Shown one piece after another: positions 1 to 64,000 of a DNA stretch of 64,000 nt. The position numbers were made by a program, and so were the translations under genes. The DNA lies in the NCBI GenBank assembly GCA_902550325.1, contig CACCYT010000003.1, forward strand, positions 1-64,000. The letters run 5' to 3'. The DNA is from an uncultured Bacteroidota bacterium (GTDB lineage Bacteria > Bacteroidota > Bacteroidia > Flavobacteriales > Flavobacteriaceae). Under the pieces are notes generated by a model. It did no database searches. It saw only the letters and a list, made by a program, of their open reading frames with translations, and was not told where the DNA came from. The stretch's first letter is position 1, and each line of letters opens with the position of its first letter.

Positions 1-1034
1 AATTTATTGTATCCTTTTTCAGACGCAAGTAAAGATTCGTTTGATAGATCTAAGGTATTTCTGTAGTTAGCTTGATACATTAAAAATTTAACTACCATAG
101 GATTATATCCTTTTTCAATAATATCACTCTCTCCAGAAAAGAGATTTTCAGGAAGTATAAAGTTTTCAGTAGACTTAGACATTTTTCTTCCATTTAATGT
201 TAGCATGTTTGTATGAACCCAGTAATTTGCAGGATTTTGGTTATATGCTGCTTCAGATTGTGCTATCTCGCAATCATGATGTGGGAACTTTAAATCCATT
301 CCTCCTCCGTGTATGTCAAATTTTTTACCCAAATATTTATGACTCATAGCTGAGCACTCAATATGCCAACCAGGAAATCCATAACCCCAAGGGGATTTCC
401 ATTTCATAATGTGAGATGAACTTGCTTTTTTCCAAAGTGCGAAATCTTGGGGATTCTTTTTTTCATCTGATCCAAAAAGTTCACGAGATTCATTAATAAT
501 ATCATCTAAATTTCTATTACTTAACTTTCCATACTTATATTTTTTTGTGAAGTTCATTAGATCAAAATATACAGATCCATTTTTTTCATAGGCATAGCCG
601 TTATCTATTATCATTTCAATCATTTCAATTTGTTCAATTATATGTCCAGTAGCAGTTGGTTCAATATTTGGTGATAATAGGTTAAATTTATTGAGCACTT
701 CACGAAAGTTATTAGTATACTTTTGAACAACTTCCATAGGTTCAAGTTTTTCAATCTTTGCTCTTTTGAGAATTTTATCCTCTTCCTCACTCTCCTCCAA
801 ATGACCAACATCAGTTATATTCCTAACATATCTAACATCATAGCCTATATGTTTTAGAAATCTTACTATTAAATCGAACGAAATGAATGTTCTACAATTT
901 CCTAGGTGAACTTTGTTGTAGACAGTTGGTCCACATACATAAATTCCAACTTTTGACGAATTTATGGTCTTAAAATCTTCTTTTTTTTGTGATAAAGAGT
1001 TATATATTTTTAAATTTTTATCAGAGATTGACAT
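1..1034 (-). CDS. cysS: Cysteinyl-tRNA synthetase, 3' part outside the window
   Basis: Charges tRNA-Cys with cysteine in the cytoplasm; class I synthetase. I translated the minus strand from ATG at 1034, and the frame stays open to the left edge, so only about 344 N-terminal residues are visible. Landmarks in order: the zinc-ligand Cys in YVCGPTVYN, the HIGH-type signature as VHLGN, the second zinc Cys in [10 protein letters not shown], the [10 protein letters not shown] zinc/active-site block, and KMSKS. These are the diagnostic elements of CysRS in the expected order. It begins 5 bp after the folE stop, so the two are probably co-transcribed. No sign of damage in the visible part. Confidence 0.95.
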
Positions 1035-1039
1035 CCACT

Positions 1040-1711
1040 TTAACTATCGTTACGAATATAATCTAAAAATTCTCTTTTAATGAGTTTGTCTTTAAATTTT
1101 CCTCCAAACTCACCTGTAACTGTACTGCAATCTATGTGTCTAATTCCTCTCGAATTTACACACATGTGTTTGGCATCAATTACACATGCAACATCTTCAG
1201 TATTTAAAAACTCTTGTAACTTTTTAACAACTTGAATATTTAACCTTTCTTGAACTTGAGGTCTTCTGGCGTAATAGTCAACAATTCTATTCATTTTCGA
1301 GAGCCCAATTACATTTCCATTAGAAAAGTAAGCCACATGTGCTTTTCCATAGATTGGTAATAAATGATGTTCACAAGTCGAAAATACAGTGATATTTTTT
1401 TCAACTAACATCTCCTTATACTTATATTTATTGTCAAATGTTGATGCTTTGGGTAAGTTTTTAGGGTTTAGTCCACCAAATAGTTCATTCACATAAGCCT
1501 TAGCTACTCTCAAGGGTGTACCTTTTAGACTATCATCCGTCATATCCATTCCAAGGGTATGAAGAATTTCACCAACATTTTTTTGAATAATTTTAATTTT
1601 TTCATCATCACTTAGTTGAAAAGCATCTTCACGAAGTGGGGTTTCAATTGAGTAATTTTTATGATCAGAATCAATTAATTCAAGGTCTTCAAGAAATTTA
1701 TTGTATTTCAT
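1040..1711 (-). CDS. folE: GTP cyclohydrolase I
   Basis: Converts GTP to 7,8-dihydroneopterin triphosphate, first step of tetrahydrofolate/pterin synthesis. The 223-residue protein has the normal type I length. Zinc and active-site residues are in place: Cys113 in STCEHHLLP with the adjacent His pair, and Cys184 in KHMCVNSRG. The end of the protein (STVTGEFGG) also matches the family. The first 35 residues are a variable extension usual for the family. It lies directly upstream of cysS on the same strand. Another folate gene, folP, is about 10 kb away, so the pathway is not clustered here. Confidence 0.95.
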
Positions 1712-1745
1712 ATTATTATTAAGGATGTAAAGATAAAAAATTGAT

Positions 1746-3233
1746 TTAGAAGATAATATTATAAGTCAAAGTTGTTCTAAAATTTTTGTTTTTGATTTGA
1801 GCGATTTCAGTGAATCCAGTATCAAAAAACTGATAATTGTAATTTTTATCAATCAACTGAAATCCTAAATCAAGAGTTGAAGATCCAAAATCATAGCCTA
1901 AACCAAATGACTTAGAGGATAAGTAATCACTAGAAATTTTGTAAGGATTTTCTAACTTCTTAATACCTGCTCTGATACTAAAACTTTTAAGTCGAAGTTC
2001 TGATCCAATTGAGTAATCTAAGGTGTTTTTTAAATTTTCATTTATACTAGCATTTAAAACTCTGTAAGAATCACCAAAATCACTTTTGAAATTACCATTT
2101 TGATAGTTATTCGATTGTATATCAACACTAACTATAAACATATTTGCAAAAATATTACTTGCACTAAATGTAACTTTTGATGGAGATTTAAACTTATATT
2201 CATAGATATTTGTTATATCAGGATCGACTATATCAACATACTCATTTCCGTCGAGATCAATTGAATTTGTTTCTAATGATTGTACCAGTTCTTCCTCAAT
2301 ATTAAAACTTGTTGGAGAATTATAGCTAATACCTAACCTGAATGATTGAAGTTTGTAAATCATTCCGATTTGAAATGAAAAACCTTTTCCTCTTGTTAAT
2401 AGTTCATTTTGAAAGTCGATCAATGTTATTGCAGAATCATTATCAAAGTTGTCTTCAATATGCCGGAAACTTTTCTTACTATATAACTCATAAATGTTAA
2501 AATTCATTCCCAAGTAAATATTCTCACCATATTGAGCTGATAAATTTAAACTTGATTTATTTTTGGTTCCTTTACTGTAATAAGAATTATTAATATCAAG
2601 ACCGTCATTATATTTGGCAATTGAATAAAATAAGCTGTTTTGATTGTCATAATCCAATAAATATGATTGAAACCCTAAAAAAGCCTGTTGAGAGGAGTAT
2701 CCATAGTTTTGTCCAAGCCATCTGTAAACCCCGCTAACAGTTTCATTAGATCCTACAGAAACATCATTTGCATTATAGCCAATTGAGTTGTTAACAAAGA
2801 ATTGATCAACAGAATTATTAGATCTAGCTGAAATTTGTTGATCAAAATTGAAATCATTTGTATTTTGATTATTTATTCCAAAAGAGAATTTTTTAAACTT
2901 ACCCTTACCATAATTCTTGAAAACATATACAATACCACCTTGAAAATTAAAATAATTTGAGTTTATAGAACTTGAACTGTTTGAAAAACTTGATTTAATA
3001 TCCTTACTGTCAGTATTTAGAGAAAAACCCATTCTTGATAACTCAAAAACACTGCTTGACGCAGGATTAATTGAAATTGCGGATAAGTTCCCACCAAGTG
3101 ATCCAAATGCTCCGCTCATTGCGGAAAATCTAGCGTTTCCGTTATCATTTTCAAATGTCAAAGAAATTGCATCGTCAATGTTTTGACAGTTTATGATTAC
3201 ACAAAAAAATAACAATAAAAATCTGTAAAACAT
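1746..3233 (-). CDS. Outer-membrane beta-barrel protein, OmpP1/FadL-like
   Basis: Probable outer-membrane barrel of the OmpP1/FadL transporter type, often labelled hemin receptor in Bacteroidetes. After a short signal peptide ending near NCQN, the mature N-terminus (ARFSAMSGAFGSLGGNLSAIS) resembles the FadL-like pattern in which the start plugs the barrel and an NPA motif follows (here SINPASSSVF). The rest is alternating polar/hydrophobic strands with many Asn, Ser and aromatics, ending in aromatic-rich strands (TTLTYNIIF, terminal Phe), as expected for a barrel inserted by BamA. Length 495. Substrate cannot be read from sequence. It follows the lipoprotein gene at 3236 with 2 bp between them, so the two are likely co-expressed and perhaps partners. 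Confidence 0.75.
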   Translation of the reverse strand: MFYRFLLLFFCVIINCQNIDDAISLTFENDNGNARFSAMSGAFGSLGGNLSAISINPASSSVFELSRMGFSLNTDSKDIKSSFSNSSSSINSNYFNFQGGIVYVFKNYGKGKFKKFSFGINNQNTNDFNFDQQISARSNNSVDQFFVNNSIGYNANDVSVGSNETVSGVYRWLGQNYGYSSQQAFLGFQSYLLDYDNQNSLFYSIAKYNDGLDINNSYYSKGTKNKSSLNLSAQYGENIYLGMNFNIYELYSKKSFRHIEDNFDNDSAITLIDFQNELLTRGKGFSFQIGMIYKLQSFRLGISYNSPTSFNIEEELVQSLETNSIDLDGNEYVDIVDPDITNIYEYKFKSPSKVTFSASNIFANMFIVSVDIQSNNYQNGNFKSDFGDSYRVLNASINENLKNTLDYSIGSELRLKSFSIRAGIKKLENPYKISSDYLSSKSFGLGYDFGSSTLDLGFQLIDKNYNYQFFDTGFTEIAQIKNKNFRTTLTYNIIF

Positions 3234-3235
3234 TT

Positions 3236-4411
3236 TTAATTTCTGATCCCACCAGATCTAGACGAACTTGATGAAGATCTCCCACTACTTGTAGAAACTC
3301 CGCCTGATGACGATGAACTGTTATTGTATGATCTTCCGCCCATTGAGGAAGAACTTGAACTTCTAGAGGATGATGGGTTTACCCAATTAGAACTTGAACT
3401 TGATCGAGATGATGTATTACCAGATTGATTTGAATTACCACTTCTCCCACTCAATCCCCATGATGAACTTGAGTTCGAGTATGGATCATTGTAGTATCTT
3501 TTAGACGGGGAGGGGGTAGTTGAATTTTTACCACCTTGATTTGATAAAACTCCAGAATTGATATAATTTCTCAAATTTCTTGACCCATTCATATTTGATG
3601 TTCGAGGATCAAGATATGTTCTTGCACTTGAGTTCGAACTAGATCCAGAATCTCCTATATTGTTTATAATTTCTCTTGTTTTGTTGTAGTTTCTTACTCT
3701 ATCATTATCTATTTCTGAATCATTGGCAGTACTACTTCGTCCGTTGGAGTAGACAACTACGTTAGACGAGCTGCCCCTTCTACCACGGTTGTAAGAAACA
3801 TTTGTATTATTTCTATAATTGTCGTGAATGTCATATCCGTACAGATTGTCATACCAACCTCTACGCCCCCATCTCCAGTAAGGATTATAATATGGGGAAT
3901 TAAATGCATAATAGTAATATGGAGAAAAATAACCGAAACTCATGTAAGGATACCAGCCTCCATATGAATATCTGAAAAAATACGGATTTACAGCAAAAGG
4001 GTAATGATATCTGTAAAATGGGTCATAATAGGAAAAATATGGACTGTAAAAACGGCTTCTGTGATTGTATCTTCTGTAGTCAAGCACGTAATCAACACTT
4101 GTTGGTATATCGCCCCAACTTGGGTTATTATCTGAATAAACTATATCATCAGAGCTGATGAGATAAGAATCAAAATTTAATGAATCACTTTCCAATAAAT
4201 TGAGATCATACTTACTTGACTCATCGCTAAAATAATTTTTAAAATAATCAGATTTAGGGTTTAGGGTTTCTTTACTAGACTCATTTCCAGCATATATCCC
4301 GTCAGAGGAAACTAAAGATGATGAGTCAAATGATCCACATGATCCTAAAATGAATAAAATAAATATTGATGATAAATATTTAAAATTTATATGTAATTTT
4401 TTATTTTTCAA
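3236..4411 (-). CDS. Low-complexity Tyr/Ser-rich lipoprotein of unknown function
   Basis: Unknown function. A hydrophobic N-terminal segment ends in a lipobox (FILGSCG), so the Cys is probably lipidated. The middle is strikingly rich in Tyr, Phe, Arg and Trp (runs such as YYYYAFNSPYYNPYWRWGRRGW) and the last 150 residues are almost entirely Ser/Asn/Gly/Arg. The frame is open to a TTG at 4450, but I prefer the TTG at 4411, which gives a compact signal beginning KNKKLHINFKYLSSIF and leaves room for a promoter between this gene and divergent proS at 4469. Known in flavobacteria next to proS as a vitellogenin-like hypothetical. It probably sits at the cell surface or in the periplasm. Confidence 0.7.
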   Translation of the reverse strand: MKNKKLHINFKYLSSIFILFILGSCGSFDSSSLVSSDGIYAGNESSKETLNPKSDYFKNYFSDESSKYDLNLLESDSLNFDSYLISSDDIVYSDNNPSWGDIPTSVDYVLDYRRYNHRSRFYSPYFSYYDPFYRYHYPFAVNPYFFRYSYGGWYPYMSFGYFSPYYYYAFNSPYYNPYWRWGRRGWYDNLYGYDIHDNYRNNTNVSYNRGRRGSSSNVVVYSNGRSSTANDSEIDNDRVRNYNKTREIINNIGDSGSSSNSSARTYLDPRTSNMNGSRNLRNYINSGVLSNQGGKNSTTPSPSKRYYNDPYSNSSSSWGLSGRSGNSNQSGNTSSRSSSSSNWVNPSSSRSSSSSSMGGRSYNNSSSSSGGVSTSSGRSSSSSSRSGGIRN

Positions 4412-4468
4412 GAGTAGGTTTGAATTATCTTTACATAAAGATAAGAACAAATTTTATGCCACGAAAAT

Positions 4469-5941
4469 ATGTCTAAAAAATTAACCAAAAGAAGCGAGGA
4501 TTATTCAAAATGGTATAATGAAATTGTTTCAATGGCAGAACTTGCAGAAATATCTGCAGTCAGAGGATGTATGGTTATAAAACCATATGGATATGCCATA
4601 TGGGAAAAAATCCAAAATGAATTAGATACAAGATTTAAGGACACAGGTCATGAAAACGCTTATTTCCCTCTGTTTGTTCCTAAAAGTCTGTTTGAAGCTG
4701 AAGAAAAGAACGCGGAAGGTTTTGCTAAAGAATGTGCAGTTGTTACTCATTACAGACTAAAAAATGATCCAGTAAAAAAAGGAAAGTTAATAGTTGACGA
4801 AGAATCTAAGCTGGAAGAAGAGTTGATTGTCAGACCAACAAGCGAAGCAATAATTTGGAATACATATAAAAACTGGATTCAGTCATATAGAGACCTTCCA
4901 ATAAAAATTAATCAGTGGGCAAATGTGGTTCGATGGGAGATGAGAACACGTCTTTTTTTAAGAACTGCAGAGTTTCTTTGGCAGGAAGGTCATACTGCTC
5001 ACTCTACCAAAAAAGAAGCCATTCAGGAAACCAAATTAATAAACAACTTATATAAATCTTTTGTAGAAGATTTTATGTCTATTTCTGTAATCACTGGAAC
5101 TAAATCTGAATCTGAGAAATTTGCTGGTGCTGAAGAAACATATTGTATAGAAGCTTTGATGCAAGATGGAAAGGCATTACAAGCAGGTACATCACATTTT
5201 TTAGGACAAAATTTTGCAAAAGCATTCGATGTGAAATTTTCTAATGATGAGGGTAGTTTAGATTATGTGTGGGCAACATCTTGGGGTGTTTCGACACGGT
5301 TAATGGGTGCATTAATCATGTCTCATGGAGATGATTATGGCCTTGTACTTCCACCAAAGTTATCACCATACCAAGTGATTATTATTCCTGTTTTTAAAAG
5401 TTCTAATGAATTGGATTTAATTAACGATTATTTAAATAATTTAAAAAATCAGCTTAAAGATTTAGTAATTGATTACAAAATTGATGAAAGAGATAATATT
5501 TCACCTGGTAAAAAATTTAATGAATATGAAATTAAGGGTGTTCCTATAAGATTATGTGTTGGATTAAGAGATATTGAAAATAAAACCATTGAATTATTTA
5601 GAAGGGACGAAATGAAAAAGTCTTTAATTTCAATTGATACAGCTTCAAATAACATCAATAAATTATTGTTAGAAATACAGGAAAATTTATTGAAAAAATC
5701 TAAACTTTTTCTAAAAAATAATACAAAAATTGCAAGTAATTATTCTGATTTTAAATCTATGATAAAATCGGGTGGATTTATTTTAGCCCACTGGGATGGT
5801 TCTGAAGAATCAGAACAAAAAATAAAAAAGGAAACCAAAGCAACAATAAGATGTATTGATGATTCATTTACTGATGAAGGTATATGTATAATATCCGGTA
5901 GAAAATCCAAACAATTAGTTTATTTCGCAAAAGCCTATTAA
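4469..5941 (+). CDS. proS: Prolyl-tRNA synthetase, short archaeal/eukaryote-like form
   Basis: Class II synthetase that charges tRNA-Pro. At 490 residues, and lacking the inserted editing domain of the E. coli-type enzyme, it is the short form common in Bacteroidetes. Motifs: [18 protein letters not shown] near the start, class II motif 2 region ([26 protein letters not shown]), the proline pocket block ([18 protein letters not shown]), motif 3 ([19 protein letters not shown]), then an anticodon-binding domain and a zinc-type C-terminal domain ending in VYFAKAY with terminal Tyr, typical of this form. The ATG start directly precedes the conserved [19 protein letters not shown]. Confidence 0.97.
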
Positions 5942-5957
5942 TTTAAGTTATAAATTT

Positions 5958-5987
5958 TTGCATGTTTATCATCTTTATATAAATTTG
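5958..5987 (+). promoter_or_regulatory. Bacteroidetes-type promoter for tRNA-Glu and rpsT
   Basis: TTG at 5958-5960 is followed after 19 bp by TAAATTTG at 5980-5987. This matches the -33 TTG and -7 TAnnTTTG consensus of the major sigma factor in Bacteroidetes with ideal spacing. Transcription would start about 5 to 8 bp further on, just before the tRNA at 6001, so tRNA-Glu and rpsT probably share one transcript. Confidence 0.7.
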
Positions 5988-6000
5988 CACGGTAAATTTT

Positions 6001-6072
6001 GGCCCGTTCGTCTATCGGCTAGGACGCCAGGTTTTCATCCTGGTAAGAGGGGTTCGATTCCCCTACGGGCTA
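6001..6072 (+). tRNA. tRNA-Glu (anticodon TTC)
   Basis: Full cloverleaf: acceptor GGCCCGT/ACGGGCT (first pair G-U), D arm GTCT...GGAC, anticodon stem CCAGG/CCTGG with loop TTTTCAT giving anticodon TTC, and T arm GGGGTTCGATTCCCC. Discriminator is A at 6072; CCA is not encoded. Lies 14 bp before rpsT. Confidence 0.95.
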
Positions 6073-6086
6073 CTTTTAATTAGAAT

Positions 6087-6335
6087 ATGGCAAATCATAA
6101 ATCAGCAATAAAGAGAATAAGACAAACAGAAACCGCTAGGCTTAGAAATAAACTTCAACATAAAACTGCTAGAAACGCAATCAAGAAGTTAAAAGAGTCT
6201 TCTAAAAAAGATGCAAAAAAAATGCTTCCTAGTGTTTTATCAATGCTTGATAAATTAGTTAAGAATAATATAATTCATAAAAATAAATCTGCAAATCTTA
6301 AATCTAAAATGTCAAAACACGTTAACAACCTGTAG
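6087..6335 (+). CDS. rpsT: 30S ribosomal protein S20
   Basis: Primary 16S rRNA-binding protein of the small subunit. The 82-residue sequence starts MANHKSAIKRIRQTETARLRNK, the standard S20 N-terminus, and is rich in Lys and Arg with long helices and the conserved ARNAIKKL segment. It is cotranscribed with tRNA-Glu from the promoter at 5958. Its stop codon abuts the stop of rho (convergent, zero spacing), leaving no room for a separate terminator. Confidence 0.97.
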   Translation: MANHKSAIKRIRQTETARLRNKLQHKTARNAIKKLKESSKKDAKKMLPSVLSMLDKLVKNNIIHKNKSANLKSKMSKHVNNL

Positions 6336-7682
6336 TTAGGAATTCATAGAAATTAGGAATTCCTCATTGTTTAATGTTTTTTTGATTTTATCACTTATAA
6401 ACTCCATTGCTTCAACTGGATTCATATCTGCAAGGTATTTTCTCATAATCCACATTCTTTGGATTGTGTTTTCATCTAATAAAAGATCATCCCTTCGTGT
6501 ACTAGACGATACAAGATCAATTGCAGGAAATATTCTTCTGTTGGAAATTCTTCTATCAAGTTGCAACTCCATGTTACCAGTTCCTTTAAATTCTTCAAAA
6601 ATCACTTCGTCCATTTTGGATCCAGTTTCAGTGAGTGCTGTAGCAATAATTGAAAGTGACCCTCCTCCTTCAATATTTCTTGCTGCCCCGAAAAATCTTT
6701 TTGGTTTATGAAGAGCGTTTGCATCAACACCACCACTTAATATTTTTCCAGATGCAGGTTGAACAGTATTGTAAGCTCTCGCTAGTCTAGTTATAGAATC
6801 TAGAAGTATAACAACATCATGACCACATTCAACTAATCTTTTGGCTTTTGACAAAACAATATTAGCAACTCTAACGTGTCTGTCAGCCGGTTCATCAAAT
6901 GTTGAAGCTACAACCTCACCTTTAACATTTCTTTGCATATCAGTCACCTCTTCTGGCCTTTCATCAATAAGAAGAATAATTTGATAAACCTCTGGATGAT
7001 TCGCTGCTATTGCATTTGCAACATCTTTTAAAAGCATTGTTTTACCTGTTTTTGGTTGTGAAACAATCATCCCCCTCTGACCCTTACCAATTGGACAAAA
7101 AAGATCCATGACACGTGTTGAAATGCTACTTGATTTATCAGCAAGATTAAATTTTTCTTCAGGAAACAGAGGAGTTAAATGTTCAAATGAGACTCTATCT
7201 CTAACTACTTTGGGGTCTAAACCATTGATTTTACTAACCTTAATGAGCGGAAAATATTTTTCTCCATCTTTAGGCGGTCTAACTTGACCAAGAACAGTAT
7301 CACCAGTTTTTAGCCCAAAAAGCCTTACTTGTGATTGGGATACATAAATATCATCAGGGGAACTTAAGTAATTATAATCAGAAGATCTTAAAAATCCATA
7401 ACCCTCTTGCATAATATCTAAAACTCCCTCAGATTCGATTATCCCCTCAAACTCAAAATCAGGCTCTTTATATCTGTTACGGTTATCTTTATTATGACTT
7501 TTCTCTTCCACTTTTATTGAGTGTTTTTTTTCACTATCCTTTTTTTTTGTTTTATCTAAATGATTATCAATAATTTTTTCAATTATTTCATTTTTTTTTC
7601 CAGAGGAATCAACCCCGAGTTTCTTAGCAATTTCAATGATCTCTGAAATCTTTTTTTTGGTTAAATCTTTTAATTCTAGCAT
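6336..7682 (-). CDS. rho: Transcription termination factor Rho
   Basis: Hexameric RNA helicase that ends transcription at Rho-dependent sites. N-terminal Rho_N/SAP-like helices ([22 protein letters not shown]), then a charged Lys/Asp/Asn linker at about residues 42-75, then the RNA-binding OB fold ([20 protein letters not shown]), then the ATPase domain with Walker A at about 208-216 (SQPKTGKTM), Walker B ([16 protein letters not shown]) and the Q-loop/R-loop region ([23 protein letters not shown]). At 448 residues it has a standard core with the modest linker usual in this phylum. See the palindrome in its leader at 7707. Confidence 0.97.
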
Positions 7683-7706
7683 AGGTTAGTAAAAGTTGTG
7701 GTAAAG

Positions 7707-7729
7707 GTTCTCTTGTGGTTTTTGAGAAC
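7707..7729. repeat. Inverted repeat at the rho transcription start
   Basis: Perfect 6-bp arms GTTCTC (7707-7712) and GAGAAC (7724-7729) with an 11-bp spacer, about 25 bp upstream of the rho ATG. Its position relative to the -7 box at 7734-7741 puts it around the start site or in the leader, so it could be a leader hairpin or an operator. rho autoregulation is known in other bacteria; a role here is inference. Confidence 0.4.
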
Positions 7730-7733
7730 ACTC

Positions 7734-7741
7734 CAAATATA
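7734..7741 (-). promoter_or_regulatory. -7 promoter element for rho
   Basis: On the minus strand this reads TATATTTG, a perfect TAnnTTTG box, about 52 bp upstream of the rho start codon. I see no clear TTG at the expected -33 distance, so the assignment rests on the -7 box and its position. Confidence 0.45.
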
Positions 7742-7787
7742 CAACCTTTTTTTAATTATCTTAAAATTATCTAAATTTAATATTATA

Positions 7788-8156
7788 ATGTTTAGAGTTC
7801 AATCACTTTATTTATTAGTCTCTTCGGCTATCAATTTCTTCATTCTCGCGATCATAGTTCATAATGATTATCAAGATGATTTGATGAATATTTGCAGGGG
7901 AGTAACATCAGCTTCTGGGTCTTTATTATTATATCTAATTTTCCAACACAAAAAGAAAAAATTACAGCACAAAATTATTATGATATTTTCAGTAGTTTAT
8001 TTTTTATTTGGATTTTATTTAGCTTTTACAATTGATATCAATCATAATTCATTTATTGTTTTTGGAATTATTTCGGTATGTATTTTTTGTGCACTAGCAA
8101 CAAAAAATATTAAGAAGGATATTAACCTTATAAATTCTGCAGACAGGTTAAGATAA
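7788..8156 (+). CDS. DUF4293-type four-helix membrane protein
   Basis: Small integral membrane protein of unknown function, 122 residues from the ATG at 7788. I chose this start because the DUF4293 family begins with a pattern like MFRVQSLYLLVSSAINFF; the upstream in-frame extension to 7698 is AT-rich and overlaps the rho promoter. Four hydrophobic stretches are visible (about 5-23, 45-62, 73-88, 94-110). The family is known from Bacteroidetes and sits next to rho there, as here. It converges with and overlaps the phosphoesterase gene by 9 bp. Confidence 0.75.
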   Translation: MFRVQSLYLLVSSAINFFILAIIVHNDYQDDLMNICRGVTSASGSLLLYLIFQHKKKKLQHKIIMIFSVVYFLFGFYLAFTIDINHNSFIVFGIISVCIFCALATKNIKKDINLINSADRLR

Positions 8157-8654
8157 TTTTCCTCTCTCACCTAATTCAATTATTTCCATATCACTTAATC
8201 CACTTTTACTTATTTTAAACCTTATCATTGTTCTTTTCTTATGAAATCCATGCTTTCCTGCAGCACCAGGATTAATGGCTGTCAATTGATTTTTTTTATC
8301 AAATTCAACCTTTAGTAGGTGTGAGTGACCATAAATAAGTATATTGGGTTTTTCATCACTTATTAATTTTTTTACTTTTTTATTGTATTTTGGACAAATA
8401 CCTGCTATGTGAGTAATCAAAAATTTGTGGTTTTCAATATTAATTATTTCATTTTCTTTTAAAGTTGATCTTATTAGGTGATCATCAATATTTCCATAGA
8501 CACCGATAAAAACTGTATGTTTTCTAATGGTTTTAATTAATTTTTCATTTCCTACATCTCCTGCATGAATTGTTATATCAGAATCTTTCACATATTTTAG
8601 AATAGTTTCATCAAAATAACTGTGTGTATCAGAAATAAGTAAAATTTTTTTCAA
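8148..8654 (-). CDS. Metallophosphoesterase, YfcE-type
   Basis: Small calcineurin-like phosphodiesterase of 168 residues. The metal-binding motifs appear in order: LISDTHSYFDE (D-x-H), HAGDVGN (GD), GVYGNIDDH (GN-x-D), ITHIAG (H) and YGHSH (GHxH). These build the two-metal centre of the YfcE/MJ0936 phosphodiesterase group. The physiological substrate is unknown for most members. The location between the DUF4293 gene and truA is a conserved flavobacterial order. Confidence 0.9.
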   Translation of the reverse strand: MKKILLISDTHSYFDETILKYVKDSDITIHAGDVGNEKLIKTIRKHTVFIGVYGNIDDHLIRSTLKENEIINIENHKFLITHIAGICPKYNKKVKKLISDEKPNILIYGHSHLLKVEFDKKNQLTAINPGAAGKHGFHKKRTMIRFKISKSGLSDMEIIELGERGKLS

Positions 8655-8702
8655 ATCAAATATTATTTTATACTTGTGTGTATATTACAAAAAAAATTAT
8701 TG

Positions 8703-9446
8703 TTGAGGTATTTTATTAGAATTTCTTTTTTAGGAAAAGAATATTGTGGTTGGCAGATTCAGCCCGGTCAGATTTCTGTTCAAGAAACCATTGAGAAATG
8801 TATTGGAAATATAATTAAAGAAAAAATCAATATTGTTGGTGCTGGCAGAACTGATTCAGGCGTTCATGCTACTAGTATGTATGCGCATTTTGATACTGAA
8901 AACTTTATTCAAAATAAAGATTTTTTAAGAAAAATTAATCTTTATTTACCTAATGATATATCAATTCTTGATTTATTTAGGGTAAAAGAAAAATCGCATG
9001 CAAGATTTGATGCAACTAGTAGAACGTATAAATATTTTATAACAAAAAACAAGGATCCTTTCAAAATCTATCAATCTTTTTTATGTAAGTATGAATTGGA
9101 TTTGAAGCTAATGAATAAAGCTGCAAAAACTCTTTTAAAATTTGATGATTTTGAATCCTTTTCAAAATCAAAAACAGATGTAAAAACATTTATTTGTAAA
9201 GTAAATTATGCTCAATTTGTTGAAGAAAAAGAAACAATTATTTTTGAGATTAACGCAAATAGATTTTTAAGGAATATGGTTAGAGCAATTGTAGGCACAT
9301 TAATTGAGGTTGGAAGGAAAAAGATTTCATTAAAAGAGTTTGAAGAAATTATATTAAAAAAAAATAGATCATCTGCTGGTTTTTCAGCCCCAGCAAAAGG
9401 ATTATTTTTGAGTGATATTATTTATGATTGGGATAAAATTAAATAG
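8703..9446 (+). CDS. truA: tRNA pseudouridine synthase A
   Basis: Makes pseudouridine at positions 38-40 of the anticodon arm. The catalytic Asp is in GAGRTDSGVHA; RYFIRISFLGKEYCGWQIQPG matches the family N-terminus and RFLRNMVRAIVGTLIEVGR the C-terminal signature. The frame opens at a GTG at 8676, but homologues begin at MRYFI, so I take the TTG at 8703 as start (247 residues). It is followed directly by an ABC exporter gene (ATG at 9447, no gap), so translation is probably coupled. Confidence 0.93.
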   Translation: MRYFIRISFLGKEYCGWQIQPGQISVQETIEKCIGNIIKEKINIVGAGRTDSGVHATSMYAHFDTENFIQNKDFLRKINLYLPNDISILDLFRVKEKSHARFDATSRTYKYFITKNKDPFKIYQSFLCKYELDLKLMNKAAKTLLKFDDFESFSKSKTDVKTFICKVNYAQFVEEKETIIFEINANRFLRNMVRAIVGTLIEVGRKKISLKEFEEIILKKNRSSAGFSAPAKGLFLSDIIYDWDKIK

Positions 9447-11213
9447 ATGAAAAAAAGCTTTAACATAAAACTATTTTATAGATTATTAGGTTTTACAAAA
9501 CCGTATAAATTAAATTTTATTTTTGTTTCTATTTCTGCAATAATTATTTCTTTTTTTTCAATATTAAATCAGTATTTCTTAAAAATTGCAGTTGATGAAT
9601 ACATTACACCAAAAGATTATTTAGGGCTTATAAATGTTATTATTTTAATGGTTGCTATTTTGTGTTTTCAAGTAATATTTCAATTTCTTTTTATTTTTTT
9701 TACAAACCTACTTGGTCAAAAGGTTGTTTTTGATCTGAGAACTAAGCTTTTTAGGACCATTATAAAGTTTAAAATGTCGTATTATGATAAGTCATCTGTG
9801 GGAAGATTAGTAACAAGAACAGTCAGTGATATGGAAACAATCGCAAGTATTTTTAGCCAGGGATTATTTATGATTTTTGCTGATTTGATTTTGATGTTTT
9901 CGGTGCTTGGTGTGATGGTTGTTCTTAGTATTGAGCTTTCATTAATAATTCTGGTTATTTTGCCCTTTGTTATGATTGCTACAAGGCTTTTTCAAAGAGC
10001 GATGAAAGTTGCTTTCAATGAAGTTCGAAGTGAGATTGCTAATTTAAATTCTTTCGTTCAGGAAAGACTTTCTGGGATAAAAGAAATTCAAATATTTAAT
10101 CGACAAAAAATTGAAAGTAAAAACTTTGAAAAAATCAATGAACGTCATAAAAGTGCATGGCTTAAAACTGTTTGGTACAACTCCATTTTTTTTCCTATAG
10201 CTGAAATCTCAATATCTGTAAGTGTTGGATTAATTGTTTGGTATGCTGGAAGTAATATTATAAAACTAGATAATTTTGTCAGTTTAGGTACAATATTTTT
10301 ATTTATTCAACTTTCCCAGATGCTATTTAGACCTTTGAGACAAATTGCAGATAAGTTTAATACACTTCAAATGGGAATGGTAGCTGCTAAGCGTGTCTTT
10401 GAAATTTTAGACTCAAATTATTATATCAATGATAATGGTAATATCAATTCAAACGATCTCAATGGAGATATAACATTTGAAAATGTAAATTTTTCATATA
10501 CGAAAAATAACAAAGTTCTAAATGACATAAACTTAACCATAAAAAAAGGTGAAAAAATTGCAATTGTTGGAGCTACAGGATCTGGAAAATCAACCATAAT
10601 TAAATTAATTATGAGACTTTATGATATAAAGGATGGGGAAATAAAAATCAACAATAAAAATATCAAAAATTTTAAACTAAGTGATTTACGTTCGTCAATA
10701 TCTTTGGTGAATCAGGATATTTTTTTATTCGCTGATACAATCCTAAAAAATATAACGCTGTTCAATGAAGAGTTGTCTAAAAAAGATGTTGTGAAAGCTG
10801 CTCAAAATATTGGTGTTTGGAATTTTATAAATAAACTTCCCGGTGGACTTTATTATAATGTAAAAGAAAGAGGAGTTATGCTTTCTGAGGGACAAAGACA
10901 AATAATATCATTTCTTAGAGCTTATGTTTCTAAGCCAAACATATTAATTTTAGATGAGGCAACTTCATCAATTGACTCAAAAACTGAGGAATTAATTCAG
11001 TTTGCTACAAACAAGATCATTCAAAATAAAACATCAATCATAATAGCTCATAGACTTTCTACTATAATCACTGCAGATAAGATTGTTGTCATGAAAAGCG
11101 GAAATATAATGGAGATTGGCCCTCACAATGATCTAATTAACAATAATGGTTATTACAAAAAATTGTATGAAAGTCAATTTGAAAAAAAGGAGTTATTCGC
11201 TGAGATCTTCTAA
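9447..11213 (+). CDS. ABC exporter, transmembrane and ATPase domains fused (MsbA/MdlB-like)
   Basis: Half-size ABC exporter expected to act as a homodimer in the inner membrane. Residues 1-310 form the six-helix transmembrane domain. The ATPase domain has Walker A GATGSGKSTI, Q-loop SLVNQDIFLF, signature LSEGQRQIISFLRAY (Glu in place of the second Gly of LSGGQ), Walker B ILILDEATSSID and the H-loop IAHRLST. The substrate (lipid, peptide or drug) cannot be told from sequence. It follows truA without a gap, and its 3' end overlaps the convergent diadenylate cyclase gene by 21 bp. Confidence 0.92.
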   Translation: MKKSFNIKLFYRLLGFTKPYKLNFIFVSISAIIISFFSILNQYFLKIAVDEYITPKDYLGLINVIILMVAILCFQVIFQFLFIFFTNLLGQKVVFDLRTKLFRTIIKFKMSYYDKSSVGRLVTRTVSDMETIASIFSQGLFMIFADLILMFSVLGVMVVLSIELSLIILVILPFVMIATRLFQRAMKVAFNEVRSEIANLNSFVQERLSGIKEIQIFNRQKIESKNFEKINERHKSAWLKTVWYNSIFFPIAEISISVSVGLIVWYAGSNIIKLDNFVSLGTIFLFIQLSQMLFRPLRQIADKFNTLQMGMVAAKRVFEILDSNYYINDNGNINSNDLNGDITFENVNFSYTKNNKVLNDINLTIKKGEKIAIVGATGSGKSTIIKLIMRLYDIKDGEIKINNKNIKNFKLSDLRSSISLVNQDIFLFADTILKNITLFNEELSKKDVVKAAQNIGVWNFINKLPGGLYYNVKERGVMLSEGQRQIISFLRAYVSKPNILILDEATSSIDSKTEELIQFATNKIIQNKTSIIIAHRLSTIITADKIVVMKSGNIMEIGPHNDLINNNGYYKKLYESQFEKKELFAEIF

Positions 11214-11984
11214 TAATAAATGTTTTAAACTTTTATCATCCTTAAATTCATAAAAGTCTCCATTTTTTATATATGATATTTTTCCTTTTTCCTCAGAAAT
11301 CACAATACATACTGCATCGGATTGTTCAGAAATACCAATTGCAGCTTTGTGTCTTAACCCAAATGATTTATTGATAACCTTGCTTTTTGACACTGGAAGT
11401 GTTACTCTTGATGAAACAATTAGGTTTCCAACTATAATAACAGCACCATCATGAAGGGGACTGTTTTTATGAAAAATACTTTCGATAATTGGAAGTGAAA
11501 CCTCTGCATTAATTTTGTCTCCATCTTCTTTAATAAAATCTAAACTATTATTTCTTTCAAAAACAAAAATAGCACCTGTTTTTGTTTTTCTGAGCTTATT
11601 ACAGGCAAGGATAAATTCATCAATATTGAGTTTTGCCTGTTCTTTACTTATTTTAAAAAACAAACTAAACTTTTTCCATAGTGATTTATTATTTGCAATT
11701 CTTGATGAGCCAAGAAGAAGCAAAAATTTTCTTATTTCTTGTTGAAATACAATAATTACAGCGAAAACTCCAACTCCAATAAATCCACCCAATATACTAC
11801 TTAGAATATTCATGTTCAAAACATCTGTTATCCACCAAATTATGTATATGATAACAAATCCTCTGAAAACAATAATTGCTGCTGTACCACGAACAAGCTT
11901 GTAAGCATAATACAACATTACTACAACCAATATTATATCAATTATTGGTAAGATTGTGGATTTTATTAAGTCGATTATTTCCAT
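11193..11984 (-). CDS. cdaA: Membrane-bound diadenylate cyclase, CdaA type
   Basis: Makes the second messenger c-di-AMP from two ATP. Three N-terminal transmembrane helices (about 8-28, 35-52, 62-80) precede a DisA_N catalytic domain. The DGA motif is intact at 179-181 (LHDGAVII). The second ATP-binding motif, usually GTRHR, reads GLRHK at 209-213, so the last Arg of RHR is Lys. The rest (AAIGISEQSDAVCIVISEEKGKISY) fits the family well. No CdaR-like gene is adjacent; the upstream neighbour is folP, 22 bp away on the same strand. Activity is likely but should be considered with the RHK change in mind. Confidence 0.9.
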   Translation of the reverse strand: MEIIDLIKSTILPIIDIILVVVMLYYAYKLVRGTAAIIVFRGFVIIYIIWWITDVLNMNILSSILGGFIGVGVFAVIIVFQQEIRKFLLLLGSSRIANNKSLWKKFSLFFKISKEQAKLNIDEFILACNKLRKTKTGAIFVFERNNSLDFIKEDGDKINAEVSLPIIESIFHKNSPLHDGAVIIVGNLIVSSRVTLPVSKSKVINKSFGLRHKAAIGISEQSDAVCIVISEEKGKISYIKNGDFYEFKDDKSLKHLLLEDLSE

Positions 11985-12006
11985 GCTTATATAAAATTAA
12001 CCAAAT

Positions 12007-12834
12007 TCATGAAGATTTTATTTTTTCATGAAGCATAATACACTCTTTAGCTTCTTTAACATCGTGGACCCTTAATATATTTATGTTTTTTTCTAAAAAA
12101 TACATATTTAGAGCAGTTGTCGCGTTAAGGGAATCTTTTTTATCAATATCTAGTTGTTTTGTTATAAAAGATTTTCTGGATATTCCCACTAGTATTGGTA
12201 GATCTAGATGCTTAAAATTTTCAATTTTTTTCATAATTGTATAATTATGATCTAAAGTTTTTCCAAAACCAAACCCTGGATCAACAATTATATCAATAAT
12301 CCCTTTTTCTCTAGCTAAATAGATTCTTTTTGCAAAATAAATTAAAAGCTCTTTTATCAAGTTCTCATATTCTGGATTAATCTGCATCGTTTGAGGAGTT
12401 CCTTTCATATGCATCATGATGTAGGGACAATTGTATTCTGCAACAACATCTAAAATATTTTTATCAATACAACCCGCACTAATATCATTTATTATATCGA
12501 TACCCAAATCTAAACAGTTCCTAGCTACGTCCGATCTGAATGTATCAACAGATAATATCAACTCTGGATATGTTTTTCTTATAAATTTAACAACTGGGAT
12601 AACTCTATCTATTTCTTCATTAATACTTATTTCTTTGGCACCCGGTCTTGAACTGTAACCACCAACATCAAGAATATCCATTCCGTCTTCAATCATCTTC
12701 ATTACCTGAATATCAACTTTTTTTTCTGTATTATACAATCCTCCATCAAAAAATGAATCTGGAGTTACATTTAAAATACCCATTATTTTAGGCTTATTTA
12801 AATCAAGTAAGTTTCCTTTAATATTAATCTCCAA
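12007..12834 (-). CDS. folP: Dihydropteroate synthase
   Basis: Joins 4-aminobenzoate to dihydropterin pyrophosphate to form dihydropteroate in folate synthesis; sulfonamides target it. Family signatures: MGILNVTPDSFFDGG for the pyrophosphate loop, DVGGYSSRPGAKE for loop 2, NDISAG, and the pterin-site block VDPGFGFGKTLDHNY. It is 275 residues, normal length. Being upstream of cdaA on the same strand and divergent from the DUF1599 gene is a familiar flavobacterial arrangement. Confidence 0.95.
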   Translation of the reverse strand: MEINIKGNLLDLNKPKIMGILNVTPDSFFDGGLYNTEKKVDIQVMKMIEDGMDILDVGGYSSRPGAKEISINEEIDRVIPVVKFIRKTYPELILSVDTFRSDVARNCLDLGIDIINDISAGCIDKNILDVVAEYNCPYIMMHMKGTPQTMQINPEYENLIKELLIYFAKRIYLAREKGIIDIIVDPGFGFGKTLDHNYTIMKKIENFKHLDLPILVGISRKSFITKQLDIDKKDSLNATTALNMYFLEKNINILRVHDVKEAKECIMLHEKIKSS

Positions 12835-12888
12835 ATCAGAATGTATAATTAGATTATTTTTTCGAAATTTACGTAAAAATTAGCTTCA

Positions 12889-13431
12889 TTGTCAAACACA
12901 CTCACTCACTTTGATAACATAATAGAAAAATGTAAAAACATCTTCATTTCAAAAATGCATGATTATGGTTCAGCATGGAGAATTTTAAGATTATCATCAC
13001 TCACAGACCAAATCTACATAAAGGCTCAAAGAATTAGGGGCATTCAAATTAATAAAACATCAAAAATTGATGAAGGTCAGGAAGTTGAGTTTGTTGGTTT
13101 GATAAATTATTCAATTATGTGTTTGATACAGATAGATAAAGGAATTTCTGATGAACCTGATTTTGATTTAGATACCGCATTAGTAGAGTATGACAGACAA
13201 AAGAAATTAGTTAAAGACCTATTATCAAAAAAAAACCATGACTATGGTGAGGCTTGGAAAGAGATGAGAGTCACTTCTTTAACAGATCTTATCATACAAA
13301 AAATATTCAGAATCAAACAAATTGAAGATAATGAGGGAAAGACCTTAATAAGCGAGGGAATTGATGCGAATTATCATGACATAATTAATTATTCTGTTTT
13401 TGCTTTAATTCATTTAAAATACTTTAAATGA
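12889..13431 (+). CDS. DUF1599 protein with two repeated modules
   Basis: Function unknown; the family is defined by DUF1599 and common in Bacteroidetes. The 180-residue protein consists of two related modules: KMHDYGSAWRILRLSSLTDQIYIKAQRI (about 22-49) and KKNHDYGEAWKEMRVTSLTDLIIQKIFRI (about 110-138), each followed by a helix with INYS (LINYSIMCLI, IINYSVFALI). The repeated HDYG.AW could hold a metal or nucleotide; that is inference. The start is TTG at 12889, since no ATG lies in frame before the first module. Its end overlaps the permease gene by 4 bp, so the two are translationally coupled. Confidence 0.8.
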   Translation: MSNTLTHFDNIIEKCKNIFISKMHDYGSAWRILRLSSLTDQIYIKAQRIRGIQINKTSKIDEGQEVEFVGLINYSIMCLIQIDKGISDEPDFDLDTALVEYDRQKKLVKDLLSKKNHDYGEAWKEMRVTSLTDLIIQKIFRIKQIEDNEGKTLISEGIDANYHDIINYSVFALIHLKYFK

Positions 13432-14480
13432 AAATTTTAAATATTTTTTTTACTCTTTTAGGTGTTATAACAGTAATTTTTTTTCTTTTTCAAGTTTTAC
13501 CAGCTGATCCAGCAAGAATGATGATGGGACAAAACGAGGATGAGGAGCAGAGAAATATTATAAACTCAAAATATGGTTTTGACAAACCTGTATTACATCA
13601 ATATTTTTTTTATTTAAATGATATATCTCCCATATCAATTCACTCGAGAGATAAATCTGATATTAACTTCTTATCAAGCGATAAGTATACTTACATTAAT
13701 ATTTTGAAGGGTGATAATTTTACTTTGGTTTTAAAATTTCCATATTTCAGAGAGTCGTATCAGCGCAGAGGAGAGAAAGTTTCAAGTATTCTTGCTAATA
13801 CATTTCCTAACACTGCAATTCTAGCACTATCATCAATAGTTTTTGCAACAATTTTTGGATTATTGTTAGGGATCTATTGCGCATTGTTTAGAGACTCTTT
13901 TGCAGATAACATGATACAGTTTTTTAGTACCATTGGCATAAGTGTTCCTTCTTTTTTAAGTGCAATAATTTTTGCTTGGATATTTGGCTACGTTTTAAGT
14001 GATATAACTAATTTAAATATGACTGGAAGTTTATATGAATTAAGTGACTCAGGTGAATATTATGAATTGAAACTTAAAAACCTAATATTACCCTCACTTG
14101 TGCTTGGAATTAGACCAATTTCAATAATAAGTATGTTAATGAGAAACTCTATGATACAAACACTAAATCAGAATTATATTTTGACAGCATATTCAAAAGG
14201 ATTGTCTAAATACAAAGTTGTTGTAAACCATTGTATAAAAAACTCTCTTAACCCTGTTGTTACTGCTCTGTCTGGATGGTTTGCTAGCTTGTTAGCGGGC
14301 TCTGTATTTGTTGAGTATATTTTTGGGTGGAATGGTTTGGGAAGAGAAATTGTCAATTCATTAAATAACCTTGATGTTCCAGTAATAATTGGTACTGTAA
14401 CGGTAATAAGTCTTTCTTTCATTTTGATTAATATATTTGTAGACGAAATTTATAAATATTTAGATCCAAGAATTAAATAA
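13428..14480 (+). CDS. Orphan ABC transporter permease, DppB/OppB-like
   Basis: Inner-membrane permease of the peptide/nickel importer type, 350 residues. The N-terminus (LFQVLPADPARMMMGQNED...KYGFDKPVLHQYFFYL) is the standard first helix and loop of DppB-like proteins, and the C-terminal part carries the loop contacting the ATPase (KNSLNPVVTALSGWFASLLAGSVFVEYIFGWNGLGREI). About 100 residues between the first helix and the membrane domain (RESYQRRGEKVSSIL precedes it) form a periplasmic insert. No second permease, ATPase or binding protein is next to it. The order DUF1599, permease, tpiA recurs in flavobacteria. Confidence 0.85.
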   Translation: MKILNIFFTLLGVITVIFFLFQVLPADPARMMMGQNEDEEQRNIINSKYGFDKPVLHQYFFYLNDISPISIHSRDKSDINFLSSDKYTYINILKGDNFTLVLKFPYFRESYQRRGEKVSSILANTFPNTAILALSSIVFATIFGLLLGIYCALFRDSFADNMIQFFSTIGISVPSFLSAIIFAWIFGYVLSDITNLNMTGSLYELSDSGEYYELKLKNLILPSLVLGIRPISIISMLMRNSMIQTLNQNYILTAYSKGLSKYKVVVNHCIKNSLNPVVTALSGWFASLLAGSVFVEYIFGWNGLGREIVNSLNNLDVPVIIGTVTVISLSFILINIFVDEIYKYLDPRIK

Positions 14481-14481
14481 A

Positions 14482-15231
14482 ATGAGAAGAAAAATTGTCG
14501 CAGGTAATTGGAAAATGAATAATGGCTTGAAAGAATCTATAGGATTAGTTAAAGAAATTATTCAAAAAAATAATTCATATAACTGTGAAGTATACGTTGC
14601 ACCAGCATTCCCTTTTTTGAATGACGTCTCTGTTATCTCTAATTTATCTCAAATTAAACTTCTTGCACAAAATGTTTCGAGCAAAAGTAATGGAGCTTTT
14701 ACAGGTGAGGTTTCAGTTGATATGTTAAAAAGTATAAATATTAAAAGTGTTATTATTGGTCATTCTGAAAGACGAATGTTATTTGGGGAAGATGACAAAA
14801 CCTTGAAGATGAAATTAGAAAATTGTTTTAAAAATGATATGGAAGTTTTTTTCTGTATTGGTGAAACATTGGATATGAGAGAAAAAGGAATGCAAAATGA
14901 AGTTATTGAAAATCAATTAAAAAATACTTTATTTGATCTCGATAGTGTTAATTTGGAGAAATTAATTATTGCATATGAGCCAGTTTGGGCGATTGGAACA
15001 GGTGTTAATGCAAATTCAGATCAAGTACAAGAAATTCACTGCCACATAAGAAAGCTATTAAACTTTCAATATGGAAAAGAATCCTCTGATCTAATTCCAA
15101 TTATATATGGTGGAAGTCTGAAACCTGATAATTCTAGCAATATTTTTAATTGTTCTGACGTTGATGGTGGGTTGGTTGGTGGTGCTTCATTGAATTCTGA
15201 AACCTTTATTAAAATCATTGATTCTATATAG
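14482..15231 (+). CDS. tpiA: Triosephosphate isomerase
   Basis: Interconverts dihydroxyacetone phosphate and glyceraldehyde 3-phosphate in glycolysis and gluconeogenesis. Substrate Lys in GNWKMN, catalytic His94 in IIGHSERR, catalytic Glu166 in AYEPVWAIGTG, and the phosphate-binding YGGSLKPDN and GLVGGASL loops are all present. It is 249 residues, full length. It begins 1 bp after the permease stop, so it is at the end of a three-gene run. Confidence 0.97.
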   Translation: MRRKIVAGNWKMNNGLKESIGLVKEIIQKNNSYNCEVYVAPAFPFLNDVSVISNLSQIKLLAQNVSSKSNGAFTGEVSVDMLKSINIKSVIIGHSERRMLFGEDDKTLKMKLENCFKNDMEVFFCIGETLDMREKGMQNEVIENQLKNTLFDLDSVNLEKLIIAYEPVWAIGTGVNANSDQVQEIHCHIRKLLNFQYGKESSDLIPIIYGGSLKPDNSSNIFNCSDVDGGLVGGASLNSETFIKIIDSI

Positions 15232-15270
15232 TTGTTTTAAAATTGTAAATTAGCTCATAACTAGTTGGTA

Positions 15271-15546
15271 ATGAGTGTTAAAGAGAAAACAAAAAAAGAT
15301 CAGGACCAGAGTTTGTCTAGAGGTGATTTTCATGAAATCATTCTTTACAACGATGACGTAAATACTTTTGATCATGTTATAGATGTGTTAATTAAAGTTT
15401 GTGATCACACAGCCACTCAAGCTGAGCAATGTGCATTAATAGTTCATTACAAAGGCAAGTGTTCCGTCAAGTCTGGTACGCTTTTTGACCTAAAGCCTAG
15501 AGTAAAGAAAATGATAGAAGCAAGTCTAACTGCTGAAATCATTTAA
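15271..15546 (+). CDS. clpS: ClpS-type protease adaptor
   Basis: Adaptor that delivers N-degron substrates to the ClpAP protease. It has the core ClpS pattern: EIILYNDDVNTFDHVIDVLIKVCDHTATQAEQCALIVHYKGKCSVKSG. The Asn-Asp-Asp and the His residue of the last block line the N-degron pocket in characterised ClpS. I start at ATG 15271 (91 residues) rather than the in-frame TTG at 15265. In many flavobacteria prmA lies between tpiA and clpS; here it is absent. Confidence 0.9.
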   Translation: MSVKEKTKKDQDQSLSRGDFHEIILYNDDVNTFDHVIDVLIKVCDHTATQAEQCALIVHYKGKCSVKSGTLFDLKPRVKKMIEASLTAEII

Positions 15547-15555
15547 ATTTTAGTT

Positions 15556-16107
15556 ATGTATAAAATAATTCCACTTACCATGATTCTTTTTTTTAATACT
15601 ATATTGTCTCAAAACGATACCAAAATGATAAAATCAATCCATGAATTTTCCGTTACAGATATTTATGGAAAGAATTTTGATTTTAATAAAATAAAAGGTA
15701 AAAAAATTATGGTTGTGAATACTGCATCAAAATGCGGTTTAACACCTCAATATAAAGCTTTAGAAAAACTGTATAAAGATTTTAAAGATGAAAATTTTGT
15801 TATCATAGGATTTCCATCAAATAATTTCCTTTGGCAAGAGCCTGGATCTAACGAACAAATAGCTGAATTTTGTAAAGAAAATTATGGAGTATCATTTCCC
15901 ATGATGAGCAAGGTTTCCGTCAGAGGATCATCAATGCATCCCATTTACCAGTTTCTAACCAAAAAAAGTCAAAATGGTAAATTAGATTCTTCAGTTAGTT
16001 GGAATTTTCAAAAATTTTTAGTTGATGAAAAAGGTTTTGTTGTTAAATCAATTTCCCCAAGAACACAGCCAGATGATCAATCGATCATTGATTGGATCAA
16101 AAGCTAA
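15556..16107 (+). CDS. Exported glutathione-peroxidase-like thiol peroxidase
   Basis: Reduces hydroperoxides with a catalytic Cys. The 183-residue protein starts with a signal peptide (IPLTMILFFNTILSQ), so it probably works in the periplasm. Cys60 in NTASKCGLTPQY is the peroxidatic residue (Cys, not selenocysteine); GFPSNNFLWQEPG holds the conserved Gln region, CKENYGVSFPM a second Cys, and VSWNFQKFLVDEKG the catalytic Trp-Asn-Phe. Such bacterial members usually use thioredoxin. Its stop overlaps the start of bshB1 (TAATG), suggesting a link with low-molecular-weight thiol metabolism. Confidence 0.92.
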   Translation: MYKIIPLTMILFFNTILSQNDTKMIKSIHEFSVTDIYGKNFDFNKIKGKKIMVVNTASKCGLTPQYKALEKLYKDFKDENFVIIGFPSNNFLWQEPGSNEQIAEFCKENYGVSFPMMSKVSVRGSSMHPIYQFLTKKSQNGKLDSSVSWNFQKFLVDEKGFVVKSISPRTQPDDQSIIDWIKS

Positions 16108-16829
16108 TGGCTTCAAAAATAGATATCCTGGCCATAGGTGCTCACCCTGATGATATTGAGCTCGGATGTGGAGGAACCATACTGAACCAAGTTCATAGAG
16201 GAAAAAAAGTAGGACTCATAGATCTTACTGCTGGTGAACTTGGAACTAGAGGATCAGTTGATAAGAGAAAACAAGAAAGTAGTAAAGCTTCTAAAATTCT
16301 AGGTGTTGATTTCAGACTTAATCTTGGTATGAAAGATGGTTTTATTAAAAATGATGAAAAAAGTCAAATTGAAATCATCAGATACATTCGAAAATATCAA
16401 CCGGAGATAATTATTTGTAATTCACCAGATGATAGACATATAGATCACGCTGAGGCTTCAAAATTAGTTGTTTCCTCCTCTTTTTTAAGTGGTTTGGTAA
16501 AGATTAAAACAAAATTAGATGATAACAATCAAAAACCATGGAGACCCAAAAATATCTACCATTATATTCAATGGAAGAATTTAGAGCCTACATTCGTTGT
16601 TGATATTTCGAAATTCATTGAAAATAAGATGAAGGCAGTCTCAAGTTATGACTCACAATTTTATAATCCAGATAGTAAAGAACCTGAAACCTTGATTAGT
16701 TCAAAAAAGTTTCTTGATTCCATCACAGCAAGATCTGCAGATTTTGGGAGACTTATTGGTGTTGAGCACGCCGAGGGCTTTATATCCAATAAGCTTGTTG
16801 GCGTTAGGAGCTTAAATGATCTCTTATAA
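16107..16829 (+). CDS. bshB1: Bacillithiol biosynthesis deacetylase
   Basis: Removes the acetyl group from GlcNAc-malate in bacillithiol synthesis. It is a zinc-dependent PIG-L/LmbE deacetylase of 240 residues. Motifs: AIGAHPDDIELGCGGTI (His and Asp-Asp metal/catalytic site), LTAGELGTRG, NSPDDRHIDHAEASKLV (third zinc His). VGVEHAEGF near the end is typical of the BshB1 branch. The frame is open upstream to 16092, but ATG 16107, which overlaps the previous stop, gives the family N-terminus. bshA and bshC are not in the window. Confidence 0.92.
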   Translation: MASKIDILAIGAHPDDIELGCGGTILNQVHRGKKVGLIDLTAGELGTRGSVDKRKQESSKASKILGVDFRLNLGMKDGFIKNDEKSQIEIIRYIRKYQPEIIICNSPDDRHIDHAEASKLVVSSSFLSGLVKIKTKLDDNNQKPWRPKNIYHYIQWKNLEPTFVVDISKFIENKMKAVSSYDSQFYNPDSKEPETLISSKKFLDSITARSADFGRLIGVEHAEGFISNKLVGVRSLNDLL

Positions 16830-16853
16830 TTTTTTTCTTTTTCTTTATATAAT

Positions 16854-16861
16854 TATATTTG
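16854..16861 (+). promoter_or_regulatory. -7 promoter element for tRNA-His
   Basis: TATATTTG matches the TAnnTTTG consensus and lies 14 bp before the tRNA. No TTG is visible at the -33 distance; the upstream stretch is a T-rich tract. Confidence 0.45.
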
Positions 16862-16875
16862 AAAACCAAATTTAT

Positions 16876-16950
16876 GGTGGTTGTAGCTCAGTTGGTTAGA
16901 GCGCCTGATTGTGGTTCAGGAGGTCGCCGGTTCGAGCCCGGTCTTCCACC
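16876..16950 (+). tRNA. tRNA-His (anticodon GTG)
   Basis: Cloverleaf with D arm GCTC...GAGC, anticodon stem CCTGA/TCAGG and loop TTGTGGT (anticodon GTG at 16911-16913), T arm GCCGG-TTCGAGC-CCGGT. The extra 5' G (16876) pairs with the C discriminator (16950), as required for tRNA-His. The acceptor stem GTGGTTG/CTTCCAC has two adjacent U-U mismatches at pairs 5-68 and 6-67, which is unusual. CCA is not fully encoded. Confidence 0.88.
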
Positions 16951-16961
16951 CATTTTTTCTA

Positions 16962-17144
16962 ATGTTAGAATCAAACTTTACTTGTCCTCATTGCTGGGAA
17001 AATCAGTTAAAGATGGTTGACCCATCAATTGAGTTTCAAAGATTTATTGAGGATTGTGAAGTTTGTTGCAATCCGATTGAATTTACTGTTAAAATTCAAG
17101 AAGGTGAGTTTGTAGAGATAATACCATACTCTATTGAGCAGTAG
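16962..17144 (+). CDS. CPXCG-type small cysteine-rich protein
   Basis: 60-residue cytoplasmic protein of the CPXCG motif family. Four Cys in two pairs (FTCPHCWEN and CEVCCNP) would bind one zinc. Function of the family is not established. I place the start at ATG 16962; the open frame extends into tRNA-His, which cannot be coding. Its stop is adjacent to the stop of the convergent M28 peptidase. Confidence 0.8.
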   Translation: MLESNFTCPHCWENQLKMVDPSIEFQRFIEDCEVCCNPIEFTVKIQEGEFVEIIPYSIEQ

Positions 17145-17145
17145 G

Positions 17146-18432
17146 CTACTTCAATTTCTTCAAGTCCCTTTCAAAAGGACCTTGTTTAAATCTTAGAGAG
17201 CTTTCTTCAATATTAAATTTTAACTCAACACCAGCTTCTTCTAGTTTAAATTTATCAACACCTACTGCATTTAGCTCGAAAGACTCTTGTCCCATAACAT
17301 CCATATAAAGCTTATTATTTTTAGTGTATACAACAAGTTCAAGTGGAAAATTTTCAATACCGTATGTTCCAGAGTAATCGACCAATTTATCAACTTCAAT
17401 CTCGAACGGTTTTTCCTTTGGATCAACAACTATTCTTTCATCTCGGTTAGCTATGTTCCATGCAGTATGAAATATCAATCTTGTTCTTGATTCCAACAGA
17501 TCGTATTCAATTTTATCAGGATCGTCTGTAGGCATGTGATAATCTTCATGTGTTCCCGAAAAATAAAATATTATTGGAATACCAAACCTTGCAAAATTAT
17601 AGTGGTCACTGCGATAATAAAATCTGTTCGGATCATCTTTAGCATTGTATCTATAATCCAGGTCAATATTGACAGTTTCTAAATTTGTTTTTTCAGATAA
17701 ATTGTGTAAATCTTGACTGTCATGATCTGATCCAATTATATAAATATAATTTCTGTTTTTATCTTTTCTAGTTGGATCAATCCTTCCAATCATGTCTATA
17801 TTTAGGTTAGTAACAGTATTTTCCATGGGATAGATAGGATTTTCAGAATAGTATTTGGACCCAAGTAAGCCTTTTTCTTCACCTGAGACGTGAAGAAATA
17901 CCATACTTCTTCTAGGACCTTTTCCTTTATTTTCAGCCTTTTTGAAGGCTTGAGCAATTTCTAAGATAGCAACAGAGCCAGAGCCGTCATCATCTGCACC
18001 ATTATGTATCTCACCTTTAAAATCCCCTCTTGATCCGCCGTTATTAGCATACCCAACATGGTCTAAGTGCGCAGTAATTACGACATATTCTTCGGGAAAA
18101 TCAGTTCCTTTTATAATCGATATAACATTTTCAGTTTCAACATCACCCATATTTCCCCTTCTAATATTGAGTGTCATTGGTTGAAAATAGTCACTATCAG
18201 GATCACCAGGTTTAATTTTGTTTTTAATATAAAAATCTCTTATATAATTGACGGCTTTTTTTTGACCCTCACTTCCTGTTTCTCTTCCTTCAAACTCATC
18301 CGAAGCATATATATATAAGTGTTCTTTTAATTCTTTTTGCGTAATGGTTTTAGCAAATTTTTCAGCACCAGGGAGTTGTGCGTAAATTTGAGAACAAAAT
18401 ATTAATAAGATTAAAGACTTTAAAATTTTCAT
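17146..18432 (-). CDS. Secreted M28-family zinc aminopeptidase
   Basis: Exported metallopeptidase that trims N-terminal residues from peptides. Signal peptide ends in QIYAQ. The two-zinc site is complete: H122 in ITAHLDHVG, D147 in NGADDDGSGS, E185-E186 in HVSGEEKGLLGS, D in NIDMIGR, and H in GTHEDYHMPTDDPDKIEYD. A PA-like insert precedes the catalytic core only weakly if at all. The final 90 residues form a beta-rich tail (DYSGTYGIENFPLELVVYTKNNKLYM) resembling domains appended to Bacteroidetes peptidases. 428 residues. Confidence 0.92.
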   Translation of the reverse strand: MKILKSLILLIFCSQIYAQLPGAEKFAKTITQKELKEHLYIYASDEFEGRETGSEGQKKAVNYIRDFYIKNKIKPGDPDSDYFQPMTLNIRRGNMGDVETENVISIIKGTDFPEEYVVITAHLDHVGYANNGGSRGDFKGEIHNGADDDGSGSVAILEIAQAFKKAENKGKGPRRSMVFLHVSGEEKGLLGSKYYSENPIYPMENTVTNLNIDMIGRIDPTRKDKNRNYIYIIGSDHDSQDLHNLSEKTNLETVNIDLDYRYNAKDDPNRFYYRSDHYNFARFGIPIIFYFSGTHEDYHMPTDDPDKIEYDLLESRTRLIFHTAWNIANRDERIVVDPKEKPFEIEVDKLVDYSGTYGIENFPLELVVYTKNNKLYMDVMGQESFELNAVGVDKFKLEEAGVELKFNIEESSLRFKQGPFERDLKKLK

Positions 18433-18479
18433 CTTTTATTTAAATATAGATCAATTTATGAGGAATTTTTTTAATATAA

Positions 18480-19250
18480 TTAATTCATCGAAATATCTTT
18501 TAGAATCGAGTCCCAAAGCTTTATTCTTTTTTCAAGAGCAATTTTTGAATACTCAGCTGCTTCATTCCATTTATTGTTATCGTTGCCACATAATTCAGAT
18601 ATCATTTTTAATGCCATGGGCCCATGCTCATCTCCATCCATTTCAATATGCCTTTCAAGGTAATACAAAAGATCATCTGATTTACTTTCCTCTTTTTCAT
18701 TTAGTGTTTTAACAATATTTATAAACATATCAGGTATAAGATCTTCTCTTCCGAAAGTAAATACACTGGCAATCACATGTACTTCTTTATTGTTAATTAT
18801 ATCAAAAGTAAATTTCATGAAATCTTTTGCAGCATCAGGAATTAGAGAATTATCTATAGCTTGGTCAATACTGTCAAATCCATTAATATTTTCCATAAAT
18901 GTATTTATGGAGTCGGTTTTAGCCCCGATTCTATCCATTGCTTCAACATATAGTTCAAAGTGACTAATTGGATTGTTATTTTGATCAATATCACTTTCTT
19001 CACCGAGAACAATTTCGTTAATTAATCTTCTGGATACTTTATCCTTAGTAGGTTGCCAGGGCGTTTTGACGCATGTTAATTCCTTTTGTAGAGCTTTTAC
19101 AAGTGACATAAAATCCCAAACTGCAAAGACATGTGTCTCCATGAATTTGGCAATTGCATCTTCACTGTTTAAGTTTAAGTAGATATTATGATTTAATAAA
19201 TTTTCTCTGGTTTTAGATATTTTTTCTAATAGTGTATCAATGTTACTCAT
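18480..19250 (-). CDS. DUF3050 protein, haem-oxygenase-like fold
   Basis: Function unknown. The 256-residue, all-helical protein matches DUF3050: an early METHVFAVWDFMSLVKALQ helix, TCVKTPWQP, NEIVLGEESD, and a late ERHIEMDGDEHGPMALKMI helix. The E-T-H, E-R-H and D-x-x-H spacings resemble ligands of haem-oxygenase-like diiron enzymes; that link is inference. It lies upstream of the M28 peptidase gene on the same strand with 47 bp between, and near the haem operon. Confidence 0.8.
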   Translation of the reverse strand: MSNIDTLLEKISKTRENLLNHNIYLNLNSEDAIAKFMETHVFAVWDFMSLVKALQKELTCVKTPWQPTKDKVSRRLINEIVLGEESDIDQNNNPISHFELYVEAMDRIGAKTDSINTFMENINGFDSIDQAIDNSLIPDAAKDFMKFTFDIINNKEVHVIASVFTFGREDLIPDMFINIVKTLNEKEESKSDDLLYYLERHIEMDGDEHGPMALKMISELCGNDNNKWNEAAEYSKIALEKRIKLWDSILKDISMN

Positions 19251-19305
19251 ATTTATTTAATAAGTGCAAAATAAGCGAAATTATTCATAGCTTAAATCAA
19301 AAATT

Positions 19306-19905
19306 ATGCAAATAGACATTCTTTTGTTTTTTTTATTTTCGGCTATTGTTTTGACTGTTAGCCCAGGACCCGATATTGTTTACGTTTTTGTTAAAAGCAG
19401 CTCAGATGGTTATAAGGCAGGAGTCAAGACGGTACTTGGACTGACTAGTGGTCTTTTTTTTCATACCCTTCTTTTAGTTTTTGGCATTTCTGCAATTATT
19501 GATTCTAGTCCATTTATATTTAAATCTATAAAGTTTTTTGGTTCATCTTATTTTTTGATCTTGGCAATACAACTGCTTACTTTTAAAAAAAATCAAGAGA
19601 GCAGGAAAAACCTGACCAAAAATGATTTTTTAACTGGATTGATGATGAATCTGTTAAATCCAAAAGTTACTGTTTTTTTTATAGCTTTTTTCCCCAACTA
19701 TATTTTTCACGACAACTTAAGTGTTGAAATTCAATTTACTGTGCTGGGAATTATTTTTTGGATAATTGCAAATCTGATTTTTTTTATTGTTGTTTTTATT
19801 TCAGATCGTTTTGGTAAAAACATTAAAAAGTATGTAAATAGTAAAAAAATAAAAATAGTAAAGGCTATTTTTTATCTCTTCATTTCAGTTTGGATCATGC
19901 TTTAA
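19306..19905 (+). CDS. LysE/RhtB-family amino-acid exporter
   Basis: Inner-membrane exporter of amino acids or related small molecules, 199 residues with about six hydrophobic segments. Family landmarks: VLTVSPGPDIVYVFVKSSSDGYKAGVKTVLGLTSGLFFHTLLLVFGIS near the start and GLMMNLLNPKVTVFFIAFFPNYI in the middle. Substrate cannot be predicted. It converges with hemJ, overlapping by 11 bp. Confidence 0.92.
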   Translation: MQIDILLFFLFSAIVLTVSPGPDIVYVFVKSSSDGYKAGVKTVLGLTSGLFFHTLLLVFGISAIIDSSPFIFKSIKFFGSSYFLILAIQLLTFKKNQESRKNLTKNDFLTGLMMNLLNPKVTVFFIAFFPNYIFHDNLSVEIQFTVLGIIFWIIANLIFFIVVFISDRFGKNIKKYVNSKKIKIVKAIFYLFISVWIML

Positions 19906-20428
19906 GTTTTTTATACAGTTTTATAAGCAAGAATAGAACTGTTGCTATAATAATAAATACGATGATTGATTTTAGCCAAGATAAGCTTGTTTTTAAAATG
20001 GCTAGAGAAATTAATGAAATTAATAGCAACGTAGCAAACTCGTTGAATAGTCTTAATTTAAAATCACTAAGCAATATATTATTCTCATTGGTCATTTGGT
20101 TTAGGATTTTTTGACAATAAACTGTGTAAGCAATCAGAATAAAAACAAAAACTAGTTTCACCTTCATCCAATCAAGATAGATCAACGTTTTGTTTTCGTG
20201 AAGCATGTAAAGCCCAAAAATCGTTGTTAAAATTAGTGATGGCCACGTAATTATATACATACATCTTTTTGACATCAGTTTGAATTGGTCTTGTAGAATA
20301 CTTTTTTTATTATTTTTATAACTCGCGGATTCTTTAAAGTATATAAACATTCTTCCTACGTAAAAAAGACCAGCAAACCATGAGACAACAGCAATTAGGT
20401 GAATTGTTTTTAAAACTAAATAACTCAT
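19895..20428 (-). CDS. hemJ: Protoporphyrinogen IX oxidase, HemJ type
   Basis: Membrane haem-protein that oxidises protoporphyrinogen IX to protoporphyrin IX, the penultimate step of haem synthesis. The 177-residue protein has four helices and the HemJ N-terminus (KTIHLIAVVSWFAGLFYVGRMFIYF, with the conserved His) and the second block MSKRCMYIITWPSLILTTIFGLYML and WMKVKLVFVFILIAYTVYC. It is the last gene of the hem operon and overlaps hemH by 4 bp (ATGA). No hemG or hemY is seen in the window, so HemJ probably serves this step. Confidence 0.9.
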   Translation of the reverse strand: MSYLVLKTIHLIAVVSWFAGLFYVGRMFIYFKESASYKNNKKSILQDQFKLMSKRCMYIITWPSLILTTIFGLYMLHENKTLIYLDWMKVKLVFVFILIAYTVYCQKILNQMTNENNILLSDFKLRLFNEFATLLLISLISLAILKTSLSWLKSIIVFIIIATVLFLLIKLYKKLKA

Positions 20429-21429
20429 TTTTTAGCCCAAGTGGAAATTAATTTTGCCCAAGAGTCATCATCATTCAAACAAGGCACATAATGATAGTTC
20501 TCTCCACCAGCCTCAATGAACTCTTCTTTACCTTCCATGGCTATTTCTTCTAATGTTTCCAAGCAGTCTGTTACAAATGCTGGTGTAACGATAACTAAAT
20601 TTTTTACTCCTGACTTTGCTAGTCTTGCGAGCTCATCATCAGTGTAGGGTTTTAGCCAAGCTTCATTTGGTAATCTTGATTGAAATGCATCGCTAACTTT
20701 CTTTGGATCAATTTTAAGTTTATTAATTACTGCTTTTGTGGTTTCAAGTACTTGGTGTTTGTAGCAAAATTCATGAGCATCAGATTTTTTATTACAACAA
20801 TCCTTCACTTTGTAGCAATGAGATTTTGTTGGATCAGATATTTTTAAATGGCTGACAGGTATTCCATGATATGAAAAAAGAATATGATCGTAGTTTATAT
20901 TTTTGATCGTATCATTTATTTTATCCGATAGTAGATTTATGTAATTATCATCCTTGTAAAAAGGTTCAATTATTTTGATTTCTAGATTAGGAAAGTGGAG
21001 CTTAGCCTGTTCTTTAACTTTTTCAACCACAGTCTCGTATGAAGACATTGCATAGTGGGGGTAGAGTGGTAGTACGGTAATTTTTTTAACCCCTTTTTTG
21101 TTAAGTTCTTGTAAGCCTTTAAAAATACTTATTGATCCGTAACGCATGGCTAATGCAACAGGAAAATTTACAAGATTTGAAACTTTATCAAATAATCTTC
21201 TTGAAAGAACAATTAAAGGAGAACCTTCTTTCCACCATATTTTTTTATAAGCTTTTGCTGATTTTTTGGGTCTTGTGTTTAAAATAATAACTTTAACAAG
21301 AAACCATCTGAACCAATAGCTTTTACCAATAACTCTTTCATCCATTAAAAATTCGTCTAAATACTTTTTTACATCTTTTACAGATGTACTGTCGGGTGAT
21401 CCCAAATTAATCATTAAAAATCCTTTCAT
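20425..21429 (-). CDS. hemH: Ferrochelatase
   Basis: Inserts Fe2+ into protoporphyrin IX to make protohaem. 334 residues, starting MKGFLMINLGSPDSTSVKDVKKYLDEFLMDERVI as in the family. The active-site His is in HILFSYHGIPVSHL and the conserved Glu in DCLETLEEIAMEGKEEF. The segment SHCYKVKDCCNKKSDAHEFCYKH is rich in Cys, a place where some bacterial ferrochelatases bind an Fe-S cluster; that role is uncertain here. The start is 1 bp from the hemN stop. Confidence 0.96.
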   Translation of the reverse strand: MKGFLMINLGSPDSTSVKDVKKYLDEFLMDERVIGKSYWFRWFLVKVIILNTRPKKSAKAYKKIWWKEGSPLIVLSRRLFDKVSNLVNFPVALAMRYGSISIFKGLQELNKKGVKKITVLPLYPHYAMSSYETVVEKVKEQAKLHFPNLEIKIIEPFYKDDNYINLLSDKINDTIKNINYDHILFSYHGIPVSHLKISDPTKSHCYKVKDCCNKKSDAHEFCYKHQVLETTKAVINKLKIDPKKVSDAFQSRLPNEAWLKPYTDDELARLAKSGVKNLVIVTPAFVTDCLETLEEIAMEGKEEFIEAGGENYHYVPCLNDDDSWAKLISTWAKK

Positions 21430-22806
21430 TTAAATTGTATTTGAATATGTTCCAACTTTTTGTTTTATCAATGGATCAAAACGCATTGCAATATTTCTTG
21501 TAAATAATCTCCCTTTTTCAAAGACACTTAGCTTATTTTTTTCAATCTTAAGTAGTCCATCAAAGATAAAGTCTTCAAATTTCTTTGGATTAAAATCAAT
21601 GATTTCAATGACTTTTTCTTTACTGCAATTATGTTTATTAGCAATTTCATTAATATCAAGATAGTAATTACACATTATTGAGTTAATTGCATCTCTAACA
21701 ATTTTTTGTTCTTTAATTACGGAATACCCCCTGAAAACAGCCAAATTGTTTTTTTCTATCTCAGCAATATATTTTGCAGCATTTTTAATATTTTGACTGT
21801 ATGCAGAGTCAAGTTGTGATATTGATGATGCCCCAAATGCATAAACTTGACCTGTTGTTTCTCTGGTGCAATAACCTTGAAAATTTCTGTGAAGTTGTTT
21901 ATTTTTAAGAGCAATTTCAAACTCATCGCCAGGCTTTGAGAAATGATCCATACCAATAGAAACATAACCTGATTTTATAAACATTTCATACGAATTTTCA
22001 TACATGAGTGCTTTTTCTTTAGAACTAGGAAAGCCAATCTTTTCTAAGATTTTTTGTCTAGGTAATACGGATGGAACGTGGGCATAGGAAAAAGTTACAA
22101 TTCTTTCTGTGTTCAAGTCGATAGCTTTCTCAACAGTTTTTTTAAAACTGTCAACTGTTTGTAAGGGAAGACCGTATACCAAATCAATATTTGTTCCAGT
22201 AAATCCTTCATCTTTAATTTTTTTAATAATATCATCAATAGGAAGTTTTGATGGTTTCCTATTTATTGCATTTAATACATCATCTCTAAAATCTTGAATA
22301 CCGACTGATATTCTGTTAAAACCAAATTTCTTAAGTAATTCAATGTGTCTAAATTCTAAATGAGCTGGATTACACTCTATTGCCATTTCATAGTTTTGAG
22401 AAAAATCAAAAACCTCATATAATTTATTTGTAATTCTTTCAATGTATTTATAAGAAATTGCATTTGGCGTACCTCCTCCCCAATGAATTTGGGTCAATTT
22501 TCTGTTTTTGTTAATTAGTTTTGAAACATAAGTAATTTCCTTGATCACAGCATCCACATATCTTTCCAAGAATGGTTTTGTAAACCCAGACTCAGTTGTA
22601 CATCCACAAAAATGACATATTTGAGGGCAAAATGGAATATGTATGTAAACAGAAATATTCTGCGGGTTTTCATCATTTGATTGAATAATTTTCTTTTCAA
22701 AATCAAAATTTGAAAAATTTTCATCAAAAAAAGTTGCAGGAGGGTAAGAGGTGTATCTGGGTCCTGTTTTGCTATACTTTTTAATTAAGTTCTCATCAAC
22801 TTTCAT
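21430..22806 (-). CDS. hemN: Oxygen-independent coproporphyrinogen III oxidase
   Basis: Radical-SAM enzyme that decarboxylates coproporphyrinogen III to protoporphyrinogen IX without O2. The cluster motif is at residues 60-69 (FCPQICHFCGC: Cys60, Cys64, Cys67 bind the cluster, Cys69 is the extra HemN Cys). GGGTPN, the second-SAM region (RISVGIQDF) and the HemN-specific GMDHFSKPGDEFEIALKNKQLHRNFQGYCT block separate it from HemW. 458 residues. Its ATG overlaps the TGA that would end a frame-corrected hemE. Confidence 0.96.
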   Translation of the reverse strand: MKVDENLIKKYSKTGPRYTSYPPATFFDENFSNFDFEKKIIQSNDENPQNISVYIHIPFCPQICHFCGCTTESGFTKPFLERYVDAVIKEITYVSKLINKNRKLTQIHWGGGTPNAISYKYIERITNKLYEVFDFSQNYEMAIECNPAHLEFRHIELLKKFGFNRISVGIQDFRDDVLNAINRKPSKLPIDDIIKKIKDEGFTGTNIDLVYGLPLQTVDSFKKTVEKAIDLNTERIVTFSYAHVPSVLPRQKILEKIGFPSSKEKALMYENSYEMFIKSGYVSIGMDHFSKPGDEFEIALKNKQLHRNFQGYCTRETTGQVYAFGASSISQLDSAYSQNIKNAAKYIAEIEKNNLAVFRGYSVIKEQKIVRDAINSIMCNYYLDINEIANKHNCSKEKVIEIIDFNPKKFEDFIFDGLLKIEKNKLSVFEKGRLFTRNIAMRFDPLIKQKVGTYSNTI

Positions 22807-22834
22807 CTATTCCAATTATTATTTTTAATCCACT

Positions 22835-23821
22835 CTACAGTTTTTTTACTTTTAAATGATCAATATCAGGTAGAAAACCATGTCCAAGATTGAAAATCCA
22901 GTTAGAATTTTTACTGCCAAAATCTCTCAAAGACTCAAGGTATCTTTCTATAAAATCAAATTCATGATAAAAAATTCTTGGGTCCATGTTACCTTGAATA
23001 CCTACACTGCTATCAACTAATTTTCTGCCCTCTAACAACGACATATGCCAGTCTATGCTAACATAGTCACATAAGTCTTTGTTAATATTCTTTAGACCTA
23101 ATGAATAGTCTTTAGGAAAGAAAATTGTTGGACAGTTCAAGTTTTTTGCACTATTTAATATTTTTTTTGAGTATGGAAGGATTAATTCTGTGTACAAATC
23201 GTAGGGGATACTACCACAATATGTTTCAAAAAGTTGAAAACATTGAATTCCGCTTTTAATTTGATTTTCAACATATTCAATTGATGCTTCTGTGATTTGC
23301 TCAATAATTTTGATGCTTTCTTTTCTATTTTTATAAAAATATTTGACAGCATTTTTAAAGCTTTTTTGGTTTTGATTGCCTCTGAACATAAATAAAAATG
23401 TAGTCAATGGTCCTCCACAAAAACCAATCAATGGAGTGTTTTGCTTGTCTTTAACAGTTTGTCGTATATTGTTATATATATATTCCAGCCTTTCAGGATT
23501 AAAATTTAAATTAGGTCTAATTCCTTCTTCAATTGCATTAACAAATTTTGGACCATTATCTGTAAAAATCAAGTCTAATCCAAGTGCATCTGGAATCACC
23601 AATATATCTGAAAATAGAATTGCTGCATCAACCCCTAAATCATCAATGGGTAACATGGTGACTTTTGATGTTAGCTCAGCATCTTTCATCATATCATAAA
23701 ATTTATGAGTTTCTTTGAGTCTCCTGTAGGATGGTAAAATTCTTCCTGCCTGTCTCATGAACCAAACTGGGGGTCTTTCTTCTTGCTTTCCATTAAGAGT
23801 ATTTAAAAAAGTATTATCCAT
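22835..23821 (-). CDS. hemE: Uroporphyrinogen decarboxylase, C-terminus altered by an apparent frameshift
   Basis: Decarboxylates uroporphyrinogen III to coproporphyrinogen III. PPVWFMRQAGRILPSYRRLKE at the start and DAAILFSDILVIPDALG hold the substrate-binding Arg and Asp; LGHGFLPDID is the conserved end. As read, the protein stops at 328 residues right after HLKVKKL. In the next frame, reached by one extra base in a run of seven A (plus-strand T 22841-22847), it would continue TVEWIKNNNWNR and end at a TGA (22803-22805) overlapping the hemN start. This fits both the family C-terminus and the overlapping style of the rest of the operon. The missing tail is short, so activity may survive. Confidence 0.93.
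   Translation of the reverse strand: MDNTFLNTLNGKQEERPPVWFMRQAGRILPSYRRLKETHKFYDMMKDAELTSKVTMLPIDDLGVDAAILFSDILVIPDALGLDLIFTDNGPKFVNAIEEGIRPNLNFNPERLEYIYNNIRQTVKDKQNTPLIGFCGGPLTTFLFMFRGNQNQKSFKNAVKYFYKNRKESIKIIEQITEASIEYVENQIKSGIQCFQLFETYCGSIPYDLYTELILPYSKKILNSAKNLNCPTIFFPKDYSLGLKNINKDLCDYVSIDWHMSLLEGRKLVDSSVGIQGNMDPRIFYHEFDFIERYLESLRDFGSKNSNWIFNLGHGFLPDIDHLKVKKL
22841..22847 (-). other. Homopolymer frameshift site in hemE
   Basis: Seven A on the coding strand (TTTTTTT on the plus strand) at the point where the hemE frame departs from the family C-terminus. One added A, or two removed, restores a frame that ends in the 4-bp ATGA overlap with hemN. Could be an assembly error, natural variation, or slippage at the homopolymer. 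Confidence 0.7.
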
Positions 23822-25106
23822 TTATTATGTTTTTTAGAGCAATCTTATTGGAATTAATTAATTTTTCTATATCATCATTATCCAGTACTGATGATAAAAA
23901 AAGACACTCATACTGAGACGGTGGTAGATAAACACCCAGGTTTAGCATCTCTTTAAAATATTTTGCATATTTATCTACATCTAGAGTCAATGCATCCTCA
24001 TAATTTTCAATTTTTTTTCTTTTAGAGAAAAATAGAGTTAGCATAGAACCTTGTCTTGAAATGTGCGCATCAGTATTTGTTTCAGCAATATTTTTTTTCC
24101 ATCCATCTTCAATTTTTTTTGATATTGCTTCTAGTTTAGTATAAACATCATCATTTAACATATTTAAAATTGTTAGACCTGCTGACATAGCAAGCGGATT
24201 CCCAGACAACGTGCCTGCTTGGTAAACTGGACCATTTGGAGCTAACATATCCATGATTTCTTTTTTACCCCCATACGCACCTACTGGCAACCCTCCTCCA
24301 ATTATTTTACCCAAAGTTGTAATGTCAGGATAAACCTCAAAAATCTGTTGTGCACCACCTTTCGAAACTCTAAATCCAGTCATGACTTCATCAAATATAA
24401 GAACCGACTGGTTTTTATTACACAGATCTCTGAGACCTTGTAAAAAGTTCTCTATTGGTTTTACTAAACCCATGTTACCAGCAATCGGTTCAACGATAAT
24501 TGCTGCAATTTCATCCTGATTCTCGCTAAATAATTTTTCAACTGAATTTATGTCGTTAAAATTTGCAATGAGTGTGTCTTTCGCAATATTTTTTGTAACA
24601 CCAGGACTGTCTGGAAGTCCTAGAGTAACTGCACCTGACCCCGCTTTGATTAAGAAACTATCTCCATGACCATGATAATTGCCTGCAAACTTTATGATTT
24701 TCTCTCTTTTGGTATAGCCCCTAGCTAGACGAATGGCACTCATTGTTGCTTCAGTTCCTGAGTTTACCATTCTTACTTTATCAATCGACGGAACCATATC
24801 AATTATTTTTTTTGCAACTAGGGTTTCTATTTCAGTTGATGCACCATAAGTTGTTCCATTCTTGCTAGCATTAATTACAGAATTAATTATTTCTCTGTTA
24901 GCATGACCAAAAATCAATGGCCCCCAAGATGATACACAATCGATGTATTCATTATCGTCAATATCAATCATTTTACTTCCTTTTCCACTTTTAAAGAAAA
25001 CAGGGTTCATGTTAACACTCTTAAATGCTCTTACAGGCGAATTCACTCCACCAGGAATAAAGGTTTTTGCCTTATCAAATGCTTCTATACTTCTCTTAAA
25101 CTTCAT
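23814..25106 (-). CDS. hemL: Glutamate-1-semialdehyde 2,1-aminomutase
   Basis: PLP enzyme that turns glutamate-1-semialdehyde into 5-aminolevulinate, second step of the C5 route. The PLP Lys is at 267 (TTLGKIIGGGLPVGAYGG); GTEATMSAIRLARGYT, NYHGHGD and FDEVMTGFR complete the class III aminotransferase core, and PGGVNSPVRAF is the HemL N-terminal signature. 430 residues. It overlaps hemB by 11 bp and hemE by 8 bp. Confidence 0.97.
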   Translation of the reverse strand: MKFKRSIEAFDKAKTFIPGGVNSPVRAFKSVNMNPVFFKSGKGSKMIDIDDNEYIDCVSSWGPLIFGHANREIINSVINASKNGTTYGASTEIETLVAKKIIDMVPSIDKVRMVNSGTEATMSAIRLARGYTKREKIIKFAGNYHGHGDSFLIKAGSGAVTLGLPDSPGVTKNIAKDTLIANFNDINSVEKLFSENQDEIAAIIVEPIAGNMGLVKPIENFLQGLRDLCNKNQSVLIFDEVMTGFRVSKGGAQQIFEVYPDITTLGKIIGGGLPVGAYGGKKEIMDMLAPNGPVYQAGTLSGNPLAMSAGLTILNMLNDDVYTKLEAISKKIEDGWKKNIAETNTDAHISRQGSMLTLFFSKRKKIENYEDALTLDVDKYAKYFKEMLNLGVYLPPSQYECLFLSSVLDNDDIEKLINSNKIALKNIING

Positions 25107-26082
25107 TATTTTTTAAAATTTCAGCAATTTCTAACGCATGATAGGTAATTATTGAATTAGCTCCCGCTCTTTTTATTGAGTACATGATTTCCATCATTAC
25201 ACTTTTTTTATCAATATAGTTTTTTTGATCTCCTGCTTTAACCATGGAATATTCACCACTTACATTGTAAGCGATAATGGGTACATTGAACTTGTTTTTC
25301 ACACGGCTAATTATGTCTAGATATGCAAGAGCTGGTTTTATAATAATAGCATCACAACCTTCATTTAAATCTTGCTCAATTTCTCTGATGAACTCAAAAG
25401 AGTTTTTGAAATTCATTTGATAGCTTTTTCTATCACCCATTTTTGGGGAACTTCCAACAGCGTCCCTAAATGGTCCATAAAAAGAGGACGCATACTTTAC
25501 GGAATAAGGAAAAATAGGTATATCAACATATCCGCTCTCATCCAGTTTTTTTCTAATTAATTGTACCCTTCCATCCATCATATCTGAGGGTGCAAGAACA
25601 TCAGCGCCAGATTCTACCAAGATTTTTGACTGTTTTGCTAGTGTTTCAATTGTCAAATCATTATCAACCTCATCGTTAACAATTGTACCGCAATGTCCAT
25701 GTTTTGTATAACTACAATTACAAACATCAGCAATTACTAAAAACTCATCTTTAAATTCCTTTTTAATTTCTTTAATTGCCTTTGGAACTATACTCTTTTG
25801 ATTGCATGATATTTCACCAGAATTGTCCTTTTTTACCGATATACCAAAAACAATAATATTTTTGATCTTCGATTTTAGAAGTTTTTCACAAAGTTTCAAA
25901 GCATTATCAATTGATAGCTGAAATTGTCCAGGTAGTGTCTTAATTTCATTTTTTACTTTTCTTCCTTCACAAATAAATATCGGATAAATTAGGTCGTTCA
26001 CAGATATAGAAACATCCTCTACAAGTTCCCTAACTTTGTTGTTGTATCTTAATCTGCGAAGTCTAGACTCAGGATATTTCAT
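25096..26082 (-). CDS. hemB: Delta-aminolevulinic acid dehydratase (porphobilinogen synthase)
   Basis: Condenses two 5-aminolevulinate molecules to porphobilinogen. The zinc-binding set Cys121, Cys123, Cys131 in DVCNCSYTKHGHCG marks it as a zinc-dependent form. The two active-site lysines are Lys196 in SVKYASSFYGPFRDA and Lys249 in IIIKPALAYLDI. 328 residues. It overlaps hemD by 14 bp. Confidence 0.97.
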   Translation of the reverse strand: MKYPESRLRRLRYNNKVRELVEDVSISVNDLIYPIFICEGRKVKNEIKTLPGQFQLSIDNALKLCEKLLKSKIKNIIVFGISVKKDNSGEISCNQKSIVPKAIKEIKKEFKDEFLVIADVCNCSYTKHGHCGTIVNDEVDNDLTIETLAKQSKILVESGADVLAPSDMMDGRVQLIRKKLDESGYVDIPIFPYSVKYASSFYGPFRDAVGSSPKMGDRKSYQMNFKNSFEFIREIEQDLNEGCDAIIIKPALAYLDIISRVKNKFNVPIIAYNVSGEYSMVKAGDQKNYIDKKSVMMEIMYSIKRAGANSIITYHALEIAEILKNNEV

Positions 26083-26809
26083 AATTATAATTTTTGAGAA
26101 ATTTTAACAAAGATTCACTTATTCCCTCATAAGTCTGCATTTTTGATGTTAGTTCTGGTCTAAAACCATTTTTTTCAATTGCAGCTGAGGTTGTTCTCCC
26201 AATGCTGATTATGTGAAAATCTTTTGGATTGTATAAACAACTGAATGCTTCAAAAGCTGATGGGCTCGAAAAAACTACATAAGGTTTATTTTTTTGTGAA
26301 AGCATTTTAATTTCTTTGGATTCTTTTTTTGTTTTTATTGTCTGATAGAAAACTTCTTTTTTTACCGTACTAAATTTCGAAAGGGAATTATAAAACATAG
26401 GATTGGATAGGGTTCCTTGTACTAATAACGATTTTTTTGATTCTAACACTTTATTGATTTTAAGCTCCTTCGACATTTCCATTGAATAGTTTTTACCACA
26501 AATGTAGGCAGGTTTATACCCCATTTTTATTAACTTATTGGCAGTTTTTTTTCCAATACACACAAAATATTTATTTGACAAATCATATTTTTTTGTATTC
26601 TCATTTTCAAAAAAATACCTTACGCCATTCTTTGATACAAATATTATGCAATCAATTAAATCAAGATTAATTTTAATTTCATTGATTACTGATTTGGTTT
26701 TAATCATTGGAAAATGAAATGTATTTAATCCACTGTCTTTTAGCTTTTGAAATCCAGGTTCGAAATACTCATTTGTCAATATTATATTTATATTACTTTC
26801 TGATTTCAC
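26069..26809 (-). CDS. hemD: Uroporphyrinogen-III synthase
   Basis: Closes hydroxymethylbilane with inversion of ring D to uroporphyrinogen III. The family is poorly conserved; identification rests on the two-lobed pattern (IDCIIFVSKNGVRYFFEN, FVCIGKKTANKLIKMGY, YVVFSSPSAFEAFS, IISIGRTTSAAIEKNGF), length 246, and position between hemC and hemB. It overlaps hemC by 17 bp. Confidence 0.92.
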   Translation of the reverse strand: MKSESNINIILTNEYFEPGFQKLKDSGLNTFHFPMIKTKSVINEIKINLDLIDCIIFVSKNGVRYFFENENTKKYDLSNKYFVCIGKKTANKLIKMGYKPAYICGKNYSMEMSKELKINKVLESKKSLLVQGTLSNPMFYNSLSKFSTVKKEVFYQTIKTKKESKEIKMLSQKNKPYVVFSSPSAFEAFSCLYNPKDFHIISIGRTTSAAIEKNGFRPELTSKMQTYEGISESLLKFLKNYNYEIS

Positions 26810-27725
26810 TATCGATCTTATTAATTATTTGAACTACATCTTTTTTAATGAACTTCTCTGAAAGTTCTTGGCTTAAATTATCAGTAAAATTTTTGGTTGA
26901 TACTATGTCTTTAATACAATCTTTCCCGTCAAGTGATAAAATAATTCCTTTCAAATAAAGTGTATCCCCATCAAAGTATGAGTATGCTCCAATTGGATAA
27001 TTACAGCCACCCCCCATAGTTTTCATAAAGTTTCTTTCATGATTTACACATAGCATGGTTTTACTATGATTTATTTTTTTTACAATCTCTTTAATTCTAT
27101 TATTATTTTTTGAGTGTTCTACAGCTATTGCACCTTGGCCAGGAGCATTTAAAAATTTCTTGTGATTAAAATACTCCGTAATGTGATGGTCTAGATTCAG
27201 TCTTTCAATTCCAGCAGCAGCCATAACCAAAGCATCAAATTCTCCCTTTAACATTTTATTTATTCGAGTGTCTACGTTTCCCCTAATATCCTTAACTGTA
27301 AGTTTAGGGTTGATTTTTAAAAGTTGAGCTTTTCTGCGAAGTGAGGTAGTGCCAATAACCCCATCTTTGCCAAATGAGTCTAGTTTTTTTTTGCTTTTAC
27401 TTATGAAAACATCTTGAGGGTTACCTCTTTCTAAAATTGCAGAGATTTTTAAACGATCATCATTTTCAACTGGTAAATCCTTTAAGCTATGTACTGCAAT
27501 ATCAATTTTTTCTTCGATGATTAGTTGTTGAATTTCTTTTACAAAAAATCCTTTATCTAAATTTCTGTCTAGAGTTTGATTTAGTAAAATATCTCCTTTT
27601 GTTTTTACTTCCTTTATTTCAAACTCTATATTTCTAAAGTTTTTTTTTAACTCAAAAATAACTTTGTTTGTCTGAAAAAGAGCAAGTTTACTTGTTCTGG
27701 TACCTACAATAACTTTATTTTTCAT
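26793..27725 (-). CDS. hemC: Hydroxymethylbilane synthase (porphobilinogen deaminase)
   Basis: Polymerises four porphobilinogens to hydroxymethylbilane. The dipyrromethane cofactor attaches to Cys241 in GGGCNYPIGAY. VGTRTSKLALFQTN, AVHSLKDLP and the DIRGNVDTRINK arginine block that binds substrate carboxylates are intact. 310 residues. It overlaps hemA by 11 bp. Confidence 0.97.
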   Translation of the reverse strand: MKNKVIVGTRTSKLALFQTNKVIFELKKNFRNIEFEIKEVKTKGDILLNQTLDRNLDKGFFVKEIQQLIIEEKIDIAVHSLKDLPVENDDRLKISAILERGNPQDVFISKSKKKLDSFGKDGVIGTTSLRRKAQLLKINPKLTVKDIRGNVDTRINKMLKGEFDALVMAAAGIERLNLDHHITEYFNHKKFLNAPGQGAIAVEHSKNNNRIKEIVKKINHSKTMLCVNHERNFMKTMGGGCNYPIGAYSYFDGDTLYLKGIILSLDGKDCIKDIVSTKNFTDNLSQELSEKFIKKDVVQIINKIDSEIRK

Positions 27726-28977
27726 CCAGAAAAATTTGATTAATTACCTCTAAAGCTTTCTCATCTTTTCCGTTATCACTAGCCTTTTTGATTTTTTTTA
27801 CCAAATTATCAGAGAATTTATCGTAGACTTTTGTGAGTTTAGAGCTTATGTCGGAACTAGTAGCATCTAATGATAGAGTTTTGAGGTTTGAAATAGTTTC
27901 ATTTATAATCAATTCCCTCACTTGTTTTTTTAAGGATAGTATTGATGGTCTCAAAGATCTAGAGTTTGTCCAGTCATCAAATTCTATTAAAAACTCTTCA
28001 ATGTAAAGCTCGGCTTTAATTACCTCTGCTTTTCTCTTTTTATAGTTCTCATTGACGGTGTCTTTTAAATTGTCGATGTTTATAATTTCAATATTTATTA
28101 TATCACTTAAATCATCAGATAAATTCCTTGGAACAGATAGATCTACCAACAAAAGTTTATTTTCTCTGTCTCTTATAATTGGTTTAAGATCTTTTTTTGT
28201 CAATAGTGGACTTTTGGAGCTTGTAGAAAAAATTACAACATCAGAGTTAAAAATTTCTTTCTTGTAATTATCAAACGGAATAGATTCGTAACCTAGTTCA
28301 GAGCAAAAAGAATCTAATTTGCTTTTGGTTCTGTTTGTAATTTTAATTTTACTGATCCCTTTTTGATGAAGGTGTCTGATTGAAAGCTTTGACGTTTCGC
28401 CAAGCCCTACACATAGAAATTTTGAATTTTTAAGGTCGTATTTATTAGTTATTTGTTCAACTGCAGCATAACTAACCGAAACAGCACCTCTTCCAATTTC
28501 AGTATTGGTTCTAATATATTTACCAGTTTCAAGAGATTTTTGGATCATTCTTCCTAAAATTGGACCAAGCATTTTGTGTTTTTTTGAAAAATAATAAGCA
28601 TCTTTTAATTGTTCAACGATTTGGAATTCACCGATTATCATGGATTCAAGCCCTGAAACTAGTCTGAACAAATGATTAGCAACTTTATAAGATCCAGTTA
28701 AATTATTAAGGTGAGGGGATAAGCTATCTTTGTATTTTTTAAATACAACCAATTCTTTAACGATTGAATGAAGAAATTTATTTTCTTGTCCTGTATGGTT
28801 TTCAAATTCAAAATAAATTTCCGTTCTATTACAAGTAGATATGATCATAAGGCCCTCAATACCAAGGACTTTCTTTAGGTAATTATGAAAAACCAATTTC
28901 TCAGAGTTGTCAAAGAAAAAGCGTTCTCTTATATTGAGGGGAGCTATTTTGTAATTGATGCTTATTAAACCGACCAA
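27715..28977 (-). CDS. hemA: Glutamyl-tRNA reductase, first gene of the haem operon
   Basis: Reduces glutamyl-tRNA(Glu) to glutamate-1-semialdehyde with NADPH; usually the rate-limiting, regulated step. Catalytic Cys49 is in ISTCNRTEIYFEF, followed by GLESMIIGEFQIVEQLKDAY, the NADPH domain (CVGLGETSKLSIRHL) and a C-terminal dimerisation helix. 420 residues, full length. The start is TTG at 28977; no ATG is available in frame just upstream. It has the longest upstream gap of the operon, 287 bp, which carries two palindromic operator-like sites at 29067 and 29142. Confidence 0.95.
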   Translation of the reverse strand: MVGLISINYKIAPLNIRERFFFDNSEKLVFHNYLKKVLGIEGLMIISTCNRTEIYFEFENHTGQENKFLHSIVKELVVFKKYKDSLSPHLNNLTGSYKVANHLFRLVSGLESMIIGEFQIVEQLKDAYYFSKKHKMLGPILGRMIQKSLETGKYIRTNTEIGRGAVSVSYAAVEQITNKYDLKNSKFLCVGLGETSKLSIRHLHQKGISKIKITNRTKSKLDSFCSELGYESIPFDNYKKEIFNSDVVIFSTSSKSPLLTKKDLKPIIRDRENKLLLVDLSVPRNLSDDLSDIINIEIINIDNLKDTVNENYKKRKAEVIKAELYIEEFLIEFDDWTNSRSLRPSILSLKKQVRELIINETISNLKTLSLDATSSDISSKLTKVYDKFSDNLVKKIKKASDNGKDEKALEVINQIFLDEK

Positions 28978-29066
28978 CTCTAAATTTTACATGGCAAATT
29001 TCTTCACTGTCAACTGTTAAAAATAACGCAAGAGGTTCTAAAAATATAGGTATGTGCTTTATTAAC

Positions 29067-29089
29067 TAATATATAATCATTCTAAATAA
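29067..29089. promoter_or_regulatory. Operator-like site 2 upstream of hemA
   Basis: Reads on the hemA strand as TTATTTAGA-ATGAT followed by a degenerate right arm. It matches the hemA-proximal partner at 29142 at 19 of 23 positions and has the same left arm as the palindrome at the TonB receptor promoter. Weakest of the three sites. Confidence 0.45.
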
Positions 29090-29141
29090 GAAAAACATGA
29101 ATTTTTCTTTTTTTTTAAATTATAAAAAATACTTTTGAGCT

Positions 29142-29164
29142 TTATTTATAATAGTTCTAAATAA
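29142..29164. promoter_or_regulatory. Operator-like palindrome 1 upstream of hemA
   Basis: Arms TTATTTATA (29142-29150) and TCTAAATAA (29156-29164) around a 5-bp centre; matches the perfect palindrome at 31922 at 18 of 23 positions. It is about 165 bp upstream of the hemA start. Probably bound by a Fur- or DtxR-type metal sensor; the protein is not in the window. Confidence 0.55.
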
Positions 29165-29204
29165 TAAATATCGAATTATTATAATTTTATTCTAGCTCAC
29201 AACG

Positions 29205-29243
29205 AAGAAACTCAAAAAATATATATTTTTTTTGGGTTTCTTT
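29205..29243 (-). terminator. Possible AT-rich terminator after the DCC gene
   Basis: Long stem between AAGAAACTCAAAAAA and its near-complement TTTTTTTGGGTTTCTT, one wobble pair, starting 22 bp after the stop of the gene at 29265. The U tract is inside the stem rather than after it, so it is not a classical terminator. It would separate the receptor operon from hemA. Confidence 0.4.
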
Positions 29244-29264
29244 AATTTATGTTAACAACAAAAT

Positions 29265-29639
29265 TTAAATATCATTATTACTAATCATGCATTGATCATA
29301 CTTCCCAAATATTTTATATCTAGTCTTAGCAACTAGATCGTAAAAAAAGTTTGTAAAAAATAACGGTAGGAGTTTTATTAGTATTTGTATCCAAAATAGT
29401 TTATTTATTTTTTTTAAAATATACAATATCGCCAAGCTTTTTTGATAAACATTTCCAAAAGAATCTACCACTGCTACGGAATCAACATTATATATATTTT
29501 GAAAGTTTTTTTTGATATATTCACTTTCTAAACTGGCTATCTCAAAGATTTTATTTTTATCTTTTTTTATAAGCCATTTTGTGATAGAATTACATAATAC
29601 ACATTTACCGTCAACAATTATAATCTCTTTTTTGCTCAT
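29265..29639 (-). CDS. DCC-family thiol-disulfide oxidoreductase-like protein (DUF393)
   Basis: Small protein of the DCC/YuxK family (DUF393), 124 residues. The motif DGKCVLCNS with Cys13 and Cys16 near the start, and VDSFGNVYQKSLAILYIL in the middle, match the family. A thioredoxin-like redox role has been proposed; none is proved. It follows the TonB receptor by 42 bp on the same strand and may be cotranscribed with it. Confidence 0.85.
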   Translation of the reverse strand: MSKKEIIIVDGKCVLCNSITKWLIKKDKNKIFEIASLESEYIKKNFQNIYNVDSVAVVDSFGNVYQKSLAILYILKKINKLFWIQILIKLLPLFFTNFFYDLVAKTRYKIFGKYDQCMISNNDI

Positions 29640-29681
29640 TATCTAAATGATAGAGACAAAATTAAAGTTTTTAGCTATTTT

Positions 29682-31868
29682 TTAAAATTTATATTCAATC
29701 CCTGTATAAACTCCAAATGGATGACCAGGTCTTAAACCTGCTGGAGCTTTTGAAACTGCATATTTTTTATCTAAAAGATTAAGAATTTTTGATTTTAAGA
29801 ATATGTCTTTTTTGATTCTATATTTCATAGATAAATCCAATATTAAATATGAGCTTATTTCTTCTGTTCCATTTGCCAGTGTGGAAAATTTTCCATTGTA
29901 ACTTGCGTTTAAGTTAATATCAAGTTTAGAAATCCTGTAACTTAAACTAGAGCTGAACTGATGTTTAGGAATGTAAGGTATTTGATCACCATTATTGACC
30001 TCACCCCAAATATCTTGTGTACTGCCAAAGCTTGTTAAAAATTTTGCATCTGTTAGAGTGTATGAAAAGGAAATCGGAATATATTTTGAAATCGAGGTAT
30101 TTAACAGTACTTCAAAACCATTAACTAAAGCTTTACCAGCATTGAAGGGATCCATTTCACCAAATCCACCGGTTGCTGCTAAGTCATTGCCTAACAAATT
30201 GCTATAATCATTTCTATAAGCTATAATCTCACCATTTAATTTTTTTGTAGAAAACCTTATTCCCAATTCAGAATTAACACTTTCCTCTGCTTTTTGGCCA
30301 TCAGAGCTACCTGGTGGCGAATAGCCTTTATGAATTCCACCAAAAACAGATAAATTATTGCTAAATGTGTAGTTGAAACCTACACCTGGAATAAGTACTG
30401 AAACCTTATTTTCTCGTGTTGAAAGATTTTCAATGTTTCTAAGAGGATTTGATTTACCAAAGTCATCTCTTCCCAGCTTGATTGACTCATATCTTAAGCC
30501 AGGGGATATGGTTAAGCCTTTAAATTTATACTTATACATGATATAAGATGCAAATGAATTAGCAAAACTAATTCTATTACCTTGAGATCCCTTTTCGCCA
30601 TAACTTTCTAGTGCCATAAATCCATTATTAATGTTGTAAATATCTTCCCACTGAAACCTGTCTTCCTCATCATAGTGAATTCTTATGCCTAATTCTAAAT
30701 CATTAAATGACTCATTTTTACCATACCAGTGATAATCAATTTTTGTTTGAATTCCTCTAGAAATATATTCTCTGTTGTTTGCTTTAACCTTCAGTGCATT
30801 TTCATAATCTAGTTCACCACTTAAAATTTTTAGATGTTCTGAAAATTGGGAAGGATTTGAAACAACTTTGGAAATTTTTTGTGAATTGTTGTCATGTACT
30901 ACATCATCAAGTTTGTACCAATTTCTTTTAAACCTATTTTCATAGAAATTAGAAGTAATTTTGATTTTTTCATTAACAAAAAGTTCGTGCGTGAGAACAT
31001 ACTGTTTGTGTTCTGCACTCATTTTATCTTTTTCCGAACCAGGATAACGTAAATAAGGATTTTTTTGAAAGTCAGTTTCAGTTAATCCCAAATATGTTTC
31101 ATTTGATATTTCATCATATGTATGGAATTTAAGCTCGAAGCTTTGATCTATATTAGGGGTTTTGGGAACAAATTTAATTTTAGATGTTATTTCATTAATA
31201 TCGAAACCTGTGTTCAAATCATCATTCAGGCTTTTAAATCCATCTGAATTATAATTTAAAATTTCAAACATATATCCAAATTTTTCTGAGCTATTTCCAA
31301 TGTTTGCATGTGTTTGACCTGTCTTGAAGCTTCCAAAACTTGTGCTAATCTTACCTCGAAATTTTTCTGGTATTTCAGTAGAAACAAAATTGATTGCACC
31401 ACCTGTTGTGTAAGGTCCGTATTGTATTTGGCTACTCCCTTTTAATACTTCGATAGCTTGCATTCTGGCAACTGATGGAAAATAATATGCTGATGATGCA
31501 CTATATGGTGCTGGCGATATTAATATACCATCTTCCATAATAGCTATTTTTGAGCTCCTTTCCGGGGAGGTTCCTCTAATGCTGATATTAGGTCGAAGAC
31601 CAAAACCATCCTCTTCATAAAAGTTAATACCAGAAATTTTACTTAAGGCTCTGTTAATATCTGTATAGTCGAATTGAGCAAGTTCTTCTGTTGAGAGATA
31701 ATATGCTGCTCCAGTACGATTCTTGGCAACAAATTTATTACCTAAAATAGTATTTCCTTTGATTATAACTTCATCAAGTGGAATAATTGAGTCGTTAATT
31801 TGTTTTGGTTCTTGAGAATTTAAATTTAGGCAGATTATAAGGGCTAGGGTGTAAATGTAGTGTTTCAT
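29682..31868 (-). CDS. TonB-dependent receptor, FecA-like iron-siderophore type
   Basis: Outer-membrane active transporter, 728 residues. Signal peptide MKHYIYTLALIICLNLNSQ; plug domain with TonB-box region (PLDEVIIKG), ALSKISGINFYEEDGFGLRPNISIRGTSPERSSKIAIMEDG, and IEVLKGSSQIQYGPYTTGGAINFVS; then a 22-strand barrel ending in GVYTGIEYKF with terminal Phe. The PYTTGG and PAP(Y) features are typical of ferric-citrate/FecA-like receptors. Iron as cargo is supported by the divergent FbpABC genes and the operator at its promoter. No carboxypeptidase-like N-terminal domain as in SusC. Confidence 0.93.
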   Translation of the reverse strand: MKHYIYTLALIICLNLNSQEPKQINDSIIPLDEVIIKGNTILGNKFVAKNRTGAAYYLSTEELAQFDYTDINRALSKISGINFYEEDGFGLRPNISIRGTSPERSSKIAIMEDGILISPAPYSASSAYYFPSVARMQAIEVLKGSSQIQYGPYTTGGAINFVSTEIPEKFRGKISTSFGSFKTGQTHANIGNSSEKFGYMFEILNYNSDGFKSLNDDLNTGFDINEITSKIKFVPKTPNIDQSFELKFHTYDEISNETYLGLTETDFQKNPYLRYPGSEKDKMSAEHKQYVLTHELFVNEKIKITSNFYENRFKRNWYKLDDVVHDNNSQKISKVVSNPSQFSEHLKILSGELDYENALKVKANNREYISRGIQTKIDYHWYGKNESFNDLELGIRIHYDEEDRFQWEDIYNINNGFMALESYGEKGSQGNRISFANSFASYIMYKYKFKGLTISPGLRYESIKLGRDDFGKSNPLRNIENLSTRENKVSVLIPGVGFNYTFSNNLSVFGGIHKGYSPPGSSDGQKAEESVNSELGIRFSTKKLNGEIIAYRNDYSNLLGNDLAATGGFGEMDPFNAGKALVNGFEVLLNTSISKYIPISFSYTLTDAKFLTSFGSTQDIWGEVNNGDQIPYIPKHQFSSSLSYRISKLDINLNASYNGKFSTLANGTEEISSYLILDLSMKYRIKKDIFLKSKILNLLDKKYAVSKAPAGLRPGHPFGVYTGIEYKF

Positions 31869-31908
31869 AATTTATGTATTAATTTTCTAGCTCTACATTA
31901 ATTTGATG

Positions 31909-31916
31909 CAAACATA
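31909..31916 (-). promoter_or_regulatory. -7 promoter element for the TonB receptor
   Basis: Minus-strand TATGTTTG is a perfect TAnnTTTG box about 40 bp before the receptor start. The 23-bp palindrome begins 6 bp upstream and covers the place where the -33 element would lie, so a bound protein would block this promoter. Confidence 0.65.
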
Positions 31917-31921
31917 ATAAA

Positions 31922-31944
31922 TTATTTAGATTTAGTCTAAATAA
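31922..31944. promoter_or_regulatory. Perfect 9-5-9 palindromic operator between receptor and iron ABC genes
   Basis: Arms TTATTTAGA (31922-31930) and TCTAAATAA (31936-31944) are perfect inverted repeats around TTTAG. It lies in the divergent region between the TonB receptor (start 31868) and the ferric-iron binding protein (start 31997). The TTAG...CTAA half-sites resemble DtxR/IdeR-type operators more than the classical Fur box. Related sites occur upstream of hemA. Confidence 0.75.
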
Positions 31945-31996
31945 AAATAATTTTTTCTTTTTAACTCATTTTTTTAATTTCGTGCCAAACTTTTTT

Positions 31997-33019
31997 ATGA
32001 AAAAAATAACCTACCTAATATTTATAGCGATCTTTTTTTCTTGCGAATCTAGCAGGGAGGTTGAAGAGGTTAACCTTTACAGTCAAAGACACTATGCTGT
32101 TGATGAGTTACAATATGAAAACTTTACAAAATTGACAGGAATAAAGGTTAATGTAACAAAAGCAAACGCTGATGAGTTAATACAAAGGCTTAAAAACGAG
32201 GGTGATAAAACTGAAGCTGACCTTTTTATAACTGTAGATGTAGGAAAGTTATGGCAAGCAGGAGATATGGGATTATTACAAAAAATCAATAACGATATAA
32301 TAAATCCAAATATTAATCAATCATTACTTGATAAAAATAACTATTGGGTTCCAGTAACATACAGATCAAGGATTTTGGTGTATAGCAATGAAAGAGTCGA
32401 CAAATCCGAGTTATCCTCTTACGAAGATTTGGCAAATGATAAGTGGAAAGATAGAATCTTAGTAAGATCATCATCGAACTCATATAATCAGGCATTAATG
32501 TCTTCATTAGTGGCAAATCTTGGTATTGAAGAAACACAGAAATGGTCTGCGGCAATTGTTAAAAATTTTGCAAGAAATCCGAAAGGAAATGACAGGGATC
32601 AGGTAAAAGCTATAGCCGCTGGTCAAGGCGATGTTGCTATTGTAAACTCGTATTACATAGGTCTTTTACTATCATCTCAAAATGAAGAAGAGTTAAATGC
32701 TGGAAAATCCGTATCTGTTTTTTTTCCCAATCAAGGAGAGAATCAAAGAGGAGCTCACATTAATGTTTCCGGAATTGCATTAACAAAAAATTCAAAAAAC
32801 AAAGAAAACGCAATCAAACTGATTAAATATTTACAAACTGACGAAGCTCAAAAAACATATGTTAATAACACATATGAATATTCAGTTAATCCATCAATAA
32901 GTCCTAATGAGATAGTTCGGGGCTGGGGAGATTTTAAAATGGATGATTTAGACCTAAATCTGTTGGGCTCAAAAAGAGATGAGGCAATTCGTATATTTGA
33001 TAAGTCCGGCTGGAAATAA
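31997..33019 (+). CDS. Ferric-iron ABC transporter binding lipoprotein (FbpA/FutA-like)
   Basis: Captures Fe3+ in the periplasm and hands it to the permease. Start ATG 31997 gives MKKITYLIFIAIFFSCESS with lipobox FFSC, so it is probably membrane-anchored; the GTG at 31982 is less likely. NLYSQRHYAVDELQYENFTKLTGIKV is the characteristic FutA N-terminus, and the later NSYYIGLLL contains the paired Tyr that ligate iron in the family. It is 340 residues. It opens a three-gene operon with permease and ATPase and is divergent from the receptor. Confidence 0.93.
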   Translation: MKKITYLIFIAIFFSCESSREVEEVNLYSQRHYAVDELQYENFTKLTGIKVNVTKANADELIQRLKNEGDKTEADLFITVDVGKLWQAGDMGLLQKINNDIINPNINQSLLDKNNYWVPVTYRSRILVYSNERVDKSELSSYEDLANDKWKDRILVRSSSNSYNQALMSSLVANLGIEETQKWSAAIVKNFARNPKGNDRDQVKAIAAGQGDVAIVNSYYIGLLLSSQNEEELNAGKSVSVFFPNQGENQRGAHINVSGIALTKNSKNKENAIKLIKYLQTDEAQKTYVNNTYEYSVNPSISPNEIVRGWGDFKMDDLDLNLLGSKRDEAIRIFDKSGWK

Positions 33020-33031
33020 ATTATATTCAAA

Positions 33032-34618
33032 TTGAGTTCAAAAAAGAAATTAGTTGTTTTATTACTGATTACTTTAATCCTAACCATTCCAATTATTGTA
33101 CTCATTTTCAGTACTATTGGAACCAACTTAAGTAATTTTAATTATCTGTGGGATTATTTATTAGTTGATTACTCAATAAATACAATTAAGCTTGTATTTA
33201 TGACCATATTTTTTTCTTTGCTTTTTGGGGTTCTTCCTGCATGGTTTGTTAGTACCACTAATTTTAAATTAAAAAAAATATATGATCTTTTACTTTACTT
33301 GCCACTTGCAATACCAACATACATTATGGCTTTTACCTACAGTGATATAGTGAGTTACACAGGTCCAATTCAGAGTTTTTTTAGAAATTATACTCCAAAG
33401 TTTGCTGAAATCATTAATGTGGATTATCTCCAGATTGAATTTCTTTCAATTCTTTTGTCCTTATCCCTGTATCCTTATGTTTATACAACATGTAGAATTG
33501 CATTTTCTAGAATCGGAACATCATACATAAACTTGTCTAAAACATTAGGTTTATCTGAGTTTTCAACATTTTTTAAAATTGCAATACCAATTTCAAGAGC
33601 AGCAATTTTTTCAGGTCTTTTTTTGATTGTTATGGAAGTTTTGAACGAATATGGGGCTGTAAACTATTTTGGAGTAAATACCTATACAAGTGGGATATTT
33701 CGTGCCTGGGGTCCTATGGTTGATATACAGACAGCATCATTACTTGCCGTTTTTTTATTTATCGTTGTAGCACTGTTTTTTATTTTGGAGAGATATGTTA
33801 ATAGTAAATACAAATTTAATTATGCCATAAACACTAGTGTTAGATCTTACTTCCCAAACTCCAAAATCAAATATGTAATCATAAATTTAGTTTGTTTAGT
33901 ACCGATAATTCTGGGTTTTACAATTCCAATTATTCACATGCTAAAAAACATTCTAAAAAAATCCCTAAATCATGATTTTTTCGACGTTTTGAGTTTAACT
34001 GGAAATACAATTTTTGTTTCAATCATTGCAAGTATTTTTATTATTATTTTTTCAATATTAATCCAGTTTATTAATAGAATTTCTAAATCGAGATTGAATA
34101 AAATTTTGGGTGATGTTGTTTCGCTTAGCTATGCTATGCCTGGGGCGGTTATTGGTATTGCACTTATTCTTCTTTTTACAATTGTTGGTAAATTTTTTGA
34201 AACCTTATTTATTGGCTCATTTTTAGTTTTGATTTATGCCTATGTAGTTCGATATATGGCTGTAGGTATTTCACCCATAAAATCAAGTTTTGAAAAACAA
34301 CCTGAATCCATCGATCAAACAGCACAAAGTCTAGGGCTAAAAACGGCTAATCTTCTAAACAAAATTTATATTCCAATTAATCGCTCAGCAATTATAATTG
34401 CTTTTTTATTGTGTTTTGTAGATATAATGAAAGATTTACCATTGACACTCATACTACGTCCATTTAATTTTGATACACTCGCAACTCAAACATATGAATA
34501 TGCAATCGAAGAAATGTTAGCTAGATCTTCTTTATATTCTTTTGCTATTGTATTTTTAGGGACGTTTATGTTAATAATTTTAAAAAATACACTAAATAAA
34601 GAGATCGATGTTTCTTAA
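33032..34618 (+). CDS. Ferric-iron ABC transporter permease, two fused domains (FbpB-like)
   Basis: Inner-membrane permease of 528 residues with two copies of the binding-protein-dependent transport domain, about 60-250 and 320-520, each with an EAA-type loop (SKTLGLSEFSTFFKIAIPISRAAIFSG; AQSLGLKTANLLNKIYIPINRSAII). This duplicated organisation is standard for ferric-iron importers. Start is TTG at 33032, 12 bp after the binding-protein stop. It overlaps the ATPase gene by 11 bp. Confidence 0.92.
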   Translation: MSSKKKLVVLLLITLILTIPIIVLIFSTIGTNLSNFNYLWDYLLVDYSINTIKLVFMTIFFSLLFGVLPAWFVSTTNFKLKKIYDLLLYLPLAIPTYIMAFTYSDIVSYTGPIQSFFRNYTPKFAEIINVDYLQIEFLSILLSLSLYPYVYTTCRIAFSRIGTSYINLSKTLGLSEFSTFFKIAIPISRAAIFSGLFLIVMEVLNEYGAVNYFGVNTYTSGIFRAWGPMVDIQTASLLAVFLFIVVALFFILERYVNSKYKFNYAINTSVRSYFPNSKIKYVIINLVCLVPIILGFTIPIIHMLKNILKKSLNHDFFDVLSLTGNTIFVSIIASIFIIIFSILIQFINRISKSRLNKILGDVVSLSYAMPGAVIGIALILLFTIVGKFFETLFIGSFLVLIYAYVVRYMAVGISPIKSSFEKQPESIDQTAQSLGLKTANLLNKIYIPINRSAIIIAFLLCFVDIMKDLPLTLILRPFNFDTLATQTYEYAIEEMLARSSLYSFAIVFLGTFMLIILKNTLNKEIDVS

Positions 34619-35573
34619 TGTAAAAAACTTAATTAAATCTTACAGTAAATCAAAGCCCATTATTAAGAAGCTTGATTTTTCTGTTAAAAAAGGTGAAATC
34701 ATTTCTTTTATTGGCGAAAGTGGTTCAGGAAAAACAACTTTTTTAAAGTGTTTAGCTGGCTTAGAGAGTACTGATTCAGGACTTATTGAGCTTAATGGAA
34801 GAGTATTAAATGATAAAAATATATTTGTCAATGCTAATGAAAGAAAAATTGGATTTGTATTTCAGGACAATCCTTTATTTCCCCACTTAAATGTAATTGA
34901 AAACATTAAATTTAACTTGACTTCATTTAATCAATCAGAATTTTCCCAAATATTAAAATTGACAGGATTGAATGGCTTGGAAAAAAGATTTCCCCATGAG
35001 TTATCCGGAGGTGAAAAACAAAGGGCATGTATAGCTCGATCACTGATTAGAAAACCAGATCTACTATTATTAGATGAACCATTTAGTAATTTAGACTCAA
35101 ATATTAAAACCAAAATTAGAGAGGAAACTTCCAGAATTATAAAAGAATCAGGGATAACTACAATTTTTGTCACTCACGACATTGCAGATACATTCAACAT
35201 TTCTGATAGAATTTTAATTTTTAAGGCAGGTGTACTCCAACAGTTTGATGAGCCAGTAAAAATGTATTGTAACCCTGTTAATTGCTATTGTGCTGAAGTA
35301 CTTGGAGATTTAAACCAGTTGAATATAAATAATAAAACCTATTACATTAGACCAGAAAATATTTACATTACAAAAGAATCTAGGTACAAAGCAAAAGTGT
35401 TAAAGTCTCAGTTTGTTGGTAAAGAATATAAAATAGGAGCTACTGTCAATGATTACTCGTGGCATTTTTTTCACAATCAACCTTTGAAAAATGATTCTGA
35501 TATATACCTTGACTTTAATAAGAAAGACCTTCTTGAATTTGATTCAAGCTGTAGTACATTTTTCACAAATTAG
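34608..35573 (+). CDS. Ferric-iron ABC transporter ATPase (FbpC-like)
   Basis: Drives the importer. Walker A GESGSGKT at 36-43, Q-loop GFVFQDNPLFPHLNV, signature LSGGEKQRACIARSL, Walker B LLLLDEPFSNLD and H-loop VTHDIADT are all canonical. The last 90 residues are a TOBE-like domain (NKTYYIRPENIYI), common in FbpC. 321 residues. Its start overlaps the permease end, giving tight coupling. Confidence 0.94.
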   Translation: MFLNVKNLIKSYSKSKPIIKKLDFSVKKGEIISFIGESGSGKTTFLKCLAGLESTDSGLIELNGRVLNDKNIFVNANERKIGFVFQDNPLFPHLNVIENIKFNLTSFNQSEFSQILKLTGLNGLEKRFPHELSGGEKQRACIARSLIRKPDLLLLDEPFSNLDSNIKTKIREETSRIIKESGITTIFVTHDIADTFNISDRILIFKAGVLQQFDEPVKMYCNPVNCYCAEVLGDLNQLNINNKTYYIRPENIYITKESRYKAKVLKSQFVGKEYKIGATVNDYSWHFFHNQPLKNDSDIYLDFNKKDLLEFDSSCSTFFTN

Positions 35574-35639
35574 TTGGGCATCGTAATTTAAATTCATTCT
35601 AAAGGTTTAAGTTCTTAAATTCGATTAAATTTTAATTTT

Positions 35640-35873
35640 ATGATCAAATCAGTTAATAGTTGCTTGAATTGTGAAAACTTAGTTGAATCTTTAAAATGTG
35701 TCAAACACAACCTTTCGGTACAAATTGATAACGTTTGTGAGGACCACTCAATTAAAAAAGCATTTTCAAAGATGTCAGATTGTTTGAGTTGCTCTAATTA
35801 CAAAAAACCTAGTTGTCCTAATGCAGGTAGTGCTGCCTCAGGCATGTTGTGTTTTTCTTGGAACTCATACTAA
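35640..35873 (+). CDS. Eight-cysteine mini-protein made of two similar modules
   Basis: Function unknown; I do not recognise a named family. The 77 residues carry Cys at 8, 11, 20, 33 and again at 48, 51, 59, 71. Each half begins C-L-x-C-x-N and then has Cys 8-9 and 12-13 residues apart, so the gene looks like an internal duplication of a four-Cys metal-binding module. No signal peptide, so likely cytoplasmic with two zinc (or Fe-S) sites. It lies between the iron transporter operon and guaB, with about 66 bp before and 55 bp after it. Confidence 0.65.
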   Translation: MIKSVNSCLNCENLVESLKCVKHNLSVQIDNVCEDHSIKKAFSKMSDCLSCSNYKKPSCPNAGSAASGMLCFSWNSY

Positions 35874-35897
35874 ATATTTTTTTTATTTAAAAAAAAC

Positions 35898-35905
35898 TAT
35901 ATTTG
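35898..35905 (+). promoter_or_regulatory. -7 promoter element for guaB
   Basis: TATATTTG, a perfect TAnnTTTG box, 23 bp before the guaB start, in a run of A. No clear -33 TTG is seen. Confidence 0.5.
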
Positions 35906-35916
35906 TGCGCAATTAA

Positions 35917-37401
<1,485 letters not shown>

Positions 37402-37402
37402 A

Positions 37403-38167
37403 TTGAGACTGCTATTCTTTTTTATATTGTTGATTGCTTGTGATATTAAGAATGTTAAAGATGATTCTGTAATTGCTAAGGTTGGAGATTATGAACTTAG
37501 GAACAGTGATTTGATAAACGTACTACCAACCAATATTAGTGAAATTGACTCAACTCAATTAGTAGAAAAATATATAAGTAACTGGATAATCAACAAATCC
37601 CTATTTGATAAGGCTGAAATAAATCTCACTGAATCAGAAATAAATGAAATAAAAAATAGCACCAACAAGTATTACGAGGAACTTATTATTGATAAATACA
37701 GGTCTAAGTTGCTTATTAACAATTATGACACAATAATAGACTATGATGAAATTCAAAACTATTATGATAGTAACCTTGGTAATTTTCTTCTTTCAAACGA
37801 CATAGTTAAAGCTAGATACATAAAGTTGAACAATAAAAACTATAATATCAGAGAAATTAAGCGAAGGTTCAGAAGGTTTAATTCTGATGATAAAATATTT
37901 TTTGATTCAATCTCAATTCAAATTTCAAATTATTTTCTCTTAGACTCAATTTGGATTAACGCTGATTTGTTTTTTAAAAAGATTCCAACTCTAACCCAAG
38001 ATGAAATTAAAAGAATTGTTAAAAACAATTTATATTTTGTTAAAGAGGACTCTTTGGATGTATATTTGATTAAAGTTAATGATAAAAAAAATGATGTCAG
38101 AAGTTTCCCCTATCGATTATATCCAGGATCGTTTGTCAGAAATTTTACTGAACAAGAAAAAAATTAA
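37403..38167 (+). CDS. Lipoprotein resembling SurA/PpiC-type periplasmic chaperones
   Basis: Probable periplasmic folding factor. The start is TTG at 37403, giving a signal with lipobox LLIAC. The N-terminal half (VIAKVGDYELRNSDLINVLP, EKYISNWIINKSLFDKAE, YEELIIDKYRSKLL, IQNYYDSNLGNFLLSND) has the order seen in the chaperone part of PpiC/SurA proteins. No clear parvulin active site follows, so it may act only as a chaperone. It is located between guaB and a complete SurA-like gene. 254 residues. Confidence 0.7.
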   Translation: MRLLFFFILLIACDIKNVKDDSVIAKVGDYELRNSDLINVLPTNISEIDSTQLVEKYISNWIINKSLFDKAEINLTESEINEIKNSTNKYYEELIIDKYRSKLLINNYDTIIDYDEIQNYYDSNLGNFLLSNDIVKARYIKLNNKNYNIREIKRRFRRFNSDDKIFFDSISIQISNYFLLDSIWINADLFFKKIPTLTQDEIKRIVKNNLYFVKEDSLDVYLIKVNDKKNDVRSFPYRLYPGSFVRNFTEQEKN

Positions 38168-38202
38168 ATATTTAAAAAAAATTGAAAAAGAACTCTTAGA
38201 AA

Positions 38203-39585
38203 ATGAATAAACTATTAACGATGTATAATAAAGTTGTTTTATTGTTTTTTACGCTTTTTACACTATTTCTTCATTCACAAAATGATGATTCTTTCAAAAA
38301 GATAAAAATTGATGGTGTTGCAGCTGTAGTTGGTGATTTTGTTATTTTGGATTCAGACATTGATAAGACTTTAATTGACCTTCAATCTCAAGGTGTTTCA
38401 ACTGAAAATCTTGATAGATGTAATTTGTTGGGAAAATTGATGGAAGATAAACTTTACGCACATCATGCTGAACAAGATAGTTTGGAAGTTGATAATCAAC
38501 AAATTCAAAGTTATGTTGATCAAAGTATTGAATATTTCACATCACAATTAGGCAGTATAGAAAAAGTATTAGAATATTATAAAAGGAAGGATGAGCAAGC
38601 ATTCAGACAAGAGCTGTTTGAAATCAATAAAGTAAATCAGTTAGCTCAGTTAATGCAAACTACCATTATTGACGAAATTGAAATCACCCCTGAAGAGGTA
38701 AAAAGTTTTTTTGATAATATACCAAGATATGACTTACCAATTTTTGGGGCTGAACTTGAGATCTCACAAATTATTGTTAAGCCTGAGGTTAGTGATGATG
38801 ATAAACAAAAAATTATTGATAGGCTGGAATCTATTAAAAATGATGTTGTTGTAAATGGCTCAAGTTTTGCCACAAAAGCAATTTTATATTCTCAAGACCC
38901 AGGAACTAGACCAATGGGAGGTAAGTTAACGCTAGATAGAAAAAGACCTAGAACTGTTAAAGAATTTAGAGATGTTGCCTACAGGCTTAAACAGGGTCAA
39001 GTTTCAGACCCATTTGAAACAGAATTTGGTTGGCATATTTTAAAAATTGAAAAAATAAGAGGACAAGAAATAGACATAAGACACATACTATTAATTCCAG
39101 AAGTTTCAAACTATGCATTAATTGAAGCAAAAAATAAAATCGATCTTATAAGAAAAAGAATTGTTGATAATGAATTGTCATTTGAGGAAGCAGCAATGTC
39201 ATTTTCTGATGAAGAAACTACAAAAAATAATGGTGGAGTTTTAATCAACCCAACAACTGGCGATACAAGGTTTGAATTAACCAAAATTGACCCTGTTTTG
39301 TACAACCAAATCCAAAGGCTAAAAGATAATGAAATTTCGGCACCATTATTGGAAGAAGATCGTACAGGAAATAAGAGTTATAAATTGATAAAAATTAGTA
39401 ATAGATTTGATGAACATGTCGCTGATTATTCCAAAGATTTTTTAAAGATTAAAGATCTCGCCATGAAAGAAAAACAACTCGGTACTATTCAAAAGTGGAT
39501 GAACGAAAAGATTGAAGAAACTTATATTTCCGTTAATCAAGATAGTAGAGATTGTAATTTTTCCAATAAATGGTTAAAAAAATAG
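38203..39585 (+). CDS. Periplasmic peptidyl-prolyl isomerase, SurA-like, two parvulin domains
   Basis: Helps outer-membrane proteins fold. Signal peptide ends in LHSQ. An N-terminal chaperone domain (AAVVGDFVILDSDIDKTL) is followed by two parvulin domains, about 185-285 (ISQIIVKPEV...GGKLTLDRKRPRTVKEFRDVAYRLKQGQVSDPFETEFGWHILKIEK) and 290-400 (IRHILLIPEV...GGVLINPTTGDTRF). 460 residues from the first ATG; Met7 is an alternative start. It overlaps CcsBA by 16 bp, and that protein also works in envelope biogenesis. Confidence 0.9.
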   Translation: MNKLLTMYNKVVLLFFTLFTLFLHSQNDDSFKKIKIDGVAAVVGDFVILDSDIDKTLIDLQSQGVSTENLDRCNLLGKLMEDKLYAHHAEQDSLEVDNQQIQSYVDQSIEYFTSQLGSIEKVLEYYKRKDEQAFRQELFEINKVNQLAQLMQTTIIDEIEITPEEVKSFFDNIPRYDLPIFGAELEISQIIVKPEVSDDDKQKIIDRLESIKNDVVVNGSSFATKAILYSQDPGTRPMGGKLTLDRKRPRTVKEFRDVAYRLKQGQVSDPFETEFGWHILKIEKIRGQEIDIRHILLIPEVSNYALIEAKNKIDLIRKRIVDNELSFEEAAMSFSDEETTKNNGGVLINPTTGDTRFELTKIDPVLYNQIQRLKDNEISAPLLEEDRTGNKSYKLIKISNRFDEHVADYSKDFLKIKDLAMKEKQLGTIQKWMNEKIEETYISVNQDSRDCNFSNKWLKK

Positions 39586-42500
39586 TTTCAGTTTTAGTTT
39601 CCACAAGACTAACTGCATTTCTTTTTTTATTTTTTTCGGCTTCCATGGCTGTAGGTACTTTTGTTGAAAGTAAACACGGAACTGATGCTGCTAAAATCTT
39701 AATCTATAATGCTAGGTGGTTTGAATTCATTATACTAATATTTCTAGTAAATTTTATTTTTAATATAAAAAGATATAGTCTTTTGAGACGTGAAAAACTT
39801 GGAATACTTCTACTTCATTTATCATGGATACTTATTATAATAGGCGCAGGTGTAACCAGATATATTGGCTATGAGGGTGTAATGCCAATTAGAGAGGGCA
39901 CGACTACTAATCAATTTTTATCCTCAGATACCTATCTAACGGTTCTAGTAGATGGAGAATTAAATGGGTCACAGCAGAGAAAAGAGTTTGAAAGCAAGGT
40001 TCTCTTCTCGGAATACAAAGACAAAAGCTTAATAAAATCAAAATTCTTTAAAGGTCAAAATTTCAGATTCGGCAATCAAATATTTAACGTAGATTTTATT
40101 GATTACACAGAAAATGTAGATTATCAGGTTGTTGAGTCTGGATCAGGCTCAAAGTTCATTAAACTTGTGGAAGCTTCCAGCGGTGATAGACATGATCATT
40201 ACATTGAATCTGGACAGGTAACCAATCTTCATGGAACCCTAATCGCTTTCAATAATTTTACTATTGGTGCAATCAACTTTAGTGATGAAAATGGTGTTCT
40301 TAAAATTCAAGCCCCCTTCGAAGGATCATACATGCGAATGATTGATCAAAAGAGAGGTACAGTTATTACAGGTGAAGTCCAAGATTTAGAGCTAAGATCA
40401 CTGTACCAAATTGGAGGGTTTCAATTTGTTATACCCGATGGTATAGTTAGAGGGGCATATCAGATTGTAAAAAATGAAACAGAAGAAACCAATCAAAATT
40501 TATTACGACTAAAATTTTCACACTCTGATAACTCAAAAGAAATTAATTTATTGGGTGGTAGGGGAGTGACAGATAATTACGAAAGGTTTTCATTGGGCGA
40601 ATTGGATTTCTCAGTTAAATACGGATCATTAATTTCGGAATTGCCATTCTCGATAAAACTTAATGATTTCATAGCTGAGAAATATCCTGGAACTGAAAAA
40701 AGTTACAGTAGTTTTATGAGTAAAATATCTGTAGAGGAAAACGAAAATTCTTTCGATTATGATATATACATGAATAATATTCTCAACCACCAGGGTTATA
40801 GATTTTTTCAAGCTTCTTTTGATCCAGACGAACTTGGTACAATCTTATCTGTTAATAAAGATTTTTATGGCACCTTCTTAACATATGTAGGATACATAAT
40901 TCTTTACATAAGTTTATTAACAATTATGTTTTATGGAAGAACTCGGTTTAAAGACGTTGCTAGGAGATTAAACAACCTAACAAACAAGAGATTAACAATT
41001 ATTTTCTTTTTAGTTATACCAGCGATGGTTTTTTCTCAGCACAGTAATCATACAACAAATACAGCTATACCTGACTCATTAACAAAAAAATTTATTGTAA
41101 ATGAAAGTCACTCAAGTAAATTTGGTCAATTATTAATTCAGGATTCTGGGGGCAGAATGAAACCAATCAATACATTTTCCTCAGAATTGCTAAGAAAAGT
41201 TAGCAAATCTGATAGGTTTCAATCAATGAACTCTGATCAGGTGTTATTGTCAATTTTCAGAAATCCTTTAGCATGGTATTCAGAACCAATTATTTATTTA
41301 AAAAGAGGAAACGATAGTATCAGATCTATTTTAAATATTCCAAAAGATCAAAAATATGCTGCTTTTATGGATTTTTTTGATTTTACAGGAAAATACAAGT
41401 TGGCCCCTTTTTTAGAAGATGCTTATAAGTCCTCATTGCCCAACCAGTTTGAAAAAGACTTTATTGAGTCTGACCGTAAAGTAAATCTTATGTACTCTGC
41501 TCTGGAGGGAGATATTTTAAAAATATTCCCAATACCCCTCGATCAAAATAATAAATGGATTGCACCAAATGAATCAAGTGATTATTATTTTGAAGAGTTC
41601 AAAGATTCGTTATTCATAAATAACATAATTCCACTATACTTAAGATCTCTTGATACAGGTGTTTCAACAAGTAATTATGCAGATGCAAATCAACTTCTTG
41701 AAAGTATAAAAGGTTATCAATTCAAATATGCATCAGATATAATTCCCTCTGATAAAAAAATACAAGCTGAAATATTATATAACAAGTACGATATTTTCAG
41801 AAATCTATTTCTTTATTATTTTCTCGCCGGTTTACTTTTTTTTCTATTCATTATACTAAACATCTTCTCTGAAAATAAATTGATAAATAATTTTATGAAA
41901 TATATTTTCATAATTTTTCGATCATCAATTGTTGTATTATTTATAGCCCATACTTTTGGATTGATTGCTAGGTGGTATATTTCTGGTCACGCTCCATGGG
42001 GAGATGCATATGAATCAATGATTTACGTAGCCTGGGCTACAATGGGTATTGGACTTCTTTTTATAAAGAAATCAGATTTGACACTTGCCTCAACTTCTTT
42101 TGTCACATCAATGATTTTGATGATAGCTCATTGGAATTGGATGGATCCGTCAATAGCAAATTTAGTTCCAGTTTTAAATAGTTACTGGCTAATGATACAT
42201 GTATCTGTGATTGTTGGAAGTTATGGACCATTTGCCTTGTCAATGATACTAGGTTTTGTCTCTTTGCTTTTAATTGTTTTTATCACAAAATCTAATAAGG
42301 AAAAAATTAAAAACCAAATCTCTGAACTCACGATGATAAACGAATTGTCTGTAACTGTTGGGTTAATAATGTTAACAATCGGTAACTTTTTAGGTGGAAT
42401 GTGGGCTAATGAGAGTTGGGGAAGATATTGGGGTTGGGATCCAAAAGAAACATGGGCTCTGATAAGTATTCTGATATATGCTTTTATTCTACACATGAGA

Positions 42501-42728
42501 TTGATTCCTAAACTTAGAGGAAAATGGTTATTTAATCTAATGACAATCTTAGCATTTGCGAGTATTGTTATGACATACTTTGGAGTTAATTTTTATTTGG
42601 TTGGATTACATTCATATGCCTCAGGTGATAAAGTAATAACACCCAACTTTGTCTATTGGAGTATTTTTATCGTGTTGACTTTAGCTACTTTGTCGAGATA
42701 TAAATTTGTTAGATATCTTAAAAAATAA
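39570..42728 (+). CDS. ccsBA: Cytochrome c assembly protein CcsBA, fused ResB and CcsA
   Basis: System II synthase that exports haem and attaches it to apocytochrome c. The 1052-residue protein combines a ResB/CcsB N-terminal half (STRLTAFLFLFFSASMAVGTFVESKHGTDAAK, a large periplasmic domain, GTFLTYVGYIILYISLLTIMFYGRTRF) with a CcsA C-terminal half. The haem-binding WWD motif is at about residue 947 (GRYWGWDPKETWALI), with the flanking His-containing helices (GHAPWGDAYESM, GVNFYLVGLHSYA). It consumes the haem made by the operon in this window. Confidence 0.95.
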   Translation: MVKKIVSVLVSTRLTAFLFLFFSASMAVGTFVESKHGTDAAKILIYNARWFEFIILIFLVNFIFNIKRYSLLRREKLGILLLHLSWILIIIGAGVTRYIGYEGVMPIREGTTTNQFLSSDTYLTVLVDGELNGSQQRKEFESKVLFSEYKDKSLIKSKFFKGQNFRFGNQIFNVDFIDYTENVDYQVVESGSGSKFIKLVEASSGDRHDHYIESGQVTNLHGTLIAFNNFTIGAINFSDENGVLKIQAPFEGSYMRMIDQKRGTVITGEVQDLELRSLYQIGGFQFVIPDGIVRGAYQIVKNETEETNQNLLRLKFSHSDNSKEINLLGGRGVTDNYERFSLGELDFSVKYGSLISELPFSIKLNDFIAEKYPGTEKSYSSFMSKISVEENENSFDYDIYMNNILNHQGYRFFQASFDPDELGTILSVNKDFYGTFLTYVGYIILYISLLTIMFYGRTRFKDVARRLNNLTNKRLTIIFFLVIPAMVFSQHSNHTTNTAIPDSLTKKFIVNESHSSKFGQLLIQDSGGRMKPINTFSSELLRKVSKSDRFQSMNSDQVLLSIFRNPLAWYSEPIIYLKRGNDSIRSILNIPKDQKYAAFMDFFDFTGKYKLAPFLEDAYKSSLPNQFEKDFIESDRKVNLMYSALEGDILKIFPIPLDQNNKWIAPNESSDYYFEEFKDSLFINNIIPLYLRSLDTGVSTSNYADANQLLESIKGYQFKYASDIIPSDKKIQAEILYNKYDIFRNLFLYYFLAGLLFFLFIILNIFSENKLINNFMKYIFIIFRSSIVVLFIAHTFGLIARWYISGHAPWGDAYESMIYVAWATMGIGLLFIKKSDLTLASTSFVTSMILMIAHWNWMDPSIANLVPVLNSYWLMIHVSVIVGSYGPFALSMILGFVSLLLIVFITKSNKEKIKNQISELTMINELSVTVGLIMLTIGNFLGGMWANESWGRYWGWDPKETWALISILIYAFILHMRLIPKLRGKWLFNLMTILAFASIVMTYFGVNFYLVGLHSYASGDKVITPNFVYWSIFIVLTLATLSRYKFVRYLKK

Positions 42729-42762
42729 TTTTTGGAATTATATTTGATCTTTAAGTTTTAGT

Positions 42763-43371
42763 ATGAGACTATTTATTTTGTTTTTTTTCTTTATTAGCTA
42801 CAGCTATTCGCAGGTAGAAAGTAGTAATAGGAAAATTGAGTTACCACCTCCATCCAAAAAGACCCTAATTCCACCCGTTACAAAGCAAAACCCCAATGCC
42901 TTTACGATATTAAAAAATCCAAACAACCCTCAAAAATCTATTATGGAGCAGGATAGCGAATTTTTCGCTGACCCAGGAAAAAAATATTTAAAAAAACTAA
43001 AGATTGATGAAAATAAAAAAAATCCGAATGAATACTTAGGAGACGCTTACTTAGGTGATGTATCAACTGTTTCCAAAAAAGCAAATATTGTTTGTAGAGA
43101 TTTTGAATATATGGACGGTGATCGTGTTTCAATTTTAGTTAATGATGAAGTGATCGTTGAAAATCTAACATTAACATATGATTTTAGGGGAATAAACTTA
43201 AAATTGAAAGAAGGATTTAACAAGATTGATTTTGTAGCGTTAAACCAAGGATCATCCGGACCTAACACTGCTGAACTAAGAATTTACGATGATTCAGAAA
43301 ACCTGTTGTCCGCTAACCAATGGAATTTAGCAACTGGTTCCACTGCAACCCTAATAATTGTTAAAAAGTAA
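42763..43371 (+). CDS. Conserved exported protein of unknown function
   Basis: Not assigned to a function. Signal peptide ends in SYSYSQ. A Pro/Lys/Asn-rich linker (about 25-95) precedes a compact C-terminal domain: RDFEYMDGDRVSILVNDEVIVENLTLTYDFRGINLKLKEGFNKIDFVALNQGSSGPNTAELRIYD, then NQWNLATGSTATLIIVKK. That domain looks beta-rich and is well conserved in flavobacteria as I recall it. It is 34 bp after ccsBA on the same strand, converging with the next gene. Confidence 0.7.
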   Translation: MRLFILFFFFISYSYSQVESSNRKIELPPPSKKTLIPPVTKQNPNAFTILKNPNNPQKSIMEQDSEFFADPGKKYLKKLKIDENKKNPNEYLGDAYLGDVSTVSKKANIVCRDFEYMDGDRVSILVNDEVIVENLTLTYDFRGINLKLKEGFNKIDFVALNQGSSGPNTAELRIYDDSENLLSANQWNLATGSTATLIIVKK

Positions 43372-43373
43372 TT

Positions 43374-44348
43374 TTAGAATCTATCTAAAAGTTCAGACTG
43401 CTTTCTTATTGAGCTAACAAATTCACTTTTGAGTTTTTCAACCAATTCCTGAACACTTGGACAATCATTTATGCTTGTAACTCCGTGTCCCGCGGACCAG
43501 ATTGTTTTCCATGCCTTAGCTTCAGCCTCCGCGGCACTTAGTTCCTTACCAAAGTCAATTTTCTTTGTATTCTTCCACATTTCCTCAGTAATTCCCATTG
43601 CTTCTAGACTTGGTTTTAAAAAATTAGCATTTACACCCGATACTGCAGCAGTATATACAATATCATTAGCATCAGAATTAATTATCATGTCTTTATATCC
43701 GTCTTCAGCAAGACTTTCTTTCGTATTTATAAATCTGGTACCCATGTATGCAAAATCTGCTCCCATTTGTAAAGCAGCAGCAGCATCAACGCCAGTACTT
43801 ATGCAACCTGATAGTATTAAGGTTTTGTTAAAAACTTTTTTCACCTCAGAAATTAGTGACATAGGGTTTAAGGTGCCACCATGTCCACCAGCCCCTGCTG
43901 AAACTAAAATTAATCCATCAACACCTGCCTCAGATGCTTTTTCCGCGTGTCTTTTTTTGATTATATCATGATAAACTAACCCACCATATGAGTGAACAGC
44001 TCCAACAAGCTGTGAGACTGCTCCTAATGAAGTTATCACTATTGGAACTTTATGTTTTACACAAATTTTTAAATCTGCACGTATTCTAGGGTTTGTATTG
44101 TGAACAATTAAATTAACTCCAAATGGAGCTGCTTTCTTTCCTGTTTCTTTCTCAAATTCAGAAAGTTCATCTTTAATTTGTATTACCCATTGTTCAAATC
44201 CTTCAGTAGTTCTATGATTTAAAGCAGGAAAAGTTCCTACGATTCCATTCTTGCAACATTCTATTACCAATTTTGGACCAGAGATTAAAAATAAGGGCGC
44301 AGCTATAATTGGAATTGATAGGTCATTGTAGAAATTAGGTTTGCTCAT
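43374..44348 (-). CDS. NAD(P)H-dependent flavin oxidoreductase / nitronate monooxygenase-like
   Basis: FMN-dependent TIM-barrel enzyme of the 2-nitropropane dioxygenase family. FMN-site features: IPIIAAPLFLISGPKLVIECC, GVNLIVHNTN, GLILVSAGAGGHGGTLNP, LSGCISTGVDAAAALQMGADFAYMGTRF. Substrate is unknown; family members oxidise alkyl nitronates or act as enoyl reductases. I start at ATG 44348 (324 residues) since the longer frame to 44414 runs 56 bp into the hydratase gene. The neighbours are acyl-CoA genes. Confidence 0.85.
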   Translation of the reverse strand: MSKPNFYNDLSIPIIAAPLFLISGPKLVIECCKNGIVGTFPALNHRTTEGFEQWVIQIKDELSEFEKETGKKAAPFGVNLIVHNTNPRIRADLKICVKHKVPIVITSLGAVSQLVGAVHSYGGLVYHDIIKKRHAEKASEAGVDGLILVSAGAGGHGGTLNPMSLISEVKKVFNKTLILSGCISTGVDAAAALQMGADFAYMGTRFINTKESLAEDGYKDMIINSDANDIVYTAAVSGVNANFLKPSLEAMGITEEMWKNTKKIDFGKELSAAEAEAKAWKTIWSAGHGVTSINDCPSVQELVEKLKSEFVSSIRKQSELLDRF

Positions 44349-44358
44349 AGTTGAATTA

Positions 44359-45102
44359 TTACCATCTTGGTTTTCTTTTTTCCCGAAAGGATTTAATGCC
44401 TTCAATGAAATCATCTGATTTTTTTAATTTATGTAATTCGTCATTTAATTTACCAATGATTTTTTTATCCACATAAATATTTTGAAAAGATTTTAAACCA
44501 CTAACAATAGCATTCGGTGATTTTTTGGTAATTGTTCGAACCCAATTCGATATATTTTCCTCCAAATCAATGTCATTTATTTCATCAATCACATTCATTT
44601 CTAAACAATCTAAAGCACTGACTGAGGAACCTCTTAAACACCAGTCCAATGCTTTTTTTGCTGGCATTACTTTTATTAGTGCATCTAAAACTTGGAATGG
44701 AAATAAACCCCTATCAACCTCGGGGAGGCAAAGTTTAATATTTGATTTTGATACAACATAATTACAGCATAGAATTAGTAAAACTCCACCGCCATATGCA
44801 TCACCCTCAACAACAGCAAGTTTGGGTTTGTGTAATTGATTAAATATTTCTGAAAGAGAAATGGAATCATTACTTTCCTTAAAATCATACAAGTCTAAAC
44901 CTGAACAAAAAATATTGCCAGTTGCCCTATACACAACAGCTCTAATTAAATTATTTTTATTTGCATATCTGGTGCATTTCATCAGCTCATCAAGCATTAT
45001 TGAGCCAATTGCGTTTTTTTTCTCAGGACGATTCAAAGTAATTTCAAGTACAAAGTTTTTTTCATTGACTTTTAAATGTTGGAAGTTTTTAAAATCTTTC
45101 AT
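44359..45102 (-). CDS. Enoyl-CoA hydratase/isomerase family protein lacking one catalytic Glu
   Basis: Crotonase-fold enzyme of 247 residues acting on acyl-CoA. The oxyanion hole (FCSGLDLYDF, EGDAYGGGVLLI) is present. In hydratases GGG-x-E provides one catalytic Glu; here the position is Leu108 (GGGVLL). The other Glu (Glu128, LPEVDRGLFP) is kept. A single Glu is normal for isomerases, so this may isomerise a double bond or use a different reaction. It is 6 bp after the carboxylase subunit, suggesting leucine-type or isoprenoid acyl-CoA breakdown. Confidence 0.85.
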   Translation of the reverse strand: MKDFKNFQHLKVNEKNFVLEITLNRPEKKNAIGSIMLDELMKCTRYANKNNLIRAVVYRATGNIFCSGLDLYDFKESNDSISLSEIFNQLHKPKLAVVEGDAYGGGVLLILCCNYVVSKSNIKLCLPEVDRGLFPFQVLDALIKVMPAKKALDWCLRGSSVSALDCLEMNVIDEINDIDLEENISNWVRTITKKSPNAIVSGLKSFQNIYVDKKIIGKLNDELHKLKKSDDFIEGIKSFREKRKPRW

Positions 45103-45108
45103 GTTAAT

Positions 45109-46713
45109 TTACATTCTAAAAGTACCAAATGAATCACTACCTTTTATATCTTCTTTATAAATCACCTCAACACATAACCTTAAATACTCCCTTGTATTTC
45201 TTGGATCTATCACCGAATCATCCATCACATTCGAGGTGGTATGCCAAATTGATGCTTTTTTTTCAGAATCAGAAATCAAATTTTTTTTGTCACGATTCAG
45301 TTTACGTTTATCTATCTTTTTATTTGCTTTTAAAGCTGAATTTATTTTAATAATTTCCATAACACCAGCAAGTTGTTCAGCTCCCATAACCCCCGATTTT
45401 ACGTTTGGATATGCAAATAAAAACCTTGGGTTAAAAGATCTTCCACACATTGCATAATTTCCTGCACCATATGAATTACCAACCAATAATGTTATGTGTA
45501 GCACCTCACTTCCAGCAACTGCATGAATTAATTGAGATCCATGATTGATTATTCCATTTTGTTCGTGCCTTCTACCAACCATGAATCCAGTTGTATTTTG
45601 GATAAACAAAAGTGGAATATTTGATTTATTTGCAAGTTGTATAAATTGAGTAGCCTTTTTAGCTGATTCACTAAATATGACCCCATTACTTGCAAGAATG
45701 CCTATTTTCTTATCATTTATCTTTGACCAACCACATACTAGAGTAGGACCAAAACTTTCTTTAAATTCAAAGAACTCCGAATTATCAACAAATCTTACAA
45801 TTAAATCACGAATATCGAACGGATTTTTTAAATTAAAAGGTATGATTCCTAAAATTTCATTTTTATCAAATTTTGGAGGATTAATGTCAGTATGGGAATC
45901 GAAGCTTACGTCTTTAATATTGAATTCTACAATTTTCCTTGCAATTTTAATAGCTTCATCTTCGGATTTAGCAAGAAAATCTGAAACACCAGAAATATTG
46001 CTATGCATCTTTGCACCTCCCAATTCTTCCTCATTAGACTCTTCATTTGTAGCCATTTTTACTAGGGGAGGACCAGCCAAAAAAACTTTTGCTTGATCTT
46101 GTTGCATAATGGTATAATCAGACATACCGGGGAAATATGCACCCCCTGCTGTGGCATTACCAAATACTACTGATATTGTTTGAATGCCATTTTTACTTCG
46201 AGATGACATTTCTTTAAATATTTTACCATAATTATTAAATACAGTATCCTGATCCGGAAGATTTGCTCCTCCACTTTCAACTAGATTTATAGTTGGAAGT
46301 TTATTTTCTTTTGCGATTTCGCATAGGCGAAGGTTTTTGAGACTTGTAGCATAATCGACAACACCTCCTTTTTTTGTTCCAATATTCGCATTTATTATAC
46401 AAAGTTTTTTTGAAACAAAAGCAATTCCACAAATGGTTGTCCCACCAGGGCCGAATCCATTTTCATGATTTAACCCTGCAAGTGGCATTAATTCAAGAAA
46501 TGGACTATCTAAATCTATAAGTTTTTTAATTTTTTTGGTTGCTAAAGATTTACCTCTTTTTTTTGCTTGATCAAGTGCAGTTTCTGAACCTAAAATCTTT
46601 GTTTTATCTAAATTCTTATTAAGATCGTCAATTAGCTTTAACATTGCTTTTTTATTGGACTTAAAAGATGCGCTCCTGTTATTAATTGAAGATATAAATG
46701 AGTTCATAATCAT
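45109..46713 (-). CDS. Acyl-CoA carboxylase carboxyltransferase (beta) subunit, methylcrotonyl type
   Basis: Carboxyltransferase half of a biotin-dependent acyl-CoA carboxylase, 534 residues. CoA- and biotin-site blocks: FLELMPLAG, GGTICGIAFVSKKLCIINANIGTKKGGV, LVESGGANLPDQDTVF, GNATAGGAYFPGMSDYTIM, FIQNTTGFMVGRRHEQNGIINHG, LLVGNSYGAGNYAMCGRSF. The NTTGFMVG signature and length fit methylcrotonyl-CoA or a related (geranyl-CoA) carboxylase better than propionyl-CoA. The biotin-carrying alpha subunit is not in the window. It opens a leftward three-gene set. Confidence 0.9.
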   Translation of the reverse strand: MIMNSFISSINNRSASFKSNKKAMLKLIDDLNKNLDKTKILGSETALDQAKKRGKSLATKKIKKLIDLDSPFLELMPLAGLNHENGFGPGGTTICGIAFVSKKLCIINANIGTKKGGVVDYATSLKNLRLCEIAKENKLPTINLVESGGANLPDQDTVFNNYGKIFKEMSSRSKNGIQTISVVFGNATAGGAYFPGMSDYTIMQQDQAKVFLAGPPLVKMATNEESNEEELGGAKMHSNISGVSDFLAKSEDEAIKIARKIVEFNIKDVSFDSHTDINPPKFDKNEILGIIPFNLKNPFDIRDLIVRFVDNSEFFEFKESFGPTLVCGWSKINDKKIGILASNGVIFSESAKKATQFIQLANKSNIPLLFIQNTTGFMVGRRHEQNGIINHGSQLIHAVAGSEVLHITLLVGNSYGAGNYAMCGRSFNPRFLFAYPNVKSGVMGAEQLAGVMEIIKINSALKANKKIDKRKLNRDKKNLISDSEKKASIWHTTSNVMDDSVIDPRNTREYLRLCVEVIYKEDIKGSDSFGTFRM

Positions 46714-46800
46714 TTACTAAGATAGCTAATATATCAGTAAATTATCAACCAACAGAGTGTTATAAATTATCTCAAAAATAAATTGTTATATTTAGCTTTT

Positions 46801-48465
46801 ATGAACGAAAAATTTTACGATTTTCCATTTTATAAATGGGAAAAAGAAAAAGCAAATGACCCCTTTTTAAGACAACCCTTGGGCGATGATTGGGAAGAAT
46901 ATACTTGGGCTGAAGCAGGAATTATGGCAAGAAAATTAGCAACTGCTATTGAAGGGTACAATCTTCCTCCTAAGTCTCATATTGGATTGATTTCAAAAAA
47001 CTGTAGAGAGTGGGTTATAGCTGATCTAGCTATTATGATGTCAGGCCATATTTCTGTCCCTTTTTTTCCAACTCTAAAATCATATGAATTAGAAAATCTT
47101 ATTGATTTTGGAGAAGTTAAATTATTATTTGCAGGTAAATTAGAGAATTGGGAAGAACAAAAAAAAGGAGTTAAAAATGTACCCTTAATTTCCTTTCCAA
47201 CTTATCAAAATCATTCTACAATTGATAACTCTGTCAAATGGGTTGATATAATGAATGAAAATGAACCAAAAAAAGATGATTATTATCCTAAAATGGACGA
47301 TATATGGACGATAATTTTTACATCAGGCACAACTGGTGATCCTAAAGGGGTTGTATTAGATTACAAAACAGTTTTTTTAACCAAGATCATCATTGAAAGT
47401 GAAGTAAATCCTCTTGCTGTTGATAAAAACGGTAATAATACTTTTATTTCATATATGCCTCTGAATCATATCTTTGAAAGGGTTGTCATAGAGTTTTCGT
47501 GCCTCAGATACGGTGGAACCATATCATTTGTTGAATCATTGGAAACATTTGGTAAAAATCTAGCAGATGTCCAACCTACTACTTTTGCAGGTGTACCTCG
47601 AATTTATAATAAATTTAAAGAAAAGGTTCTTGAAAAAATGCCACAAAAAAGATTAAATATTTTGTTAAAAATACCGTTGATATCAAGTTTGGTAAAGAAA
47701 AAAATTAAGAAATCTTTAGGTTGGTCAAGAGCTAATGCAATTGTTAGTGGAGCTGCATTTTTACCTCAGGCATTAATAGACTGGTATAAGATATTGGATG
47801 TTAACATACTCAATGGTTACGGTATGACTGAAAACTGTTGTGTATGTTCCTACTTAGATACTATAAATAAAGAAGGAAAGGGTTCAGTTGGTATACCATG
47901 GGATGCAGTTGATATAAAGATTGGTGATGAAGGAGAAATATGGACTAAAAGCCCATATTTATTAAAAGAATATTACAAAAATAAGGAACTAACAGCGGAA
48001 GTCATTAAAGATGGCTGGTTCAACACTGGTGATAAAGGTTACTTGGATGACAAAGGATATCTATTTATTACAGGAAGAGTAAAAGATATATTTAAAACAT
48101 CCAAAGGTAAGTATATTGAACCCTCTGTGATTGAGGCTGAGTTTGAAAAAGCTAATCTTTTTCAACAGGTTTGTGTTGTTGGTTTAAATTTGCCTCAACC
48201 AATACTACTGGGTGTACCTAATGAAATTGCCTTATTAAATAAACAAGTCACAACTGAAAGGATAAAAGAGTTTTTACATCAAATTAATTCAGGAATGGAT
48301 AATTATAAAAGAATAGAAAAGGTTGTTTTTGTAAAGCAAGAGTGGACCCCTGACAATAACCTAACAACTCCAACTCTTAAAATCAAACGAGCTAAAATAG
48401 ATGAGAGGTTTTCCGAAAATTATGAAAACTGGTATAAACAGAAAGAAAGTATTTTGTGGGAGTAG
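46801..48465 (+). CDS. Long-chain acyl-CoA synthetase (AMP-binding)
   Basis: Activates a carboxylic acid as acyl-CoA through an acyl-AMP intermediate. AMP-binding loop TIIFTSGTTGDPKGVVLDYK, LNHIFERVV, ILNGYGMTENCCV, GWFNTGDKGYLDDKGYLFITGRVKDIFKTSKGKYIEPSVIE; the Lys of KTSKGK and terminal region complete the site. 554 residues from ATG 46801, preferred to the in-frame TTG at 46783. The divergent neighbour genes are acyl-CoA enzymes, so the ligase may feed them. Fatty acid is the likely substrate. Confidence 0.93.
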   Translation: MNEKFYDFPFYKWEKEKANDPFLRQPLGDDWEEYTWAEAGIMARKLATAIEGYNLPPKSHIGLISKNCREWVIADLAIMMSGHISVPFFPTLKSYELENLIDFGEVKLLFAGKLENWEEQKKGVKNVPLISFPTYQNHSTIDNSVKWVDIMNENEPKKDDYYPKMDDIWTIIFTSGTTGDPKGVVLDYKTVFLTKIIIESEVNPLAVDKNGNNTFISYMPLNHIFERVVIEFSCLRYGGTISFVESLETFGKNLADVQPTTFAGVPRIYNKFKEKVLEKMPQKRLNILLKIPLISSLVKKKIKKSLGWSRANAIVSGAAFLPQALIDWYKILDVNILNGYGMTENCCVCSYLDTINKEGKGSVGIPWDAVDIKIGDEGEIWTKSPYLLKEYYKNKELTAEVIKDGWFNTGDKGYLDDKGYLFITGRVKDIFKTSKGKYIEPSVIEAEFEKANLFQQVCVVGLNLPQPILLGVPNEIALLNKQVTTERIKEFLHQINSGMDNYKRIEKVVFVKQEWTPDNNLTTPTLKIKRAKIDERFSENYENWYKQKESILWE

Positions 48466-48505
48466 TTTTTTATTAAATCCTTAAATTAGTGAGAAATTTA
48501 AAAAA

Positions 48506-49036
48506 ATGAGAAATTTAATATTATTGATACTATTTTCTGTCTTTACCTTTTCTTGCGATACGCCCACAAAACAAGAAGCTGAAATGGAGAGGGCACCAGG
48601 TTTTGCTCGAACTCAAGCTGGAGAGCAGTATAGCGCTAATGATGCTAATCCAGCGAACTTGGATATTTGGGATAAATACATTGATGCTCACAACAATCGT
48701 GATTTGGAATTAATTGCTAGTATGAATATTGATTCTACTCAGATGGGAGATTTTAGAATTTTAAGTCCAAATGGACAAATCATTAGGGGATCTGATACCC
48801 AAATTGAATTCTTAAAAGGTTGGTTTGAGGCTGAAAACCCAACATGGAGAACATATTTTTCCTACACAATGAAAGTTGACGGTCAAAATGGTGAATGGGT
48901 GATTTCGGGAGCTGAGTTAAAAAGAACTGTTGACGGACAAGAGGTTACTACTTATGATGTTGCCGATGTTTACATTGAAGAGGGAAAAATTGGTGCTTTT
49001 TGGGTCTTTCGCAGAGATGCTGTTCCAACAGAGTAA
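48506..49036 (+). CDS. NTF2-like (SnoaL-type) lipoprotein 1
   Basis: Function unknown. Signal with lipobox FTFSC, then about 50 residues of linker, then a cone-shaped NTF2-like fold: LDIWDKYIDAHNNRDLELIASM, IIRGSDTQIEFLKGWFEAENPTWRT, GEWVISGAELKRTVDGQEVTTYDVADVYIEEGKIGAFWVF. Typical for SnoaL-like proteins, some of which are enzymes and some binding modules. It is one of three such lipoproteins in this region (see 59882 and 60411). A good terminator follows. 176 residues. Confidence 0.8.
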   Translation: MRNLILLILFSVFTFSCDTPTKQEAEMERAPGFARTQAGEQYSANDANPANLDIWDKYIDAHNNRDLELIASMNIDSTQMGDFRILSPNGQIIRGSDTQIEFLKGWFEAENPTWRTYFSYTMKVDGQNGEWVISGAELKRTVDGQEVTTYDVADVYIEEGKIGAFWVFRRDAVPTE

Positions 49037-49057
49037 TTCAGATATATTCATAAAAAT

Positions 49058-49080
49058 AGGGAGATTTCTATCTCCCTTTT
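49058..49080 (+). terminator. Intrinsic terminator after NTF2-like gene 1
   Basis: Eight-pair stem AGGGAGAT / ATCTCCCT with loop TTCT, ending in TTTT, 21 bp after the stop. It separates this gene from the following glycosidase unit. Confidence 0.8.
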
Positions 49081-49094
49081 ATATCTTAATCGTT

Positions 49095-49235
49095 ATGAAC
49101 AGAAATTCATCACTTGATGACTTTATAAAACACTTAGAAAATAGAATAGAAATAGGTGATTATAAAAATTCTGTTCACAAAATAACATTTATGACGACTT
49201 TACATGTCATAAAAAAAATAATTCGAGAAAAATAA
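49095..49235 (+). CDS. Small ORF (46 residues) preceding the GH3 gene
   Basis: Unrecognised. ATG 49095 opens after the terminator at 49058 and stops 3 bp before the glycosidase start. The product (MNRNSSLDDFIKHLENRIEI..., ending HVIKKIIREK) would be a soluble helical peptide. Position and spacing suggest it is translated as a leader gene of the glycosidase transcript, but short length keeps this tentative. Confidence 0.4.
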   Translation: MNRNSSLDDFIKHLENRIEIGDYKNSVHKITFMTTLHVIKKIIREK

Positions 49236-49238
49236 ATT

Positions 49239-51551
49239 ATGAAAAAGTTATTACTATTAACATTATCATTATTCGTTTTCATTTCATGTGAAAACAATAA
49301 TGAATTAAAATATTTAAATAAAGAGTTGAGTGTAGACGAAAGGTTAGATGATTTAATGAAAATGATGACTTTAGAAGAAAAAGTTGCTCAGATGACTCAA
49401 TTTGTAGGTTTGAATTACATCACTGACGCTGACAGAAACATGACTGCAGAAGAAATTCTTAACAGTGATAGTAGAGCATCATATCCAGGTCTTTTAAAAA
49501 GAGATATTGCTAAAATGGTTAGTGATGGAAAAATAGGCTCTTTTCTTCACGTATTAACTCTGAAAGAAGCCAATAGATTGCAAGAGTTGGCACAGAAGTC
49601 TAGATTGAAAATTCCATTACTAATTGGAATTGATGCGATTCATGGCAATGGAATGGTAGCTGGCACAACAGTTTATCCCTCTCCAATTTCATTGGCATCA
49701 ACTTTTGATGAAAAAATTGCTCACCAAATCGGCAAAGAAACAGCTATTGAGGTGAGAGCTTTCGGATCACATTGGTCTTTTACACCAAATATAGATGTTT
49801 TGAGAGATCCAAGATGGGGAAGAGTCGGTGAGACTTTCGGTGAAGATCCGTATTTAGTAGGTAATTTTGGTGTAGAGATGATCAAAGGTCTTCAATCTGA
49901 GGATTTCTCTGGCTATGATCATGTAATTGCTTGTGCAAAGCATTTTGCAGCTGGTTCAGAGCCTGTTAATGGGTTAAATGTGTCACCAATGGATATATCA
50001 GAAAGAACCCTGAGGGAAATTTATCTAAAACCTTTTAAAAGAGCTGTAGATGCAGGTGTTTACTCTGTGATGGCTGCACATAATGAAATAAATGGTATTC
50101 CGTCTCACATGCACAAAGAATTATTGACAGATGTAATGAGAGATGAATTTGAGTTTGATGGTTTTTATGTCAGTGATTGGCTTGATATAAATAGAATTAA
50201 CAGTCTACATAGAATTGCTAAAGATTTTAAGGAGGCCATATTTTTTGCTGTTGATGCTGGAATGGATATGAACATGCATGGTCCAAATTTTTTGGAAAAT
50301 GTTGTAAAATTGGTTGAAGAAGGGAAATTAAGTCAAGAAAGGATTGACTTCTCAGCAAGAAAAATATTATATGCAAAATTTAAATTAGGTCTATTTGAAA
50401 ATCCATTTGTTGATCCAAACGAAATACAAAACAAAGTCTTTACGAAAGAGCACAAAGAAACTGCACTTAATGCAGCTAGAAAATCCATTGTATTGTTAAA
50501 AAACGATGGAATATTACCAATGTCAAAAAACAAGGGTAGAAAGATATTGGTAACAGGACCAAATGCAAATAATCATTCTGTTCTTGGCGATTGGGTTTGG
50601 GCTCAACCTGATGAAAATGTAACAACAATTTACGAAGGAATAAACTCACTTGGATCAAGTAAGGGTTTTAATATTGATTTTTATGATTCAAACGAAGATA
50701 TAAGATCAATTTCTGACAGTGATATTAGAAAGACAGTTAACTATGCTAGAAATTATGATCAAATAGTTGTGGTTGTTGGAGATAACTCTCAGAGAAATTT
50801 AAAAAATAAAAAAACTGCTGGTGAGAATATGGGTAGAGCAAATTTAAATTTAGCCGGAAAACAATTACAATTGGTAAAAAAGTTAAAGGAAATCAACAAA
50901 AATGTTGTTGTTGTATATGTTAATGGAAAACCTATCGCAGAGCCATGGATTGATGAAAATATTTCTGGTGTAATTGAGTCTTGGGAATCTGGTAGTATGG
51001 CTGGAAAAGCTGTGGCTGATGTTCTTTTTGGAGATTTTAACCCAGGAGGGAAGCTTCCTTTAACTTTTCCAAGAAGTGTTGGTCAATTACAAATGATTTA
51101 TAACCACAAGCCCTCTCAATATTTTCATAAATATGCATTTGAAAAAGTTACCCCATTGTATCCATTTGGACATGGTTTAAGTTATTCAAATTTTGAATAT
51201 TCTGAGTTTAAAGTGAATGGAGTTGTCAATGACGAAATTTCTATTTCTGTTAGTTTGACAAATGATAGTGATTTTGATGGGGAAGAAGTTGTTCAATTAT
51301 ACTTTAGAGACTCCTATAGTTCAGTTACAAGACCTGTTAAAGAATTAGTCCGCTACAAAAGAATTTTGATTGGATCAGGTGAAACTGTAACAGTTGATTT
51401 TAAAGTTGATGTTAAAGATTTAGCATTTTATGATATTGATATGAATTTTTGTGTTGAGATGGGTGAGTTTGAGTTTATGGTTGGTGGATCTTCTAATAAC
51501 AATCAATTAATTAGCGAAACTGTTGAAATTAAAAAAAGATACGAATACTAA
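49239..51551 (+). CDS. Family GH3 beta-glycosidase, exported lipoprotein (BglX-like)
   Basis: Retaining glycosidase that frees sugars (typically beta-glucose or xylose) from oligosaccharides. Lipobox FVFISC. The catalytic domain carries RWGRVGETFGEDPYL, the substrate-binding KHFAAGSEP, and the nucleophile Asp313 in GFYVSDWLD. The second alpha/beta domain (GRKILVTGPNANNHSVLGDW, VVVGDNSQ) and a fibronectin III-like C-terminal domain (LYPFGHGLSYSNFEYSEF) are complete. 770 residues. BglX-type enzymes degrade beta-glucan oligomers such as laminarin, and this fits a marine flavobacterium; the exact linkage cannot be read. Confidence 0.93.
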   Translation: MKKLLLLTLSLFVFISCENNNELKYLNKELSVDERLDDLMKMMTLEEKVAQMTQFVGLNYITDADRNMTAEEILNSDSRASYPGLLKRDIAKMVSDGKIGSFLHVLTLKEANRLQELAQKSRLKIPLLIGIDAIHGNGMVAGTTVYPSPISLASTFDEKIAHQIGKETAIEVRAFGSHWSFTPNIDVLRDPRWGRVGETFGEDPYLVGNFGVEMIKGLQSEDFSGYDHVIACAKHFAAGSEPVNGLNVSPMDISERTLREIYLKPFKRAVDAGVYSVMAAHNEINGIPSHMHKELLTDVMRDEFEFDGFYVSDWLDINRINSLHRIAKDFKEAIFFAVDAGMDMNMHGPNFLENVVKLVEEGKLSQERIDFSARKILYAKFKLGLFENPFVDPNEIQNKVFTKEHKETALNAARKSIVLLKNDGILPMSKNKGRKILVTGPNANNHSVLGDWVWAQPDENVTTIYEGINSLGSSKGFNIDFYDSNEDIRSISDSDIRKTVNYARNYDQIVVVVGDNSQRNLKNKKTAGENMGRANLNLAGKQLQLVKKLKEINKNVVVVYVNGKPIAEPWIDENISGVIESWESGSMAGKAVADVLFGDFNPGGKLPLTFPRSVGQLQMIYNHKPSQYFHKYAFEKVTPLYPFGHGLSYSNFEYSEFKVNGVVNDEISISVSLTNDSDFDGEEVVQLYFRDSYSSVTRPVKELVRYKRILIGSGETVTVDFKVDVKDLAFYDIDMNFCVEMGEFEFMVGGSSNNNQLISETVEIKKRYEY

Positions 51552-51554
51552 AGA

Positions 51555-54092
51555 TTAGTCAACAGTCACAGTTCCATTAACAGTAATTGTACCACTATTT
51601 GTAAGTGTACCATGAATTGTAAGTGTTCCGTCAATTGTTAATGAGGCACCTGATTTAACTGTCAAATCTCTTAAATCAACTGAACTAGAAATTACTGGAG
51701 CATTTCCAGCATTTTCAATAACAGGGGACTTATCAGCAGTTGGCACTACATTCAAACCCCAGTTTCCGGATGTATTCCATGCTTGACTTTCACTACCATC
51801 CCAATGATTAGAAAGTTCATAAGCACCAATATCATCAGAATTGCCTTGCGGACGATTAATGCCACTCACATCGTTTTCTGGGGCATAACTAGCATCAGCT
51901 GCATCAATTGCATCACTCCATGAGCTTGATAATTTATAGTCTCTATTGGATAAATTATTATCATCTGCATTAATGAATTGCCCATTTGATGTAATAAAGT
52001 CCGATGCGCTTAAACTTTGATTACCACCGGCTACATTCGTTCCAGATCCAGCAATATTTTTATTTGAACCAAAATTTACGCTGCTTACAGACCAATCACT
52101 TTCAACAAAGTTAACATATGCATGATCATTGGAGTTTTTAGCGAAACTTATGTTATTGTATATATTGACATTGGAGGATGAGTGGACGACAATGCCTGTA
52201 TAATTTTGTCTTCCGGAACCAAGTGGTGTCTTCCATGAAGAACTTGATCCTTCACTACTTTCATATGTATGATTTCCTGCTGAAACCCAATCTGAATCAT
52301 TACTAGAGGGAACTTCACCATTTTTATAGACAGTATTGTTGTAAACATTAGCATAATCAGTTTTGTGGACAACAACACCATTCATGCCATTTCCATATGA
52401 GACATTATTAGCAAAAAGAAAAGTTCCATAATAAGATCCATGAGGATTATAATTTGGGTTTGATCCCCCAGAATCATCAGAATCGTAAGAGTTTCTAGTT
52501 ATGTAGCATCCTGATCCATCTACAATTTTATTTCGACCTCCACACGCGTAATCATCTTTGTTGGGATCATATGAACCACTAGTTGAACAATCATATGATG
52601 GATTGAAATAAACAATTTTATTGATATTAGCATATGTAATATTATTGGTGATCCTCATTTTAATTTTTGTTGAACTAGTATCAGCATCTCTATTTCTACT
52701 TTGAGCTACTACAATTCCACTTTCACCATTGTAAGACCACCAGGTGGTATTGTAAACAGTATTGTGAGAGACTCTTACATAGTCAGAATTATTAAATCTA
52801 ATACCAGAGTTAGGACAATCATAGACACTATTATTATGAATATTAACGTAATATCCACCCCAAACTACAATTCCCCTTCCATGATACATGTTTCTTGTTG
52901 CACTAGTATTGGATGAACTTGCTGTACGAAGGTTTATTGCATTTGTTCTGTTTGAGCTAGCTTCAGCATATGTTATTTCTTGGTTTGGTCCCTGAATTTC
53001 AAAACCTGCAACCTCAAGAAATGTAACAATCCAATCTAAATTATCATCTCCTGCATTGCTGCCTTCTGTTCCTGATCCAAACTGAAACCCACCCTTACCA
53101 TCAAATAAAATTTTTGGCGTTTCATGAACACCACTATCATCTACATAGTTCCTTATTATTATTGGGCGGTCAACTGAGCCATTCTTGTCAGCTAAAATTT
53201 TACTACCACTATTTGCTGAACCATTTCCGCTGGAATCATAATTGGTATATCTATCAATTTTTAGATATGGATCATTATTATCAGACCCCGCACTAGTTGA
53301 ACTCGGATTATCAGGCCAAGTATCATTTGTTCCATCCCAGTTGTCATTTTTATAAGTACCTGCTCTTACAAACACTAAATCTCCAGGATTCCAATTGTAA
53401 TTTAGTTGAATAGCGTTATCAATATTCTGAAAAGGTGATGCCTTTGTTCCACTTCCATTACTTGTATCACTACCATTAGTTCCGTCTCCAACATACCATG
53501 TATTAAAAGTTCCTTTTTCTAAAACGACATTATCAAGCCTATATGTCCCAGCTGATTTAAAATTTATTCTAAGCCTTCCAAGATTAGTATGTGAGGCAGT
53601 AGGGGTACTTAGTTGAAGCCTCATGTAATGCCAACCTTTATATCTTATTGTATATGATGCACTTGACAGGAAAGTGCCTTCAGCTCCACTTTTAACAATA
53701 TTAAAATCTAATTCATCTCCAATTTCTCCTTTGATATAAAAGGAAATATTCCAACTATCACTTGTTGATACATCAAATAAATAATTAGAATTTGAATTTT
53801 TTGTCATGACTCTAACATTATTATTAGCATAATCATCAGAACCTGCAACAACAACCTTAAGTGATTTTGCGTCTGTTGAACCGACTGTATCAAAGAAAAA
53901 ATCAGAATCGTCAGCAGTGATTGTACCATCACCTCCTCCAGTATACCAATATGTACTTAGACCAGAGCCATCAAAATACCCTCCCTTATTATTAGAGTCT
54001 GATACAGTATTTAGTATCCCACTATTTTGTGAGTGAGAACTAATACTAATTAGAAATACTAATGAAAAAAAAAATCTTTTTAGAAATTTCAA
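51555..54092 (-). CDS. Secreted right-handed beta-helix protein, polysaccharide-binding or lyase-like
   Basis: 845 residues. Signal peptide ends in SSHSQ. Residues 20-210 form a jelly-roll-like, carbohydrate-binding domain (SLKVVVAGSDDY, WNISFYIKGEIGDELDFNIV, YRLDNVVLEKGTF). Then a right-handed beta-helix with many turns (residues 230-740; GTKASPFQNIDNAI, VRVSHNTVYNTTWWSYNGESGIVVAQSRNRD, VNIYNNISFAKNSN, ADDNNLSNRDYKLS) as in pectate/alginate lyase-like proteins. It ends in short strand repeats (GASLTIDGTLTIHGTLTNSGTITVNG), without the T9SS sorting domain I expected. No catalytic signature was found, so the reaction is unknown. Confidence 0.8.
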   Translation of the reverse strand: MKFLKRFFFSLVFLISISSHSQNSGILNTVSDSNNKGGYFDGSGLSTYWYTGGGDGTITADDSDFFFDTVGSTDAKSLKVVVAGSDDYANNNVRVMTKNSNSNYLFDVSTSDSWNISFYIKGEIGDELDFNIVKSGAEGTFLSSASYTIRYKGWHYMRLQLSTPTASHTNLGRLRINFKSAGTYRLDNVVLEKGTFNTWYVGDGTNGSDTSNGSGTKASPFQNIDNAIQLNYNWNPGDLVFVRAGTYKNDNWDGTNDTWPDNPSSTSAGSDNNDPYLKIDRYTNYDSSGNGSANSGSKILADKNGSVDRPIIIRNYVDDSGVHETPKILFDGKGGFQFGSGTEGSNAGDDNLDWIVTFLEVAGFEIQGPNQEITYAEASSNRTNAINLRTASSSNTSATRNMYHGRGIVVWGGYYVNIHNNSVYDCPNSGIRFNNSDYVRVSHNTVYNTTWWSYNGESGIVVAQSRNRDADTSSTKIKMRITNNITYANINKIVYFNPSYDCSTSGSYDPNKDDYACGGRNKIVDGSGCYITRNSYDSDDSGGSNPNYNPHGSYYGTFLFANNVSYGNGMNGVVVHKTDYANVYNNTVYKNGEVPSSNDSDWVSAGNHTYESSEGSSSSWKTPLGSGRQNYTGIVVHSSSNVNIYNNISFAKNSNDHAYVNFVESDWSVSSVNFGSNKNIAGSGTNVAGGNQSLSASDFITSNGQFINADDNNLSNRDYKLSSSWSDAIDAADASYAPENDVSGINRPQGNSDDIGAYELSNHWDGSESQAWNTSGNWGLNVVPTADKSPVIENAGNAPVISSSVDLRDLTVKSGASLTIDGTLTIHGTLTNSGTITVNGTVTVD

Positions 54093-54122
54093 AAAAATAA
54101 TTTTAATAAAGATATTATATAT

Positions 54123-54150
54123 TAAAAAACCCTTTGCAAATGCAGAGGGT
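54123..54150 (-). terminator. Terminator after the 49-residue peptide gene
   Basis: Stem CCCTTTGCA / TGCAGAGGG (54130-54149, one wobble), followed on the minus strand by TTTTTT (54124-54129). On the plus strand there is also a T run, so it may stop both strands. It lies between the peptide gene and the beta-helix gene. Confidence 0.75.
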
Positions 54151-54174
54151 TTTTTTTTACTTAGAAAGATTTAT

Positions 54175-54324
54175 TTACGATCCCCAACCTGGTGTAGGTG
54201 GAGATTGTGCAGCACTCTTTTGCGGGTTAAGAACAATGAAAGTACCTACTGCAGTCATGGCAGCGTATTTTCCAAACTTCTTAATAGCTTCTTTTCTAGT
54301 TATTTTTGTTTGTTTCTTTTTCAT
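54175..54324 (-). CDS. 49-residue exported peptide, KKxGKYAAxTAxGTF type
   Basis: Too short for standard ORF listing. Frame ATG (54324) to TAA: MKKKQTKITRKEAIKKFGKYA then a hydrophobic stretch (AMTAVGTFIVLNPQ) and SAAQSPPTPGWGS. The arrangement (basic N-terminus, hydrophobic core, Ala-x-Ala-like cleavage after KSAAQ) is a secretion signal, leaving a Pro/Gly-rich mature peptide of about nine residues. Similar flavobacterial peptides exist in my recollection, with no known function. It starts 5 bp after the T9SS cargo gene and has its own terminator. Confidence 0.7.
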   Translation of the reverse strand: MKKKQTKITRKEAIKKFGKYAAMTAVGTFIVLNPQKSAAQSPPTPGWGS

Positions 54325-54329
54325 TGTTA

Positions 54330-56573
54330 TTAGTTTAATTTAAATTTCTTAACAGTTAATCCTTCTTCAGACTCTATTCTTAAGATTTTCATCTTGCTAT
54401 CCAAGTCATTAATATTTGCCTTGTGTCTAAAATCAATCTCTTTAATTAATCTTCCTGAGTAGTCATAAATCTTAGCCTTATATCTTTCGTCTGAATTACC
54501 CATAATAGTTAGTTCAGAGTTCGTATTTTTAAAAATTCTAAGATTATTATCCGTTGGTAGTTCAGGGATTAATTGATCAGTAAAGTGTAAATAAAATCTA
54601 CCTAAACCATTTAATTCATCAAATAAATCAATTTTAATTTTTTTATCAAATTTAACAATTCTGTTGGTCAGTTTATCTTCAAGAAATACATTATATATCT
54701 CATTAATATCTCTTTCGATAAATGATAGTTCAATTTGTGAGGATTTTGTTTCTATTCCTATAGGAATAGTAATGTTTCTTAAGTCAGAATATGGCAAAGA
54801 TTGTTCCCATAGATCTATGCCTTCATCATTTTCTAATAGTCTAGTATAAATATATGCCGAGTTTTTTGTAAAAAATTTACCACCATCATAGCCCGGATCT
54901 AGTCCTTTAGTTGTTTTGTCACTAAAAAATAGTTTGATGTTGTCTGATTCAGCTGAATCTAAATCTTGAATTTTTATATTAATACGACTAATATTTTCAG
55001 AATAACCTGATGCAACTGGGGTGTTAAAATTACGATGACTTCCCGATAACTGCATGTCTTCATGAAAATATAAAGTTGCAGTATTTGGGGTACCACCTCT
55101 CATATTAATAAAAAATCCTTCTCCAGGAGCAATATATTTAACAGTGGGTTCAGATGCTCCATAAAGATCCCAAGAACTTCCGTTCCATGCATATACATAA
55201 GTATAAGTATTATGCAAAGGACCGTCATTTTTACTTATAAAATTTGCATCAGTTCCTGAGTGTCCGGTTACATTACCATTTAATGCCAGGTATGATGGAT
55301 ACGGATTGCCAATAAAATTCCAAGATGTACCAGCATTTGTTGCCGTAAATGTAACAGATGTTCCAGTTGTTACTGCTGTACCTGAAAATGTTACATCTTG
55401 TGTTCCTGACCCACTTGCACTGATTAAGTAACCTTGACCGTTTGTCAATGTTGCTGAATTCCCTGAGGGGTCATAGTATGAATAAGTATTAGACGCATTA
55501 TCGTGAATACCAATAGCGCTTTTGGATGATCCAGAAACAGTACCAGTTCTCAAACTGTTATTGTCAATGACATCTTGAACAGATTCTCCTGTAACAGGGA
55601 CTCCAACTAAGGTCCATTCACTATCACCATCAACAGTCCTTACAAAGTCTAAATTATACCCATCAGTATCAAGTTTATTGATAATTGATCCAGAATTGGA
55701 TTTACTAGTCTTTAATATAAATTTTCCAGAACCATCGCTCGCCATATTTTTTGCTGCAGCTGTCCCTGTAGATGTTAAACTTCCGGTAACGTTAACCGTT
55801 AAACTAGAGGCAGAAAGTTTAATTTGTCTTGCACTAACATCCCCATTGACCGTTATTCCACCAGTGGATGCGGTTCCTCCGGTATAGTCACTGTTATCGT
55901 CAGCTGCCCCGTAAAACAATAAGTCTCCTCCCATGTTTGACATGCTAACGGTTGAACCAAATGTTACAGTGTGTAGGTCTGCAAAAATCAAGTCTCTGTC
56001 ATTACCTCCACTTGTAATTGTTCCGTTAAATGTGAGAGAATGCCCATCTTTATCAAAGATAAATTTGAGTGATGTATCATCTGAAAGGGTTAGAGTACTT
56101 GAACTTGAAAAAGTTATTGAACTATTAGCATGAGAAGAGGTGCCTAATTTGAATTGTTTTGTAACGGTTGAAGTAGCATCCAATGTTATATTAGCATTTA
56201 TTGTCCATTGAACGTTTCCTCTGTTGTGCTGCCAAACCTGAGTTGTTCCAGTACCTTGTAAAGTAAGTGTATTGGAGCCGCCTGAGGCTTGATCAAGGGT
56301 CCATGAACCTCCTGTTGATCCACCATGTTTAAATTGTTTTAATGTTATATCGGCATCTAAAGTAATAGTCGTCGAACTTCCACCACTGATTGTTACTACA
56401 GCCGATGAACCTGACGGATATCCAGGACTTCCACTACAAGTCCAATTACCAGTGTTTGTCCAGTTTGTATTATTTGCATTATCAGCACCAGTCCATGTGC
56501 AAGCACCATTTACTTGGCTATTACATATAAAGGGGAATGAGAATATGATTAAAATAAGTAGGATTTTTTTCAT
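54330..56573 (-). CDS. Secreted beta-strand-rich protein with T9SS C-terminal sorting domain
   Basis: 747 residues. Signal peptide ends in ICNSQ. Residues 25-330 carry short repeats of Thr/Ser/Gly-rich strands (TWTGADNANNTNWTNTGNW, STTITLDADITLKQF) as in beta-helical or autotransporter-like proteins. Residues 330-560 form one or more non-repeated domains (WTLVGVPVTGESVQDVID, GQGYLISASG, WNFIGNPYPSYLAL). The final 75 residues (LRIFKNTNSELTIMG, YKAKIYDYSGRLIKEI, ending VKKFKLN) fit the type A T9SS target domain. It would be exported and bound to the surface. Upstream of the 49-residue peptide, same strand. Confidence 0.8.
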   Translation of the reverse strand: MKKILLILIIFSFPFICNSQVNGACTWTGADNANNTNWTNTGNWTCSGSPGYPSGSSAVVTISGGSSTTITLDADITLKQFKHGGSTGGSWTLDQASGGSNTLTLQGTGTTQVWQHNRGNVQWTINANITLDATSTVTKQFKLGTSSHANSSITFSSSSTLTLSDDTSLKFIFDKDGHSLTFNGTITSGGNDRDLIFADLHTVTFGSTVSMSNMGGDLLFYGAADDNSDYTGGTASTGGITVNGDVSARQIKLSASSLTVNVTGSLTSTGTAAAKNMASDGSGKFILKTSKSNSGSIINKLDTDGYNLDFVRTVDGDSEWTLVGVPVTGESVQDVIDNNSLRTGTVSGSSKSAIGIHDNASNTYSYYDPSGNSATLTNGQGYLISASGSGTQDVTFSGTAVTTGTSVTFTATNAGTSWNFIGNPYPSYLALNGNVTGHSGTDANFISKNDGPLHNTYTYVYAWNGSSWDLYGASEPTVKYIAPGEGFFINMRGGTPNTATLYFHEDMQLSGSHRNFNTPVASGYSENISRINIKIQDLDSAESDNIKLFFSDKTTKGLDPGYDGGKFFTKNSAYIYTRLLENDEGIDLWEQSLPYSDLRNITIPIGIETKSSQIELSFIERDINEIYNVFLEDKLTNRIVKFDKKIKIDLFDELNGLGRFYLHFTDQLIPELPTDNNLRIFKNTNSELTIMGNSDERYKAKIYDYSGRLIKEIDFRHKANINDLDSKMKILRIESEEGLTVKKFKLN

Positions 56574-56655
56574 AATTAGTCATTAAAGTATTAATTTATT
56601 AAATAATTGGTAAAAAACAAAGTAAAAAACTGAGGATTATATAGATCGATCAATT

Positions 56656-57453
56656 TTAACCAAAGTCACTAGATATATTTTCTTTTATACCCTCAAGATG
56701 TTTAAAATAATCAAAATCCTTAGTGTTGTAGATTAGAATTGAGATTTGACCTCCATTAGACTGGCTAGGGTCATGAATTAATACATCAATTTTTAGATCG
56801 CCTTTTGTAAGAGTAAAGACTAAATCAATTGATTTTTCATCACTAAAAAAATCATCACTAATGGTATATTCACCATTGATTAGTTTTTTGTGACTGTCGT
56901 TTTGTTCACTACTTCTCTTATCATTAATAGACATGGGTTCTCTAATTTGATCAGAGTATCCAACAGAGCTTAAAAAATCTAAAATCCCTTTTAGGCTTTC
57001 TTTGTAGTTATTTGCTGTTCCTGCTTCAGAGCTAAATAATTTAACACCTATCAGACCTTCTTTTGGTGTATAATAAAGTTTTCCAAATAGCTCAACTTCA
57101 ATGATTGAAACATTTTGAAACTTACCACTCAGATTAGGGTCACCCAATCTATCACCCGGACCCAATACTTGATTTAATTTTCCTTCTCCAACACCATCCC
57201 AACCACGTGGGTCATTTTGTAAACTAAATTTGTGATTCACACCAGGAAATGTAATATTGTAGTATTTACTGTACTTATTTGTCTCATACTCATTAGTAGC
57301 AACTTCTCTCGTCATACCATTGTAGAATCCACCATATAGTTTTGTATTTAGAATTATTTCATTAAGTTCTTTTAGTACGGGATTTACTTGCTTTTGAGCA
57401 TAAAAAACATTTGAAAAAATAAAGAACGAAAGGATTTGAATAATTTGTTTCAT
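56656..57453 (-). CDS. Exported protein of unknown function
   Basis: Not recognised. ATG 57453 gives a signal peptide MKQIIQILSFFIFSNVFYAQ; the frame extends to 57489 but that start has no signal. Mature part: VNPVLKELNEIILNTKLYGGFYNG, then beta-rich FKNVSIIEVELFGKLYYTPKEGLIGVKLFSS, and a conserved-looking acidic end. It lies between the T9SS protein and the sulfatase on the same strand. 265 residues. Confidence 0.6.
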   Translation of the reverse strand: MKQIIQILSFFIFSNVFYAQKQVNPVLKELNEIILNTKLYGGFYNGMTREVATNEYETNKYSKYYNITFPGVNHKFSLQNDPRGWDGVGEGKLNQVLGPGDRLGDPNLSGKFQNVSIIEVELFGKLYYTPKEGLIGVKLFSSEAGTANNYKESLKGILDFLSSVGYSDQIREPMSINDKRSSEQNDSHKKLINGEYTISDDFFSDEKSIDLVFTLTKGDLKIDVLIHDPSQSNGGQISILIYNTKDFDYFKHLEGIKENISSDFG

Positions 57454-57512
57454 TTTCAATTGTAAATATACTAAATGTATGAAAATCATTAAAATGAAAA
57501 TAAAAACATTAC

Positions 57513-58949
57513 TTAATTACCAGCTCTTTTAGATAAAAGGTCTGAGGGTGGATATAAGTCTTTTTTATGTTTTTGAATTAACTCTTTGATTTTTTCTATA
57601 ATCTCCGGATTATCATCTGCTACATCGTACTTCTCTGACGGATCTTCATTCAAATTAAATAATATCGGAGTATTTAAAACTCTTTTTTTGTTCTTTGTTA
57701 CATAATTTTTGGCATTGTAATACTTACTAACATTATACTCATAGGCTCCCTGGGTAATAAAATGAGCTTTGTAATCATTTAGCCTCGCTGCATATATTTC
57801 TCTTTGTCTGTAAAATAAAATAGATTTCCTCTCACTAGAATTGTGATTAATTAGCGCGTTTTTTATGCTGAATCCATCAATGATTCTATCATTAGGAATA
57901 TCAATACCTGCAAGATCTAAAATAGTAGGAAAAATATCCAATGTAGACCCCAAGTCACTAATTGTACCGGATTTTATTGCTCCTCCCCAAAACAGTCCGG
58001 GAACTCTTTGCCCCCCTTCCCATGTCGTACCTTTACCTTCTCTTAGTAGTCCAGCTGATCCTCCGTGAGTGTCATAAGGTAACCAAGGACCATTGTCTGA
58101 TGAGAAAATGACTACGGTGTTTTTATCAAGATTCTCCTCAATAAGTTTTTTCATTATCCTACCCATATTAAAATCTATTTCTTCAATAACATCACCATAA
58201 AGACCTGCCTTACTATTTCCATAAAAATCCTTGGAAGCATATAGTGGGGTATGAGGCATGCTGTGAGCCAAATAAATAAAGAAATTATCTGTTTTATTTT
58301 TATCTATAAAATCAATTGTCTTATCTGTGAATCTTTTTGTTATGGTTTTTTGGTTTGCTGGTCTCTCTATGATCTGAGTATTTTCAATTATTGGAACATT
58401 ATAATTATCAGAATTTATATCATCTGATTCGTATTGCTGCCAATAATTATTTCCTGGACAACAAGTAATACCATTAATTTTATCCATATCATTTGAATAT
58501 GGAATACCGTAATAATAGTCAAAACCGTGGCTAGTGGGTAAGTACTCTTTTTTGTGACCTAGATGCCACTTACCAATTGCAGCAGTTTTATAACCATTTT
58601 CACTTAGTTTTTCAGCAATTGTAATTTCCGTAGATGGCAATCCAAATTCTGAGTCTGGAAATAATACCCTATCCTCTTTACCAATCATCCCGTTTCTGAT
58701 GGGTAGTCTTCCTGTTAATAATGCGGCTCTACTGGGTGTGCAGACACTGGAAGCTGAATAAAATTGTGTCCATTTTTGCCCTTCAGTAGCCATGATGTCA
58801 AGATTGGGTGTTTTTATGGTTGGATGACCATAACTGGCAACATCTCCATAACCCATATCATCAACAAATACAACAATGAAGTTTTTGTTTTTCACAACAT
58901 TATCGCAGGAAAATAGTATGAAACAGAATAGTAAAACAAATCTTTTCAA
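57513..58949 (-). CDS. Exported sulfatase, S1 family lipoprotein
   Basis: Removes sulfate esters, probably from algal polysaccharide. Lipobox FILFSC. Two-Asp metal site DDMGYGD (30-36), and the formylglycine motif C-T-P-S-R with Cys70 (SVCTPSRAALLTGR), which must be modified by a formylglycine-generating enzyme or anaerobic sulfatase-maturing enzyme encoded elsewhere. IGKWHLGHK, HSMPHTP and SSDNGPWL(P) complete the alkaline-phosphatase-like core. 478 residues. With the GH3 and beta-helix genes nearby it points to a sulfated glycan. Confidence 0.93.
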   Translation of the reverse strand: MKRFVLLFCFILFSCDNVVKNKNFIVVFVDDMGYGDVASYGHPTIKTPNLDIMATEGQKWTQFYSASSVCTPSRAALLTGRLPIRNGMIGKEDRVLFPDSEFGLPSTEITIAEKLSENGYKTAAIGKWHLGHKKEYLPTSHGFDYYYGIPYSNDMDKINGITCCPGNNYWQQYESDDINSDNYNVPIIENTQIIERPANQKTITKRFTDKTIDFIDKNKTDNFFIYLAHSMPHTPLYASKDFYGNSKAGLYGDVIEEIDFNMGRIMKKLIEENLDKNTVVIFSSDNGPWLPYDTHGGSAGLLREGKGTTWEGGQRVPGLFWGGAIKSGTISDLGSTLDIFPTILDLAGIDIPNDRIIDGFSIKNALINHNSSERKSILFYRQREIYAARLNDYKAHFITQGAYEYNVSKYYNAKNYVTKNKKRVLNTPILFNLNEDPSEKYDVADDNPEIIEKIKELIQKHKKDLYPPSDLLSKRAGN

Positions 58950-58960
58950 AGCATTAATAT

Positions 58961-58993
58961 AAAAAAAAAGAGGCGAATTAAATTCTCCTCTTT
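58961..58993 (-). terminator. Terminator after the exported protein gene at 59016
   Basis: Stem AAAGAGG / CCTCTTT plus an inner GAAT / ATTC, followed on the minus strand by a run of T. Ends transcription between the 59016 gene and the sulfatase, so these two are separate units. Confidence 0.75.
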
Positions 58994-59015
58994 ATCCAAT
59001 TTTTCAAAACAATTC

Positions 59016-59729
59016 CTAATTAAACGAACCGTAGTCCTTTAGTATTGTTAAACTGTAGTGATTTAAGATTTTGGTTTCTCCTTTTGTTTGGTGATATTTT
59101 GTCCAATCGTCCACATTTTTTTCACCCTCTGCTTTAGCCATTATCAGTTCACCCAGATTGTCTGCACCAAGAGCAACCCAGTGTGTTGCTGTACCATCTC
59201 TATTAACACCCATGGGAGCACCAACATCGTAAGTTCCATAAACAACCATTCCTCCATTTGAAGAATCTTGAGTATCCATAATAAGTTTAGCAAACGCTGC
59301 TAACCATTTTGCTGGATCAGAAATTTCAAGGTCATAAATTTGTATGTAAGGTTTTGTTGCAGGGTTTACTCCATTCGAGCCCAAAATTCTGCCTGTGTAT
59401 CTTGGACCGCGACTTTCAACAAGTGGGTCAAGCTCACTTAAGTGTTTAGCCCATTGTTCACGGGTTTTTGGCTCAACTAAACCCCAGTTTTCAGTATCTC
59501 CAAAACGTACTAGTCTGTGTGAACCATCAACATTTCCTCTATCCATTCTTTCCAAATAAGCACCACCTGATTTAAACTCAACTCCGTCAAAAAAATCATC
59601 ATAGGCAGCGGCAATTTCACCTTCGTTACTTCTTTCAGCATTGAAGTAGTAAACAGTAAATGATGGTGTTTGAGAAAACGAAAAAGTAAAAAACAAACTA
59701 AACATTAATAACATTATTGTATTCTTCAT
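59016..59729 (-). CDS. Exported protein with two similar alpha-beta modules, unknown function
   Basis: Not recognised. Signal peptide ends in FTFSFSQ. The mature protein (237 residues in all) seems to hold two related modules with Tyr/Phe-strand starts (FTVYYFNAERSNEGEIAAAYDDFFDG; YIQIYDLEISDPAKWLAAFAKLI), each ending with strand-rich segments (GSHRLVRFGDTENWG, ATHWVALGADNLGEL). This suggests a ferredoxin-like dimeric fold of the Dabb or similar group, but I could not assign it. It is divergent from the NTF2-like gene at 59882. Confidence 0.6.
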   Translation of the reverse strand: MKNTIMLLMFSLFFTFSFSQTPSFTVYYFNAERSNEGEIAAAYDDFFDGVEFKSGGAYLERMDRGNVDGSHRLVRFGDTENWGLVEPKTREQWAKHLSELDPLVESRGPRYTGRILGSNGVNPATKPYIQIYDLEISDPAKWLAAFAKLIMDTQDSSNGGMVVYGTYDVGAPMGVNRDGTATHWVALGADNLGELIMAKAEGEKNVDDWTKYHQTKGETKILNHYSLTILKDYGSFN

Positions 59730-59881
59730 AATTTTGATTTTTGAATTAATTATTTAAGTTAATTATTACATTCTCATTATTCAATATTCATAATTATTAA
59801 ATTATCAATTAATGAAAAAATTATATTTTTCTTAATCTAAGGCTTTATTATTTACATTATTTTTAAAAAAATTAATTTATT

Positions 59882-60400
59882 ATGAAAAAACTAAACATTA
59901 AATATTTTACAGTAATGTTAATATTCTTATTTGCAGCATGTGAAGCTCCTACTGTAGGCTATAATACTTACGAATGGGCAAAAGATTACAAATTTGCTAT
60001 AGGTTCCGAAGAAAGTATAGAGGTTGCATTAAATTTTGATAAAGCATGGGCTGATCGTGATTTTGAGACAATGACAACTTTTGCTTCTGATTCAGTTAAA
60101 TTCTTCTTCGGAAACGGTATTGAAAGGGATTTTGACTATGTTAAAAATTCTGCACTTACTCAAGATTCAATAAGGTCTGCAAATGCTTCCTCTGTTGAAA
60201 GTGACTTAAAGCACGTTTATTCTCTAGTTTTAAACCCTGATAGTGGGTGGGAGCATGTCAGAACACACGTCGTATATACTTTTACTGATTCTTTAGGTAA
60301 CATAAACAAGTGGAGACAATTTGAGAGATTTGCAGTCAAAGATGGTAAAGTTCAACGATTTGCTGGCTCAGGGCAAGATATTCCAGAAGAAACCGAATAA
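59882..60400 (+). CDS. NTF2-like (SnoaL-type) lipoprotein 2
   Basis: Function unknown. Lipobox LFAAC. NTF2-like region VALNFDKAWADRDFETMTTFASDSVKFFFGNGIERD and RTHVVYTFTDSLGNINKWRQFERFAVKDGKVQRF. 172 residues. It is followed 10 bp later by a third NTF2-like lipoprotein; the pair are presumably one transcript. The 152 bp upstream, shared with the divergent gene at 59729, are AT-rich with no clear promoter box. Confidence 0.8.
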   Translation: MKKLNIKYFTVMLIFLFAACEAPTVGYNTYEWAKDYKFAIGSEESIEVALNFDKAWADRDFETMTTFASDSVKFFFGNGIERDFDYVKNSALTQDSIRSANASSVESDLKHVYSLVLNPDSGWEHVRTHVVYTFTDSLGNINKWRQFERFAVKDGKVQRFAGSGQDIPEETE

Positions 60401-60410
60401 ATTAAATAAC

Positions 60411-60917
60411 ATGAAAAATTCAATTTTAATAACATGTATTTTTGCTTTGTTTTTTACCTCATGTGGAGATATTCCATTTGACACCTCGGAAAGAGGTGGC
60501 TTGATGATGGCAACAGACGATAAGACAATAATCATTGAAAGCCTTGCTAAAGCTTATACAGAAGGAAATTTTGACATTGCCAAAGATTATTTCGCAGAGG
60601 ATGGTGTTCATAATGTCAATAATGATGAATATACCAACGATGAAATCATAGCTGGATATAATTTTCATTCATTACTTTATGATGAAATGGAGCATTTAAC
60701 CCCATGGGTGACTACTATGTATTATAATGATGGTAGTATTTATACAAACCAATGGGCTGAATGGACTGGAAAATCTAAAATTACTGGTGAAGTTCAGACA
60801 AATAATTTCCACTGTTGGTGGAAGTGGGAGGGAGATAAAATCGTTTCTACTGCTTGTTATTTCGACACTACAGATATAGACAAGGAGGCCGCCCTTTATG
60901 CAGAGCAGAGTCAGTAA
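60411..60917 (+). CDS. NTF2-like (SnoaL-type) lipoprotein 3
   Basis: Function unknown. ATG 60411 gives MKNSILITCIFALFFTSC with lipobox; the longer frame to 60321 lies inside the preceding gene. NTF2-like core IIIESLAKAYTEGNFDIAKDYFAEDGVHNVNNDEYTNDEIIAGYNFH ... YTNQWAEWTGKSKITGEVQTNNFHCWWKWEGDKIVSTACYF. Trp/His-rich interior suggests a binding pocket. 168 residues, followed by a strong terminator. Confidence 0.8.
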   Translation: MKNSILITCIFALFFTSCGDIPFDTSERGGLMMATDDKTIIIESLAKAYTEGNFDIAKDYFAEDGVHNVNNDEYTNDEIIAGYNFHSLLYDEMEHLTPWVTTMYYNDGSIYTNQWAEWTGKSKITGEVQTNNFHCWWKWEGDKIVSTACYFDTTDIDKEAALYAEQSQ

Positions 60918-60934
60918 AAACTTTTTACTTAAAT

Positions 60935-60972
60935 AAAAAAAGGGAATCTAAATTATTAGTTTCCCTTTTTTT
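60935..60972 (+). terminator. Intrinsic terminator after the NTF2-like pair
   Basis: Stem AGGGAA-CTAA / TTAG-TTCCCT with one mismatch and an ATTA loop, then a run of seven T. It closes the NTF2-like transcript before the caspase gene region. Confidence 0.8.
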
Positions 60973-61005
60973 GTTACACAAACTTTTGAAAGTTCGAACT
61001 TTTTA
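60973..61005. repeat. Left copy of a 33-bp imperfect direct repeat around the caspase gene
   Basis: Agrees with 63533-63565 at 26 of 33 positions, with the identical core AAAGTTCGAA. The core is part of a palindrome here (AAAGTTCGAACTTT). The two copies bracket the caspase gene and its terminator. Confidence 0.55.
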
Positions 61006-61130
61006 AATGGTCCTAATTGTGTTTTAATCCAAGAATGTGATGCTTTTTTTAATCTTATATTAAAATATTGAAAACAAAAATGTGAGCTATATTATTTCTG
61101 TAACTATAGTTTGGAAAGATTTTGACCACA

Positions 61131-63461
61131 TTATTTTTCATTAATTTCAACGAAAGCAGGGACTTCAAATGTACTTTTATCAATCAAAGTTTTATCAGTA
61201 TAGGCATCTAATTCAAACATGTTTACATTTTTAATTACGTTATAAATTTTTCTTGCTTTTACTGCGTCTTCATTTAATGCCCTGGAATGAATAATTTTAT
61301 CGTTGTTGTAAGGATCGCTAAAGCTATCCACAAAAAATCGATTAAATTTATTAGTTAGACCATAGATATCACTTATCAGATAAACTTCCTTCGATTGATC
61401 ATTATTCAACATATTCATTTTATAAATTTCATATGAAAATTCTTCATCAGTTGTGGAGTAATACTCAAGAAAATAAATAAATTTTAGAAAATTTTCATTA
61501 TGAGATTTGTTTTCATTATCAATAAGCAAACTGCTTAAATAAGAAATATATAAGGCATTGTAAAATGAGGCAGGGTCATCATTAATGATCTTATCACATA
61601 GATCAGTATTGATCGAAATTTTGTTTTGGGTATTTTTGGTAAATAATGCACTTTCATTAAACTTTTTAGCATAAACACTCAAGAATTTATTGGCGTATAT
61701 CATGACGTTTATGTAATCTTCATGAATTATAAATAAATTAGAAATAAAACTATTGTAGTTTATAGTAAGAAAGCGATCAAATATAAACTTTGTCATAGTA
61801 TCTTCATCGAAAATATCAACAGATTTTAAACCATAATTAAACGCTTCATCAAAGGAATAGGAAAGAAGTAAATATTCAGATAATTTCGAATATCCCTCAA
61901 CAGTCAAAGCAAGATCGTTATATTGGAGATTTGAAAGTAATCTGTCAACATACATTTGTTGAAATGTTGGGTCTGCAAGTATCATCCTCTCATAAAAACG
62001 AGCCAAACTATACCAAACTGCATTGAAGCTCCATGAGTCCTTGACAAATTTAGAGCTATTTTGATTTAAATATTCCTCACCAGCAATAATTTCCTGTCTG
62101 ACTTCTTCTTCGTCTAATTCTTCGAAAATCCTTTTCCAACTTAAAAGTCTTTCATAAGCCACTGTTTTCATTCGAAAAACTGGATCGAAACCCTCATATG
62201 CTAAAGAGTGTTCTTTTGAATAAGATAAAATAGTACTATCATCAATTTCACCAAAAGAGTAAACCATATCTTTAGTTTTTTCGTATTCGGAATTTTCAGA
62301 ATTTTTTTCTATCCATGTCCTGCTGGCTGAAAGGTAGGTAGCATCCCTGTAATAATAAGGATTGTTTTTACCAGCTAAATAAAGATTGTCAAGTTTTATC
62401 TTATAATTTTCCCAATCATTTAATTGTTCATATGCATCCAAAAGACCAGCATAAATAATAGCATTTGGAGTTGTTATATAATACTTGTAAGAGCCGAGTG
62501 AATTTGGATTTATTTGAATAGCTTTCTCATAATCTAAAATTGCTTGATCATAATTTCTTAAAATATGATGTGCATGTCCTCTTTTCTCAAATGCTCTATA
62601 ATTATTGGGTTGTTTAGCTATTATTTGAGTAGAAATTTCGATAACCCTAGAGATGTTTTGATTTTTCAATAATATATTGTCAATTTCAATGAAATCCTCT
62701 TCAAAATTTCCTGGATTAAGAAAAAAAGTTTGACCTGTAAGCTGAGTAGCTTCAACAGGTCTTTGATTTCCATTTGTTTCTGACAATACCTCAGCTCTTA
62801 CATTTCTAAAAACTTGATCAATTGAAGTATCCTCAAGTAACATATTTTTAGAAAGACTAATGGTATAGATGCTGTTTTCTCCATCTCCGTCCGGTGCTGT
62901 TTGCCCTGAGTCTGTTGAAAAAGCTATTAAAGATCCCGTTGGAGGTGGTATTTTGGCTAATCCCTGACTTTTTAATGAACGTGTTGTATTCCATTTTGAT
63001 TCAAATGGATTATCTCTACAAGCATCAAGTATTAAAATGTTTACTTGATTTGTTTGAGCTCTTAGGTATCTCATTATATTTTGAACACTAAAGCCGTAAT
63101 CTAATACATCAAACTCTTCTTCAAAAACCTCTTTAGTAGGCAACAGAAAATTTTCATCATCAACTTGTATTCCATGACCTGCATAGTAAACAAATGCCAC
63201 ATCATATTCTGATCGTTTACTACCAAATTCTCTAATGGCAGATGTCATATCCCTTTTTGTAGCGAGATTCTCCCTTATGATGACATCAAAATCTAGAGAG
63301 TCTAAGGTAGATGCTATAAGTCTTGCATCATTCACAGGATTTTTTAATTCCCCGTTTTCATAATTTGAATTACCTATAACAAGTGCTAAACGCTTCTCAT
63401 CCATTTGACTATAAAGAAAAAAGGGTAGAAATAAAAAAGTTAGAAGTCTAAAGTTTTTCAT
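61131..63461 (-). CDS. Exported caspase-like protease (C14) with TPR tail
   Basis: Secreted caspase-family cysteine protease of 776 residues. Signal peptide ends near FLYSQ. The catalytic dyad is complete: His96 in YYAGHGIQ and Cys148 in LDACRDNPF, within a p20-like fold (RLALVIGNSNY, NPVNDARLIASTLDSLDFDV). Residues 270-345 contain TPR-like helices (NNYRAFEKRGHAHHILRNYDQAILDYEKAIQINP); the rest is helical repeat. Bacterial members cleave after Arg/Lys and are linked to stress, toxins or conflict. Its promoter region is occupied by a hairpin terminator of the tRNA-Arg transcript, reading the same strand. Confidence 0.9.
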   Translation of the reverse strand: MKNFRLLTFLFLPFFLYSQMDEKRLALVIGNSNYENGELKNPVNDARLIASTLDSLDFDVIIRENLATKRDMTSAIREFGSKRSEYDVAFVYYAGHGIQVDDENFLLPTKEVFEEEFDVLDYGFSVQNIMRYLRAQTNQVNILILDACRDNPFESKWNTTRSLKSQGLAKIPPPTGSLIAFSTDSGQTAPDGDGENSIYTISLSKNMLLEDTSIDQVFRNVRAEVLSETNGNQRPVEATQLTGQTFFLNPGNFEEDFIEIDNILLKNQNISRVIEISTQIIAKQPNNYRAFEKRGHAHHILRNYDQAILDYEKAIQINPNSLGSYKYYITTPNAIIYAGLLDAYEQLNDWENYKIKLDNLYLAGKNNPYYYRDATYLSASRTWIEKNSENSEYEKTKDMVYSFGEIDDSTILSYSKEHSLAYEGFDPVFRMKTVAYERLLSWKRIFEELDEEEVRQEIIAGEEYLNQNSSKFVKDSWSFNAVWYSLARFYERMILADPTFQQMYVDRLLSNLQYNDLALTVEGYSKLSEYLLLSYSFDEAFNYGLKSVDIFDEDTMTKFIFDRFLTINYNSFISNLFIIHEDYINVMIYANKFLSVYAKKFNESALFTKNTQNKISINTDLCDKIINDDPASFYNALYISYLSSLLIDNENKSHNENFLKFIYFLEYYSTTDEEFSYEIYKMNMLNNDQSKEVYLISDIYGLTNKFNRFFVDSFSDPYNNDKIIHSRALNEDAVKARKIYNVIKNVNMFELDAYTDKTLIDKSTFEVPAFVEINEK

Positions 63462-63484
63462 TTGTTAATCTTTGTTACATGAAA

Positions 63485-63528
63485 TATAAAAAAAAAATCC
63501 CCAAAAATAGTTTATTATTTTCGGGGAT
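63485..63528 (-). terminator. Terminator for the tRNA-Arg transcript
   Basis: Stem ATCCCC / GGGGAT with inner AAAATA / TATTTT (63497-63528), followed on the minus strand by a run of T (63485-63496). It lies about 80 bp downstream of tRNA-Arg. Confidence 0.75.
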
Positions 63529-63532
63529 AACT

Positions 63533-63565
63533 GTAACCCAAACTTACAAAAGTTCGAATTTTTTT
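63533..63565. repeat. Right copy of the 33-bp imperfect direct repeat
   Basis: Partner of 60973-61005, with the AAAGTTCGAA core. It lies 41 bp from the 3' end of tRNA-Arg. Confidence 0.55.
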
Positions 63566-63605
63566 GGAGGAGAATCAATTCCTGTGAATCAATTCTCCGG
63601 TTTAG

Positions 63606-63679
63606 TGACCTCGGCAGGATTCAAACCTGCAACCTTCTGAGCCGTAATCAGATGCTCTATTCAGTTAAGCTACGAGGCC
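63606..63679 (-). tRNA. tRNA-Arg (anticodon ACG)
   Basis: Minus-strand cloverleaf: acceptor GGCCTCG / CGAGGTC, D arm GCTT...GAGC, anticodon stem TCTGA / TCAGA with loop TTACGGC (anticodon ACG, later read as ICG), T arm GCAGG-TTTGAAT-CCTGC. Discriminator A. CCA is not encoded. Needs a TadA-type deaminase encoded elsewhere to make inosine. Confidence 0.93.
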
Positions 63680-63815
63680 GTAACAGATATAGAAAGCGAC
63701 ATTAAACGCCCTCTTGCTTTTCTATGTACCACATCTCGTACCACACAATACATATTTAAGCCCTGTTTTGATGCGAATTTATTACATTTATAACAATGAA
63801 AAAATTCCTTTTTAA
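63680..63815. other. Region upstream of tRNA-Arg, no gene seen
   Basis: Contains a direct repeat GTACCACA at 63726-63733 and 63738-63745 (12 bp apart). No clear promoter for the tRNA beyond TATATCTG (one mismatch to the -7 box) on the minus strand. A tiny frame starting at 63795 ends after seven codons and is not a gene. Confidence 0.4.
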
Positions 63816-64000
63816 ATGAATATAATAATCTTTTTAATAGGTATAATAATAACCCTTATCTATTGTATGTCTTTTGTATGGGAAATGAAGCAAGAGAAGC
63901 AACGAAAAGAGAAGGAGTTATTGGATAACAAATATTACTACACAAGAAATCCATCAAACGAAAGAATGAAACAACCTAAACGAAAGAAAGGTTCCCAGAG
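63816..64000 (+). CDS. Small membrane protein, cut by right edge
   Basis: Open frame of at least 61 codons from ATG 63816 to the window end. One hydrophobic segment (MNIIIFLIGIIITLIYCMSFVW) then a highly charged region (EMKQEKQRKEKELL) and a Lys/Arg-rich tail. No function recognised. It lies on the far side of tRNA-Arg and may belong to an element further right. Confidence 0.5.
   Translation, partial: MNIIIFLIGIIITLIYCMSFVWEMKQEKQRKEKELLDNKYYYTRNPSNERMKQPKRKKGSQ

Follow-up and report, generated by a model that had tools for sequence, protein, structure and literature searches.

Among the main heterotrophs of sea and soil are the Bacteroidota; the literature that we found on their iron control concerns the uptake of iron and haem. 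In alphaproteobacteria the Irr box, or iron control element, reads TTTAGAA-N3-TTCTAAA, which is nearly the same palindrome as the site discussed here and likewise has a haem-synthesis target. Irr differs, however, in that it represses on iron depletion (PMC3413700). In Bacillus thuringiensis, Fur is reported to act directly on haem-synthesis genes, activating hemH1 in plain LB and repressing it with added Fe3+ (PMC11988928); this likeness has its limits, since the target is hemH and not hemA, the phylum is another one, and so is the box. For Bacillus subtilis, the residue reported to tell the boxes of Fur and PerR apart is Arg61 in Fur and Asn61 in PerR. The proteins discussed here carry the asparagine, as PerR does; unlike B. 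subtilis PerR, they have many predicted iron-uptake targets and a metal-site residue that looks Fur-type.

The Fur box of Riemerella anatipestifer, ATTTAGAATTATTCTAAAT, was reported together with gel shifts with Fur at four promoters (Guo 2017, PMC5609570), and a Fur-box mutant strain of that species shows derepressed rhuH (PMC11967795). Several boxes listed in Table 5 of the former report fit the consensus poorly, and its abstract gives the E. coli box instead. Our locus is alike in the core of the box (ATTTAGA-N5-TCTAAAT), in iron-receptor targets and in belonging to the order Flavobacteriales, and it is by box sequence that we liken the two Fur proteins; a hemA target is predicted here, and is absent from Table 5 of that report. 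The main text of an R. anatipestifer iron-limitation study, as far as accessible, does not name hemA, hemB, hemH, glutamyl-tRNA reductase or ferrochelatase. The preliminary description of this DNA knew of no description of this exact site for a C5 haem operon in the group. The site as such is not undescribed—the operator is the published flavobacterial Fur box. Its conserved use at a haem target is apparently undescribed; in the open-access literature, surveyed in part, we met no account of Fur control of hemA in any member of the Bacteroidota.

Three sites at predicted iron-uptake and haem genes

We use "the window" for the whole 64-kb stretch of DNA that was analysed, which comes from an uncultured marine flavobacterium; the features around the three 23-bp sites are collected in Table 1. 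The perfect 9-5-9 repeat reads TTATTTAGA-TTTAG-TCTAAATAA. The distal site of the hem cluster is identical to it at 18 of 23 positions, and the proximal site to the distal one at 19 of 23; both are upstream of hemA, the first of nine haem-synthesis genes. These sites were confirmed as first described.

Table 1. Coordinates of predicted sites, promoter elements and genes in the window
Feature	Position	Strand	Remark
Predicted Fur box, perfect 9-5-9	31922..31944		between divergent receptor (-) and binding-protein (+) genes
Predicted distal Fur box, hem cluster	29142..29164		window motif and 19-mer scans
Predicted proximal Fur box, hem cluster	29067..29089		degenerate here, 3 mismatches
TonB-dependent receptor	29682..31868	-	closest NCBIfam model is a siderophore receptor, below cut-off
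Candidate -7 element, receptor gene (TATGTTTG)	31909..31916	-	starts 17 nt from box centre
Candidate -7 element, fbpA-like gene (TAATTTCG)	31975..31982	+	42 nt from box centre
Extracellular solute-binding protein, FbpA-like by context	31982..33019	+	likely start ATG 31997
ABC permease, FbpB-like by context	33032..34618	+	two transport stretches
ABC ATPase, FbpC-like by context	34608..35573	+	
DCC1-like gene	29265..29639	-	upstream neighbour of hemA, same orientation
Terminator-like hairpin	29207..29240	-	between DCC1-like gene and hem boxes; by eye
hemA, glutamyl-tRNA reductase	27715..28977	-	
hemC	26793..27725	-	
hemD	26069..26809	-	
hemB	25096..26082	-	
hemL	23814..25106	-	class-III aminotransferase, hem context
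hemE	22835..23821	-	
hemN	21430..22806	-	radical SAM, hem context
hemH, ferrochelatase	20425..21429	-	
hemJ-like	19895..20428	-	UPF0093

At 31% GC the window holds three perfect 9-5-9 palindromes, two of them unrelated to the box; hence such a repeat is not rare singly. Sites related to the box at three mismatches or fewer number four in the window, against a mean of 0.47 and a largest count of 2 in shuffles, and the fourth match (59848) looks like chance. When the published R. anatipestifer Fur 19-mer is used instead, its best matches in the window are exactly these three sites (2, 3 and 3 mismatches); shuffled windows contain a mean of 0.25 and a maximum of 2 at up to three mismatches.

The three sites thus match the flavobacterial Fur box, and we consider it likely, from sequence comparison, that this genome's Fur is the protein that binds them and that it couples predicted iron-uptake genes to the nine-gene haem cluster. 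That it binds them at all is what we infer; with the same 23-base site ahead of the predicted uptake genes and the haem cluster, both are likely under one iron sensor. The sharing of one site by predicted iron-uptake and haem genes had been proposed in the preliminary description, and is supported by the window scans and by conservation in relatives. If the hemA box is functional, iron supply would be tied to the first committed step of haem production—an arrangement that, if true, would hold for streamlined ocean bacteria and for part of the wider class.

Conservation of the sites in relatives

Within the genus, all 15 readable hemA upstream regions have the box, and the reversed control has none; the genus counts exclude L256 and L326, which lie at contig edges, and the weak L333. 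The proximal box shows 2-3 mismatches in all 15, and 11 of them have a box at the distal position too, making two boxes there. Ahead of the fbpA-like gene, a box with 0-1 mismatches is present in 14 of 17 upstream regions, while the remaining three loci keep it one gene further up; the eight genus genomes that are at least 82% complete all have a box ahead of this gene. The comparison of these intergenic regions among relatives, suggested at the outset as a check, hence speaks for a conserved site.

An araC orthologue is present in 19 genus genomes and, in all 18 loci fetched, is located elsewhere and lacks a box (best match at least 4 mismatches). The box therefore stayed with hemA, and we rejected, for this genus, the idea that it is an araC element only. 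Among other Flavobacteriales, 39 of 80 hemA loci have a box at three mismatches or fewer (reversed control 0), often near the start of a divergent araC-type gene; the box tracks that gene, being present at 33 of 35 loci with it and at 6 of 45 without. In many of these relatives the box may serve araC-hemH rather than hemA, and where araC is divergent it possibly serves araC alone. The 80-locus set includes three genomes that contribute two hemA loci each and has no duplicates; an earlier 87-locus set holds three duplicate pairs.

Outside the order, the box is found at 14 of 89 hemA loci at three mismatches or fewer (control 0) and at 20 of 89 at four or fewer (control 2, shuffle maximum 2), leaving 69 of 89 where no box was found at the looser threshold; in all 20 boxed loci it lies at -105 to -55 relative to hemA. 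A second hemA element, TGACA-N6-TGACA, occurs at 61 of the 89. Excluded from the hemA counts were weak or partial rows (G087, G023:C12, G179) and second-copy, weak or partial rows (G285:C14, G236:C2, G291, G203 twice, G183:C23, G316, G279:C1); the class count also excluded L334-L336, L341 and L349 (Flavobacteriales or own).

The predicted regulon is larger than these two targets. In five large relatives, at least 40 loci have sites with two mismatches or fewer. Every listed site of G023, G033 and G031 was taken, as were those listed for G053 and the five of G036 that have one mismatch; G025 and G048 did not enter this set. Among these listed sites, 63 target genes were reduced to 54 by excluding nine with a start more than 300 nt away; the 54 proteins include 13 with a TonB plug domain, 8 AraC-type proteins, 4 HemA, 3 FeoA, 2 DUF4856 and 2 DUF6607, and sites at genes without a clear iron link are also present among the loci.

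Possible sign of control at the haem genes

Promoter geometry can be read against the -7 consensus TAnnTTTG (PMC9723704). In the regulon set, half of the non-hem targets (23 of 46) carry a -7 element either 13-19 nt past the box centre or 22-33 nt ahead of it, compared with a mean of 0.9 and a maximum of 6 for shuffled flanks; this count takes all 46 non-hem targets and replaces 18 of 25 from 25 hand-picked uptake-type targets. The distance between the box centre and the receptor's candidate -7 element would place the spacer and the -33 region under the box, where iron-loaded Fur would repress the receptor when iron is plentiful; such repression fits the box geometry.

For the hem cluster we favour activation, at roughly even chances: iron-loaded Fur would promote haem synthesis when iron is available. 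We lean this way because the hem sites lie upstream of the probable promoter position; however, the box of the fbpA-like gene also lies upstream of its -7 element (TAAATTTG in some genus members), as at hemA, and geometry does not settle the sign. No clean copy of TAnnTTTG was found near the genus's hemA boxes. Two hemA promoter elements are candidates only: a TATTTTTA-like block, largely conserved and some 30 nt past the centre of the proximal box, and, ahead of the distal box, a TTG..TATAAT pair.

Repression of the hem genes by iron-loaded Fur, with haem enzymes rising on iron starvation, has somewhat less than an even chance. It is the default action of Fur, and it would suit both the paired boxes of most genus members and the relatives in which the box follows the araC -7 element (4/4 loci), a blocking position; Fe3+ also turns the B. 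thuringiensis protein into a hemH1 repressor (PMC11988928). Outside the order, however, hemA -7 elements are downstream of the box, near the start codon (15/89 at -45 to -8; shuffled mean 2.3), and hemA, hemB and hemH go unnamed in the accessible main text on R. anatipestifer iron limitation. Of the 20 boxed loci outside the order, only four have a clean -7 element after the box; in three, such an element precedes the box centre by 33-46 nt, a blocking placement. Together with the effect of Fe3+ in B. thuringiensis, these three weaken the case for activation.

An extension of the activation reading, doubtful at this stage, would make Fur an ancient hemA regulator across Bacteroidia that represses uptake and activates hemA with iron; the boxes of the genus would gate nine genes, and outside Flavobacteriales the hemA promoter would also read a TGACA-N6-TGACA regulator.

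Probable identity of the regulator

One Fur-family protein was found in the genome (PF01475, 84.9 bits against a cut-off of 23.1), and its best NCBIfam equivalog models are Fur, at 55.1 and 51.4 bits with cut-offs of 220 and 146. Fur is present in all eight genus genomes that are at least 82% complete, and in seven of these Fur and the box occur with no DtxR. At the fur locus (L056), no box at three mismatches or fewer was found that would suggest autoregulation.

A PerR-like relative of Fur, which would sense peroxide and place haem synthesis under peroxide control, is improbable. The recognition residue is a PerR-type asparagine in 88 of 88 Fur loci, at the position of B. subtilis Fur Arg61 and PerR Asn61; however, alignment to Fur structures places a glutamate (in VIEF) at what we take to be the position of PerR's aspartate in the peroxide-sensing metal site, and many of the targets are iron genes. 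R. anatipestifer Fur, moreover, has been reported to be an iron regulator (PMC5609570, PMC10434265). Because of the PerR-type residue, a search for targets of these proteins that uses the E. coli Fur box would likely overlook them.

An Irr-like logic, by analogy, would have the protein act at low iron or haem and respond to haem; we give it little likelihood, despite the resemblance of the box to that of Irr. The genome's protein stays far below the cut-offs of the Irr models (30.7 and 29.3 bits against 150 and 170) and scores higher on the Fur models, though all scores are below cut-offs. What speaks for such a logic is that Irr represses hemB in Bradyrhizobium (PMC3413700).

The preliminary description ascribed the sites to a DtxR/IdeR-like repressor on account of their TTAG..CTAA half-sites, a look that was misleading and is here corrected to a Fur box. 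Although a DtxR-type protein is present in 30 of 37 relatives outside the genus, a DtxR/IdeR/MntR-type reader of the sites is very improbable, and we rejected it: the search for regulator homologues found Fur but no DtxR domain in this genome (58% complete), boxes persist where DtxR is absent, and the sequence is identical to the published Fur box. Within the genus, DtxR-type genes occur in 3 of 23 genomes, one of them among the eight most complete; all are about 140 aa, and the one protein scanned has MntR models as its best matches, at scores under the cut-offs. Motif counts set against Fur and DtxR presence in 60 relatives were too confounded, with the three genomes outside the genus that lack Fur also lacking DtxR.

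The whole-genome scan for the motif at iron genes, expected to bear out the shared site, gave no enrichment in this genome, which is AT-rich and 58% complete (10 places at three mismatches or fewer versus 17 in the reversed control; 2 versus 2 at two or fewer); a single-genome scan therefore proves nothing, and the case is carried by conservation. That the sites are chance palindromes in AT-rich intergenic DNA is extremely improbable, for all that these counts do not exceed the control and the window has two unrelated perfect palindromes, and is refuted by the conservation of the sites through genus, order and class, where the controls gave no or almost no matches.

Probable Fur boxes at predicted iron-uptake and haem genes

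The three 23-bp sites of the preliminary description were confirmed by re-reading the window sequence, and the operator itself is already known. PMC5609570 gives ATTTAGAATTATTCTAAAT as the Fur box of R. anatipestifer and reports gel shifts for four promoters, although its abstract shows the E. coli consensus and a number of the Table 5 boxes fit poorly. In the same species, mutating a Fur box derepresses rhuH (PMC11967795). When the published 19-mer was scanned over the 64-kb window, our three sites ranked first. What seems undescribed is Fur control of hemA in Bacteroidota, of which we found no report among the open-access papers that our searches listed.

Coordinates of the features discussed (window positions unless a contig or locus is named)
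Feature	Position	Strand	Setting
Perfect 9-5-9 palindrome	31922-31944		between receptor and ABC genes
Distal hem box	29142-29164		upstream of hemA
Proximal hem box	29067-29089		upstream of hemA
TonB-dependent receptor gene	29682-31868	-	one flank of palindrome
ABC set (binding protein, permease, ATPase)	31982-35573	+	other flank of palindrome
hemA	27715-28977	-	below the two hem boxes
Haem run, hemA to hemJ-like	19895-28977	-	nine genes
Conserved block	29021-29049	-	between box and hemA
Fur, source genome (G000)	C2:23288-23647		between probable spoT and purA (read by eye)
Fur, G000, in fetched locus L056	L056:5768-6217	-
araC orthologue, G000	C2:51998-52831

A DtxR/IdeR-like regulator had been proposed; a search of the source genome found one Fur (neighbours read by eye) and no DtxR domain. 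Among the eight genus genomes at least 82% complete, Fur and the box at the fbpA-like gene are present in all eight and DtxR in one, which argues against DtxR/IdeR. Three of the 23 genus genomes have a DtxR-type protein, each ~140 aa; in G003, G015 and G016 (loci L057-L059) this short protein adjoins a katG-looking gene, which may point to manganese-peroxide control in a small number of genus members, and that of L059 is closest to MntR models. The named records nearest by Fur are a single cell of an uncultured Bacteroidetes (AG-470-E10) and the MAG Cryomorphaceae MED-G60.

Known boxes include TGATAAT-N-ATTATCA for Fur, TTATAAT-N-ATTATAA for PerR and TTTAGAA-N3-TTCTAAA for Irr; the flavobacterial box, TTAGAAT-N-ATTCTAA, shares its T at position 2 with the PerR box and differs little from the Irr box. 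All 88 Fur loci read carry Asn at the helix H4 position (86 Leu-Tyr-Asn, 2 Ile-Tyr-Asn). In B. subtilis one H4 residue (Asn61 in PerR, Arg61 in Fur) separates PerR and Fur boxes (PMC8638851), and we infer that the H4 Asn accounts for the box differing from that of E. coli. The source genome's Fur reads ILTDTGDV and lacks the CxxC pair, and its structural zinc site seems lost; several more distant relatives (L049-L052, L054, L055) keep the pair.

Conservation and the age of the haem link

The proposed genome-wide scan gave no excess over its reversed control (10 vs 17 at up to three mismatches, 31% GC), and the window holds three perfect 9-5-9 palindromes; it is conservation, not single-genome counts, that decides the question of chance. 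Within the genus, hemA was detected in 16/23 genomes with a readable upstream region in 15, and all 15 have a site of at most three mismatches within 300 bp (reversed control 0). Eleven have two sites, at about -188 and -113; the other four keep a single one at -108 to -112, matching the weak site at 29067, which is therefore the more widely conserved position. Ahead of the fbpA-like gene, 14 of 17 readable regions hold a site with 0-1 mismatches between -51 and -67, and in the remaining three an inserted DUF6607 gene is preceded by the site; retention in relatives is supported. DUF4856 and DUF6607 genes next to the transporter carry this box in other genus members (L025, L026, L032, L034-L037), so that both families may have a role in iron handling.

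Across Flavobacteriales, 39/80 hemA loci have a site of at most three mismatches within ~320 bp (reversed control 0; an earlier count, 45/87, included duplicates and the genus). A divergent araC-type gene shares the box in 33 of these 39, and hemH follows it in loci read that far. Since the box is found in 33/35 loci with araC vs 6/45 without, it may act on araC-hemH in those species. Outside the order, in the rest of Bacteroidia, 14/89 hemA loci have a site at up to three mismatches (reversed control 0) and 20/89 at up to four. Every one of the 20 lies between -105 and -55 relative to the start codon, a span in which the reversed control gave 2 (3 over the whole region) and shuffled sequences a mean of 0.27 and at most 2. 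No araC-type gene lies next to hemA in the seven boxed loci outside the order whose longer loci were read, or in L080, L081 and L140 inside it; members of the window's genus carry the araC orthologue elsewhere, with no box, in 18/18 fetched loci. On the simplest account, the box belongs to hemA, and within Flavobacteriales araC-hemH began to use it too.

Window HemA is only 29-33% identical to the other family members listed, but its identity to the HemA proteins of three family f11 genomes is 55, 41 and 38%; fast divergence, transfer or a placement issue are candidate explanations.

Promoter geometry and the sign of control

The hem genes, with assignments backed by Pfam, run hemA-C-D-B-L-E-N-H-J, and neighbours overlap or are spaced by no more than 28 nt; the entire pathway therefore looks like one operon, and a single promoter region could set it. 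Iron transport by the ABC set is predicted from the adjoining receptor and Fur box, the best NCBIfam matches of its proteins being under cut-off.

We read 40 loci with sites of at most two mismatches from five large relatives. Their 54 target proteins include 13 with a TonB plug domain, 8 AraC-type, 4 HemA, 3 FeoA, 2 DUF4856 and 2 DUF6607; some sites lie at genes without a clear iron link. In 23/46 non-hem targets a -7 element (TAnnTTYG) starts either 13-19 nt past the box centre or 22-33 nt ahead of it, which places the box over the promoter or its start; shuffled flanks gave a mean of 0.9 and at most 6. From this geometry and established Fur biology, iron-loaded Fur is predicted to repress uptake promoters. 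The window receptor's candidate -7, TATGTTTG, lies within this geometry at 17 nt, and that of the fbpA-like gene outside it at 42 nt.

At hemA, activation and repression by Fur are about evenly balanced. Activation is favoured by -7 elements that, where seen outside the order, lie close to the start codon (between -45 and -8 in 15/89 loci, against a mean of 2.3 after shuffling) and 44-56 nt past the box centre in 4/20 boxed loci there; in addition, the main text of the R. anatipestifer iron-limitation paper names no hemA, hemB, hemH, glutamyl-tRNA reductase or ferrochelatase, and Anabaena hemH is activated by FurA overexpression. Repression is favoured by Fur's default action, by the presence of two boxes, by a similar upstream placing of the box at the fbpA-like gene, and by 3/20 boxed loci outside the order in which a -7 element precedes the box centre by 33-46 nt. 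In B. thuringiensis, Fur represses hemH1 when Fe3+ is added, though it activates the gene in plain LB.

A largely conserved block, TATA.TTTTAGA.C.T.T.GCGTTATTT, recurs with variants in the 15 genus members ~30 nt past the proximal box centre and is a candidate promoter or second site; in close genus members GAGCTAGAA recurs near both promoters, by the start of the receptor gene and ahead of the distal hem box. A direct repeat absent from the window, TGACA-N6-TGACA, lies upstream of hemA in 61/89 loci outside Flavobacteriales (e.g., L370, L383, L415), mostly ~24-54 bp ahead of the start. The pattern used for this count was TGAC-N7-TGAC, with a period of 11 bp; shuffled sequences gave a mean of 0.5 and at most 3, and the reversed control 0. 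The repeat occurs in 1/80 Flavobacteriales hemA loci, and is possibly the operator of an OmpR/PhoB-type regulator.
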